Shown: piece after piece, positions 1-64,000 of the stretch
Numbering within the stretch: the first letter of the stretch is position 1
Layout: the number at the start of each line of letters is the position of its first letter
NCBI GenBank assembly: GCA_003024785.1
Contig: PUQB01000430.1
Span: 152,315 to 216,314 of the forward strand
From: Selaginella tamariscina
Lineage: Eukaryota; Streptophyta; Lycopodiopsida; Selaginellales; Selaginellaceae
Length of the DNA: 64,000 nucleotides
Reading direction: 5' to 3'
Notes under the pieces: model-generated
The model's database searches: none
The model's input: only the letters and a program-made list of their open reading frames with translations
What the model was told of the DNA's origin: nothing
Position numbers and translations under genes: made by a program

Positions 1-1773
1 TCAGGTAATGTCTTAATCTTTTATGCTTAATAAAATGTAATAATATTAATTATTTTATACAGGAGCTTGACATTAGTCAACATTTTCTGGAGAGGTACCA
101 AACAGCATATCCAAGTTATATAATTTAACATGGCTAGACATTGCTTTTAACAATTTTACCATGCAAAAACCAAGTAATTTGGGACATCTACGCAAATTAA
201 CTATTTTGCCAGAGGTAACCCTTTTAATAATCTTCATATTCTTTTAAACCAAAGGATTTCCAGCGTTAAAATACCTTTATCTTTCTGAGTGTCAACTTCA
301 AGGTTCTATTCCAAGTAATGTATGCAATATTCGTTCATTGGTTGTGCTTTACATATGGGGCAACAAACTTGTTGGAAGAATACCAGAATGCATGGGCAAT
401 ATCAAAAATCTTCAGGTAAAGCATTTAAATGAAACTTTTATATAGAAATAATCTTGTGCATTTACAGGACTTGACCTTAGTACTAATGGACTTACTGGAA
501 CAATTCCAAAGTCTCTGGGGAACTTAAAGAACCTCGAGCAGCTATTTAATAAAGCCTTTCCGGAACTATACCAGAGAGTTTGGGGATCTAAACAAGCTCG
601 AGCAGTTGGATTTGGGTGATAACAAGCTTGTGGCACTATACCCGACCGACTGCTAAATCTGGCTCATTTGAAATATTTATCTCTGCAGTATAATAAGCTT
701 TCAGGTGGATTATCCTCTGATATATCCAATTTAACAAGCTTGCAGGTATTGTCATTAAGTCAGAACTCTCTGCATGGTAGAATTCCAAATACCATTGGTA
801 ATTTGTCCAACCTTGTGTCTTTGACAATGGACATAATGAGTTCAGTGGCAGTCTCCCTGATAGTATTTCTGGTACAATCCAACATATATATCTTGATAAT
901 AACAGCTTAAGTGGACCAATCCCAAACAGTTTAGCACCTCAGCTATGCTCTTCGGCACAAAATATCCTTTGGTTACAACAATCTTAGTCGACTATTCCTG
1001 CATGGTTTGCCAACTGTAGTAAGTTATGGTCATTTTCTTTGCATGGTAATAATTTCCATGGAACTATACCACGAGAACTTGGCAACCTGTCTCTTTATCA
1101 AAATCTTAACGTATTCCGACAAAAAGAAAAATTACTTGCGACGTGTGCAATTTCAACCCTTGACTTCTGACATCAATGGTCCTGCATATGACATTAATCA
1201 ATTTAAACTCAGCTTGATTTAGGTGACAACTTGTTAAGTGGTAAGATACCAGCGGAACTTGGAAAACTTGTAAGTTTACAAATATTACGCTTGGCAACAA
1301 TAAGCTCTCTGGTTCCATCCCTCCTCAGCTTGCAAATGCAGTTTCACTACTTTATATTGACATTGCTAATAACAGCTTAGTGGGTAATATTCCAGAAGAG
1401 TTTGCGACTGAGCTTTCTCACAGTTTTCAACGTATCTCACAACAATCTCACGGGATCCATTCCCGGTGGAGGCCAACTTCCCACGCTAAATGCTTCTTGG
1501 TTTGAAGGAAATCCAGGTCTTTGCGGGCTCCCACTCAACAGAACGTGTAACTTCACCACCCCAACTATTTCAGTTGTTGAAAACAGTGATAATGCTACCA
1601 TTTTTACGGTTGTTATGGGGACTTGCAGTTGCTTTTTACCAGGGGTGTTGGGAGGTTATTTCTACTTTGGTGTTAAATATATTAACAAGTATTTAGAAAA
1701 CGATCAGATTATACAGAATCAAAGTTCAACATCTGGGAGCTCATCATCTTCTTCTTCAGAGTACAAACTTTGA
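1..1773 (+). pseudogene. LRR receptor-like protein, copy 1 (3' part)
   Basis: Repeated LRR units of about 24 residues (L..L.L..N.L.G.IP) run through the segment and end in the cap motif FEGNPGLCGLPL (near 1502-1540). A hydrophobic stretch and a serine-rich tail follow, with a stop at 1771-1773. This is the C-terminal layout of plant membrane-anchored receptor-like proteins without a kinase. Such proteins sit in the plasma membrane and sense peptides or pathogen patterns. At least one short GT-AG intron with a TTATTTTATACAG acceptor separates LRR exons near 5-62. The 5' part lies outside the window. The frame changes several times compared with copy 3 (34737-37367), so it is either a pseudogene or carries assembly indels. 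The family call is solid; intactness is doubtful. Confidence 0.75.
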
Positions 1774-3043
1774 AAGGGTGGAATAAACACATGTACTTTC
1801 GTTTGTATGTTTATGGTTTGGTTTGTAATATTAGTAATAGATTTTATTTAAGGCTAAATTTATTTACTTTGAATGCAAGAAACAAAAACTTGTTAGTAAC
1901 ATGAAACTTGACCACCCCATCGTAAACCACCAATTGTTAAATTTATAAAGTTTGCAATAATATAAGAAAAAGAACCCTATTTAACATCTTGCGGTTACTA
2001 ATAGTCATCTTATAATTATAATTAATAATATAATTATAATTGTAAGATGTTATATTTAATAATGTAGTGGTGGTGTGTGTATGGCGGTCGTAGGTGTGTC
2101 TAGAGAAAGGGTGTTCTCATGTGTCTATATGGTGATGGTTGTTTGGAGGAAAGTGTTGTGAAGCCTGTTTGTTTTTTCTTTTTCTTTTTTGTTTGCAAAT
2201 GTTAATCCTCTAAATCAAACACTTAAATACTAAGGCAATATTCTTGAATTTCTTATTAAATTACACCACATTGTATAATGTTCAGTGAAATTGTTTTTTT
2301 TATCCACACACTTTTATACACATAGATGTCGTTATTGGTGCTCAAAGGGCGTTCACTATAGAAAAAGAGGCATATAGCACATCATGAGTGTGTGTCAATC
2401 GTTTAATAATATAGTAATGTTATCCACCCACGTCGAGTGCTTTTACAACGCTATACACGGAAATATATGGGACCCCATATATTGTGCCGTATTTTTTGTT
2501 CGTTTAATAAATCTATAAAGTTAGTTTCAATTAACTTTAAACAACAACAACAACAAAAAAGCTTCATTATCAAGTGAGACCAAAGTCAAGGAGTTGTTGT
2601 GTTGTTGATGAAAATATAGTTTGACAGTATAAATAAAAAAAATTATATTAATTATAGGCACAAATTGAATGTTTCTTTTATTCCATGAAATGAAATAATT
2701 TAATTATCCTTCGCGATCGACGAGGACGAACGGCTAGGATCCAACACGTGACATCTCTCGTCCTGGTTTTTCAAACTAAGTCTATATGTATAAATGTACA
2801 GAGTCGAACAACTGGCAAAAACAAGTCATCATATATACCCAACTTGTAACTTGCTTATTATACCGACTGGAATTTTATATTTTATTGCAAAGTACAAAGA
2901 GTTCCCACACACGCTTCACGTGTGTTTATAAAACTACGTGTTCTTTGCCTTGTGGCTTAATACATAGTTTATTCTCAAATGTAATTGATGGCTTAGAATG
3001 ATTAATTACTAGCTAACAATCATTAACATAAATTATCTGAAAA
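1774..3043. repeat. Duplicated 3' flank of the LRR gene, no gene seen
   Basis: AT-rich non-coding stretch. It is closely matched by 37368-38520 downstream of LRR copy 3, including the TGTGTATGGCGGTCGTAGGTG word and the CGCGATCGACGAGGACGAAC word. LRR copies and flanks were therefore duplicated together as a segment. It ends just before the start codon of LRR copy 2. Confidence 0.65.
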
Positions 3044-5103
3044 ATGTTGAGTATATTAGTGCTGTTTTTCAGTACTTCAATTGTTGGTGGTGCTGCTATT
3101 TCAATTAATTATGATGTATCAGTGTTATTGACTATTAAAGATAAATTAGGTAGAGATTCCAAAGCCTTAACAAGTTGGAATACTAGCATGGAATTAAAAT
3201 CATGGAAAGGGGTCAATTGGCAACAGCAGAGAGTGCAAGAACTTTACTTAAACAATTCTGAATTGTCTGGTAAGCTTTGGCCATTTTGGTGCGATCTTCC
3301 ATCTCTTAAAGTTCTCAATCTTTCTAGTAACAAGCTAAGTGGCACACCTTGTCATCCTGGTGTGCCACCCTTTCATCCAGCTTGCAAGTTCTTGATCTCT
3401 CAATAATTCATTTTCTGGTGAATTATCTAAATTCATGAACAGTAGCACTTTACAGGTGCTTTATATTTATAACAACTCATTTTCTGGAGATTTGCCAAGC
3501 AGCATAACTTGTATAATCTAATGTGGCTAGACATTTCTTTTAACAATTTTACCATGCAAAAACCAAGTCAATTGGGCCATCTCCGCAAATTAATCTATTT
3601 TGATGCCAGAGCTAATCCTTTTAATAATACTCTTCATATTCTGTTTGAACCCAAAGGATTTACAGCGTTAAAATATCTTTATCTCTCTGAGTGTCAACTT
3701 CAAGGTTCCGGTTGAGCTTTACATATAGGGCAACAAACTTGACATAATACCAGAATGTCTGGGTAATTTAAAAAATCTTCAGGTAATGTCTTAATAAACT
3801 TTCATGCTTAATAAATGTACTAACTATTAATTATTTTATACAGGAGCTTGACATTAGTGAGAATTCATTTTCTGGAGAGGTGCCAAACAGCATATCCAAG
3901 TTATATAACTTAACATACTTATTGCTTTTAACAATTTTACCATGCGAAAACCAAGTAATTGGGACATCTACAAAATTTAGTCTTTTTCGGTGCCAGAGCT
4001 AATCTTTGAATAGTACTCTTCATAATCTATTTAAAACCAAAGGATTTCCAGCGTTAAAATACCTTTATCTTTCTGAGTGTGAACTTCAAGGTTCTATTCC
4101 AAGTAACCTATGCAATATCGTTCATTGGTTAAGCTTTACATATGGGGCAACAACTTTATTGGTAGAATACCAGAATGCATGGGCAATAAAAAAATCTTGA
4201 GGTAATAATATCCTAGTAATCTTTTATGTTTAATAAATATTAATTATTAATTATTTATACAGGTTCTTGACATTAGTAACAATTCATTTTTTGGAGAGGT
4301 ACCAAACAGAATATCCAAGTTGTATAATTTAACAAGGCTAGATGTTTCTTTTAACAATTTCACCATGAAAAAACCAAGTAAACTGGGACGTCAACGCAAT
4401 TTAATCTATTTAATGCCATGGCTAACCCTTTGAATAATACTCTTCATATTCTGTTTAAAACCAAAGGATTTCCAGCGTTAAAATACCTTTGTCTTTCTGA
4501 GTGTCAAGTTCAAGGTTCTATTCCAAGTAATCTATGCAATATGCATTCATTGGTTGAGCTTTACATATGGGACAACAAACTTGTTGGTAGAATACCAAAA
4601 TGCATGGGCAATATCAAATCTTGAGGTAAAACATTTAAATAAAACTTTTAAATTTTACTAATCTTGTGTATTTACAGAGATTTTTCCTTAGTAGTAATGA
4701 ACTTAGTGGACATATACCAACTCATATTTGCAAGCTTCACTCTCTTGTCGAACTGATATTAAGTGGCAACAATCTAAATGGGACAATTCCAAAGTGTCTG
4801 GGGAACTTGAAGAATCTCAAGCAGTTGAATTTGGGTGATAACAAGCTTGCTGGCACTATACCAGACAGACTGCTAAATCTGGCTCATTTGAAATTTTTAT
4901 CTCTGCAGTCTAATAAGCTTTCAGGTGGATTATCCTCTGATATTTCCAATTTAACAAGCTTGTAGGTATTGTTATTAAGTGAAAACTCTCTGCATGGTCG
5001 AATTCCAAATACCATTGGTAATTTGTCCAACCTTGTGTTTTTGACAATGGACCATAATGAGTTCAGTGGCAATCTCCCTGATAGTATTTCTGGTACAATC
5101 CAA
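3044..5103 (+). pseudogene. LRR receptor-like protein, copy 2 (5' part, cut off)
   Basis: The ATG at 3044 opens a hydrophobic signal-peptide-like start (MLSILVLFFSTSIVGGAAIS), followed by an LRRNT-type segment (VLLTIKDKLGRDSKALTSWN) and LRR units with GT-AG introns near 3781-3842 and 4201-4262. The usual CxWxGVxC of the N-cap reads SWKGVNW here, so its cysteines are missing. The start is identical in copy 3, which supports it. The gene stops at about 5103, where chromovirus sequence begins, so the C-terminal cap and membrane segment are absent. LRR exons around 3840-4620 look internally duplicated (three near-identical blocks). Several frame changes suggest a pseudogene, with the caveat about assembly indels. 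Confidence 0.75.
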
Positions 5104-5419
5104 GTTATACAAGGCCAAAGCCAGTAAACTTCTGGAACATCGGCCGTATGATTGTCCCCTTGATTTGGTGGAACATGCTCAATCGCCTTAGGGAGCTCTC
5201 TCCAAAGAAGCTTGAGGTGTTGCAGGCGTACATTGAAAAACCTTTTAACTGGGTTCATTCGACACTCAAAATCTCCAACTGAAGCACCTATCTTCTTTGT
5301 CAAGAAGAAAGATGATTTATTGCATCTGGTAATGGATTACCATGGCCTCAATAAGGTAATGGTGCAAAATTGGTATCCCCTACAACTTAGTTAGAATCTG
5401 CCCAGGGGATGAGTGGAAG
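5104..5419 (+). mobile_element. Chromovirus fossil: first part of reverse transcriptase
   Basis: Holds the start of a Ty3/gypsy reverse-transcriptase region, with the typical APIFFVKKKD motif near 5283-5312. It begins at the junction with LRR copy 2 and ends at the LARD1 target duplication GGAAG. Confidence 0.75.
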
Positions 5420-7088
5420 TGTCATAGTTTTTATTATGACTCGACCCTTTACTTTAAAGGTTGAATGTTGTTACTTACTGTACTATGTTGACGACCTTAA
5501 ATGTAGTAAGAAACAGCCCCATTTAGTGCACTTAAGTGTTTAAGGGTGGTTTGGCTGGCTATCTTTAGATGTCGCAAGAAACTCTAAGCGAAGGTAGCAC
5601 TTACCTTTTAAAAAACTCACCTCCGATTTTGACGTCCTAGTTAAGATGAGTTTGGCGTGTTAAATAGGGTTAGGAAACCCCTAAGGTTGAACTAACCCAC
5701 TCCCTAAAACCCCCACCCCCTTGGGTAGGGTTTAGGGGTAGGGTTTGTTCTCATTAACTAAGGGGCTGGCATTCTGTGCTAGCCCACTTACACATACAGG
5801 AAAAGAGGGAGGGGGGGGGCTCCGTCACATAAATAAGGTAAAGTATGAGTAGGAGAGCTCCTATGTTCATTACTGAGTTCGTTGCTCTTCTGTCGGTGCA
5901 AGCTCTAGCTTGTGTCGTTAAGACACAACCCTCTGTTGTGTCGTCCTAACTTCCAAATGACAAGGGTACGTCCCACTTTTGAAGTAACTTGCCTTTAACG
6001 TTGGCAAATTCATGCCTAGGAGGTTTTGTCGGGATGCACGTTCCAAGAGGCAAAGGTTGAGGCTTGCCTCCAACCTCCTCCTTCACATCAAGCTAGGTGT
6101 AACACTCATGACCAAGCAAGGCACATCTGTGTCTTTGTCCAATTGTGGGCATGGGATCTTGTTGACAGGTTTACATTACCCAGTTTCTAAGAGTTTACCA
6201 AGGGTTCTAAAGTTGGCATTTAGGAGCCACGTTGTGGCACTTGGTACATCTCTTGAATTTAAGGGCTATGGCATGATAACCCACATCATAAAAGGCAGTG
6301 TCACATGGAGATGTGACATTGGGCTAAACATCACACGATACAACGCCCGAGGCATGCCCTTTGGGGTTGTGTCATGGGATTGTCGTCAAGGGTTGGATAC
6401 TCTAGTAAACAGGCACGCTTATGCTCGCACTAGGGAGCTTAGCTTTGGGCATCTACTCAAGGGAGGTTAGGTTTCGTAACTAGGTGTGCTTTGGCACACT
6501 TGGCTAGGGGAGTGTTCTCCTTGTAATCCATGGGTTGAACAACCTATGCTTGTTAGCAGGAGCCCTTTCGTGAAGCACTCGCAAGGTCATGTACTTAGGG
6601 TTATCCAAACCTAACCTTAGGGAGTTTGCTTAATAGGACACTCGTGTTCGCCAGTGGCACACACTCGTGTCCTCACTAAGTACTAGCCCTAGGTCTAAGG
6701 TATAACTTGGCCACTTAAACCCCTAGGGTTAGTCATGGTTCAGGATACCCTTGTCGCCCTAAAGGGGTTGTATTCTCGGATGAGGGTAATTCCTCAAGGG
6801 GTAAGTGACAATGACTTAGCTCTGTCATGGGGGCATGTGTGAGACACATCTTCTTAGTGGGGTTAGGGCATGAGCCTATCTAAGTCTATTAGGATAGATA
6901 TCCTCTAGGGTTTGGGAGATGGTCATTCTAGGGGACTTAGGGTAGGACTTTAAGTCTTCTATTGAACTAGGCATTTCAATTGGACTCTTGGGGTTGCCTT
7001 GGAAAACTTAACATTGCTCACACAGGGAATTGACGTCAGAAGGCCACTTGGCGGCCACGTGTTAGCCTTCTGGGTTAAAACTTTGACA
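5420..7088 (+). repeat. LARD1 5' LTR
   Basis: Starts TGTCATAG and ends TTTGACA, followed by the primer-binding site. The first bases can fold back (GTCATAG with a TTATGAC-like partner). A CACATAAATAAGGTA word near 5825, with a TATA-like ATAAATA, is conserved in all LTR copies of the family and may be the promoter core. Open frames inside it (for example 6012-6470) are not supported as genes. Confidence 0.88.
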
Positions 7089-7228
7089 ATTGGTAGCGAA
7101 GCCTGTTCTCTACGGTCAGTAAGACTACCTAAAGTTGTAGGGTGTTTTATAGTTTAGTTAGTTCTAAATTTTTGAAGTACTCTATCACTTTTGACTAATG
7201 TTTGAATTTTGCATGAAGAGTTGATCTT

Positions 7229-7325
7229 GAGATCTAGAACTCTTCAAAGTACACCTACTTATGAGATCTAGAACTCTTCAAAGTACACCTACTTATGAGA
7301 TCTAGAACTCTTCAAAGTAACCTAC
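7229..7325 (+). repeat. 34-bp unit repeated three times
   Basis: The unit GAGATCTAGAACTCTTCAAA with a 14-base tail occurs at 7229, 7263 and 7297 with a 34-bp period. LARD2 has only one copy at the matching place (near 12236), so this is a local expansion in LARD1, just inside the element after the primer site. Confidence 0.85.
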
Positions 7326-10300
7326 TTCATAAGTGGGTGTGAATTATGGACTCAAATGTTGAAGGTAACACTTGGAAGTCAATTTTCAAGATGTATGCTA
7401 GGTTATTTTATTTTATGGTCGTCCAAGTTACTTTATCATATACTTCCACAAGACATGGCATGTTAGTTTATTTTGGCTTACAAACTATGTCTTGTGAGGT
7501 GGGTTTTGTGATATCCTAATTTTACACATTATTCAAATTTTTTCTTTTACTTTAAAGGTGTTTGAATTTGGGATAACACATGATTTTGAAACAGATAGTG
7601 TCTATTGAGTTTTGGCTTAGTCAAGACTTAATATCAGGTTCAACAATAGTGTTTCAAATGGGGAAAGACTTATGTTCAAATGTGTGTCTTTGACTTCAAA
7701 GAAGAGCATATTCAAATATAAGAGTGAACACTACATTTTGACAAATAAGCTCTCATTATAATGCGTGTTTTCTAGAGTATAACTTCAGAAGCAGACTATG
7801 GTGATGAACTTATAATACAATTAAATGTTAAATATTAATATATAATGAATATGTTAAGCAGTTGATTCAAAAATCTAATGTAATCAAAGTATTATCTAAT
7901 GTTCATAATATTTTGATGACGCTAGTTACAAGTAATATTAGGTAAAATAGTTTACTAAGTTCAAGTCACCTGATTTGAACAAAGTATAACTTGAAACCTT
8001 AGTTAGTTGTAAGCGCACACTTTGTATTTAAGTTAGCTAGCTCAGCTAGTTTGATTATGAAGTTATCTCATGTAGGATCATAATAATGAGATAGAATAAT
8101 AAATTTTGGCAGTAGACAAATTTAATGTTGCATCCCTATCAATGCAGCTTTTGGGATTAAAAAATGATCTATCACAAAGAATAATGTTGGAAACATACGT
8201 TTACATTTTCAGCTTAATGAGTAATGAAGAACTTACATTGTGAAGGCGTTTGACGCACACTTGTGCATTTTCATTGTTAACTATTTAATATTGAAATCTG
8301 TAACATTGTTTGCAATGTGGAGATAAGCTCTTGAACAAGGGTGATTCTTTGGTTAAGAAGAGAATAATTTGGAATTCTCCACTTTGGTTTTCGACTAAGT
8401 AAGGAAACTTGCTAAATTTAATAAGTTATGTTGGGAATTATCAATGAGCTAGTAACAATTAGATTTCTATTGAAGGTTTAAGTGCATGTACCTCCTCAAA
8501 AGTCGGTATTTAATAAGAATCAAAAGTTGATATTGTTTTTCAATAACGATTTCATTTTAGAGTCAAATACGATTATTCAAAAGTGAGTTTCTTGACTTTG
8601 TTTCATGGTCGCAAATGTGGGCACCCAGAAAACTTATAAAGTAGGTATCTTCAGTTCTTTGGAATATAAAAATAAAATTAAAAAATAGAATTATTCTTGA
8701 CTCAAGGTTTGATTGTATTCCTTAGGTTAGTTGTCGGTTCTATCTCATGTTCCTTGAGTTTACTTTAATGTTCATGAAAGTATGAGATTGAGTTTTGTGA
8801 TTAACTCAAGAAGTTGTGTTCCTTCTTAATCTAAATTTTAGATTAACTAAATAGTTTATAAAATAAATAAACTTTATTTATTAGAGAAAAAATATGGTAG
8901 TCATGGTTCCTAGCATATGGTCCAATATCCGATACAAAAATATGAGGCTTCCTATCACCTATTTATTAAGATATTTATATTCTAAATTTTGGAAGTATTT
9001 GTGACAATCTTTTCAAGATTGATTATAAATGACTTATCAAAGTATGGTATAATATTTCCTCAATATTAAGTTTGCAACACTCAATATCGGAACTTGGTTA
9101 TGATCACATGAGGTGGCCATAATCATAAAATATAAAGACTCAAGCAGACTTGAGTTTGACACTTTGGTAAGGCACTACTTTAATGTAATTTTAAGTTAGT
9201 TGAGAAATGAAGAGTTTCTCAATACATTGCTTGAGGAGCAATGTGGTATTTTGATGATGTTAAGTGTCTAGAATGAATAATGTATCTTAGTTTAATGTAC
9301 TAAACTAGATATCTTATTTATGTTTAGAGAAATCTATTGAATTATAAGGTATGACTAAAACATGAAGTTGATATAACACTTCAGTGTTATGATAACATTT
9401 ATGTGGAGGTTAATATTTTACTAAATCAGTTAGATAAACCAAACACTAGTTCATAATTCCTTTTAGTCTTTGAACAAGTTCCTTGAAATACTGTCATAAC
9501 ATTATATTTCCATCTCAAAACTGAAGTTCGGTTCATATAAACTAAGACCATGTCTATATTATAGTTGTAGTATTTTGATTAAATTAATACGATTGTAAAT
9601 TTTATTTGCTAGTATAACAACTAATTGATAAAATTAAGGATTTGAACATTAAAACGATCATTATCCATTCGAGAGTATCAATATCAAAATTGCAACTGTT
9701 TATAAAATAAGGATTAATTTAAAAATATGTTTATCAAAACACTAATTACTTCAATTAATGAAAGTGCTATACTTTGGTATAATATTAAGAAACATTTACA
9801 TAATCAATTAGAGAGTTGAAAATGAATATAATGTTACGAAGGTGTGCAGTATTTTGAATTCAGAGAGATTCTTATCAATTAAGTTTTAAAATTTGGTATT
9901 TTGAACTTAACGAGATGAGAGTTAGGAATTATTGAATGGCATCTAGTATGTTTGTGCTCTTTGGAGAATGAGTATAATAAATGACATTGTGTTAGTTAAG
10001 ACACGTACTATCTTAGAGATGGGTTGAATTTCTTAATTTCCACATTGGTTTTTTTTTTTTTAAAGGTATGTTAGCTTATTTGGTCCTTGAACTAGTTAGT
10101 GTTATGAGAGAGTACAAGCTAAGTTGCGAAAGATGAATGGTAGTGCTATCACACTTGGTCGCAGATTTGACTGAATTTGATTCCTATCGGGAAAAAATTT
10201 ATGTTAATAACACACAAAGTGGATGATAGTTGGTAGGTTGGCATTACCTTGTTGTATACATGTGTATAGTCATGTGCCTTTATGATCGCCTCTGACCAGA

Positions 10301-10365
10301 TTGACATATTTACTAAGAACAAGGTTTTACAAATAGTACTCTTATATTAAAAAAGAGTTTGATTC

Positions 10366-12098
10366 TGTCATAGTTCTTACTATGACTCTCCTTTACTTTG
10401 GATGTTGATTATTGTTACTTACTGAATTATGTTAATAAGTCCTAGGTGTAGAAGAAACATGCTTGCTTAGTGCACTTAGATATTTAGTGATGGTCCAGCC
10501 GGGTGTCATTAGGTATTTGCAAAAAACTCTAGGTGAAGCTAGCACTTCCATCTAGAAAATTCTTACCTTGGTTTTTAGTGTCCCAGTTAGATTTTTGGGT
10601 GGTTCGGTGAGTTCGGCATGTCAGATATGGGTAAAAACACCCTTAGGGTTGACCTAACCCTAGGGTTGCCCTAACCCCATGCCCTAAACCAGGGTTTAGG
10701 GGTTAATGGGTCATTAATTAACTCATTAAGTATATTCCCTCTGGGAATGAGATTCCGTGCTAGCTCACTTATGTAAACAGGAAAACAGGGAGGGGGGCTT
10801 TGTCACATAAATAAGGTAGAGTATGTAGGAGTGGGGTTCTTGAGTTCATGACTGAGCTCGTTACTCTTCTCCCGATGCAAGCTCTAGCTTGTGTTGTCAA
10901 GGCACAACCCTCTGTTGTGTCACCCTAGCTTCAGGATGACAAGGGTGCATTCCACCTTTGGGGTAGCTTACCCTTAACATTGGCAAATCCATACTTGGAG
11001 GTCTTGTCGGATTGCATGTTCTAAGAGGTAGAGGTAGAGGCTTGTCTCCAGCCTCCTCCTCCACGTCAAGCTAGGTGTAGCACTCACGGCCAAGCAAAGC
11101 ACATTTGTGTCCTTGTCCAACTGTTGCGTGGGATCTTGTTTGACATGTCCACATTACCTAGTTCCTAAGGGTTCACTAAGGGATTCTAGAGTTGGCATTT
11201 AGGAGCCACATTTGTGGCACTTGGTGCAACTCTCGGATTTAAAGGCTATGGCATGATAGCCCACATCGTGGAAGGCAGTGTCATATGGAGATGTGACATT
11301 GGGCTAGAATCACATGATACACGTTCGAGGCACGCCCTTTGGGATCGTGTCATGGGTTTGTCGCCAAGGAATTGGATACTCTAGTAAGCATACATGCTTG
11401 TGTTCGCACTAGGGTGCTAAACCTTAGGCATCTGCTCAAGGGAGGTTAGGTCTCATAACTAGGTGTACTTTGGCACACTTGGTTAGGGGGTGTTCTCCTT
11501 AAGATATAAGGGTTGAACAACCTAAGCACAATTAGCAAAAGCCCTATCATGAGACACTCACAAGGTTATGTATTTAGGGTTATCCAAACTTAGCCTTAAG
11601 GAGTTTGCTTAGCAAAATATTCGTGTTCGCCTATGGCGCACACTCATGTTCTCACTAAGTACTAGCCCTATATCTAGGGTATGATTTGGCCACTTAAACC
11701 TTTAGGGGTTAGTCGTGGTTCAAGGTACCCCTTGTTGCCCTAAAGGGGTTGTTCTCTCGAATGAGGGTGATTCCTTAAGGGTAAGTGACAATGCCTTAAC
11801 TCTGTCACGGGGGCATGTGTGAGATACATCTCCTTTGTGGGGTTAAGGCATGAGCTTATCTAAGTCTACTGGGATATGATCCTAAAATCTACTCGGGATA
11901 TCCTCTAGGGTTCGGGGTATGGTCATTATAGGGGGCTTAGGGTATTACTTTAAGTCTTCTGTTTAACTAGGCATATGAGTTAGACTCTTAGGGTCATCTT
12001 GGAAAACTTAGCATTGCTCACACAGGTAATTGATGTTGGAAGGCCACTTGGCAGCCATGTGTTACCACGTGTTAGCCCTCCAGGTTAAAACTCTAACA
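10366..12098 (+). repeat. LARD2 5' LTR
   Basis: Begins TGTCATAGTTCTTACTATGA, containing a 7-bp inverted repeat (GTCATAG and CTATGAC), and ends CTCTAACA. It is followed after two bases by the Met-tRNA primer site. Confidence 0.88.
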
Positions 12099-12100
12099 AT

Positions 12101-12114
12101 TGGTATCAGAGCCA
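12101..12114 (+). other. Primer-binding site (initiator Met-tRNA)
   Basis: TGGTATCAGAGCCA, the classic complement of the 3' end of plant initiator Met-tRNA, lies two bases after the LTR end. It fixes the plus orientation of LARD2. Confidence 0.85.
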
Positions 12115-15100
12115 ATTTCTCTGTGGTCAGTAGGACTGCTTAAAGTGTGGTGTGTTTTAAGTTTAAGTTAGTTCTAAATTCTTGAAGTACTTTATCATTT
12201 CGGCTAATGTCTGAATTTGCATGGAGAGTTGGTCCTTGAGATCTATAACTCTTCAAAGTACACCTACTTCATAAATGGGTGTGGTTATGGACTCAATGTA
12301 AAGGTAGCACTTGGAAGGCAACTTCCAAGTTGTATGCCAGTTACTTTACCTTATGGATGTCAGGTTTTACTATATACTTCCACAAGACGTGGCATGTTAG
12401 TTTTTCTTGGCTTACAAACTAAGTCTTGTGAGGTGTTTTGTGATATCCTAAGTTACACATTATTGAAAATTTTTCTTTTTCTTTAAAGGTGTTTGAATTT
12501 GGGATAACACATGATTTGAAAATAACAATGTCATTGAGTTTTGGCTTAGGTCAAGATTCAATATCAGGTTCAACAATAGTGTTCAAATGGGGAAAGACTT
12601 ATGTTCAAATGTGTATCTTTGACTTCGAAAAGAAGGGCATATTCAAACATAAGAGTGAACACTACATTTTGACAAAGTTGTAAAATAAGCTCTCATTATA
12701 GTGCGTGTTTTAGAGTGTAACTCAGAAGCAACTATGGTGATAACTTATAATACAAAAAATGTCAAATATTAACATATGATGAATATGTTAAGCAGTTGGT
12801 TCGAAGATCCAATGTAATCAAAGTATTGTCCGATGTTCGTATATTTTTTAGCTACAAGTAACATTAGGTGAAATAGTTTACTAAGTTCAAGTCACCTGAT
12901 TTGAACAAAGTACAACTTGAAACCTTAGTTAGTTGTAAGCGCACACTTTGTATTCAAGTTAGCTAGCTTGACTAACTTGATTATGAAGTTATTCATGTGG
13001 GATCATAAGAATGAGATAGAATAATAGATTTTGGCAGTAGACAGATTTAATGTTGCATCCTATCAATGCAGCTTTTGGATAATGCATGATCTATTAAAAG
13101 AGTAATGTTGGAAACATACGTTTACATTTTCAATTTACTGAGTAATGAAGGACTTGCATAGTGAAGGCGTTGGCGCACACTTGTGCATTTTCATTGTTAA
13201 CTCTTTAATTTGAAATCTGTAACGTTGTTTGCAATATGAGATAAGCTCTTGAACAAGGGTGATTCCTTGTTAAAAAGAGCATGATTTGGGATTCTCCACT
13301 TTGTTTATGACTAAGTAAGGAAACTTGCTTAGTTTAATAACTTATGTTGAGAATACCAATGAACTAATAACAATTGGATTTCCATTGAGGTTTAAGTGCA
13401 TGTACCTCCTTATAGAGTTGGTATTCGATAATAATTAGAAGTTGGTATTGGTTTTCAATATCGATTTTATTTTAGAGTCAAATACAATTATTCAAAAAGA
13501 CGGTTTCTTAACTTTGCATCATGGTTACGCACTCAGAGAACTTATACAGTAGTATCTTTAGTTCTTTAGAATATCAAAAAATAGAACTATTCTTAAACTC
13601 AAGGTTTCATTATATTCCTTGGGTTAGTTGTAGGTTCTTTCTCAATGTCTGATGGTGTTTTTTGAGTTTACTTTAACATTTGTGAAAGTACGATATCGAG
13701 TTTTGTAATTAACTCAAGAAGTTGGTGTTCCTTTTTTAAATGATCATATTCATAGTTCCTAGCGTATGGTTCAATATTTAATATGAGAATATGAGGTTTC
13801 CTATCACTCATTTGCTAAGATATTTATATTCTAGACTTTGAAAGTATTTGTGACAATCTTTTCAAGATTGGTTTAACTTGAAACGTGTTTTCAAGCTAAT
13901 TGAGAAATGAGGAGTTTCTCAATACATTGCTTGAGGAGCAATGTGGTATTTTGATGATTGCTAGGTGTCTAGAATGAATAATGTATCTAGTTCAATGTAC
14001 TAAACTAGATATTTATTCATGTTTGAGGAGATCTATTGAATTATAAGGTATGACTGAAACCTGAAGTTGATATAGCACTTCAGTGTTATGATAAGATTTA
14101 TGTGGAGGTTGATATCTTATTAAATCAGTTAGATGAACTAGACACTAGTTCATGATTCCTCTTAGTCTTTGAACAAGTTTTTTGGAATACTGTCATAACA
14201 ATATTTCCATCTCAAAAACTAAAGTTCGGTTCATGTAAACTAAGACCATGTCTATATTATAGTTGTAGCATTTCAATAGATTGATATGATTGTAAGTTTA
14301 TTCGTTAGTATAACAACTAGTCGGTAAGCTTAAGATTTGAACGTTAAAATGATCATTATCCGTTCAAGAGTATCAATATCGAAAGTGCAATTGTTTTGGA
14401 TTTAGAATTAGTTTGAAGTTGTTTATCAAAACACTAATTGCTCCAATTAGTGAAAATGCTATACTTCGGTATAGTGTTGAGAAACATTTACATAATCAGT
14501 TTGAAAGCTAGACATGAATATAATGTTAAGAAGGCGTGTAATATTTTGAGTTCAAGGAGACTCTTGTCGTGGAAACTAAGTTTTAAAATTTGGTATTTTT
14601 AAACTTAGTGAAATGAGAGTTAGTATTTAATATGGAATGGCATCTAGTATGTTTGTGCTCTTGGAGAATGAGTACAATAAATGTGTCAGTTAAGACACAT
14701 ACTATCTTAGAGATAGGTTAAATTTCCTAGTTTCCACATTGGTTTTTAAAGAAAGGTATGTTAGCTTATCTGGTCCTGAACTGGTCGGTGTTATGAAAGA
14801 GTACAAGCTAGGTTGCGAAAGATGAATGGTAGTGCTATCACATTTTATCACGGATTTGACTGATTTGATTCCTATCGGGAATAAATTTATGTTAATAACA
14901 CACCAAGTGGATAACAGTTAGCAGGTTGGCATTATCTTGTTGTATAATGTGTACAACCACGTGCCTTTATGATCGCCTTTGGCCAGATTGACTTGTTTAC
15001 AAAGAATAGGGTTTTACGAATAGTACTCTTGTGGAAAAGAACTTGATTCTGATAAAAGTCTTATACTTAGTTTGACGTAGCTATATACTAACAAGGGATA

Positions 15101-17149
15101 GGTATAGTAGCAGACCCTTATGTAAAAGGGGTAATGAGAAACACCGAGGGATATAGAAAAGTGAGGCTATAATACTGTGACATGTGCAAATGTGGAACAA
15201 TTAAAGAAACGTGAAGGCGTTTGGTCAGGCATTTGAGATTAACTCAAACTGCTTGTTGTACACTAGACGATAGAGGTCATCAATAGCATTTAATATTAAG
15301 GAATAAAGTAAGCCTTTATTTCTTGTTAACCAAGGGGCTAGCAACAACACTAACTAGATGCCTCCAATATAAATTCTAATTAAGTAAAGAAATTAACAAT
15401 TGTGTTGTGTGCGTTGGGTGACAGACTTTGCAGACGTGCAAAAGGTTTACAAGTGAATTCATGTCACAGGTGGTGCCTCCAACAGCTGAGTTAGTTGCTT
15501 AATGAACGATGGTTCTAAAGTATTTGAATCCGCGTAATGCAAGGGGGTAATGAAATTATGTAAACTTTTGGCTAACTCCACATAGAGTGATATGTTAGTT
15601 TTGGTTAATTTTTTCTAACATTATCTAGTCTCGAAGTTGGACGTCAACGAGGACGTTAACATTTTTAAAGGCAGGGAGTGTGTCATAGTTTTTACTATGA
15701 CTCCCCTTTACTTTGGACGTTGACTATTGTTACCTATTGTACTATATTGATCAGCAGGTGTAGAAGAAACAGGCTTGCTTAGTGCACTTGGATATCTAGT
15801 GATGGGGGTGTCATTATGTATTTGCAAGAAACTATGGGCGAAGTTAGCACTTCCATTTAGAAAACTCTTACCCTGGTTTTCCATGTCTCAGTTAAATTTT
15901 TGGGTGGTTCTGGTGAGTTCGGCATGCCGAATATGGGTAAAAACACCCTTAGGGTTGCCCTAACCCCACGCCCTAAACCCCTAAGGTTAGGGTTTAGGGG
16001 TTAATGGGTCATTAATTAATTCACCAAGTATATTCCCTCTAAGAATGAGATTCCGTGCTAGCCCACTTATGTAAACAGGAAAACGGGGGGCCACGGGGTG
16101 GCCTCTGTCACATAAATAAGGTAGAGTATGTAGGAGTGAGGGTTCCTGGGTTCATGACTGAGCTCGTTACTCTTCTCCCGGTGCAAGCTCTAACTTGTGT
16201 TGTCAAGGCACAACCCTCTATTGTGCCGCCCTAACTTCCAAATGACATAGGTACATTCCACCTTCGGGGTAGCTTACCCTTAACGTTGGCGAATCCATAC
16301 TTGGGAGGTCTTGTCGGATTGCACGTTCCAAGAGGCAGAGGTAGAGGCTTGTCTCCAACCTCCTCCTTCACGTCAAGCTAGGTGTAGCACTCACGGTCAA
16401 GCAAGGCACATCTGTGTCCTTGTCCAACCGTGGGCGTGAGATCTTGTTTGACAGGTCCACGTTACCTAGTTCCTAAGGGTTCACTAAGGGGTTCTAGAGT
16501 TGGCATTTAGGAGCCACGTTTGTGGCACTTGGTGCAACTCTCGAATCTAAAGGCTATGGCATGATAGCCCACATCGTGGAAGGCAGTGTCACATGGAGAT
16601 GTGACACTGGGCTAGATGTCACATGATACAATGTCCGAGGCACGCCCTTTGGGATCGTGTCATGGGTTTGTCACCAAGGGATTGGATACTTTAGTAAACA
16701 TACATGCTTGTGTTCGCACTAGGGTGCTAAACCTTGGCATCCGCTCAAGAGAGGTTAGGTTTCGTAACTAGGTGTGCTTTGGCACACCTGGTTAGGGTGT
16801 TCTCCTTAGGATTTAAGGGTTGAACAACCTAAGCATTAGCAGAAGCCCTATTATAAGACACTCGCAAGGTCATGTACTTAGGATTATCCAAACCTAGCCT
16901 TAGGGAGTTTGCTTAGCAAAATATTCGTGTTCACCTACGACGCACACTCATGTCCTCACTAAGTACTAGCCCTAGGTCTAGGGTATGACTTGGCCACTCA
17001 AACCCTTAGGGGTTAGTCGTGGTTCAAAGTACCCCTTGTTGCCCTAAAGGGGTTGTTTTCCGGATGAGGGTGATTCCTTAAGAGGTAAGTGACAATGCCT
17101 TAGCTCTATCACGGGGGCATGTGTGAGACACATCTTCTTTGTGGGGTTA

Positions 17150-17451
17150 CACAGGGACCCCATTCTAAAAATAACAGCAAGAAGTTATATTTGAAAAATA
17201 ACGTTTATAATTTTGTAATTGTAACAAGAGGTGAGAGAAATTATTTTTTGTTTAACTGTTATTGTTTGTTGTTATTTATAACAATACTATGTGATTTGGG
17301 AGTATGCAAGTGTAAACAAGATAAAATAACATGTTATTTTTAATCTGATATGTTTTAAATAGGCTTGTATTTGTTACTTATTTGAGTATTATGTTTTAGT
17401 TCTAAGTTTATTATTTACATATATCTTTTAGTTATGTTAGGTTTTTAAGGT
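17150..17451 (+). promoter_or_regulatory. Left terminus and subterminal repeats of the DNA transposon
   Basis: CACAGGGACCCC at the border is followed by many short ATAAC/GTTAT words in both directions over about 190 bp. These are candidate transposase-binding sites and possibly the promoter of the transposase gene. Confidence 0.5.
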
Positions 17452-20400
17452 ATGGCACCTATGAACAAGGTAATTTGTCAATGCAAGTTGTGTCGAAGTG
17501 AGGAATGTGGCTATAAATTGGTTCCTAGACCAACAAGGGATTATCATAGAAAGCGCAACAAGCAGTTGTTGCATGTAGCATCTTCAAGAAAAAGGTTTAC
17601 AAATGTTTACAGGATTTGTAGATGTCAACTTTGTAAAGCTAGAAATCCTGAACTAGGTGGGGTGCAATACTCTAGAACAGGATATGGGCAGCATTTGGTT
17701 GCGCGGATGTTAAAAGAAAAATACTTCAATCAGCAAGCAGGGGGTTCCTTACAACAAAAAACACAGGTTCCATTTACAACAAAGAAACACAAGAAACATT
17801 GCCAAATACAAGGGAGAATGAAATAGATGACGCATGCATGTTGAGGTGTGTATGGAGCCATTGCCACAACAAATTGCAGTACAAAATCCATTTGATGATC
17901 CAGATTTTGATACAGTTGCATCCACAGAAAGGATTGCTGACGTGAATGATGCTGTTTTATTCTCTATTCTTGACCTTGCAAGTTTGTTTGAACAACACAG
18001 AGCACCTGAAGCATTAGCTAATGAAGTCTACAAACTGCTTTTCAAAGAAGATGGACTTGCATCAAAGATAGCTTCGTTAAAAGCTGGTTAGGGAAGTTGA
18101 ATGGTCATAAGGTTCCAACTAGTGTGAAGACTATGAAACGCTTTGTTGAGACTTGGGAGCTCCAGAGGTTGATAGATATGCAATGTGCTACCATAAGGAT
18201 GACAAACCATATATATTTCCAAAAATTAAAGATGATGAAGCTCAATCACTAAAGCAAAACGGGTGTCATGTGCTTCATGTTTAAACATCCGCAAGGATGC
18301 AAAGCAGTTCATGTACATCCCTCTTGCAGCTAGGCTTCAAATGCTAGTGTCAACAAGAACAGTAGCTTGGAGTTTCCTACAGCCATGGCGAGAGAGAAAG
18401 GATTGGCTTGGAAAACATACGCATGAGCAACCTTCAAAAATGCAAGAGTTTTGGCATGGTAGCAAGTGGTGTGAGTATAATCGTTTTTCACTCCAGGTGC
18501 ATAGTGGAAACTTCCACAACAATGTCCACACAAGACAATGTTTCCACTGCTGGCCAACTAAACACAACGTTGTTGCTACACGTTCAGAGAATGGAACCAT
18601 GACTTGCTCTATCTGTGGTAACATCTTTATGTACTCTGGGGCATACGCAGAGGGTGATCCCAGAAACCTTGCCGTGATCATTCATTCGGACAAGTTTCAG
18701 GCCACAAGTACGAGAACAAGGAGCACCATGTCTTTGAACATTCAGGTGGTAAATGGTGGTAAGAACGCTATTCCAGAGGTTAAACACATGGTTCTACCAT
18801 TATGTTATTTACAACTGAAGATCTTCCAGATGGTCCTGACAAGTACGATCTTTATCTACAACTTCTAGTTGCGGAGTTGAATGATTTGTTTGTCGAAGGA
18901 ACTCCAGTTCAGTATGCAATTGATGTCCCCGGCTTGCAACTTGATAGATCTTTCAACTTACGCGTATTGACACTTGCTGTTGTTGGAGACCATCCGGCTC
19001 AATGTGATATTACAAAACTGTCACAAGGTACATTTTCACTTTCCAAACTTTTTCTTTTTTAATCTTATACAATAGGCGGATTGCTACCTTGCCGATATTG
19101 TCATGTACGTTGTGAAAATGGAGGTAAGTTTGAGGATGTGTGGTTAAAGACTAGAGAACCAGATCCTCTTCGCACTCAAGCTGATTATGAAAGTTGTCTA
19201 AAAAAAGGAACAAAGGAGAAGAGACACAAAGAGAGACAGGTGTACGTGGATCAACAGAATTATATGGTTTGGTCACTACACAGGCTTTCAAGATTGTTGG
19301 TGATGTTACTATAGACGTAATGCATCACTTAGCTCTGGGAGTTCTAAAGAAGGCACATGAAAGTTGCTGGGAAGAGATCTCTTCACAGACTTCTAAAAGA
19401 ATTTTAACAACCAGGTTGGAGACTGCTTTGGAGCATAGAACACCTTACCTCCGTAAGAAACGTGCTCCTGAAAATCCTACATGCAGACCAGGTAACTGGA
19501 AAGGAGATGAACACCAGACTTTCAGTGCTGTCTATAGCCTCTATGTTTTGGAAGGACTTGTAAATCCTGCTCTATGGGACATTTTACAGGTATGTAAATA
19601 TGTGTTGCATGTACTTAAACTGAAAATAATATGTATGCAGGTGCTATCAGCCATAACAAAATTATTCTATGATTACAGTAGAACTCATGGCTGGAATGAA
19701 GAAACAATATCAACTGCAAGGACTCTTCTTTTTTCATGGCATGTTAGATCAAATATTGCTTTTGGAGACAACAAATCTATTGTCCAGCATATGGTTGGAG
19801 CAGCTCACATGTTGTTAGATGTTGAGCGATTTGGTCATCATGACTTGTTATGGTGCTACCGATTTGAACGCTTCTTTGCTACAGTGAATCGTATCTGCAC
19901 AAACCAAAAAGAAATGGAAATATCCTTCACCAGAGCATTACAAAGGTATGCTTTCATTTTTTTTAAAGATTATATATTAAAACATTTTGCAGAACCTTTT
20001 TTACAAAGTTAATGAACTTGAAATCTATTGACTGTGATGGATTACTTCCTACTACGCGATGGGAAAAGCTTGTTGCATTATATTGCAAAGGAGGAGCTCC
20101 AGGTAAATTTGTTTACATTGAGAAGTTATAAATGTAACATACATGTCTTTGTAGATGGTTACATATGCGTTCCAACACAAACTTTAGCAAAGAACATACG
20201 TCTGTTTAGCAAACACACATGCTGGGATGAGTTCGTTAGCAAAGGTATAGCCATTGGAAGGTCTACCAAGAGACATGTATCAAAGGAGGAAGAAGAAGCT
20301 TTAGCAGCGTTTAGATATGAGTTGTCATCTAAGACCATAGAAAGGTACTCATCAGTACTTGTAGCTGACACGGTCTTTAGTGAGGGGGACTACATTGTTG

Positions 20401-21002
20401 TTGAAGCTCCAGACAATTTGCTTGAGTACATTGCGAAGCTGGAGTTTGTATTCACAGCAAACATTTGTACAGGGACGGTTATGTTCTTTGCAGGTGAGTA
20501 CATGCGGTATAGTGTAGTGGATGGAGAGGTTGAGGTTGACGCTGCTACCGGGATGAGAATTCTGCACAAAGAAGTTGAAGGATTTGATTATAGCAGCATT
20601 CTACCAGTGTCCAAGATACTTAGAGAAATATGTGTGCTGCCTTGTCGTGATGGTAAGAGACCAGGATATAAGATTGCAATGGAGACAAGAATAGCTGAAC
20701 TGCCAAAGGCACTGTTGAAGCTTGGTAAACCTGGCATTGTTCCAGTCTGGCCTAGAGATGGAGAAGTTGTGGAGATGTACGCTCCCATCGGTGAAAAATG
20801 GTATGCTCTTATTAACACTGTTAATGTTGAAGACAAACAAGTATATATTACGTGGTTGCAAGCACAGCAAGGGGTTCTTATTGAAAATTACAAGGAGAAA
20901 GAACCACAGGAATGGGAAAGCATTGTCAAGGTCATTCCTTGCATGGAGGCAAGACGAAGCGGAAAAAAAGTTTTTATTCCGACAAATAAAATACACTTAT
21001 AA
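17452..21002 (+). CDS. tnp2-like (Plavaka-type) transposase gene, multi-exon
   Basis: Expected to cut and join the transposon ends in the nucleus. In order: a cysteine-rich N-terminus with two CxCxxC clusters (17476-17660), a CASCLNIRKDA zinc-knuckle-like motif near 18270, an IPLAARLQML segment, LPCRYCHV near 19084, an acidic motif GDVTIDVMHHLALG near 19300, and a tnp2-like helical region to about 20010. A C-terminal domain rich in beta strands ends at 21002. Introns with GT-AG ends fit near 19027-19075, 19591-19640 (50 bp) and 19946-19992 (47 bp). The order of cysteine motif, D...H, and W/E-rich region fits Plavaka/CACTA transposases (PF02992-like). The frame shifts between about 17826 and 18263, so this copy is either damaged or misassembled. 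The start is the first ATG of the cysteine-rich frame. Confidence 0.7.
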
Positions 21003-21258
21003 TTATCATCTATAATTATTTGTAATGAAATTATTATCTGTAAATATATATAATTTCCTAGTTCAACTGAATTCACCATATAGGTACGGTTGTTATTTTA
21101 TACTGTATTAAAAGTAAATGTAATTAAACGAAGCTTTTAAATAATAAACATATGTCTATTTTAAAAATTCAAATGTAAGTAAATAAAACTATTAAATAAA
21201 CATATGTCTTTTTTAGACTTCCCAAGTATAATTAGAGTCTCTTATAAAGACACATTTA

Positions 21259-23680
21259 ATGATGGTGAGTGGTGTTCAGTCGGCAGAGCGCTCTCCAAAG
21301 TATCATAAATTCTCTCAATCTTCATCTCCATCTTCATCTCCGAGCTCTCCTACTAAGCTTCTATCTCCCACTCCACCGTGTTCTCCAACTGTTGTGTTAA
21401 GCAGCCGTTCAATGTCATCCATAAGTTTGTTGGAGGAGAGCAAAGCTTGGGATAGCAAGGCTTTGTTCACCCATATCAAGCAGCATTTCCATGGTGCACC
21501 AGAGGACTTGGATAGCATTCATTCTTTTGGTAAGCCAAAAGATCCGTGGCTCTAGCTTTGTTCACCTCGACATTGAGCACTGGGTTAAGTTGGGCCTTTG
21601 TTATGGGTCAGCTGCGGAGCTTTTTAGCATAGCGAAGAGTTTGAAGGTGGTGAACCCCAAGCAAACACCTTCCAGCGTCAACAAAAATAGTCATGTGTCT
21701 CAATCACCTACCCAAGCGTCTCCAGGGACAAGAGTGAAACGGCATTCAAAGAGGTCCAAAAGGGTGGAAAAGAAGCATAAATATGGTCTCATGGTCCGTG
21801 GGGAGGTGCCTTCAAAAGAAGTTTTATTCAAGAACTACAACTTCAACTCACACAGCGGACTTGATGCGGTTGGTTGGAGGAACAGTATGAGCAAATGTCT
21901 GGGAACTTAAGGGAGATCCGGCTGGCATGCGAAGAGCGGTTTCCACTTTTTGATCGTGTGGGTTTTGGAAAAAATGAAAAGGAGAATTTGGCTGCACGGG
22001 AAGCTTTGGCAAAAGAGCTTGTTAGCACGGGGAAGATGCAGCCCATTGTCTTTGAAGGTCATGAACCATTTACAACTCCTGTGGAGTGGGTCTCTCAACG
22101 CATTGCAATATTCCTGCATGGGAAACGTCAAAGGCTCCAACAAACACACAATCAAGGACAATTCATACTCGCTCATATACTTACAATGTTTCGGAGGTGG
22201 TTCTTGTAGGTTTCAAGAAAGTACTTGACTTGGAACACGTAGAATTCTGCCAGCAACTCTTCAGGAATAGGAGGAAGCGGGAACCATTCTTTATAAAGCG
22301 TGAGGTGCTTGTGGGACGTGGAGTTGTTCAAAGCTGGTACGTGGAATCCAACATCATAATGTTGAAGGTGAAGGTAAGTAAAGTTAGCGGCCTCAGTTCT
22401 GGAGCGTTTGTACCTCTCACGGGCTCAGAAGCATCACAGATCACTGAGGAAGTAAAGTTTTACCTTTTACATGTGTTTTCTAGATATATCTAATGTGTAC
22501 ATATATTTGTAGGAAGTTGTTACTTGGCCTGAATGTCTTACTGATTGTGAGATGGATAGCAACTTTCTTAAAGCGGACTGTTGTGACGATGAAGAAGTGC
22601 CAGCATCAAAGAGGCTAAAGACGAGACGTCGTATTGTGCCGGATGTAAGTAGCATTGCATAGTTCTCTTTAAAGTTATATGTGTGCACACTTGTTTTAGC
22701 AGGATGATGAAGGTGATAATGAAGAGAAACGATCGGAGAAAGAGCCAAAGAAAAAGAGTGAAGTAACAGTCACGGCCTTGGAGGTGATTTAAAGTAGTAT
22801 TTTTTCTTTGTTATGTTTTATGATTTTTTTTGCTAGGAGGAGCAGAGCAAGAGCTTACGCAAGACAATGAAATGGAACATGATGATGAGCCAAAGTACAT
22901 TCATGACTTGGATGACGTTCACGACGACTTGGGAGAAGATCAAAGAAGAGGTATTGTTTTCAGTTGTAATAATATTTATTTCATTACAACATACCTGTTC
23001 TTGCAGTTTGAGACACTACAAGTGGTGAACATCTTGAATGGTAAAGAAACCATTGGAAGAGGCATCATCAAGGAAGCCAATAGAATGGCAAAGCTTCACA
23101 ACAAGTAAGTTTTCTATAGTTTTGAGGTTCTTTATATCACTCTTTTGCATGCAGGCCTCTGGGGGATCATGATGTTGCACTTTCTGTAATAGCTGTCTTG
23201 CCAGGATATGAGCGTATGAAGGTTGATTCAGGGGATCCCGATTGTTCCAACTTGGGAAAGTGTTTAACTTATCGTGGAGTGTTCATCCGATGGCCAAGGT
23301 GTAAGATTGAGGCAGTTGAGCCGTTTCAGAAGGTAAGTTTGTTGTTTAATTGGTATTTTGGTTAACAATTTTACATGCAGCTTCCATTGGACTTTGTTGA
23401 TCTTGTGAGAAAGAGAACAAAAGCAGAGATTGAGACAATGTGCAACGTGATCATCCCAAACTTGACAAGGAAAAAGCTAAGAACCTATCTCAATATAATG
23501 ACAAAGACTGAACCGTGGACATACATAGGTTGGATAGATTTGGAACCACCAGTGCTCTACACCTTTTTTGTTGAAGAGAGCATCCGTCTCGGACATATGC
23601 GTATTGAGTATGAAGACTGGAAGAAGGCTAAATGGACTGAACTCAATGTGTGTAACTTTGATAACATTAATAAAATATAA
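21259..23680 (+). CDS. Second gene of the transposon, accessory DNA-binding-like protein
   Basis: Begins MMVSGVQSAERSPKYHKFSQ with a serine/proline-rich head. A middle region follows (SSFVHLDIEHWVKLGLC; KNEKENLAAREALAKELV), then a module with VGRGVVQSWYVESN (near 22306) and a second with GKETIGRGIIKEANRMA (near 23041). Acidic and lysine-rich stretches of NLS type lie between them. Probable introns of 50-70 bp occur near 22456-22512, 22644-22700 and 23104-23154. The final exon ends at 23680. CACTA elements usually carry a second gene (TNPA-like) that binds subterminal repeats, and by position this could be its counterpart. The repeated VG.G modules resemble beta-rich DUF8039-type domains only loosely. 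At least two frame changes are visible (near 21550 and 21870). Confidence 0.55.
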
Positions 23681-24119
23681 GTATTTTACTAAAATCAACG
23701 TCTTATAAGTAGTCTATTATGTATTTTCTAAATGTAACTAAAAATGTTTACTTAAAAAATGATATATGTGTTTTATTTGTAAAATTAATTGAGCGGTTAA
23801 TTTCTATATAAAACACATGTGTTTAATACGTATATTTTTTAGCTGAATTAATAAAAACATAATTTGAAGTTACATATAAAGAAATCTAAAATATTATTGA
23901 TGTTGTGTGTTTTTATATTGTAACAGCAATATAAATTTATACTTTATAAACATATCAATAAAACATAATAAGAAGTAACTACTACAAGTAACTTTCAAAA
24001 ACAATCTTAAAAAAGCCATTACAAAATCATATGTTATTGTGACCAGAACTTGTCATTTTTAATAACATGTATGTGTAAGGTAGAAAAACATATTATAAAA
24101 CCACATATAAACTATTATT
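23681..24119. other. AT-rich right part of the DNA transposon, no gene
   Basis: AT-rich sequence with a few ATAAC/GTTAT words (near 24031 and 24060), like the left subterminal region. No terminal CACAGGG counterpart is visible before LTR sequence resumes. Confidence 0.5.
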
Positions 24120-24306
24120 TCCTCTAGGGTTTGGGGGATGGTCATTCTAGAGGGCTTAGGGTATTACTCTAAGCCTTCTTTTAACTAGGCATCTGAGTCA
24201 AACTCTTAGGGTCATCTTGGAAGACTTAGTGTTGCTCACATAGGGAATTAACGCCGGAAGGCCACTTGGCGGCTATGTGTTAGCCCTTTGGGTTAAAACT
24301 TTGACA

Positions 24307-24941
24307 GATTCCGATAAAAGTCTCATACTTAGTCTAGCATAACTATAAACTAATGAAGGATAGGTATAGTAGCAGTCCCTTATGTAAAGGGTAATGAGAA
24401 ACACTGAGGGATACAGAAATGTGAGGCTATAATACCGTAACATGTAAAATGTGAAACAATTGGAGCAACGTAAAGGCGTTTATTCAGGCATTTGAGGTTA
24501 ACTCAAACTGCTTGTTGTGTGCTAAACGACAGAGGTCGTCAATAGTGTTTAATATTAAGAAATAAAGCAAGCCTTTATTTCTTGTTAACCAAGGGGCCGA
24601 CAATAACACTAACTAGATGCCTCCAATCTAAATTCTAATTAAGTAAAGAAATTAACCATTGTGTTATGTGCGTCGAGTGACAGACTTTGCAGACGTGCAA
24701 AAGGGTTTCCAAGTGACTTCATGTCGCAAGTGCTGCTCCGGCAGCTAGGTTTACAACTTAGTGAACGACAGTTCTGAAGTACTTGGTTTCGCGTAATGCA
24801 AAGGGAGTAATACAACTTATGTGAACTTTTTACTGATTCCGCATAGAGTGATATGTTAGTTTTGGTTAGTTTTTTTTAACATTATCTAGTCTTGGAGTTA
24901 GACGTCAATGAGGATGTTGACATTTTCAAAGGCGGGGAGTG
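24307..24941 (+). other. Right remnant of the LARD1 interior with polypurine tract
   Basis: Colinear with the end of the LARD2 interior (15046-15680), including the CTTTATTTCTTGTTAACCAA block and the polypurine tract AAAGGCGGGGAGTG right before the LTR. Confidence 0.8.
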
Positions 24942-26550
24942 TGTCATAGTTTTTACTATGACTTGACCCTTTACTTTGGAGGTTAATTATTGTTACTTAT
25001 TGTACTATGTTGACGAACCCTAGATGTAATAAGAAACAACCATGCTTTGTGCACTTAGGTGTTTAGGGGTAGTCTAGTCGGCTATCTTTAGATGTCACGA
25101 GAAACTCTAAGCAAAATAGGGTTATGAACACCCCTAGGGTTAAACTAACCCTAGGTTTGCCTTAACCCATGCCCTAAAAACCCACCCCCCTTGGGTAGGG
25201 TTTAGGGATAGGGTTTGTGTGCAAAACTCATCTCATTAACTAAGGGCTTGCATTCCGTGCCAGCCACTTACACATACAGGAAACGGGGGGGCTCTATCAC
25301 ATAAATAAGGTAGAGAATAAGTAGGAGAACTCTTAGGTTCATTATTGAGTTTGTTGCTCTTCTGTCGGTGCAAGCTCTAGCTTGTGTCGTTAAGGCACAA
25401 CCCTCTGTTGTGCCACCCTAACTTCCAAATGATAGGGGTACGTCCCAATTTTGGGGTAGCTTACCCTTAACATTGACGAATCCATGCCTGGGAGGTCTTG
25501 TTAAGATGCACATTCCAAGAGGCAGAGGTTGAGGCTTGTCTCCAGCCTTCTCCACGTCAAGCTAGGTGTAGCACTCATGACCAAGCAAGGCACATCTGTG
25601 TCCTTGTTCAACTGTGGGCGTGGGATCTTGTTTAACAGGTTTACATTACCCAGTTCCTAAGAGTTTACCAAGGGTTCTAAAGTTGGCATTTAGGAGCCAC
25701 ATTTGTGGCACTTGGTGCAACTCTTGAATCTAAGGCTATTGGCATGATAGCCCACATCATGGAAGGCAGTGTGTGACACTAGGCTAAACGTCACACAATA
25801 CAACACATGAGGCATGCCCTTCGGGGTTGTGTCATGGGATTGTCGCCAAGGGGTTGGATACTCTAGTAAACAGGCATGCTTGTGCTCGCATTAAGGAGCT
25901 TAGCTTTGGGCATCTACTCAAGGGGAAGTTAGGTTTTATAACTAGGTGTGCTTTGGCACACTTGGCTAGGAGAGTGTTCTCCTTGGAATCTAGGGGTTGA
26001 ACAACCTAGCTTGTTAATAGGAGCCCTTTCGTGAAGCACTCACAAGGTCATGTACTTAAGGTTATCTAAACCTAGCCTTAGGGAGTTTTCTTAGCAAAAC
26101 ACTCGTGTTCGCCAATGGCGCACACTCATGTCCTCACTAAGTACTAGCCCTAGGTCTAGGGTATAACTTGGCCACTCAAACCCCTAGGGTTAGTCGTGGT
26201 TCAGGGTACCCCTTGTCACCCTAAAGGGGTTGTACTCCCAGATGAGGGTGATTCCTCAAGGGGTAAGTGACGATGACTTAGCTCTGTCATGGGGGCATGT
26301 GTGAAACACATCTCTTTAGTGGGGTTAGGGCATGAGCTTGTCTAAGTCTACTGGGATAGGATCCTAAAGTCTACTCGAGATATCCTCTAGGGTTTTCTAC
26401 CCTAAGTCTTTTGTTGAACTAGGCATCTGAGTTAGACTCTTGGGGTTGTCTTGGAAAACTTAGCATTACTCACATAGGGAATTGACGCCGGAAGGCCACT
26501 TCGTGGCCACGTATTGCCACGTGTTAGCCCTCTAGGTTAAAACTCTGACA
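24942..26550 (+). repeat. LARD1 3' LTR
   Basis: Begins TGTCATAGTTTTTACTATGA and ends CTCTGACA, followed by the GGAAG target duplication and chromovirus sequence. It is shorter than the other LTRs of the family. Confidence 0.88.
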
Positions 26551-26555
26551 GGAAG

Positions 26556-29500
26556 ACTGCATTTCGCACATAGTATGGTCTTTGAGTATACAGTGATGCC
26601 TTTTGGTCTCAATGCACCGGTTATTTTTCAACACATGGCCAACGACATCTTACCTCGAGTTCTTAGACATGTTTGTGATTTTGTACCTTGATGACATTCT
26701 CATATATTTTAAAACATGGAGGAGCACGAAGCATGTCGACATGTATTGCAGAAATTACGTGACCATGGCCTTTATGCCAAGCTTAAGAAGTGCAAGTTTG
26801 AACAAGATTATGTGGAGTTCCTAGGGTACATCGTCTCATCGAAAGGAGTTTCAATGGATCCTACCAAGGTGAAAACTGTGTTGGAGTGGCAGGTTCTGTG
26901 GACCATACGAGTGTTCAATGCTTCCTCGGCTTTGCCAACTTCTACCGCAAGTTCATCAAGGACTACTCCAAAATTGTGCTACCACTCACCAAACTCATGC
27001 AGAGAACAAGTCGTTCATGTGGACATCAGAAGCAAAATCTGCCTTTAACATCTTAAACAGGCTTTCACCTCTGCTCCAATCTTGGCTCATCCGGATCTTG
27101 CCAAAACTTTTGTCATTGAGGCTGATGCATCCGACTTTGTATTAGGAATCATCCTGTCCCATGTCGGTGAAGATGGTCAACTCCACCTAGTAGCATTTCA
27201 CTCCCGTAAATTTCCTGCACCAAAGATCAATTACAAGGTACACAATAAGGAACTTCTAGTTATTATGGATTCATTTGAAGAATGGAGGCACTTCCTAGAA
27301 GGTTCACCACACCAAGTCATTGTCTACAATGATCACAAGAACTCATGTTTTCTAGTCAGCACGAGTTTTGAGTCGCCGACAATTTCATTGGGCCCAGTTC
27401 TTAGCACGGTTCAACTTTATCATTATGTATCGACTAAGTTCATAATAGGGTAAAGTAGATGCTCTATCCCGACAATCCTACTTGGCTCCTCAGCCTGGTG
27501 ACTTAGCATTTGACCAACAACGGTAGGTTCTTCTAGGATCAAATCGATTGAAGTTGATGGTTACTAAGGTGTTACAAGCTCTAGTGGATTTTAGCATTCT
27601 TGACATGGTTCATGTGGCATTACCAACAGATCTGATTGGTCAGGATGTTATGAATCATATTGCTCCTGATAGAGCCTCAAGTTCCAGTTTTCAATCCAAC
27701 CTTGGTAGCTACAATCGATTCAAGTTCTATGACAAGTTGCTACTTCATAACAATCTTGTATATGTTCCAAATGGCCGATGTCGTCTTTAAGTGTTACAAG
27801 ATTGTCATGATAGTTTTGTTGCTGGACATTTTTGGCACCCACAAGACATTTGAGTTGGTTACTCAAGTGTACTGGTGGCCCAACTTCGAAGGTATGTTGC
27901 AGACTGTTAAACATGAAAACCAAAAACCCCACCTTTTCCTGTTAACCGGTTTCCTTTCTCCTAACCTTTAGAAAAGGCTATACACTTTCTTTCCTTCAAC
28001 TCTCCACATTTACATATATTAAAACTCTTTCTCTAAAAGCCACAATGACTGGTCTCCGAAGTCAAGGGCAAGAACGGATTTTGGCTATTGCCTTGTTAGA
28101 TCCATTCATTAAGAGTATTCATACATACACACAAGATCTTATAATATGCACCTTTCATTACTAACATGAATACAAAAGACAAGTGTAGAAAACCTTTATC
28201 TCCTGTTGGAACTTCAAATGGAAACCCTTCTCCTGTTAGAACTTCTTGTGGAGACCCCTCTGGAGACCCCTTCTCCCTTGCCCTAACTACCCATTAACTA
28301 TCCTCCTCTCGCCACGTCATCCTTTTCCTTTTCCTTTTCCTTTTCCTCTCGGTAAGGATTTTCCTTCTTCACAGTTTTTCCTTCCTTTTCTTTATGCACA
28401 TTTTCCTCTCGATAAGGATTTTCCTCCTTCACACCTTTCTTTCCTTTTCCTTACGCACCTTTTCCTCTCGGTAAGGATTTTCCTCCTTCACAGCCTTTCC
28501 TTCCATGCTTACTACAGACCTTCCTACCCTTATCTCTCCACAGTAGAATGTCCTATGCTCCTAATATTTTACCTTTAACACAGACTTTATTCGCTCTTGT
28601 GATATTTGCTATCGGTTGAAAGCCCCTCGCCATCGTCCATACGGGTTGCTTCAGCCGTTGCTAATCCCAAACTAATCCTTGGATTGATTCTCCAAATGGC
28701 TCATTTTTTCCCCTGCATATAGTCCATCACAAGTGAAGAGACAGTAGAACTGGTGCTTAAGGAGATTTTTCGACTGCATGATCTACATGATGATATCGTC
28801 ACCGATCGTGGCCCTCAATTTGTTGCCAAGTTTTGGAAGCGACTTCTCCAACTTTTGAACATCTGTCCTCGGGTATCATTCACAAACCGATGGCCAATTT
28901 GAGTATACCATTTAGACCTTGGAGCAATACCTTCGGTGCTTCAACAACTACCAATAAGACAATTGGGTTGATCTTTTACCTCTGCAGAGTTTGCATACAA
29001 CAACTCGGTGCATGCTTCTACAGGTCATTCCCCATTCTTTGCAGCTCATGGTCAGCATCCCCGTTGGTCATTGCATGCTCGTGTTGAGGTTCCGATCAAT
29101 CCATCAGTAGAAGATCGCCTCAATCGTCTTCAAATTATTCATAAGGAGTTGGTTCAACACCTCCACCGAGCCCAAGCCTCCCACAAGGTAGCTGCCAATC
29201 AACATCGTCAAACTGCTCCTATTTTCCAAGTTGGTGATTAGGTTTGCAATTGTTGGTAAGGTTAATGAGGTTGCATTCCGTCTTCAGCTTCCTTCTACCA
29301 TGAAGATCCAGTTTTTTCACGTTTATGTTCTTGAGCCATATATACCTAGTACCATTCCTGGATGTACTGTGCCACCACCACCACCTGTTGAACTCAATGG
29401 TGAACCCAAATATGAAGTACATGCTATTTTGGACTCCAAGCTCTTTCGTGGTAAGCTTTATTACCTTGTTGATTGGACTAGTTACTCTCCTAGTGACCGC

Positions 29501-29606
29501 ACTTGGGAACCTTGGGTAATGCTCAACAAGCCATTGCCACCTTCCATGCTCATTACCCGAACAAGCCTGCTCCAACTCGTGGAACTCGTCACTAAAAAGG
29601 GGATGG
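26556..29606 (+). mobile_element. Chromovirus fossil: main pol part and chromodomain
   Basis: In order: the rest of reverse transcriptase with a YLDDILIY box (near 26685), RNase H with VIEADASDFVLG (near 27112), an integrase zinc-binding part (to about 27915), an unrelated insert (27920-28585), the integrase core with IVTDRGPQFVAKFWKRL (near 28797), and a chromodomain (near 29404-29530). The polypurine tract AAAAAGGGGATGG lies just before the LTR at 29607. The fossil is broken in several places and cannot be active. Confidence 0.85.
27920..28585. repeat. Insert of unknown origin inside the fossil's integrase region
   Basis: About 0.67 kb that does not belong to integrase separates its zinc-binding and core parts. 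It is pyrimidine-rich, with a TTTTCC run (28320-28350) and three copies of a roughly 65-bp unit carrying TTTCCTCTCGGTAAGGATTT (near 28344, 28402 and 28459). No coding potential, terminal repeats or known family were recognised. Confidence 0.5.
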
Positions 29607-29964
29607 TGTCATGAACCACTAGAATATACCAAGTTGATGCTAATGTTGCTATATGTCAACACTAAAAATATTCCTTAAAATATTTTAAGTTCATAGTGAT
29701 GTTGGTATATGCCAACATTAGAATATTCTCTTAGAATATTCTAGGATAAGGAACCAATGGTCTAGATTCAAATTTAAACCAATGGTCCAGAGATTTCAAG
29801 TCCTAATATATAAAGGAGTCTAGGATTAAGTTTTTAGTATTCCGGTTCAACACCAATTGTTGGCCGATCTCTTTTAATACTAAGTAATCAATATTATTTT
29901 CTCTTCTTTTCTTCTTGGTTAAAACAATTCCATTCATATTTTGTTATTGGCTTCGACTGTGACA
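29607..29964 (+). repeat. Chromovirus fossil 3' LTR
   Basis: A 358-bp LTR starts TGTCATGAACC and ends CGACTGTGACA, just after a polypurine tract. It holds a TATATAAAGGAG promoter-like word near 29808. No matching 5' LTR is in the window. Confidence 0.75.
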
Positions 29965-31083
29965 CGTACTAGCATACTTGTCAATGCTTGTTGCCAAATG
30001 TGTGTTTGAGACAATCACGCTTAATTCCTTATGGTTGGTCACACTCATGAAAATATTGATGTGTTCTTCAGTAAGGTCTCCAACTCTACAAAAAGGACAA
30101 GTGCATTTACCTTACCGATATCTTGAATCTTTTTGAAAATTACATCTCTAAAAAAAGTTGTGCTTTGCTTATTGAGTAAGGTGCCAGACTTCAAAAAGTT
30201 TCTCAAGGAGTATATCAAAGAGGGGATCGATTCTTTAATTGGTCACCCTGTGCCACTATAATTCTTTTTTTCTTCATAAGAGATGGTATACCTATTATGC
30301 AGTACAAGTTACGGCCATTAGAGTAGAAGTGGTTACTGAAAGAGGACTTGATACTCTTCAAAAAGTGGAGAGGATGGAAAGCCACTTCTCCTAGAAGGAC
30401 AACCAAATCTTATTTCATTGAGTGCCCAGCTCAAGGAACAAGAGTTTATTATTAATGATATCAAAAAATATGTGGCATGGTTCAAAAATTGACGCCAAAG
30501 AATTCTAATAAGGCAACTATTACTCAGAACTATATAAGCATGTGGTCGACTATTGAAAAACTGTTGTTTGAAAGTTAGAAGGGCCTACTATCACAAGTAT
30601 AGAATTACAACACCCTTTATGGCCTAAAACAAGGTGTTAGAGGAGATTGAAATGACATCAATGAACACAAACAATATAGAAGTCAATAGTGATATGGAAG
30701 TGTAAACCCTATACTTTATTGGACAAAGGAACCAAAAACATAAACCATATTTTAATTGTTGTAAGGATCTTCAAAATTAATGATCGCCCTCATTATTCCA
30801 AATGTTTATAATCAGCCTATTAGGATGAGTCAAATTATCGACACACCTGAAATTATCATAAAAAATAATATGATAAAGATTACATGATTCAAACCACAAA
30901 AAGGTGACATGAGAAGGAGAGCAAAAGATATAATGAATGCCTAGAGAAAACAATGGTCTCCTAATCAAAAAGACTTAAAATGTTTTTAAATATTAAATTC
31001 ATTCATATGGTGGATGTTAAAAAATATTCATAAAGTTACGATTAACAAAACTACAAAAGAATGTATGTTTTCTGAAGCTTAAA
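29965..31083 (+). pseudogene. Decayed copy of the last exon of the DUF7869-like gene
   Basis: Matches 62389-63514 along its length: TAGCATACTTGTCAATGCTT, then the GTCACACTCATGAAAATATT block, and the C-terminal part ending in GTATGTTTTCTGAAGCTTAA. Many stops and shifts mark it as a pseudogene. The homology continues into the 3' flank (AAGCAATTACAAAATTATAA), so this is a genomic duplicate and not a processed transcript. Its left edge touches the chromovirus 3' LTR only a few bases from where exon 2 of the intact copy begins, so the LTR element may have inserted there and the upstream part was later lost. Confidence 0.85.
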
Positions 31084-34000
31084 GCAATTACAAAATTATA
31101 AAATATATAAATTTAATATTCATAATTATAATAAACTCTTTAATAATTAAATAAATTTATAAAAAGATATGGGATTGAATGGTATAATTTATTAAGGTTA
31201 ATTATAAAAATATAATGTTCTAAAGAATATTCTGTATTTAAATATATATTTAAAGAAATTCTTTTTTCAAACTATATTATTCTAAAGAATATTTCTTAAT
31301 ATTAAAAATGCTAATTAAATAACTAAAATTATTAATTTTAAAAATAGGAATATAGACATTCTCATTTTAATTACAACTTGCATTTGTAAATTATAGGGAG
31401 GAGATAACTATTTAATGAGGTTCAGAAGGGACAAATATTCAATGATTTCATATAGAGGCTCCTGACTTTTAAACCAACTACAAATACGACGTAAGGATAA
31501 ACAACTTGAAACTAAAATATAAAAATAATTTTTATTCATTATTATTTTATTTAACCTAGTTTTTAATTAACACATCTTGATCTTAATTAAAACTAATAAT
31601 GAATTATTGAATGTGAGCGTTGATCACTACCTTGTTATTGAGACTCTCAGAACATCAGATCATAGACCGGTAAAGGCCTCTTTAATTTGAAATAGGAAAC
31701 AAGCTGCTGGCTAAAATTACCCAATAAATTTTATTAGTAATGTTTATTAAAAGGAAAATTATATACGATAAATTTAAATTAAACTTATAATAAATTATTT
31801 ATATATGTGTCACTTCTTTAGATATTTATCAAATAAGAAATTATACTCTTAATGTGATATTTATATATGATAAATACATGGATATAGTATGTGGATTTTA
31901 TACTATTAACACACCCTATAAAACACCTTAAACATTCTCACTCTTTCACAAGCTTTATCATAAACAGAACTTATTGTCATTTACGTATAGAGTCGTATCA
32001 AGATCATTCTTGAGTGTATCTATGCACTGAAATAACCTTTTCACTGTGCAAAAACTTTCAATTAGATTGTATTCTCTTTACACATACGTACCGTTTATAA
32101 CACAATATATTAGAAGTTATCCTCCCTTTATGAATAATGAATCCTCTTGTGCCCTCTTTGTTCTGGGATCAGTGATTACTATCCAGCCTGGTAGTTGGCG
32201 ACATGTTATTAAGGTGGAAGGGCAATGCCATTAGGTGACTTCACGCAATTCCTAGCTTAAGGGTGGAGTCTATAATACACAATGGAGAAGATACACAAAG
32301 CAGTTGAAGAACACTCCCAATGTAAGTAGAGAGTCAAAGGTTAAACGGTAGCAAGAGTATCCTATGTACCACCAGGATTGACATGCTAAAACCATGATAA
32401 ATAATGAGAACACTGTTACTAAGTGTAAGTCTTGTTGTCTATGTAGTGCGTGTGTGTGAGAGAGAGAGAGAAACTTTGTAATATAGTAACTTAGGAAAGC
32501 TAACTTAATCTGGGCCACTAGTTCAGAGTTTGCAAATCTAAAGAAGCTGCAATACTTGTAAGCTTTAATTTATATGCGTGAAAAAATATTAATTTAAATC
32601 AAACAATCTCATCTTCACTTTCTTTTTATCAATTTACATTTGTAAAGAAGTACATATATGTCTTCATGTACTAAAGTGTTTTACAGTTACTCTATATAAT
32701 ATTACTTAGTTAAATGAGGTACTTAATCAAAATAATGATGAAGACTAAATTAAGGAACATAAATCAAAATTGTAAATAATTCATGAAATTTTATAGGTAT
32801 AAACATTTAAAGGAGTTTAAAAAACATCTCTTAAATATTTTACTTAGATCATTATATTTTATACTTTTTCCGAAGAGTCATATATAATTGTTAATTCTGG
32901 TTTGCAAATGACTTTTTAGGTTTTCTTTATTATAATCAAGTATTCATGCTATAATTAAACTATCATATATATACATATTAAAAATGTTAATTTAGAAATT
33001 AAAAAAAAAAATAACAAAAATGAGTTCTACCTCAAACTAATATAATTGGAGTCTTTGCATAAATCTTTTTTATTTTTAAATGTTATTGTAATTAATGCAT
33101 GGATGAGTTTTAAATATGAGATAAAGTAAAGGACATATAATTTAAATTATACATATATAATTATATATATTATTAATATATTCTCGTCCATATGAGAACT
33201 ATTTCTGGAACACAGTTTAACATTTAATAAGAATATTATAATGTGTGTTTTGATTTTGTTAAGAAAAAAAAGAGAGAAAAAACCATATATATATTTATTG
33301 TCCACTAGATAAAGTTGCTTATCAAACTTATTCGTATGAAATTGAAATATGTAAATAATAACTTAATTATAATGTATGGTATATATGTGTGTGTGTGTGT
33401 GTGTTTGTGTGTAAACATATAAACATATATATTATAAGTACAACTCATAATATGTGTAAAATTTCTTAAATAAAATTTAAAATTAAAATATATGCTAACA
33501 TATACTCCATTATAGAACTTATAAGCTTTAAGGTTTAAAAATTAATGTATAAACCATCCAACTATAGTAGTTCCGTATAACATATATTTTATTATTGTTA
33601 TCCAAGATTATTAAGATATTTTAATGTTTTTATAATAGAACTTAAATAAATTTAAAAATCTAACCCATCTAATTAAGGTATATCCTTATTACATCAGTTT
33701 AAATATAAGATTATTAATTATTTTATCATTAGCATTTCTTAAATAAATTATTATATTATCTGTATCTGACCGAAATAATAATCTCATTAGAATATACTGT
33801 ATGATAGGGTTGTATCCACTTAAAGATAAATAATGATGGTTCATGACAGTCGTGAATAAATGAATTATGTAACGTTTGGTGAGGCTCGATAACCAACAGT
33901 ACAAAACTGTTACTTGTTTAGTCAATCATATGGGTTGTTTCCATATATACTAAACTTATATATACTAACCAATTATGCTTATACTCAGTGATGACTTGTC

Positions 34001-34736
34001 TATATAGTGGGACATACTCGTCGTTTGTCCCAGGAACTCTTCAAGGGTCAGTACAAAGTAATATTCCTTAAGCTACACAACGTTTTTGGTTACTTTATTC
34101 AAACATTTACTCAGCTAGTATTATTATTCATATAAAAATGATTATATTAGCGTCTAGTTAAATATTAATGGACTATAATATAAAGTAGTATGTCAACTAT
34201 AATACAGTACAGTCCTTTAGAACCAAATAATAATATACTATTTATTAAGTGTATTATTTCAGATTTTATATATGCACACATATCAAATTTATATATTAAT
34301 CTTTTAAAAACTTACTATGGATGCTCATGAATATGTAAAATTGGCTTAGGCAAGATATTGATTTCTTCTTGAAAGAGAAAGATTATTTGAATAAAAAAAT
34401 TAACGAAAGATAATATATCAAAGACTTGGAAATATTGTACATCCTTCCAAAAAGAAAAACACATCTACAATTAAAAAATATTTATTTAGCATCTAAGTTT
34501 ACTTTGATTGAGTCTTTATATATTTAAATATGTTCAACCTCTCGTCTAGGATAATATAAAATCTTAATTGAATTAATCAAATGTATTATTAAGTTAACAA
34601 TATTATTGTAGTATTGTTAAATAAGGGTCCAAAGGTTTAATCAAATATATAAGACTCACATGCTGAAAGTCATAAATCATCTAGTTAAAGATTTAAAACT
34701 TTGTATAGTGTACGCTTTGTGACAAATTTCCAAAAC
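31084..34736. other. AT-rich gene-poor stretch
   Basis: No coding region, RNA gene or known repeat could be supported. The first part continues the 3' flank shared with the gene ending at 63513, including TCTAAAGAATATTC words. A GT microsatellite lies at about 33384-33416. Confidence 0.6.
33384..33416 (+). repeat. GT microsatellite
   Basis: TATATGTGTGTGTGTGTGTG and a further GT run, flanked by AT-rich sequence. Confidence 0.85.
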
Positions 34737-37367
34737 ATGTTGAGTATATTAGTGCTGTTTTTTAGTACTTTAATTGTTGGTGTTGCTGCTATTTCAATTA
34801 ATTATGATGCATCAGTGTTACTGACTATTAAAGATAAATTAGGTAGAGATTCCAAAGCCTTAACAAGTTGGAATACTAGCATGGAATTAAAATCATGGAA
34901 AGGTGTCAACTGGCAACAGCAGAGAGTGCAAGAACTTTACTTAAACAATTCTGAATTGTCTGGTAAGCTTTGGCCATTTTGGTGCGATCTTCCATCTCTT
35001 AAAGTTCTCAATCTTTCTAGCAACAACTAAGTGGCACACCCTTGTCATCCTGGTGTGCCACCCTTTCATCCAGCTTGCAAGTTGTTGATCTCTCAAATAA
35101 TTCATTTTCTGGTGAATTATCTAATTTCATGAACAGTAGCACTTTACAGCGCTTTATATTAGTAACAACTCATTTTCTGGAGATTTGCCAAGCAGTATAT
35201 CCGACTTGTATAATCTAATGTGGCTAGACATTTCTTTTAACGACTTTACCATGCAAAAACCAAGTCAATTGTCTTCGCAATTTAATCTATTTTAATGCCA
35301 TGTCTAACCCTTTGAATAATACTCTTCAGATCTTGTTTAAACCAAAGGATTTCCAGCTTTGAAATACCTCAATCTTTCTGAGTGTCAACTTCAAGGTTCC
35401 ATTCCAGATAATATATGTGATATTCATTCACTAGTTCAGCTTTACATCCATTGCAACAAACTCGTTGGCATACCAGAATGTTTGGGTAATTTAAAAAACC
35501 TTCAGGTAATATCCTCTAATCTTTTATGCATAATAAATATTAATTATGAATTATTTTATACAGGAGCTTGACATTAGTAACAATTCATTTTCTGGAGAGG
35601 TACCAAACAGCATATCCAAGTTATATAACTTAACATGGCTAGAGATTTATTTGAATAATTTTACCATGCAAAGACCAAGTAATTTGGGACATCTCCCCAA
35701 ATTAATCTATTTCTCTGCCGGAGCTAATCCTTTGAATAATACGCTTCATATTTTGTTTAAAACCAAAGGATTTCCAGCGTTAAAATACCTTTATCTTTAG
35801 TGTCAACTTCAAGGTTCTATTCCAAGTAATGTATGCAATATTCGTTCATTGGTTGAGCTTTACATATGGGGCAACAAACTTGTTGGTAGAATACCAGAAT
35901 GCATGGGCAATATCAAAAATCTTCAGGTAAAGCATTTAAATGAAACTTTTATATATAATCTTGTGCATTTACAGAAACTTGTTCTTCTTCTAATGGACTT
36001 ACTGGAACAATTCCAAAGTCTCTGGGGAACTTAAAGAACCTCGAGCAGCTAGACTTAAGTAATAACAGCCTTTCCGGAACTATACCAGAGAGTTTGGGGA
36101 TCTAAACAATCTCGAGCAGTTGGATTTGGGTGAGAACAAGCTTGCTGGCACTATACCCGACCGACTGCTAAATCTGGTTCATTTGAAATTTTATCTCTGC
36201 AGTATAATAAGCTTTCAGGTGGATTATCCTCTGATATATCCAATTTAACAAGCTTGCAGGTATTGTCATTAAGTCAAACTCTCTGCATGGTCGAATTCCA
36301 AATACCATTGGTAATTTGTCCAACCTTGTGTCTTTGACATGGACAATAATGAGTTCAGTGGCAGTCTCCCTGATAGTATTTCTGGTACAATCCAACATAT
36401 ATTTTTGATAATAACACTTAAGTGGACCAATCCCAAACAGTTTAGCACCTCAGCTATGCTCTTCGGCACAAATAATATCCTTTGGTTACAACAATCTTGA
36501 GTCGACTATTCCTGCATGGTTTGCCAACTGTAGTAAGTTATGGTCATTTTCTTTGCATGGTAATAATTTCCATGGAACTATACCACGAGAACTTGGCAAC
36601 CTGTCTCTTTATCAAAATCTTAACGTATTCCGACAAAGAAGAATTACTTGCGACGTGTGCAATTTCAACATCCTGACTTCTGACATCAATGGTCCTGCAT
36701 ATGACGTTAATCAATTTGAACTCAAGCTTGATTTAGGTGACAGTGGTAAGATACCAGCGGAACTTGGAAAACTTGTAAGTTTACAAATATTACGCTTGGC
36801 AACAATAAGCTCTCTGGTTCCATCCCTCCTCAGCTTGCAAATGCAGTTTCACTACTTTATATTGACATTGCTAATAACAGCTTAGAGGGTAATATTCCAG
36901 AAGAGTTTGTGAATCTGAGCTTTCTCGCAGTTTTCAACGTGTCGCACAACAATCTCACGGGATCCATTCCCGGTGGAGGCCAACTTCCCACGCTAAATGC
37001 TTCTTGGTTTGAAGGAAATCCAGGTCTTTGTGGGCTCCCACTCAACAGAACGTGTAACTTCACCACCCCAACTATTTCAGTTGTTGAAAACAGTGATAAT
37101 GCTACCATTTTTACGATTGTTAATGGTTTTGTTATGGGAATTGCAGTTGCTTTTCTACCAGGGGTGTTGGGAGGTTATTTCTACTTTGGTGTTAAATTTA
37201 CTAACAAGTATTTTAAGACGATCAGATTATACAGAATCAAAGTTCAACATCTGGGAGCTCATCATCTTCTTCTCAGAGTACAAACTTTGAAAGGGTGGAA
37301 TAAACACATGTACTTTCGTTTGTATGTTTATGGTTTGGTTTGTAATATTAGTAATAATTTTATTTAA
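34737..37367 (+). pseudogene. LRR receptor-like protein, copy 3 (full span)
   Basis: The ATG at 34737 opens the same signal-peptide-like start as copy 2, then an LRRNT-like segment without the usual cysteines. LRR repeats with short GT-AG introns follow (near 35505-35562 and 35926-35973). The end holds FEGNPGLCGLPLNRTCNF (near 37003-37056) and a hydrophobic segment GFVMGIAVAFLPGVLGGYFY (near 37125) that fits a single membrane helix. This is the only copy with both ends, about 2.6 kb. The role expected from the family is plasma-membrane ligand sensing together with a co-receptor. Several frame changes and a shifted C-terminal tail compared with copy 1 suggest a pseudogene or indel errors. Confidence 0.75.
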
Positions 37368-38560
37368 GGCTAAATTTATTTACTTTGAATGCAAGAAACA
37401 AAAACTTGTTCTTGACCATGTTAAATATTATAAAGTTAGCAATAATATAAAGAAAAAAAACCTATTTAACATCTTGCGGCCAATTTTGTAATTACTAATT
37501 ATCATTTTATAATGATAATTAATAATATTATTATTAAATTGCAAGATGTAATTTTAGTAATGCGTATGTGTCAGAAAGAGAATACCTTGGTGTGGTAGTG
37601 GTGGTTGTGTGTGTGGCGGTCGTAGGTGTGTCTAGAGAAAGGGTGTTTCTGAGTGATCTCATGTGTCTATATGGTGATGGTTGTTTGGAGGAAAGTGTTG
37701 TGAAGCCTATTTGTTTTTTCTTTTTTTTTTTGTTTTGCAAATGTTAATCCTCACTTTGATACTAAGGCGAATATTCTTGAATTTCTTATTAAATTATACA
37801 TTATATAATGTTCAGTGAAATTGTTTTTTTATATCCACACACTTTTATACACATAGATGTCGTTATTGGTGGGGCGTTCACTATAGAAAAAGGAGGCATA
37901 TAGCACATCATGAGTGTGTGTCAATCGTTTAATAATATAATTAATGTTATCCAACCCACGTCGAGTGCTTTTACAACGCTATACACGGAAATATATGGAC
38001 CCAGTATATGTGCCGTATTTTTTGTTCATTTAATAATCTATAAAGTTAGTTTCAATCAATAGGAGACTAATATAAAAAAAAAAAAAAAAATAAGCTTCAA
38101 TCAAGTGAGACAAATCAAGGAGTTGTTGTGTTGTTGATGAAAATGATATAGTTTGATATAAAAAAAAAATTTATATTAATTATAGCACAAATTGTTTCTT
38201 TTATTCCATGACAATGAAATAATTTTAATTATCCCTTCGCGATCGACGAGGACGAACGGCTAGGATCCAACAGGTGTCCTTCCAGATTGAACATCACAAT
38301 CTTGTAACTTGCTTATCATACCCACGGAATTGTATATTTTACTGCAAAGTACCAAGAGTTCCCACACACGCTTCACGTGTATTATAAAACTCCTAAGTCA
38401 AGAGCTGCGTGTTCTTTGCCTTGTGGCTTAATACATAGTTTATTCTCAAATGTTATTGTGGCCGATTGATGACTTAGAATGAATTAATTACTAGCTAACG
38501 ATCATTAACATAAATTATGACAAACTAATCATTCAGATGTCTAGGATCGATAAGTTACAT
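37368..38560. repeat. Duplicated 3' flank of LRR copy 3
   Basis: Near copy of 1774-2960 with small insertions and deletions, including a poly-A run near 38075-38092. No gene is seen. Confidence 0.65.
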
Positions 38561-38879
38561 ATGGCATGTCATGTGTAACTATGATTTTTCAGTGGCCGGT
38601 AAAATCACTATGCCATGTATTAATTTGTTATTGGTCAGTACGTTACTTACAAGCGACATGTTTTTTTTCCGAGGTGATGATCACCGGAAAAAACTGTCAC
38701 TATCGTAAAAAAACCTGTCTATTCCTAAAATATTTTTGTTATTATTTTTTTTTCATGTATATGGCATGTACATGAACAGTTCAAATAATGAAATGGGGAT
38801 GGAATATTCCTTTTTATTTAAGAATTAATTTTTGAAATGAATTGTCCTAGGAATCCCGATTAGGGTACCTCTGTTCATT

Positions 38880-41070
38880 TAGGGTTTCATTTGCGTGTGT
38901 CTGAGGAATGGAAGGAAACGCAAAGCTGCCTCCGAACGCATTGTTATTCTGCAGCAAGATGACTCCTACATTAGATCACGCCAGCAGATGGAAGAGGAGA
39001 TCGCAAAGGCAAGGCAAGTTGGCACAGTTCCTCTCATGTGTTGCCGCCATTGCCACAGCCAAACCAAAAGCAATCAGAGGAGCGAAGCCAGGTTACTCCT
39101 GCTCCACAGCAAGGATTTGGAGCTATTGCAAATGTCACACTTTCATTGCACCTCATGTAAGTGAAGTTTTGTATGCATTTCTGTAAATGTTTAATGTGGC
39201 CATTTTTAGGGAACTTGTCGAGCTTGGGCCCGCTTGTGCAAGACATTGCCTTTGCTGAAGGCTCTCTTCTAAGGTCTTCAAGCCAGTTGAATGTGTTGGT
39301 GCATGAACCAGCATTGCAAATGGAGACACGATATGTCTCCCTTCCCCTTGAATGGCATATTGAGAAGGTCGATGTCGCATGGAAATGAACAAGAATACAC
39401 ACAAAACTTTTAGAGAACGTGCCTGTTCAATTCCCTGCTAGCATGCCTTGGGGGAATGCATTGGCTCCAAAACCTGAGCATGCACAAGCCATTATTATCA
39501 ATCAGTTGATGTCAGTACAACCTGAACTTGCTCCTTACACAATGCAAATGGGCTTTTGGGTGAAGAGATTCAAGGACAAGGACGCACAGAAGAAGGGGTT
39601 GTTGAACATGTCATGCCATTGGTGGCAAGCAGACACTCCAGGATCTTTGGTGATGCCAGATGCGAGGACAACTTTAGGACCCTCTCCAGTGATATACATA
39701 TACGACCCTGCTAACCAGTGCTCTCAAAGTCAGACAAATGTGTACAAGCGGAGTATTGGTATAGCCCTTGGGAAGCTAGAATCCTCTAGGGAGCCTGAGG
39801 AGCAAGCCACAACAACACATGCTGGGACGTTGGGAAGCTACATCAACAACACACATGGTGATGCCCATCCAGGAGTTACTATGTCAGTAGAGGAAGATGT
39901 GTTCTCTAGTGGAGATACCATAATGAGACAAAACATATCTGATGCGGTAACAGGGATAGTGCTGAAGCTTCGGTCACAGCAAATTCTACACGCAACTCAT
40001 CTATCCCAATGTCTCCTCCAACATTGTGTCTTCCAACACCACTTGCAACAACATCCACCTCACATCACACACCAGTGATAGATCTCGGGGATGGGTTATC
40101 TGCAAAGGAGTGGTGGATTCGAGAGTATGAGCGACTTTTGCTCACATTCCAAGGGGCCTTGGCACACTTTAGTTCTGTATATGAGATGAGCAAGACTGAC
40201 ATGCTTAGCTGCAACTCGGAGGTGCTTATTCTGCGAGAATCCATAACTATGGCAATCTCCTCAGTAGCAGCAAATAGCGAAGAGTGTCATCTGCTCAGTG
40301 ATGTGTTGCAACAAGTGGATACTTGTACACCATATAATGGGATATTGCCTCACTTGCTGCAGTCTTCAACAGGATTCCCGACATGGAACACATCCGACCT
40401 GAAGGAGTCATTGACATTCTAAACAAGAATGCCAATCCAAACACAAGAATGGTGACAAATGCATCTGTAGCTGCGACACTTGTGGATAATGCATGGGACA
40501 CATTGCAACAGCACTTCACTCACCATGCACTTCTGGGACCGTATCGGGATATTGTTGGGCAGCAGAAGCCTGTGGACCTTGAAGTTGTTTTGGACTTGAG
40601 TTTGCTCAATTGAAGTCCAAATTTGTGCTAGAGGACATGTACCCTAGGTTGGAGATCACATATGGGGTGGAGGTGCCAGGTGGGATCATCTTTGAGCGTG
40701 GTACACAGGATTATGGTGGACCGACTACTCGGGCATTGCAGTTGGCTTGGTTGCAAGCTGCCGAGCATTTGCATCGGTACTATGGGGGAGATGGACGTTC
40801 TGGAATATGGCACCCGAAGAGGTTCCACTTTTCCAACCTCACAATGGATGAAAAGCGTGATGCTCAAATGATGGGGCTACTGCTCTTTCTTCTCCTCACA
40901 CATAATGTGCCTGCTCCACGCACATGCACCAAAGCTGCCTTGAGCATATGTTTGGGGAACATACCTGGTTTGGATGATCCAAGACTTGCAAATGGCGGCA
41001 TTTTTGAGCATGACTTACAATGCATAAGGCCAGACATATATGCAGCTATATCCTCTCTCAGGAAGTTGTT
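38880..41070 (+). CDS. HECT-like gene, 5' and middle part (interrupted)
   Basis: Open stretches from about 38895 to 41070, with a probable intron 39154-39208 (GTAAGTG to TTTTTAG). The most informative part (40610-41070) has PGGIIFERGTQDYGGPTTRA, then MMGLLLFLLLTHNVPAPRTC and a block with DLQCIRPDIYAAISSL. This order recalls the N-lobe of HECT ubiquitin ligases (a GGP.R motif, then lG..ig.al, then a DP.....L block), but the match is weak and the catalytic cysteine region is not in view. Upstream stretches (39419-40380) are unrecognised. The gene is cut by LARD3 at 41070 and resumes at 48358. Frame changes occur near 40080, 40420 and 40610. Confidence 0.45.
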
Positions 41071-42826
41071 TGTCAGAGTTTTAACCCAAAGGGCCAACAC
41101 GTGGCAACACGTGGCCGCCAGGTGGCCATTTGGCGTCATCACCCTGTGTGAGCAACGCTAAGTTTCCCAGAACAACCCCAACGACCCCTAGGGTTAGACT
41201 CTAATGCCCAAGTGGACAGGAGACTTAGGGTTTAGCCTAAGTCTCCCTAGAATGTCTGCCCCCAGAACCCTTGAGGGATAACCCTAGTTGACTTAGGGTT
41301 TAGCCTAAGTCTCCCTAGAGTGTCTACCCCCAAAACCCTTGAGGGATAACCCTAGTTGACTTAGGGTCTTGCCCTAGAAGACCTAGACAGGCTCATGCCC
41401 TAACCCCATCAAGGAGACGTGTGTTCCACACATACCCCTAGACAGAACTAAGGCATCATCACTTACCCCTTAAGGAATCACCCTCATCCTTTAGGGCGAC
41501 AAGGGGTACCCTGAACCACGACTAACCCTAAGGGTTTGAGTGGCCAAGTTATACCCTAGACCTAGGGCTAGTACTTAGTGAGGACACGAGTGTGCGCCCG
41601 TAGGCGGACACGAGTGTTCTGCTAAGCAAACTCCCTAAGGCTAGGTTTGGGATAACCCTAAGCACATGACCTTGCGAGTGCCTCACGAAAGGGCTTCTGC
41701 TAACAGCTTAGGTTGTTCAACCCTTGAATTCCAAGGAGAACACTCCCCTAGCCAAGTGTGCCAAAGCACACCTAGTTATGAGACCTAACCTCCCTTGAGC
41801 GGATGCCCAAGGCTTAGCACCCTAGTGCAAGCACAAGCATGTCTGTTTGCTAGAGTATCCAACCCCTTGGCGACAAGCCCATGACATAACCCCAAAGGGC
41901 GTGCCTCAGTGTACCATGTGACGTTTAGCCCAGTGTCACATCTCCATGTGACACTGCCTTCCGATGTGGGCTATCATGCCATAGCCCTTAGATTCAAGAG
42001 TTGCACCAAGTGCCACAAACGTGGCTCCTAAATGCCAACTCTAGAACCCCTCAATGAACCCTCAGGAACCAGGTAACGTGAACCTGTCAAACAAGATCCC
42101 ACGCCCACAGTTGGACAAGGACACGGATGTGCCTTGCTTGGCTGTGAGTGCTACACCTAGCTTGACGTGGAGGAGGAGGCTGGAGACAAGCCTCAACCTC
42201 TGCCTCTTGGAACGTGCATCCCGACAAGACCTCCCAGGCATGGATTCGCCAACGTTAAGGGTAAGCTACCCCGAAGGTGGGACGTACCCCTGGCATCTGG
42301 AAGTTAGGGCGGCACAACAGAGGGTTGTACCTTAACGACACAAGCTGAAGCTTGCACCGGCAGAAGAGCAACGAACTCATTCATGAACCCAGGAGCTCTC
42401 CTACGTATACTCTACCTTATTTATGTGACGGACCCCCCCCCCCTTTTTCCTATATGAGTAAGTGGGCTGGCACTGAATGCTAGCCCTTAGAGAAAATGAG
42501 TTGTCCAATCCTATCCTAAACCTAACCCAAGGGGGGGGGGTTTAGGCGTGGGTTAGGGCAACCCTAGGGGTGTCCTAACCCTATTTTGACAAGCTATACT
42601 TTGCAAAACCTAACCTGGACGTCAAAACGGGGGGTTTTCTAAATGGAAGTGCTAGCTTCGCTAGAGTTTCTTGCAAATACCTAACGACACCCGGCCGGAC
42701 CATCACTAGATACCCAAGTGCACTAGCGGGCCTGTTTCTTCTACATCTAGGGTTCGTCACATAATCCAGTAGGTAACAACAGTCAACGTCCAAAGTAAAA
42801 GAGGAGTCATAGTAAAAACTATGACA
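41071..42826 (-). repeat. LARD3 3' LTR (left)
   Basis: Read on the plus strand it starts TGTCAGAGTTTTAACCC and ends AACTATGACA. It holds a 68-bp tandem repeat at 41222-41357. It has very few substitutions compared with the right LTR; most differences are in the length of C or G runs, plus one deletion of about 14 bp. Confidence 0.88.
41222..41357. repeat. 68-bp tandem repeat inside the LARD3 LTR
   Basis: Two 68-bp units beginning GACTTAGGGTTTAGCC at 41222 and 41290. The same pair occurs in the right LTR (46713-46848), so the duplication existed before insertion. LARD1 and LARD2 LTRs lack it, which marks a subfamily. Confidence 0.85.
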
Positions 42827-45800
42827 CACTCCCCGCCTTTGAAAATGTCAACGTCCTCGTTGACGTCCAACTCCAAGACTAGATAATGTTAGAGAAAACT
42901 AACCAAAACTAACATATCACTCTATGCGGAGTCAGCCAAAAGTTCACATAATTTTATTACCCCCCTTGCATTACGCGAAACCAAGTACTTCAGAACCGTC
43001 GTTCACTGAGTCGTAAACCAGCTGCCGGAGGCACCACCTGCGACATGAAGTCACTTGGAGACCTTTTGCACGTCTGCAAAGTCTGTCACCCGACGCACAC
43101 AACACAATGGTTAATTTCTTTACTTAACTAGAATTTATATTGGAGGCCTCTAGTTAGTGTTGTTGCCGGCCCCTTGGTTAAAAGAAATAAAGACTTGCTT
43201 TATTCCTTAATATTAAACGCTGTTGACGACCTCTGTCGTCATACACAACAAGCACTTCTCAAATGCTTGACCAAACACCTTCGCATTTCTTTGATTTTCC
43301 AATGGTCCCACATGTTACGATATTATAGCTTACATCTCTGCATCCCTCGGTGTTTCTCATTACCCCTTTTCATAAGGGTCTGCTACTATACCTATCTCTC
43401 GTTAGTATATAGTTACGCCAGACTAAGTATGAGACTTTTATCGGAATCAAGCTCTTTTCCGATACAAGAGTACAATTCGTAAAACCCTGTTCTTTGTAAA
43501 CATGTCAATCTGGCCAGAGGCGATCACAGAGGCGCATGGCTGTACACATGTATACAACAAGGTCTTGCCAACCTACCAATGCCATCCACTTGGTGTGTTA
43601 TTAACATAAATTTATTCCCGATAGGAATCAAATTCAGTCAAATTTGCAACCAAGTGTGATAGCACTACCATTCATCTTTCACAATAACTTTGTACTCTTT
43701 CATAACACCGACCAGTTCAGGGACCAGATAAGCTAACATACCTTTCTTATAAACCAATGTGGAAACCAGGAAATTCAACCCATCTCTAATGCCTCAATAA
43801 CAATCTTTGTCTTAATTAGTACCCTCATTGTACTCATTCTCCAAAGAGCACAACATACTAGGTGCCATTCAATAATTCCTAACTCCTTATCGTACTAAGT
43901 TCAAAATACGGAATTTTAAAACTTAGTTTCACGATAAGAGTCTCCCTGAACTCGTAATACTGTACGCCTCCGTAACATTATATTTATTTCCAACTCTTAA
44001 ACTTATTTCGTAAATGTTTTCAACACTATACCGAAGTATAGCATTTCACTAATTGAAGCAACTAGTGTTTTTGATAAACATCTTTTAAAACTAATCCTTA
44101 TTCTATAAATAGTCACAATTTCGATATTGATACTCTCGAATGGATAATGATCGTTTTAACGTTCAAATCCTAAGCTTATCAACTAGTTGTTATACTAGTG
44201 GATATAAACTTACAATCATATCAATTTATCGAAATGCTACAACTACATTATAGATATGGTCTTAGTTTACATGAACCGAACTTCAATTTTGAGACGGAAA
44301 TATAATGTTACGACAGTATTTCGAGGAACTTTGTTCAGAGACTAAGAGGAATCATGAACTAGTGTCTGGTTCATCTAATTGATTTAGTAAGATATAAACC
44401 TCCACATAAATGTTATCATAACACTGAAGTGTTAGATCAACTTCATGTTTTAGTCATACCTTATATTCAATAGATCTCCCCAAACATGAATAAAATATCT
44501 AGTTCAGTACATTGAACTAAGATACATTATTCACTCTAGACACCTAGCAATCCAGAAAGTGTACATTGCCCCTCAAGCAATGTATTGAGAAATGTCTCAT
44601 TTCTCAACTAACTTGAAAACACGTTTCAAGTTATAACACTAAGGTAGTGCCTTACCAAAGTGTCAGACTCAAATCCACTTGAGTTTTATATTATATGATT
44701 ACGGCCACCTCATGTGATCATAACCAAGTTTGATATTGAGCGCTCCAAACTCAATATTAAAGAGATATATATACTTTGACAAGTCATTTATAACCAATCT
44801 TAAAAGATTGTCAAATACTTTCAAAGTTTAAGTAAATATCTCAACAATGAGGTGATAGGAAACCTCATATTTCGAACCGGATATTGGGACGAACCTTGAA
44901 CTACAATCATCAAGAAGGGACACCATCTTCTTGAGCTAATCCCGCTACACAATATCATACTTACAAGAATATTGAACCAACTCAAGGAACACCATCAAAC
45001 CTTGAGATAGAACAAAACTAACCCAAGGAATACAATCAAACCTTGAGTCAAGAATAGTTCTATTTTCAATATTCTGAAAGATTGAAGATACTACTTTATT
45101 TGTTCTTTAAGTGCCCACATTTGACCATGATGCAAAGTCAAGAAACCGTCTTTTGAATAATCGTATTCGACTCTAAAATGAAATTGATATTGAAAATCAA
45201 TATCAACTTTCAATTCTCATCGAACACCGACTCTATGAGGAGGTACATGCACTTAAACCTCCAATGGAAATTCGACTATTACTAGCTCATTGGTAATTCT
45301 CAACATAAGTTATCAAACTTAGCAAGTTTCCTTACTTAGCGATAAACAAAGTGAAGAATCCCAAATCATGCTCTTATTAACCAAGGAATCACCCTTGTTC
45401 AAGAGCTTATCCCACATTGCAAACAATGTTACAGATTTCAAGATTAAAGAGTTAACAATGAAAAATGCACAAGTGTGCGCCGAACGCCTTCACTATGCAA
45501 GTCCTTCATTACTCAGTAAACTGAAAATGTAAACGTATGTTTCCAACATTACTCTTTCTGATAGATCATGCCATCTATCCCAAAACTATATCGATAAGAA
45601 ACCGAAATCCTCAAGCTATTATCCGAAGTCTCTCTCATGATCCCATATGAGATAACTTCATAATCAAGTTAGTCGAGCTAGCTAACTTGAATACAGAGTG
45701 CGCACTTACAACTAACTAAGGTTTCAAGTTATACTTGTCAAATTAGGTGACTTGAACTTAGTAAACTATTCCACCTAATGTTACTTGCAGCTAGCATCAT

Positions 45801-46562
45801 CAAAATATTGCGAACATCAGACAATACTTTGACTACATTGGATCTTCAAACCCATTGCTTAACATATTTATCATATGTCAATATCCGACATTCCATTGTA
45901 TCATAAGTTCATCACCATAGTCTGCTTCTGGAGTTACACTCTGGAAAACGTGTACTATAATGAGAGCTTATTAACACTTCTATGTCAAAATGTAGTGTTC
46001 ATTCTTATGTTTCAATATGCCCCTTCTCCCGAAGTCAAAGATGCATTTCTGAACATAAGTCTTTCCCCGTTTGAACACTACAGTTGGATCCGATATTGAA
46101 TCTTGACATGAGCCAAGACTCAAAGGACACTATCTGTTTCCAAATCATGTGTTATCCCAAATTCAAACACCTTAAAAAAAAGAAAAATTTTCAATAATGG
46201 GTAAGCTTAGCATATCACATGATCCACTTCCAAGACTTAGTTTGTAAGCCAGAACAAACTAACACGCCACGTCTTGTGGAAACATATGGTAAAGTAACCT
46301 GGACAACCTTAAGGTAAAATAACCTGGCATACAACTTGGAAGCTGACTTCCAAGTGCTACCTTCTAAGTCCATAACCCACACCCACTTATGAAGTAGGTG
46401 TACTCTGAAGAGTTATAGATCTCAGGACCAACTCTCCACGCAGAATTCAGACATTAGCCGAAAGTGATAGAGTATTTCAAAAATTTAGAACTAACTAAAC
46501 CCTAAAATACACTACACTTTAGGTAGTCCTACTGACCGTAGAGAATAGGCTCCGATACCAAT

Positions 46563-48357
46563 TGTCAGAGTTTTAACCCAAAGGGCCAACACGTGGCAAC
46601 ACGTGGCGCCAGGTGGCCATTTGGCGTCATCACCCTGTGTGAGCAACGCTAAGTTTCCCAGAACAACCCCAACGACCCCTAGGGTTAGACTCTAATGCCC
46701 AAGTGGACAGGAGACTTAGGGTTTAGCCTAAGTCTCCCTAGAATGTCTGCCCCCAGAACCCTTGAGGGATAACCCTAGTTGACTTAGGGTTTAGCCTAAG
46801 TCTCCCTAGAGTGTCTACCCCCAAAACCCTTGAGGGATAACCCTAGTTGACTTAGGGTCTTGCCCTAGAAGACCTAGACAGGCTCATGCCCTAACCCCCA
46901 TCAAGGAGACGTGTGTTCCACACATACCCCTAGACAGAACTAAGGCATCATCACTTACCCCTTAAGGAATCACCCTCATCCGGGAGTACAACCCCTTTAG
47001 GGCGACAAGGGTACCCTGAACCACGACTAACCCCTAAGGGTTTGAGTGGCCAAGTTATACCCTAGACCTAGGGCTAGTACTTAGTGAGGACACGAGTGTG
47101 CGCCGTAGGCGGACACGAGTGTTCTGCTAAGCAAACTCCCTAAGGCTAGGTTTGGGATAACCCTAAGCACATGACCTTGCGAGTGCCTTACGAAAGGGCT
47201 TCTGCTAACAGCTTAGGTTGTTCAACCCTGATTCCAAGGAGAACACTCCCCTAGCCAAGTGTGCCAAAGCACACCTAGTTATGAGACCTAACCTCCCTTG
47301 AGCGGATGCCCAAGGCTTAGCACCCTAGTGCAAGCACAAGCATGTCTTTGCTAGTATCCAACCCCTTAGCGACAAGCCCATGACATAACCCCAAAGGGCG
47401 TGCCTCGGCGTTGTACCATGTGACGTTTAGCCCAGTGTCACATCCCATGTGACACTGCCTTCCGATGTGGGCTATCATGCCATAGCCCTTAGATTCAAGA
47501 GTTGCACCAAGTACCACAAACGTGGTTCCTAAATGCCAACTCTAGAACCCCTCAATGAACCCTCAGGAACCAGGTAACGTGAACCTGTCAAACAAGATCC
47601 CACCCACAGTTGGACAAGGACACGATGTGCCTTGCTTGGCGTGAGTGCTACACCTAGCTTGACGTGGAGGAGGAGGCTGGAGACAAGCCTCAACCTCTGC
47701 CTCTTGGAACGTGCATCCCGACAAGACCTCCCAGGCATGGATTCGCCAACGTTAAGGGTAAGCTACCCCGAAGGTGGGACGTACCCCTGGCATCTGGAAG
47801 TTAGGGCGGCACAACAGAGGGTTGTACCTTAACGACACAAGCTGAAGCTTGCACCGGCAGAAGAGCAACGAACTCATTCATGAACCCAGGAGCTCTCCTA
47901 CGTATACTCTACCTTATTTATGTGACGGACCCCCCCCCCCTGTTTTCCTATATGAGTAAGTGGGCTGGCACTGAAATGCTAGCCCTTAGAGAAAATGAGT
48001 TGTCCAATCCTAATCCTAAACCTAACCCCTAGGGGGGGGGTTTAGGACGTGGGGTTAGGGCAACCCTAGGGTTAGGTCAACCCTAGGGGTGTCCCTAACC
48101 CTTATTTTGACAAGCTATACTTTGCGAAAACCCCTAACCTGGAACGTCAAAACGGGGGAGAGTTTTCTAAATGGAAGTGCTAGCTTCGCCTAGAGTTTCT
48201 TGCAAATACCTAACGACACCCGGCCGGACCATCACTAGATACCCAAGTGCACTATGCGGGCCTGTTTCTTCTACATCTAGGGTTCGTCACATAATCCAGT
48301 AGGTAACAACAGTCTACGTCCAAAGTAAAAGAGGAGTCATAGTAAAAAACTATGACA
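46563..48357 (-). repeat. LARD3 5' LTR (right)
   Basis: Same ends as the left LTR, 1795 bp. The adjacent primer-binding site to its left sets the minus orientation. Confidence 0.88.
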
Positions 48358-48600
48358 TTGTCAGAGTTGCCCATGGATGTGCAAAAGGCGCAGCTTGAGG
48401 AGCATGCTTGGAGACAAGGTTCTAGACTATGCCATGCACTTGTTGCATTTGCAACCAAAGTCCGTCCTTCCTTGCCTCTGTGGAAAGAGTGATGGCAAGG
48501 GTATGCCATATGGTTCTCTTTGATGAATGCCAAGTTGTTGTTGCTGAGTTGAAGAAAGGATTCAAGCATTGTATACTTCGCAGCATGGAGCATAGTTACG
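48358..48600 (+). CDS. HECT-like gene, part beyond LARD3
   Basis: Host sequence resumes after LARD3 with a frame reading SELPMDVQKAQLEEHAWRQG, continuing in the same direction as the part before 41070. The reading frame is lost after about 48450 and no clear end is seen. No domain was recognised in this short piece. Confidence 0.4.
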
Positions 48601-48780
48601 AACACGGCCAGGATCCTAGACGTGTTCACCGTGTTTTCACGAACACGGCCATGGGTCGTGTTCCTACGGCCGTGTTTGTGAACAATGTTTCATGTTACGA
48701 ACATGGGCCGTGATCCTGGCCGACCACAGCCGGGATCATGGCCCTTGTTCGTAACATGAAACACTGTTTAGAATATTCTC
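48596..48780. repeat. Inverted repeat with GAACACGGCC words
   Basis: Arm 48679-48722 (TGTTTCATGTTACGAACATG plus GGCCGTGATCC) and arm 48728-48772 (GGGATCATGGCCC, then TTGTTCGTAACATGAAACAC) are near-perfect reverse complements of about 40 bases with a few mismatches. Several GAACACGGCC/GGCCGTGTT words precede them. It could be a transposon end or a fold-back element next to the HECT-like gene. Confidence 0.7.
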
Positions 48781-49559
48781 AACTAAATAACTTCTGGAAT
48801 ATTCTTTCTAAGGCACACAACATCACACAGCAATCCAAGGCATGGCAACAACAATCCAAGGCACAACAAGCATGGCATCCTTCTTCAAGATAGTGGTAAT
48901 TTTGTATATATTAATCATGTACATTTGCATATATGTATGAGAATACTTATAACACCACACACACACATATATATTTATATAAAATTTAAATGCACGTTGT
49001 AACTAAAGTGGGCATGATACGTGAAAATGGGAATATAAAATAAATTACTAATTAATACTTAAGTTTTAATTATTAATTAATCATTTAATTAATATTGTAA
49101 TTAAGCCTAAATATTATTAATTAATTAATTAATCCTTCAATAACCTTACTTAGTAAGGAATATCCTAAAATATCTTAGAATATTCATATTATTCTAAAAA
49201 TAGTTACAATAATGAAGAAATACTATCAAACATAATTTACAAATGAAATCATTTTCTTATCAACATGTTAATTTTTTTATAAATACTTTCTTTCTATCAT
49301 ACAAAGAAATCTTTCATTTTGTCTAAATCATCACTCTCCGGATTAATCAAATCATTTTGGTCAATATTCTTGATGTTGTTGCACCACTTAACACTCTCAC
49401 GAATGCAATTGGGAGTTGCCATCCTGTTAATACATAAGATGTGATAAGAGAAGGTCTGCATAAAGGCTCATCTAAAAAACTGACGTTCCTTAAGAATAAT
49501 ATTATAAAGCGCCCGGTTGCTATCCTTCATTTTATAAAATTCAATATCACGAGAAAGAA
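48781..49559. other. AT-rich spacer, no gene
   Basis: Contains ATTAATTAATTAATTAAT-like simple sequence near 49105-49135 and TA-rich runs. Nothing coding is supported. Confidence 0.6.
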
Positions 49560-50538
49560 AGCTTCAGGAAATGTATGATACGGTGGATACTGCTCACAAA
49601 AATTTTCGAGATTCTTCTTCTGAGGCACGTATCCAAGTAGTTCACTAGCTCATCCATGATATCGATATCAGAATATGGATCGAAAGTGATTGGATGAATA
49701 CAAGCAATGTTTTTGGTTGAGCATAGCCTTCTGAGGAGAGTCGTCTACTACTAAATATTGTGCATTTCTTCGTTATCCTTAAGCGATTGATCTCCCCATG
49801 AGTCCCAATTATTCTTTCATTCTTGAAGAAGTATGGCTTGCTTTCCTTTCCTATATTGTGAAATTCGAGAGGTTTATAACACATTCGCTGGTCAAAAATC
49901 CAATCTTTACGAATCACCTCTTCTGCAACACTACAATGTTTCTTAAGTAAAACTCAACAGCGGTGTTAAGTTATGAATCTGCATGCATGACCAAATCCCC
50001 ACAAGCGCACCCATCTCCTTAAGCTTTTGAAAGAGACGATCCAACCCTGGACGAAAAATAATATATATCGAAATTTACCATGACAAGGAATGAAATCTCC
50101 TTGTTTGATTTCTGTTTTTCTATCCTCGGGCCTTTGTCGATGAAGCAGAACACCATTGACATCCAACAACACAATATGGCCATGAGTAACGTGAGATAGC
50201 GTTGCCTCTTGAATACTTTGCAAATCACTTGTTTGCTCCCTTTCACATTTATCCGTTGCCACTATTTCGTTGCCTATCCCTTCATCATTTAATTGTACAT
50301 CTCCTTACAAGATTCAGATATTGCATGCGCTGAAGAAATTGATTCGGAACTGAAGCCAATAAAAATGATGATGCAAAACTGAAGTGGCCCCCATGGTAAC
50401 GATGTTTTGAGCTGCATTATTATCCATTTCCTGCATGAACTCTGTCATTCTGACATGTGGCACAAGAAATTGTCGCCAAACCCTCTCTTACCTCATGGCA
50501 ATGCTGAAAATCCATGTTCTCAATTATTTCATTACATC
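49560..50538 (-). CDS. FCP1/NLI-interacting-factor-like phosphatase
   Basis: HAD-superfamily FCP1-type domain, known from phosphatases acting on the RNA polymerase II tail. In order: an N-terminal stretch (ENMDFQHCHEVREGLATISC), motif I HIVLLDVNGVLLHR (near 50140-50180), RPGLDRLFQKLKEMGALVGI (near 49990-50053), DWIFDQRMC with SKPYFFK (near 49825-49905), and DDSPQKAMLN (near 49715-49745). A tail like LENFCEQYPPYH follows (near 49570). In motif I the second acidic residue of DxDx is Asn (DVNGV), as in some plant FCP1-like proteins, so catalysis may be altered. An acceptor TTTTGCAG near 50538 suggests an upstream exon. Three or more frame shifts occur in 0.9 kb, which means a pseudogene or assembly indels. 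It lies just downstream of the ParB-like gene in the same direction. Confidence 0.7.
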
Positions 50539-50718
50539 TGCAAAATGATAATTAGCTGACCTTAAAATTATCAAGGTATATTATTTACCTTGTTAATGTG
50601 TGACCCATGTTTGAACTAAAAGCTTCATTAATCCTTGAGAATTTATTTTCTGTACAAATATAAAAGAAATATACAAAATGCCTTATGTTACACTCATTTA
50701 CAACTATTCATCACTTTA

Positions 50719-53700
50719 TCAATTCATTATCAATTCTTCTTCGCTATTACCTTCTGAATGAGGCGAAGAAGGTCTAAGCCGCTTGTGAGATGGTTCAAGA
50801 TCTTCTGCATCTTTCTATTGATGTTTCCATGGGTCCTGGAGTGTGCGAATGTTCTGTACTCCTCGAGATAACTTCCGGTCTAATATCTGATTGATGTTCG
50901 TTCTCAGACTCCGAGATTGAACCAGATTCACCTTCAGAGCTATCGCACTTATCTGGAGGGAACTTTCTCAAATACGCCTTTATGGAATCGTGGGGTACTC
51001 AGTTGAGACCCAATCTATCCACTTGTTCAGGTCCTCAACCATGGTCTTATCCTTCTCAACGGCAAACACACATGTATGCCGAAGGTAACACTCCTTCAAG
51101 ACGGACCCCCTAGTGCAGTAGTCAAAAACCCACGCATCACTGTGAGACCCTGATCAAGTTGACGATGCTCCGTGCCGCTTGACTTGTAATGTTTGGATAA
51201 CGTACATTGCGAATACGTCACTCATACCTATTGGTGTATCGGATGGAGGTTCAGGGCGTTGGAGTGCAAACAGATGCCTGGCCAGTCATTTGGAGCTTGA
51301 ATTGTTTGGCGCATTCCTAACAACCAAGTGAACAACGGTATCAATGCACTTGGGATTAGCATCGTTATAAAAATCCTGTCCAACGATGTCTATTCTTCTT
51401 GGCGAAGGCGAAGGCAAAAGTATCGTGACATGAGCAAGAATCAAGAATAAATACCTGAAAAAGTAGGTATCAGTGAAGAGCGCAAGCATGAATTCAATAA
51501 TAAATACTTTATGTATATGCTTGCACGGCTAAGTTTCTCACCAGATCCTCTAGTGCCCTATCTGTCGAAAGATTTTTTTGACACCCGCCGATCCATCACG
51601 AACAATTGAAACGGTTTTCCTACAAGCAGTGATGTTACCCCATAAGACTCCGAATCTAACAACAAACATCTGTAGGGCTTGTCGTGATTCGTAGCATCCT
51701 CCTTTATAAGGTTCAATTCGGTTCTCCGCTGCTGAAGGACTGCCATAAGAGAAGGCGTCATCCCAATGTTTCTCCTTTTTGGCGTTGGCGTGCAATAGAT
51801 TCTTGCCCAGATCTTCCGATTGGTTCACCCATTCGACAAGCAATATCATCGTTCGTCACATGCAAATATTTGCTAACCTCTTCATATGTTGAAGTCGGGT
51901 CCAACCCAGTTTGTGGCAGTGTATTCCCAACCACTCCTTGAAATGCCTGACCGTCTTCAACTCCATTGCCTTGAGATGAAAAGGAGAGGTTGGGCTGCTG
52001 TTATTGATTTGTAGTTTGCCATCGATCACCAAATCAGCCAAGACTTCCATCTCCTCCATCGTTGTTCCATTTAAAGGCTTCAACCATGTGAGCTTGAAAT
52101 CGTTGTCTACATCCTTTGTAGATTGAACAGACTTAGCCTTCGGCGTCTTACTGGGTTTCTTTGCAGACTTTTCTGAGGGCTCCCCTTCACTTGTCTGCTT
52201 CTTCTTCAGTGTTCCTTTTGAAAAGGATTCCATAATCCCCAACCATTTGGCAAAGATCCTATCTTCGGGGCAAGAAATCAACATCATCAGAAATGATGTT
52301 TCCTTCCCGCCCACCTGGGCAAAATCAACTGCTGCAATTTCTTCAACTCTCTGAGGAAAAAGACAGATTAATATACCGGCGAGATAAATCCCGCCCAAAC
52401 AATTTGCTTACCCGGTATTCCGCAGATTGTGTATTCCCTGCGGTAGCTCTTTGTGGTCGCTGAAGAGATTCCCACACGGCTCGCGTGTGTTTAAACTTCT
52501 CCCATATTTTGCTGTTGTAGTGGTTGGTGTCGGCAGCGTCCCATTCCGCCGATAACTTATGGTACTGCTCGATTGTGAGATTCGGCTTAGCTAAAAACGC
52601 CGATCTTTTTGTCAGCTTCTCACGGGTATGCTCGGAAAGTTTTGTTGCCATCGTTCCTTTGTTGTGTTCTTCGAGAAGTCGTTGGGCTGCCGTTATTGTG
52701 TGCTGGCCACTAATGATGTAGTACTTGATAGATCTTTTATTCTCCGTCTGAATCTTCATGAGTTGTTCTGGTGTTGTGATCCAGACTTTGTCAGCACCCT
52801 TCCTTCTTTCATAGTATGGACACAAAACAGCATTATGTGGAACGGTATAAGAATTGTCGTCCTTCATCTTCTCCATGAGCTCAGCTACACGTTCCTGGTT
52901 GAGTGGCCTGTAATTGAAGTTTGGGTTGACGCTGCAATATTTAACCCTACAAGGATAAATCTTATCATCCAACATCATTTCCTTGTGACTTATTGCAGCA
53001 TGAGATGCCACAGGTGCAGCTGACAAAACGATTGATGATTTTCTTTTGCGATCCGAATCAACATGTGTGATCCCCGACTGCAGCTGTTCTAGTGTTCTCG
53101 GCACACTGCTCCAGCTCCCGAAGCTTCCTAAGCAAATTGAACGTGATCTGTAGAGAACCTGAGACCGAGCCACCTTCTCAATCTCCCTTATGATGTCGCT
53201 GTGTTCTTCTTCAATGTCAAGAGGGAAGATTGCTCCACTTGCTGATTTTCTGTATTGTGAAACAATATCTCCTGACAATACACCTACTCGATGAGTCTGA
53301 AGATCTTCGAAGTAGACATCCAGATGGATCCCCTCCATAGATGGGCTTTCGTTGAGTTGAAGAAGAACTCCAAGGTCAACATCATTAGTGAACACGTGAA
53401 CGTCATTATCCACAAGTCGACAAAACCACCCGAGATTAATGTTGTAACTGACGACCTCTGGATCCGAGAACGTGACATTGGATGGAACAAGGCATATCTG
53501 TCGAGCATCGTCCAATCTGGGTTCGCAGCCTGCTTTCGGGTGCTTGACTAGCGAATCAACTTTCCATTGTTTTGCTTGTCCATGAGATGTGACAGAGGTT
53601 AATTTGACAGCAGCCATGGTTGCTCCAATGCGCTTCCCATTTATCTTAAAATATGGCCAAGTTGATTCCAGAATCCCCCTGCCCATCTCTTCTCCTGCTC

Positions 53701-53851
53701 TTACTTTAATGTCACCTCAATTCCACATCTGAATACAAAAATGATTAGTTCAAGTATCCGAGTATAACAGATTTTATTTTAATTCTTACCCAGAATTTGA
53801 CGACGACTCCATACTAATGACTCGATCTCCTTGTTTGATCAAATCGTCCTT
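50719..53851 (-). CDS. ParB-like domain plus methyltransferase-like protein, multi-exon
   Basis: Exons on the minus strand: 53790-53851, 52412-53728 and one from 52350. The introns 53729-53789 and 52351-52411 are 61 bp each with GT-AG ends. From the ATG at 53686, residues 1-250 are unrecognised. Residues 255-345 look like a ParB/sulfiredoxin-fold domain (RPLNQERVAELMEKMK, then YYIISGQHTITAAQRL with SGQHT at 326-330). A helical part follows, then a lysine-rich linker (SEKSAKKPSKTPKAKSV) and a C-terminal part with DAWVFDYCTRGSVLKE and CVFAVEKDKT (51030-51140). That resembles the SAM-binding motif of permuted DNA amino-methyltransferases. The end carries HKRLRPSSP, NLS-like, with a stop at 50719-50721. 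ParB plus DNA methylase is known in bacteria and phages; in a plant-like genome it is unexpected. The 3' half is interrupted in frame, so function is uncertain. Confidence 0.6.
52378..52395. repeat. Palindrome variant inside the ParB-gene intron
   Basis: GGCGAGATAAATCCCGCC, the same variant that occurs in the upstream array near 55411. It sits in the 61-bp intron 52351-52411. Confidence 0.8.
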
Positions 53852-53956
53852 CTGCAAAATAATACACTATAAATATAAATTATATAAAAACGCACACACA
53901 CTTGTATAAACCCGAATATACAAAAATAATACACAGAGAGAAGTAGACGTAATTAA

Positions 53957-54039
53957 CTGTCCGAAGCTCACATTTGTGTTAGTGCAAAAGAAAGATAACA
54001 TTTCGTTTTAGAACCACCACAAATGTGAGCTCTGGACAG
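53957..54039. repeat. Hairpin-forming inverted repeat
   Basis: Arms CTGTCCGAAGCTCACATTTG (53957-53978) and its near reverse complement (54018-54039) pair over 20 of 22 bases around a 39-nt loop. It lies just upstream of the first recognised ParB-gene exon, probably in its first intron. The size would also suit a small-RNA precursor, but nothing proves transcription. Confidence 0.65.
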
Positions 54040-54151
54040 TTTTACATAGATTCCTAGCTTTTACTCGAAATAATATGAAAGATGATAAAAGTAAATAAAA
54101 TGAGATATGCAACTTATATATACTAATACACATATATATTCACATGGAAGG

Positions 54152-55702
54152 TGCGGCGGGATTAATCTCGCCACCCCTTCAATGCCTCCTGAAAGAGTGG
54201 GCGGGATTAATCTCGCCACCTTTCTGGAGGCCTTGAACGGGAGTGCGGAATTAATCTTGCCACCCTTCTCGGTCTCAGAGAGAACTGGGCAGGATTTATT
54301 TCTCACACCCCTTCAGTGACTCCAGAAAGGAGGCGGGATTAATCTCGCCCACCATGTAAGGGATGGTTAAATGAATCTCGCCACCCTTCCCAGTCCCCTC
54401 CATTGGTATGTTGTAAACCTTCTACGTCTTAGACAGAAACGTTTGGGATTGGTCCAACTCACCAATGGAGGAAAAAGGGAAGGGTGGCGAGATTCATTTC
54501 TCCAACAGGCATTGAAGACTCGGCGGGATTAATCCCGCCGCCCAGGGCCTTCACTCGATCCCTATGCGGCGGGATTAATCCCGCCGGACGCCAATTCCCT
54601 GCGCGGAATCGGGCGGGATTAATCCGCCGCCTAGGCACTTCAGGCAGGCCAATGGCGGCGGGATAATCCCGCCCGATTTCGCACAGGGCATTGGCGTTCG
54701 GCGGGATTAATCCCGCCTCCCAGGCCCTTCACTCGGGCCTTAGTCGGCGGGATTAATCCCGCCGAACGCCAATGCCCTGTGCGAAATCTTGCGGGATTAA
54801 TCCCGCCGCCTAGGCCCTTCAGGCAGGCCAATGGCGGCGGGATAAATCCCGCCCGATTCCGCGCAGGGCATGCGTACGCGGCGGGATTAATCCCGCCCAC
54901 CATGTAAGGGATGGTGAAATTAATCCCACCACCCTTCTCGGTTCCCTCCATTGGTATTTTGTAAACCTTCTCCGTCTCAGACAGAGTTAGTCGGGATTGA
55001 TTCAACATACCAATGGGGAATGAAGGTTCGGAGATTAATCTCGCCACCGGGTAATGAAGGTTCGGAGGCTAATCCCGCCGCCCTCTCGTAAATCATGCGC
55101 TCACACATATATATTGGCTGCGGCATTTTTGAACAGGGATGGGTGGGGGCGGGATTAATCCCGCCGCCCAGGGAATTCACGCAGGACATGAACGGCGGGA
55201 TTAATCCCGCCGCCCTCCGCGAAGGGCATGAGCGTGGGGCCGGATAAATCCCGCCGTTCATGTCCTGCGTGAATTCCCTGGGCGGCGGGATTAATCCCGC
55301 CGCTCTACGACAAACCGAAGAGCGGCGGGATTAATCCTGCCGCCCATTCCCTGTAAATGCCCTGCGCGGAATCCGGCGGGATTAATCCCGCCCATTAGAA
55401 CCTTCACACAGGCCATTGCCGGCGAGATAAATCCCGCCGCATTCCGCGCAGGGCATGGATGAGCGGCGGGATTAATCCCGCCGCCGAGGCCCCTCACGCA
55501 GGCTATGGGCGGCGGGATTAATCCCGCCGCTCTTCGGTTTGTCGTAGAGCGGCGGGATTAATCCCGCCGCCCATAGCCTGCGTGAAGGGCCTCGGCGGCG
55601 GGATTAATCCCGCCGCTCACCCATGCCTGAAGGGCCTCGGCGGCGGGATTAATCCCGCCGCCATGGCCCCAACTATATAGCGGCGGGATTAATCCCGCCG
55701 CT
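54152..55702. repeat. Palindrome array 1 (about 30 copies of an 18-bp palindrome)
   Basis: About 32 copies, exact or near-exact, of GGCGGGATTAATCCCGCC, a perfect 18-bp palindrome, spaced mostly 40-60 bp apart. Copies are more degenerate near the ParB gene (54152-54500) and mostly perfect in 54520-55702. The spacers are also repeated and inverted (for example TTCACGCAGGACATGAACGG at 55176 and its reverse complement at 55254). Words such as GCGCAGGGCAT recur. It lies 5' of the ParB-like gene on the minus strand. Open frames here are a by-product of the 18-bp repeat. Confidence 0.92.
55461..55618. repeat. 72-bp inverted repeat built of palindromes
   Basis: Arms 55461-55532 and 55547-55618 are reverse complements with one mismatch, around a 14-nt loop. 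Each arm holds two 18-bp palindromes, so small hairpins are nested within a large cruciform-forming structure. Confidence 0.85.
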
Positions 55703-55711
55703 CGAGGGGCT

Positions 55712-56394
55712 TAGCGAGATAAAAACACACACATATATATGTGTGTGTGTATATATATGTATGTATGTATGTATGTAGGAGTGTACGTGTGTGTGCAAGA
55801 GATAGATAAATAAATAAACTTATACAGTACTGGTACACCTAATATATGTGTGTACATAGGTATATATATGTGTGTATATGTATATCGTGTGTATGCGTGT
55901 GAGCGAAACAAATAAAATCATACAGATAAACAAACACACACACACACATATATATATACACAGGAGTGTGCGTGTGTGTGCAAAAGATAAAACTAATAAA
56001 TAAATAAAATTATACAGATAAACACACACATATATATGTGTGTATATAGATATATAATCTATAGAGAAAGAGAGAGAGTCTGTGAATATATAAGCATATA
56101 TATAAACTAGTGTTGTATGTATGTATATATGTATATAGGTATATATATATGTGTATATGTATATTGTGTGTATGCGTGTGTGAGCGAAACAAATAAAATC
56201 ATACAGATAAACAAACACACACCACACACATATACATACACAGGAGTGTGCGTGTGTGTGCGAGAGATAAAACTAATAAATAAATAAAATTATACAGATA
56301 AAACACACATATATATATGTGTGTATATTATATATATATGAATATATAGCATATATATAAACTAGTGTTGTATACTATTTGTTAATATGCATTG

Positions 56395-56469
<75 letters not shown>

Positions 56470-56531
56470 GCAGTGCGCGTGTGTGTGGGAGAGATAGATC
56501 AATAAAAAAAAATTTACAGATACTGGTACAC

Positions 56532-56609
<78 letters not shown>

Positions 56610-56860
56610 GCAAGATCAATAAAAAAAATTTACAGATACTGGTACACATAATATATGTATGTATATATGTATATAGGTATATATATATATGTGTATATGT
56701 ATATCGTGTGTATGCGTGTGTGAGCGAAACAAATAAATCATACAGACACATATACATACACAGGAGTGTGCGTGTGTGTGCGAGAGATAAAACTAAGAAA
56801 AAAATTATACGCACACTCCTATACATATATACATACACACACACACACACACAGATCTCA
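55712..56860. repeat. TG/TA microsatellite block with repeated units
   Basis: Long CA/TG and TA runs (pure AT then GT runs at about 56399-56466 and 56538-56606). Larger words recur three times each, such as GCGTGTGAGCGAAACAAATA (near 55895, 56175 and 56715) and CAGGAGTGTGCGTGTGTGTG (near 55961, 56241 and 56761). This suggests duplication of units of roughly 280-540 bp. Confidence 0.88.
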
Positions 56861-56865
56861 CCTGT

Positions 56866-56910
56866 GTGCACAGCCGCCGCCGCCGATTTCACAGCCGCCG
56901 CCTCTTGAAA
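56866..56910 (-). other. Possible non-coding first exon of the ParB-like gene
   Basis: A short GC-rich island (GCCGCCGCCGCC) in AT-rich sequence. On the minus strand it ends CACACAG followed by GTGAGATCTG, a good splice donor. If joined to the acceptor at 53852 it would place palindrome array 1 in the first intron. This is speculative. Confidence 0.25.
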
Positions 56911-57228
56911 CCCTAAGAATATACCTAAACCCTAAAGGAATTAAATATATATATCAACCCTAATAGAATATTCCTTCTGAGAATATACTTAAACCCTAAA
57001 AAGAATAAAATATAGATTCGCCCTAAACGAATATTCTTTCATTATATTATTAGCGCGTGCGTGTGTGTGGGTGTATCACATACACCTCAAAAATATAAAT
57101 CATGCAGGGATTTAACATGTGTGTGTCCATGAGAGTGTTAAAGTTTCATGTGTACACATTGCATATATTAATACACATAATATATACATACACACGTGTA
57201 TACACACAGACATACACACATATTACAT

Positions 57229-57256
57229 GGGTTTAGGGTTTAGGGTTTAGGGTTTT
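57229..57256 (+). repeat. Interstitial telomere-like repeat 1
   Basis: GGGTTTAGGGTTTAGGG and one further unit, about four copies of the plant telomere unit TTTAGGG. Confidence 0.88.
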
Positions 57257-57257
57257 G

Positions 57258-57600
57258 GATTTAGGATGGATCATGCATGGTGTGTATGTATGAGAGAAGA
57301 GAGAGTGTTGAAAAATTATTTTTGTACACATTGCATATATTAGTACACATATATACTTACACATATTATACACAGATATACATACATAGTATATGAGAGA
57401 AGAGAGACAGTACATATTAATATGGATCATGCATGGTGTGTATTATACACACAGACATACATACATATTAGTACATAATATTAGAGAGACCGAGTACATA
57501 TTATAGATCATGCATGGTGTGTATGTTTGAGAGAAGAGAGACAGTACATATTAACATGGATCATGCATGGTGTGTATGTATGAGAGAAGACAGAAAGTAC
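57258..57600 (+). repeat. Imperfect repeats with GGATCATGCATGGTGTGTAT
   Basis: The word recurs near 57266, 57423, 57506 and 57558, each with AGAGAAGAGAGACAGTACAT-like neighbours. Non-coding. Confidence 0.75.
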
Positions 57601-57696
57601 ACATATATACATACAGAGTACACATATATACATGCACACGTGTATACACACAGACATACATACATATTACATGAGTAAATTCATTGTGTTACATAT

Positions 57697-57725
57697 TAGG
57701 GTTTAGGGTTTAGGGTTTAGGGTTT
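57697..57725 (+). repeat. Interstitial telomere-like repeat 2
   Basis: About four TTTAGGG units, same orientation as the first block 0.47 kb upstream. Confidence 0.88.
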
Positions 57726-57978
57726 GCTCCCAACAAGCTTAATATAAATATTACACATGTAAATTCAATGTGTTACATATACACAGATTGAGTACATATA
57801 TCATACATGCGTTGAACATGATGTTTTCAATAAAGAAGCAACATATTTCTTCAGTTTGGTTTAGGGTTGTGCATGTGTGTGCATATGTGTTTTTGTAAGT
57901 TCTTGTAATGCGTGTGTAAATTTATGATTGTGTTTATATATGTGTGCAAAACAAACATCGAATAATTAAGAAAATAAA

Positions 57979-58405
57979 ATTAATAAACACACTAGGAACA
58001 TATTTTAAATTATACATAATAATATATGATTTTATCTAATATATAGCCATATATAGTTTTAATAATATATATTAATTTAATATTGATAAAAAGGTTTAAC
58101 ATTGAAATATTCTTGAAATAATAAGAAATTAATTGAGAAAATCCCATTAATATATACAAATGTAAATTAAGTACTCAAATAATTAACTAAATTAATTATC
58201 ATAATCATGTTTAATATTGGAATATTCTTGGAATAATAAGAAAATAATAAAGAATATCCCATTAATATAAAGAAGATTAATTACTCAAGTAATTAAGGAA
58301 ATGATATTAATATATATATTATTAAAACTATATATGACTATATATTAGATAAAATGATGTATTATTATGTATAATTTAAAATATGTTCATAGTGTGTATT
58401 AATTT
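57979..58405. repeat. Long AT-rich inverted repeat with local direct repeats
   Basis: Arms about 57979-58078 and 58304-58405 are reverse complements over roughly 95 bases (TTTTAAATTATACATAATAA against TTATTATGTATAATTTAAAA). Between and after them, GAATATTCTTGAAATAATAA-like units repeat (near 58110, 58220, 58432 and 58556). It resembles a fold-back or MITE-like element. Confidence 0.7.
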
Positions 58406-59125
58406 AATATTGATAATAAGGTTTAACACATGAATATTCTTGAAATAATAACAAATTAATTGAGAAAATCCCATTAATATATACAAATGTAGAATAATTA
58501 CTGCAATAATTAAGAACAAGACTAATTTAATTATGATAATCAGGTTTAATATTAGAATATTCTTCAAATATTAATAAAATATTAAAGAATATCCCATTGA
58601 TACTAGGAAATGAAAACTAAATACTCGAGTAATTAAGAAAATAATAATAATAAACAGACTATGAATATATTTTAAATGATACATAATAATATATCAATTT
58701 ATTTATTGTATAAGTATATATTTATATATATATATATAATATAAATATACTTGAATACTAAGAATGTAGAATATAGTCTAAAATTTCGTAATATTAAACA
58801 GCTTGAATCACTTGAATAACATTAAATGCAATTTTAAAATACTCATTGGAACTGGAGAGTATATATGTCAGAGTGTCGGATATTTGTGTCAACTCATCTT
58901 AAATTTTATTTTCTGTTCTTTTTAAAAAATTTGAATTTCTGACATATGTATTGTCGGTCTGACATATAAATTTGAAAATGCATTTAATTTCCCACTCAAA
59001 TTCAGATCTGGTTCTTTCTCCGGCAAGGGTTTCTTCATTTCTGTATTTTTCACTCTTTAGATCTTCTTTTTTCTTCATAGTGATCATCTCAGGAGCGAGA
59101 TTAAATTGGGTGCTATTCTTTATAG

Positions 59126-59156
59126 GAAAGCACGGCGCCTTCAGTGCTGTTTACAA
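59126..59156 (+). other. Possible non-coding first exon of the DUF7869-like gene
   Basis: TTTACAA followed by GTAAGTATTA is a strong donor at 59157, and an acceptor TTATTTATGTGCAG ends at 60388, six bases before the ATG at 60395. If used, the intron of about 1.2 kb would contain all of palindrome array 2. The exon's start is not defined. A reading GKHGAFSAVYK across the donor recalls a kinase loop but is too short to trust. Confidence 0.35.
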
Positions 59157-59324
59157 GTAAGTATTATAAACAAATTTAAAAATACTTATTAAGATTCACT
59201 CTCTTACATTCTCTCTTAAAATTACAATTTAGGGGTTTAGAAATGCATTAGGATTATAATATATTCCGTTAGGGATTTATCACGTTTAAATATCCTTTTA
59301 ACTTAATATTCTAGGTTAACCGGG

Positions 59325-60241
59325 GCGGCGGGATTAATCCGGCCATTTCTTTTTCGCCTCTTTGAAGAAGTGGCGGGATTAATCCCGCCACCATCTCCCG
59401 GGCAATGCTTCTCCGCCACTGAAAAAGAGTGGCGGGATTAATCCCGTCGATAACCTTCTCAACTGATGAAGAGTTACCAGAATTTATTAGAAAGAGTTGT
59501 CGGCGGGATTAATCCCGCCAACCATTTTAGGAGGCAGGGAAGGGGTGGCGGGATTAATCTCGCCACCACTTCACTGTTTTAAAGATTTGGGGACAGGATT
59601 TATCCCGAGATCTCTTTGAAATCATAGTTTTGGAGAGAGTTATGTGCGGATTTAATCCCGCCACCCATTCCCCGTCGTAAGAATTGTGGGCGGGATTAAT
59701 CCCGCCTTGGACTCCCTCCGACAAGGAAGAGCCGGCGGGATTAATCCCGCCGCCTCTTCCTCCGACGAGGAAGGGAGTCCGGCGGGATTAATCCCGCCGA
59801 CTCTCTCCGGCGAGGATGAGTCGGCGGGATTAATCCCGCCGGACTCCCTTCCTCGTCGGAGAGAGTCGGCGGGATTAATCCCGCCGGACTCCCCCCGAGG
59901 AGGAAGAGGCGGCGGGATTAATCCCGCCGGCTCTTCCTTGTCGGAGGGAGTCCAAGGCGGGATTAATCCCGCCGACTCTCTCCGAAGGGGTTGAGTCGGC
60001 GGCGGGATTAATCCCGCCGGACTCCCTTCCTCGTCGGAGAGAGTCGGCGGGATTAATCCCGCCGGACTCCCCCCGAGGAGGAAGAGGCGGCGGGATTAAT
60101 CCCGCCGGCTCTTCCTTGTCGGAGGGAGTCCAAGGCGGGATTAATCCCGCCGACTCTCTCCGAAGGGGTTGAGTCGGCGGCGGGATTAATCCCGCCGACC
60201 GTTCCTCGTCGGAGGGATTCGTGGCGGGATTAATCCCGCCC
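59325..60241. repeat. Palindrome array 2 (about 20 copies)
   Basis: About 20 copies of GGCGGGATTAATCCCGCC or close variants, spaced about 45 bp in the right half. As in array 1, the copies farther from the gene (59325-59660) are more degenerate or widely spaced. Spacers with GACTCTCTCCG/CGGAGAGAGTC words occur in both directions. The array sits immediately 5' of the coding region starting at 60395. Confidence 0.92.
59841..60196. repeat. Exact 178-bp tandem duplication inside array 2
   Basis: 59841-60018 and 60019-60196 are identical as read, each beginning GGACTCCCTTCCTCGTCGGA and holding four palindromes. Perfect identity points to a recent duplication. Confidence 0.85.
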
Positions 60242-60394
60242 ATCAGTTGTATTAATCAAACATGAGATATTATCTCTAAACATAATTATGTATTATTGCA
60301 TATGCATATTATTAAGTAACCGTAATTCAGATTTCTTAAAAATATTGCATAAACAGATATCATAAATAATACAATTATTTATGTGCAGGACAAT

Positions 60395-63300
60395 ATGTTT
60401 AATACTGGAGATAAAGTATGTCTTCTTCGGAACAACGAGATAGTTGGCACTGGAACTGTGGAAGTTCGAGATAATAATGCATCATGTCACAATATTTCCC
60501 AAGGATCTTGTGTGTACGTATGGGTGAACACCATTTTCAAGCATGTTGAGGTTCTGGGAATGGAATTTGAGGAGGGTTCTCCTGTATTGTGGAATTTGGA
60601 TGAAGTCAAGGCTGACACAAAATATGCAGAGTCACAAACAAATAGTAGCACGAGTTTACCAGATGATGGCTTGCCTGCTGTGATGGATGAGGTGATTCTC
60701 TTTCTTCGTGAGATTGAAGTCGGAAGAGGCATCATCACAGCTATAAATCCAATGGAAGCAGTGTCAGAAGAGAAACTAGGGTCCGACTTCGTGGGTGTAG
60801 TTGTGACAGAGGTTTCACCTAATGGCACATTGTATCCTGGATCCCTCGTGAGGTGGCGAACATCTGAATTAAGACGGCAAGATGGTTCAACATATTCTGG
60901 GTTGGATTTCAATAATAACAACCCGGAAGAACAACTCATATTTGAAGAGGTTCCTTGCATTGGTCCTATTGTAAGAAAAAGGCGATTCATGGGTTGTAGA
61001 TCTTCCCCTGCAAGTTTCAGCAAGAGGGTAAAGATGGATCCTACATCTTCCGAAAGTGTTACGAGCATTTCCACGATTGACTGTTGCAAGAAGAAGTGTT
61101 GTCAGATGGCAGACCGGAATGAAATTACCCAATGTAGACATGTCTTTCGTATGCTCACCCAAAAGCAAAGGCATGAGTTTGTATATGCTGCACTAACTGG
61201 GTGTATTGATGGAATGGCCTCGGACACAGGTTATCAGAGTACATCCATGGTATTTAATAAGGTGGCCATCTGCTTCAAAGCTTGGTACAGTATATACGGG
61301 ATCCCAAAGACCACGTTCTACCGTCGGAGGGATGAGTGGCTAGATGGAGCGCGAACCTCAGTTCATGGGAACACTGCTTGGTCAAAACCCGCTCTCACAT
61401 CATGGCAGCCATAGAGATACTCAAGGCTTTTGTGGAAGCAAATGCAGACAGGATGCCTCACAAATGCCGAACCACAAATGCAGGGGTCAGGGAAAATCTC
61501 AAGGTTTTACCTTCAATCTACACTCAATTGAAACTGTGTGAACATGTGAACAAGTGCCTCAGTTTGATGGGGCTCCAAGCAATCTGCACTGGTACCTTCA
61601 ACAACATATGGAATACTCATTTTAAGGATGTGGAGATTGCAAAACACTCTAGCTTTTCTAAGTGTGACACTTGTACATCATTGAAGGCTGCAGAGGCTTG
61701 TGCAAAAACCTTGGTGGAGATCACTACCATTCAAAGGAAGATGGAGGCCCACATGATTGCACAACAAACTTGTCGGTCTCAGTACTATGCACACCGCATG
61801 CTTTCTGTGTCACGCCCATCAGAGTATCTGTGCTTGATCCATGACAAGATGGATCATTCAAAGACCAGCATTCCAAAGCTCTTTGCAACACCAAAGTGCC
61901 TTGGAAATGTCATGAAACTTCCGATTTCTTTAACAGGTGTGCTAACACATGGACACGGTTGTGAGTCATATGGACACTTTTCACTTCCACATTGGTCTAG
62001 CGACTCCAATTTCACTATTGGGTCGTTAGCCATGTGTTTCAGAAACCTTGAAGCCCACTCACAGACAAATCCTATCAGTGATCTCAAAGTGAAGAAACAA
62101 CACCTTCAACCTTTACATAATGCTCTCATGAACACGTCTGCACTTGAGGCTACTTGGGAATATGAGAGGCATTGTCAGCAACCTGCACAAAAAACAGATG
62201 GCCCTGTTGAGAGTTCAGGTTCAGTGGAGGGATCTAGCTCAAATAGTGTACATGTGTCCTCAACATCAAATAAGCTTCCTCGTCATTTGCTTTTACAGAT
62301 GGATAATTGTGCAGGCGAGAACAAAAATAGGTAAATCATTTTACTTAAGGGTTTCTCAAGCTCATACTTACTTTTATTTTCTAGATATGTGCTAGCATAC
62401 TTGTCAATGCTTGTTGCCAAAGGTGTGTTTGAAACAATCACGCTCAGTTTCCTTATGGTTGGTCACACTCATGAAGATATTGATGCGTTCTTCAGCAAGG
62501 TCTCCAACTCTACAAAAAGGACAAGTGCACTTACCTTACCGCATATGATGAATCTTTTTGAAAATTGCATCTCCAAAAAAAGTTGTGCTTTGCTTGTGAC
62601 TGAGGTGCCAGACTTCAAAAAATTTCTCAAGGAGTATATAAAAGAAGGGAGTGATTCTTTAGTTGGTCACCTTGTGCCGCTACAATTCTTTTTCTCCATA
62701 CGAGATGGTATACCTATTATGCAGTACAAGTTACGGCCATCAGAGCAGGAGTGGTTACCGAAAGAGGGCTTAATGCTCTTCAAAAGTGGAGAGGATGGAA
62801 AGCCACTTCTCCCAGAAGGACAACCAGACCCTATTCCATTGAGTGCCCAGCTCAAGGAACAAGAGGTTATTATTGATGGCATCAAAAAATATGTGGCATG
62901 GGTTCAAAAATCGATGCCAAAGAATTCTGATAAGGCAACTGGTTACTCAGAACTATATAAGCATGTGGTCAACTATTGGGAGACTGTTGTTCGAGAGTTG
63001 GAAGGGCCTACTGTCACAAGTACAGAATTGCAACACCCTTTCTGGCCTAAAACAAGGTGGCGAGAGGAGATTGAAATGACATCACTGAGCACAGACGACA
63101 TAGAAGCCAGTAGTGATGTGGAAGTGCAAACCCCACACTTTGTTGGACAAAGGAACCAAAAACCTAAAGCATACTTTGATTGCTGCAAGGATCTTCAAAA
63201 ACTAATGATGGTTCTCATTACTCCAGATGCGTCATATAATCAGCCTATTTGGATGGGTCAAATTATCGACACACCTGAAGTAATCACAAAAAATAGTATT

Positions 63301-63513
63301 GTTAAGGTTGCATGGTTCAAACCACAAAAAAGGCGACACGAGAAGGAGAGCGAAAGATATAATGGATGCCTAGAGAAAACATGGTCTCCCAATCAAAAAG
63401 ACCCAGCATGTTTTATAAATGTTAAATCCATTCGATATGGGTGGATGTCAAGAAGCGTTGATAAAGTCACGATTAACAAAACTGCAAGGGAATGTATGTT
63501 TTCTGAAGCTTAA
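60395..63513 (+). CDS. DUF7869-like gene with DDE/RNase H-like motifs
   Basis: Starts at the ATG 60395 just after a probable acceptor at 60388. Two related N-terminal modules: EIVGTGTVEVRDN (near 60440) and REIEVGRGIITAINPM (near 60708). A helical region and a cysteine part SKCDTCTSL follow (near 61660). Then come three acidic motifs: LIHDKMDHSKTSIPKLF (61833), LLLQMDNCAGENKN (62287-62330) and VGHTHEDIDAFF (62458). This spacing of D, D and E/D is as expected for an RNase H-fold transposase/integrase core, and the last two motifs are typical of DUF7869-type proteins. A 54-bp intron (62331-62384) splits the N-R-Y codons cleanly. The C-terminus has a beta-rich part (WMGQIIDTP, VKVAWFKPQ) and a stop at 63511. 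One apparent frame shift lies near 61400. A decayed duplicate of the last exon is at 29965-31083. Confidence 0.75.
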
Positions 63514-64000
63514 AGCAATTACAAAATTATAAAATATCATATATTTAATATTCATAATTATTATAAACTCTTTAATAATAGTACCAAATTGTATACTTAA
63601 CTATATAAATTTAAAAAATGATATGGAAGATTGACTATATTATTATAGGATTTTATATATATATTATTACTACTACAAATTTTTAATTAATAATGTTATA
63701 TTTAAATATTAATATTTTAATAACAACATCAATATTTATATAATGTACCTCTTATGCTCTTCCTTAATTGTTATATTAGGCAATATATTATATAATTTAA
63801 TACATTCTACTTTTATAATGTTATTAATGAATGCTATAATTTATTAAAGGGTAGAATACAAAATAGAATATTCTAAAGAATATTCTCTTTTCAAACATAT
63901 ATTCTAAAGAATATTCCTTTAATATTAGAAAATGCTAATTAAATAGCTAAAATTGCTAATTATTAGGAAATGGGACTATAGCCATGCCCATTTTAGTTAC
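63514..64000. other. AT-rich 3' flank
   Basis: No gene. It shares sequence with the flank after the decayed copy (31084 onward), including AAGCAATTACAAAATTATAA and TCTAAAGAATATTC words, so the duplication covered the gene end plus several hundred bases. Confidence 0.65.

Follow-up and report, generated by a model that had tools for sequence, protein, structure and literature searches.

The window analysed here is a stretch of 64,000 nucleotides from Selaginella tamariscina and represents the last 64 kb of its contig (216,314 bp) in a genome of 300.7 Mb and 1,391 contigs. Two gene sets pointing away from each other occupy the right-hand part of the window (Table 1), and each carries on its 5' side a dense array of the palindromic 18-mer GGCGGGATTAATCCCGCC, of which the window contains 44 sites when up to 3 mismatches are allowed, versus 0.01 expected. 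This divergent arrangement was first recognized in a sequence-only reading of the locus, together with microsatellite and telomere-like repeats between the two arrays, which correspond to TA/TG tracts and to two plant-type TTTAGGG tracts (57229-57265 and 57696-57725) in a non-coding core. The same reading labelled the plus-strand gene as DUF7869-like, and profile PF25273 (DUF7869) indeed matches both of its exons (E 3.2e-13 and 1e-26). No RNA family reached the gathering score within the window.

Table 1. Features of the Selaginella tamariscina element and their positions in the 64-kb window
Feature	Position	Strand	Remarks
Left terminal inverted repeat	48990..49016	+	ATGCACGTTGTAACTAAAGTGGGCATG; alignment to the C3 and C1 copies begins here
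NIF-like phosphatase exon	49757..50489, approximate	-	colinear alignment to L020:1537-2268
3' exon of minus-strand gene	50719..51535, approximate	-	called methyltransferase-like in the sequence-only reading; 273-aa open frame in L019
Main exon of minus-strand gene	52343..53716	-	called ParB-like in the sequence-only reading; 457-aa open frame, 478 aa in L019
Lone palindrome	52378..52395		2 mismatches; within predicted intron 52351-52411 of minus-strand gene
Palindrome array 1	54155..55699		24 sites (up to 3 mismatches), 5' side of minus-strand gene
Central non-coding core	55700..59326		microsatellites, two TTTAGGG tracts, AT-rich 115-123-bp tandem repeats
Predicted 5'-UTR intron of DUF7869 gene	59157..60388	+	encloses array 2 entirely
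Palindrome array 2	59327..60240		19 sites (up to 3 mismatches), median spacing 45 bp, 5' of DUF7869 gene
DUF7869 transposase-like gene	60395..63513	+	PF25273 profile matches; intron 62331-62384
Right terminal inverted repeat	63983..64000	-	18 of 27 bp present; contig end

The unit is larger than the block originally delimited at 50719-63513, extending from 48990 to approximately 64009 (9 bp past the end of the window and of the contig) and including an additional NIF-phosphatase-like exon. It represents a single copy of a DNA transposon of approximately 14.8 kb with terminal inverted repeats (TIRs) and 4-bp target duplications, in agreement with the earlier suggestion of a large mobile element. 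The window can be aligned to copies on contigs C1, C2 and C3, and the alignments end at the same points, the left end being visible in the C3 and C1:792k copies, and the right end lying at C3:113614, the equivalent of window position 64009, with L010, L012, L013, L014 and L016 in agreement within 1-2 bp; the alignment of L018 ends before the right end and is followed by other sequence. The TIR consists of 27 bp in inverted orientation, ATGCA(C/A)GTTGTAACTAAA(G/A)TGGGCATG, and matches 4,064 places genome-wide at up to 2 mismatches (2,081 + 1,983), versus 0 for the control. Among the matches listed (100 TIRs), 13 of 28 inward-facing pairs of neighbouring TIRs span 13.8-15.4 kb, and 22 of the 35 DUF7869 matches on the contigs of these TIRs have a TIR 0.5-2.5 kb downstream, while a palindrome-bearing copy at C1:130 kb has no TIR among the matches listed. 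An exact 4-bp target duplication was found in seven of the 12 copies in which both flanks were read (TAGA, CGTT, CTAT, ATAA, TGGT, AAGA and ATGT) and was absent from the other five, including C3. With approximately 2,000 copies' worth of ends at 14.8 kb each, the family may account for near 30 Mb, or a tenth of the genome, which is an upper estimate as many copies are partial.

The DUF7869 gene is represented by at least 300 matches in the genome (150 scored of 4,249 first-look candidates). Its frame is interrupted near 61336-61414 in the window copy and is open in L051, in which the 54-bp intron was read. Six copies, the window among them, are identical across exon 2, and the family is therefore young. 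Comparison of this exon in 13 full-length copies (374-375 codons, excluding the shorter L028 and L052) yielded six distinct sequences differing at nine codons (five synonymous and four nonsynonymous changes; pN/pS 0.21), which are too few changes to prove constraint. Candidate acidic DDE/D residues were recognized by eye in the protein sequence, a match to the helix-turn-helix profile HTH_psq was sub-threshold (E 0.23), and no relative of the first-exon part was found in the PDB. One stretch among the viral contigs matched the DUF7869 exon at the protein level. Elements of the CACTA (En/Spm) group are defined by CACTA ends, a 3-bp target duplication and Transposase_21; membership in this group was rejected, as the ends here begin with ATGCA, the duplication is 4 bp and the element proteins have no profile match to Transposase_21, a match to Transposase_23 being under the cut-off (E 0.069). 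The 4-bp duplication matches the Sola superfamily, although alone it is not diagnostic, and the likeness lies in structural features. According to the available part of the Sola2 description, the shared features are short TIRs (12-21 bp in Sola2), 4-bp target duplications and long elements with extra genes, whereas the target duplications of Sola2 are AT-rich (AWWT and similar) and those observed here are mixed (PMC3627910).

For the minus-strand gene set, the ParB and methyltransferase labels of the sequence-only reading had been derived from motifs alone and were not retained. The 478-aa exon matches no profile, neither it nor its 125-aa core has a ParB match in Pfam, NCBIfam, PHROGs or the PDB, a phage tblastn search likewise gave no ParB match, and the likeness to ParB box II was seen by eye in the ISGQHTITAAQRL stretch alone. 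The 3' exon has no match in the same four collections, nor in a phage tblastn search or in the viral contigs searched by protein, and in the four copies examined, none of the open frames of 100 aa or more on the minus strand contains a DPPY, SPPY, NPPY or TPPY motif. AlphaFold modelling of the 478-aa exon from its single sequence gave a mean pLDDT of 33, and the model was discarded; profile searches confirmed no DNA-binding domain in any element protein. No stop was present in 80 of the 89 scored copies of the 478-aa exon, which are the best 89 of 6,710 first-look candidates and hence biased to intact copies, while the window and L019 copies show 13 differences with pN/pS of 0.94, indicating no constraint in the single pair compared. 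The NIF-phosphatase-like exon of the C3 copy L020 matches PF03031 (E 3.8e-8, 33.6 bits, cut-off 21.8) and its catalytic-loop motif is DVNGV; this exon is not open throughout in the window copy.

The sequence-only reading had named the genome-wide placement of the palindrome as its own test, and among the sites listed the outcome favours it. At up to 2 mismatches the palindrome occurs at 59,903 places genome-wide (0 for the reversed-pattern control), and all of the sites among the matches listed (100 of 59,903, exact, on C1-C3) fall in arrays within stretches that align to the element. The listed copies of the two genes come within 25 kb of each other in 13 cases, of which 11 are divergent pairs and two are not; ten of the divergent pairs are separated by 8.5-10.0 kb and one by 18.4 kb (among the matches listed). 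The exact 18-mer was also identified in 49 stretches of prokaryote genomes and in one of the viral contigs, each with one site among the matches listed except for one stretch with two, and the array of this 18-mer thus appears not to be widespread. Of 19 arrays, 18 have a median palindrome spacing of 44-46 bp, and the remaining one is cut by the end of its locus. The lone palindrome recurs in six fetched copies (L009, L011, L015, L017, L019 and L020). Array 2 is predicted to be located in a 5'-UTR intron of the DUF7869 gene, with the donor ACAA|GTAAGTA in all seven copies having the exact acceptor TGCAG|GACAATATG and a predicted intron length of 735-1237 bp among them; L012 and L017 gave no exact match to this acceptor. 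For the minus-strand gene, an acceptor is predicted at 53852 and is seen in seven copies, whereas no donor was located for it. Array 1 is situated just upstream of this acceptor and is predicted to be part of an intron or of the promoter of that gene. The possibility that adjacent spacers form hairpin arms was rejected as a general property of the arrays, as their pairing exceeded the shuffled 99th percentile at 10 of 43 sites, nine of them in array 2, with shuffles drawn from array-1 arms only.

Tandem arrays expand readily, and the number of palindrome sites differs among element copies; the arrays may therefore be a functionless, satellite-like repeat that expanded in the element and is hitch-hiking with it. 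Several observations render this explanation very improbable. Between the two arrays, spacer sequences are nearly unrelated (mean best-match score of 14.9 between arrays versus 13.0 for shuffled sequences, and 34.9 and 40.4 within arrays), yet the 18-mer and the 44-46-bp pitch are common to both. Palindromes also change less than the spacers between them. In array 1, 1 of 432 palindrome positions changed between the window and L019 versus 25 of 1226 spacer positions, and 2 of 430 versus 32 of 1195 between the window and L015. These are the safest full-length comparisons, both for array 1 and the latter with indels, and when pooled they give 3/862 versus 57/2421, or sevenfold less change in the palindromes (Fisher p 4e-5). 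All 16 locus comparisons show less change in palindromes than in spacers, with totals of 45/2056 versus 311/5756 for array 1 (seven loci) and 99/2455 versus 731/4673 for array 2 (nine loci), although these totals may include units out of register, and the poor alignment of diverged arrays inflates the spacer change. The similarity of the repeats could also be maintained by concerted evolution, which should, however, homogenise the spacers as well. Constraint is furthermore uneven inside the motif: among 94 distinct palindrome words, the positions A7, T8, A11 and T12 together account for nine changes and T9 and A10 together for 14, as compared with 8-25 changes at each single G/C position, so that change is highest at the CpG and outermost positions and lowest at A7/T8/A11/T12.

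This pattern bears on the possibility that the palindrome is a site for a host factor. The half-site contains GGCGGGA, which forms the core of E2F sites in plants, and the palindrome could accordingly represent two inverted E2F half-sites by which the element rides the S-phase programme and soaks up E2F with approximately 60,000 sites. The genome has eight E2F_TDP matches, and the TTTAGGG tracts of the core resemble plant telo-boxes, which occur in cycling-cell promoters. Amplification of E2F sites by transposons is on record in Brassicaceae, where, in the part of the report available, approximately 85% of the motifs are located in transposable elements, possibly diluting E2F (PMC12595863). 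The large number of transposon-borne E2F-type sites is a likeness between that case and the present one, whereas the Brassicaceae sites, as described there, measure 10 bp and reside chiefly in MITEs and Helitrons (PMC12595863), and those found here form dense arrays of palindromes within a large element that carries coding sequences. However, the half-site runs on as GGCGGGAT and not as GGCGGGAA, and variability is highest at the outermost bases and at the CpG within the E2F core and lowest in the AT centre, which is the opposite of what E2F contacts would lead one to expect and speaks mildly against this reading, with CpG decay as a possible confounder of the comparison. Overall, an E2F site is considered unlikely. 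The CpG content of the arrays is near expectation, with observed/expected ratios of 1.04 and 1.13 (0.90 and 0.94 for the spacers alone), as compared with 0.77 in the minus-strand gene, 0.66 in the core, 0.41 in the DUF7869 gene and 0.48 in window positions 1-48989. Such values fit low methylation of the arrays, and they would also fit selection on the motif or youth.

Arrays of short sites bound by the element's own protein are familiar from other systems. Spm/En (CACTA) transposons carry subterminal repeats of TNPA sites, which are short and are bound by the element's own protein, and the family of repeats of EBV consists of 18-bp palindromic sites bound by EBNA1, the array serving the episome. 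The element described here resembles both in that its sites, which are short or 18-bp palindromes, are organized in arrays; however, the sites of Spm are subterminal and the EBV array serves an episome, whereas the present arrays are internal and 5' of genes. By analogy with Spm, the arrays might act in cis for transposition, as internal transposase-binding or synapsis sites comparable to enlarged subterminal repeats, and the apparent rarity of short derivatives lacking the interior is in line with such a role (no inward-facing TIR pair below 6.7 kb in 28 pairs among the matches listed). The arrays are, however, unlike the TIR in sequence, distant from the left and right ends by 5.2 and 3.8 kb, respectively, and on the 5' sides of genes, and an 11.9-kb copy (C1:312117-323972) with the target duplication ATGT has array 2 only in the part examined, which begins 2.9 kb into the copy. 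A role in transposition is thus regarded as quite improbable, and the distance of the arrays from the ends, together with their dissimilarity to them, suggests that they are cis-regulatory rather than sites of end recognition by the transposase.

The transposon combines a DUF7869 gene and a divergent gene set, each with an array of approximately 20 palindromes on its 5' side, and we favour, with a probability of roughly 60%, a reading in which the arrays would serve as platforms for a dimeric DNA-binding protein that controls both sets. That a single dimeric binder may be shared is suggested by the occurrence of one motif at one pitch, between nearly unrelated spacers, on both 5' sides. In the proposed mechanism, a symmetric sequence-specific protein would occupy the arrays with one 9-bp half-site GGCGGGATT per subunit; as multivalent platforms, the arrays would allow the bound protein to keep the divergent control region in the centre open and to drive or de-silence both gene sets. 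A binder encoded by the element, with the minus-strand protein as the first candidate and the transposase as the second, appears somewhat more likely than a host factor.

The nearest working model for the arrays is the VANC system of VANDAL elements, which are MULE-type transposons. DNA transposons with motif arrays are already known; in the open-licence PMC literature, we found no element that combines DUF7869 with arrays of palindromes in the 5' regions of both gene sets, no paper on DUF7869 and, among the papers listed, none that names this element. In the parts of the reports available, an element protein, VANC, binds an accumulated motif and methylation is lost (PMC5735166; PMC10398659). 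Tandem repeats of the bound motifs, which change fast, have accumulated upstream of VANA21 and within the introns of VANC21 and VANB21 (PMC5735166, as far as its available text describes). The element studied here is similar to these Arabidopsis elements, to the extent that the same sources cover them, in carrying its own motif as tandem repeats that are located in introns or upstream regions and vary fast between copies (PMC5735166; PMC10398659), and it shares with the VANC system the placement of motif arrays in non-coding parts of element genes, either intronic or upstream, the introns here being predicted. In contrast, the VANDAL motif given in the accessible text is the 9-base YAGTATTAY (PMC5735166), as compared with an 18-bp perfect palindrome at a 45-bp pitch, and the present element differs from VANDAL in its DUF7869 gene and 4-bp target duplications. 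A more specific version of the favoured reading, which is possible but tentative, is that the minus-strand protein, belonging to no known family, coats the arrays as dimers at the fixed pitch of 45 bp and protects both gene sets from DNA methylation by the host, as an anti-silencing system independent of VANC.

Sequence-specific knowledge of how transposons evade silencing is limited to few systems. In the present case, an 18-bp palindrome occurs approximately 60,000 times in one genome and is kept intact while the neighbouring DNA drifts, and among the sites listed it occurs in this family alone. If a protein of the element binds the palindrome, the arrays would constitute a natural platform of multivalent DNA and, within a transposon, an independent self-targeting regulatory system, and if a host cell-cycle factor binds it, they would illustrate in extreme form how a parasite fills a genome with the sites of a host regulator. 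Should the anti-silencing reading be true, it would account for a family that may make up as much as a tenth of the genome, by means of a protein different from VANC and a symmetric motif.

The window also holds sequence related to the transposon and a repeat distinct from it (table below). The second DUF7869 segment and its terminal repeat are what is left of a related but older element. Copies of the distinct repeat are mostly 78–96% identical and contain 68-bp tandem repeats with TTAGGGTTTAG; at L015, a locus elsewhere in the genome, a 72–75% relative of this repeat lies ~150 bp past the element's end. At another such locus (L016:3922-4720), a palindrome array is followed ~70 bp on by the start of an element's terminal inverted repeat, and one copy has apparently inserted next to or within the array of another.

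Additional repeat features of the window
Feature	Position	Description
Repeat distinct from the element	5419-17149, 24117-26550, 41070-48357	several copies, direct and inverted
Second DUF7869 3' fragment	29966-31383	88% identity to 62389-63579
Diverged right terminal repeat closing that fragment	31357-31383	3 mismatches

The transposon also carries a NIF-like phosphatase exon (49757-50489) with the motif DVNGV, in which Asn replaces the second catalytic Asp of the phosphatase motif; the exon may thus encode a captured HAD protein that is inactive or of plant type.

In palindrome array 2, adjacent spacers at 59734-60151 are frequently reverse complements of one another, forming extended inverted repeats that flank some palindromes. 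Spacer pairing exceeded the 99th percentile of shuffles built from array-1 arms only at 10 of 43 palindrome sites, nine of them in array 2. Relative to L009, L012, L013 and L017, four loci with element copies, the genes differ by only ~4–9%, whereas the non-coding core between the arrays (55700-59326) differs by ~13–17% and the array-2 spacers by 18–21%. These comparisons point to element subfamilies with rapidly evolving control regions.
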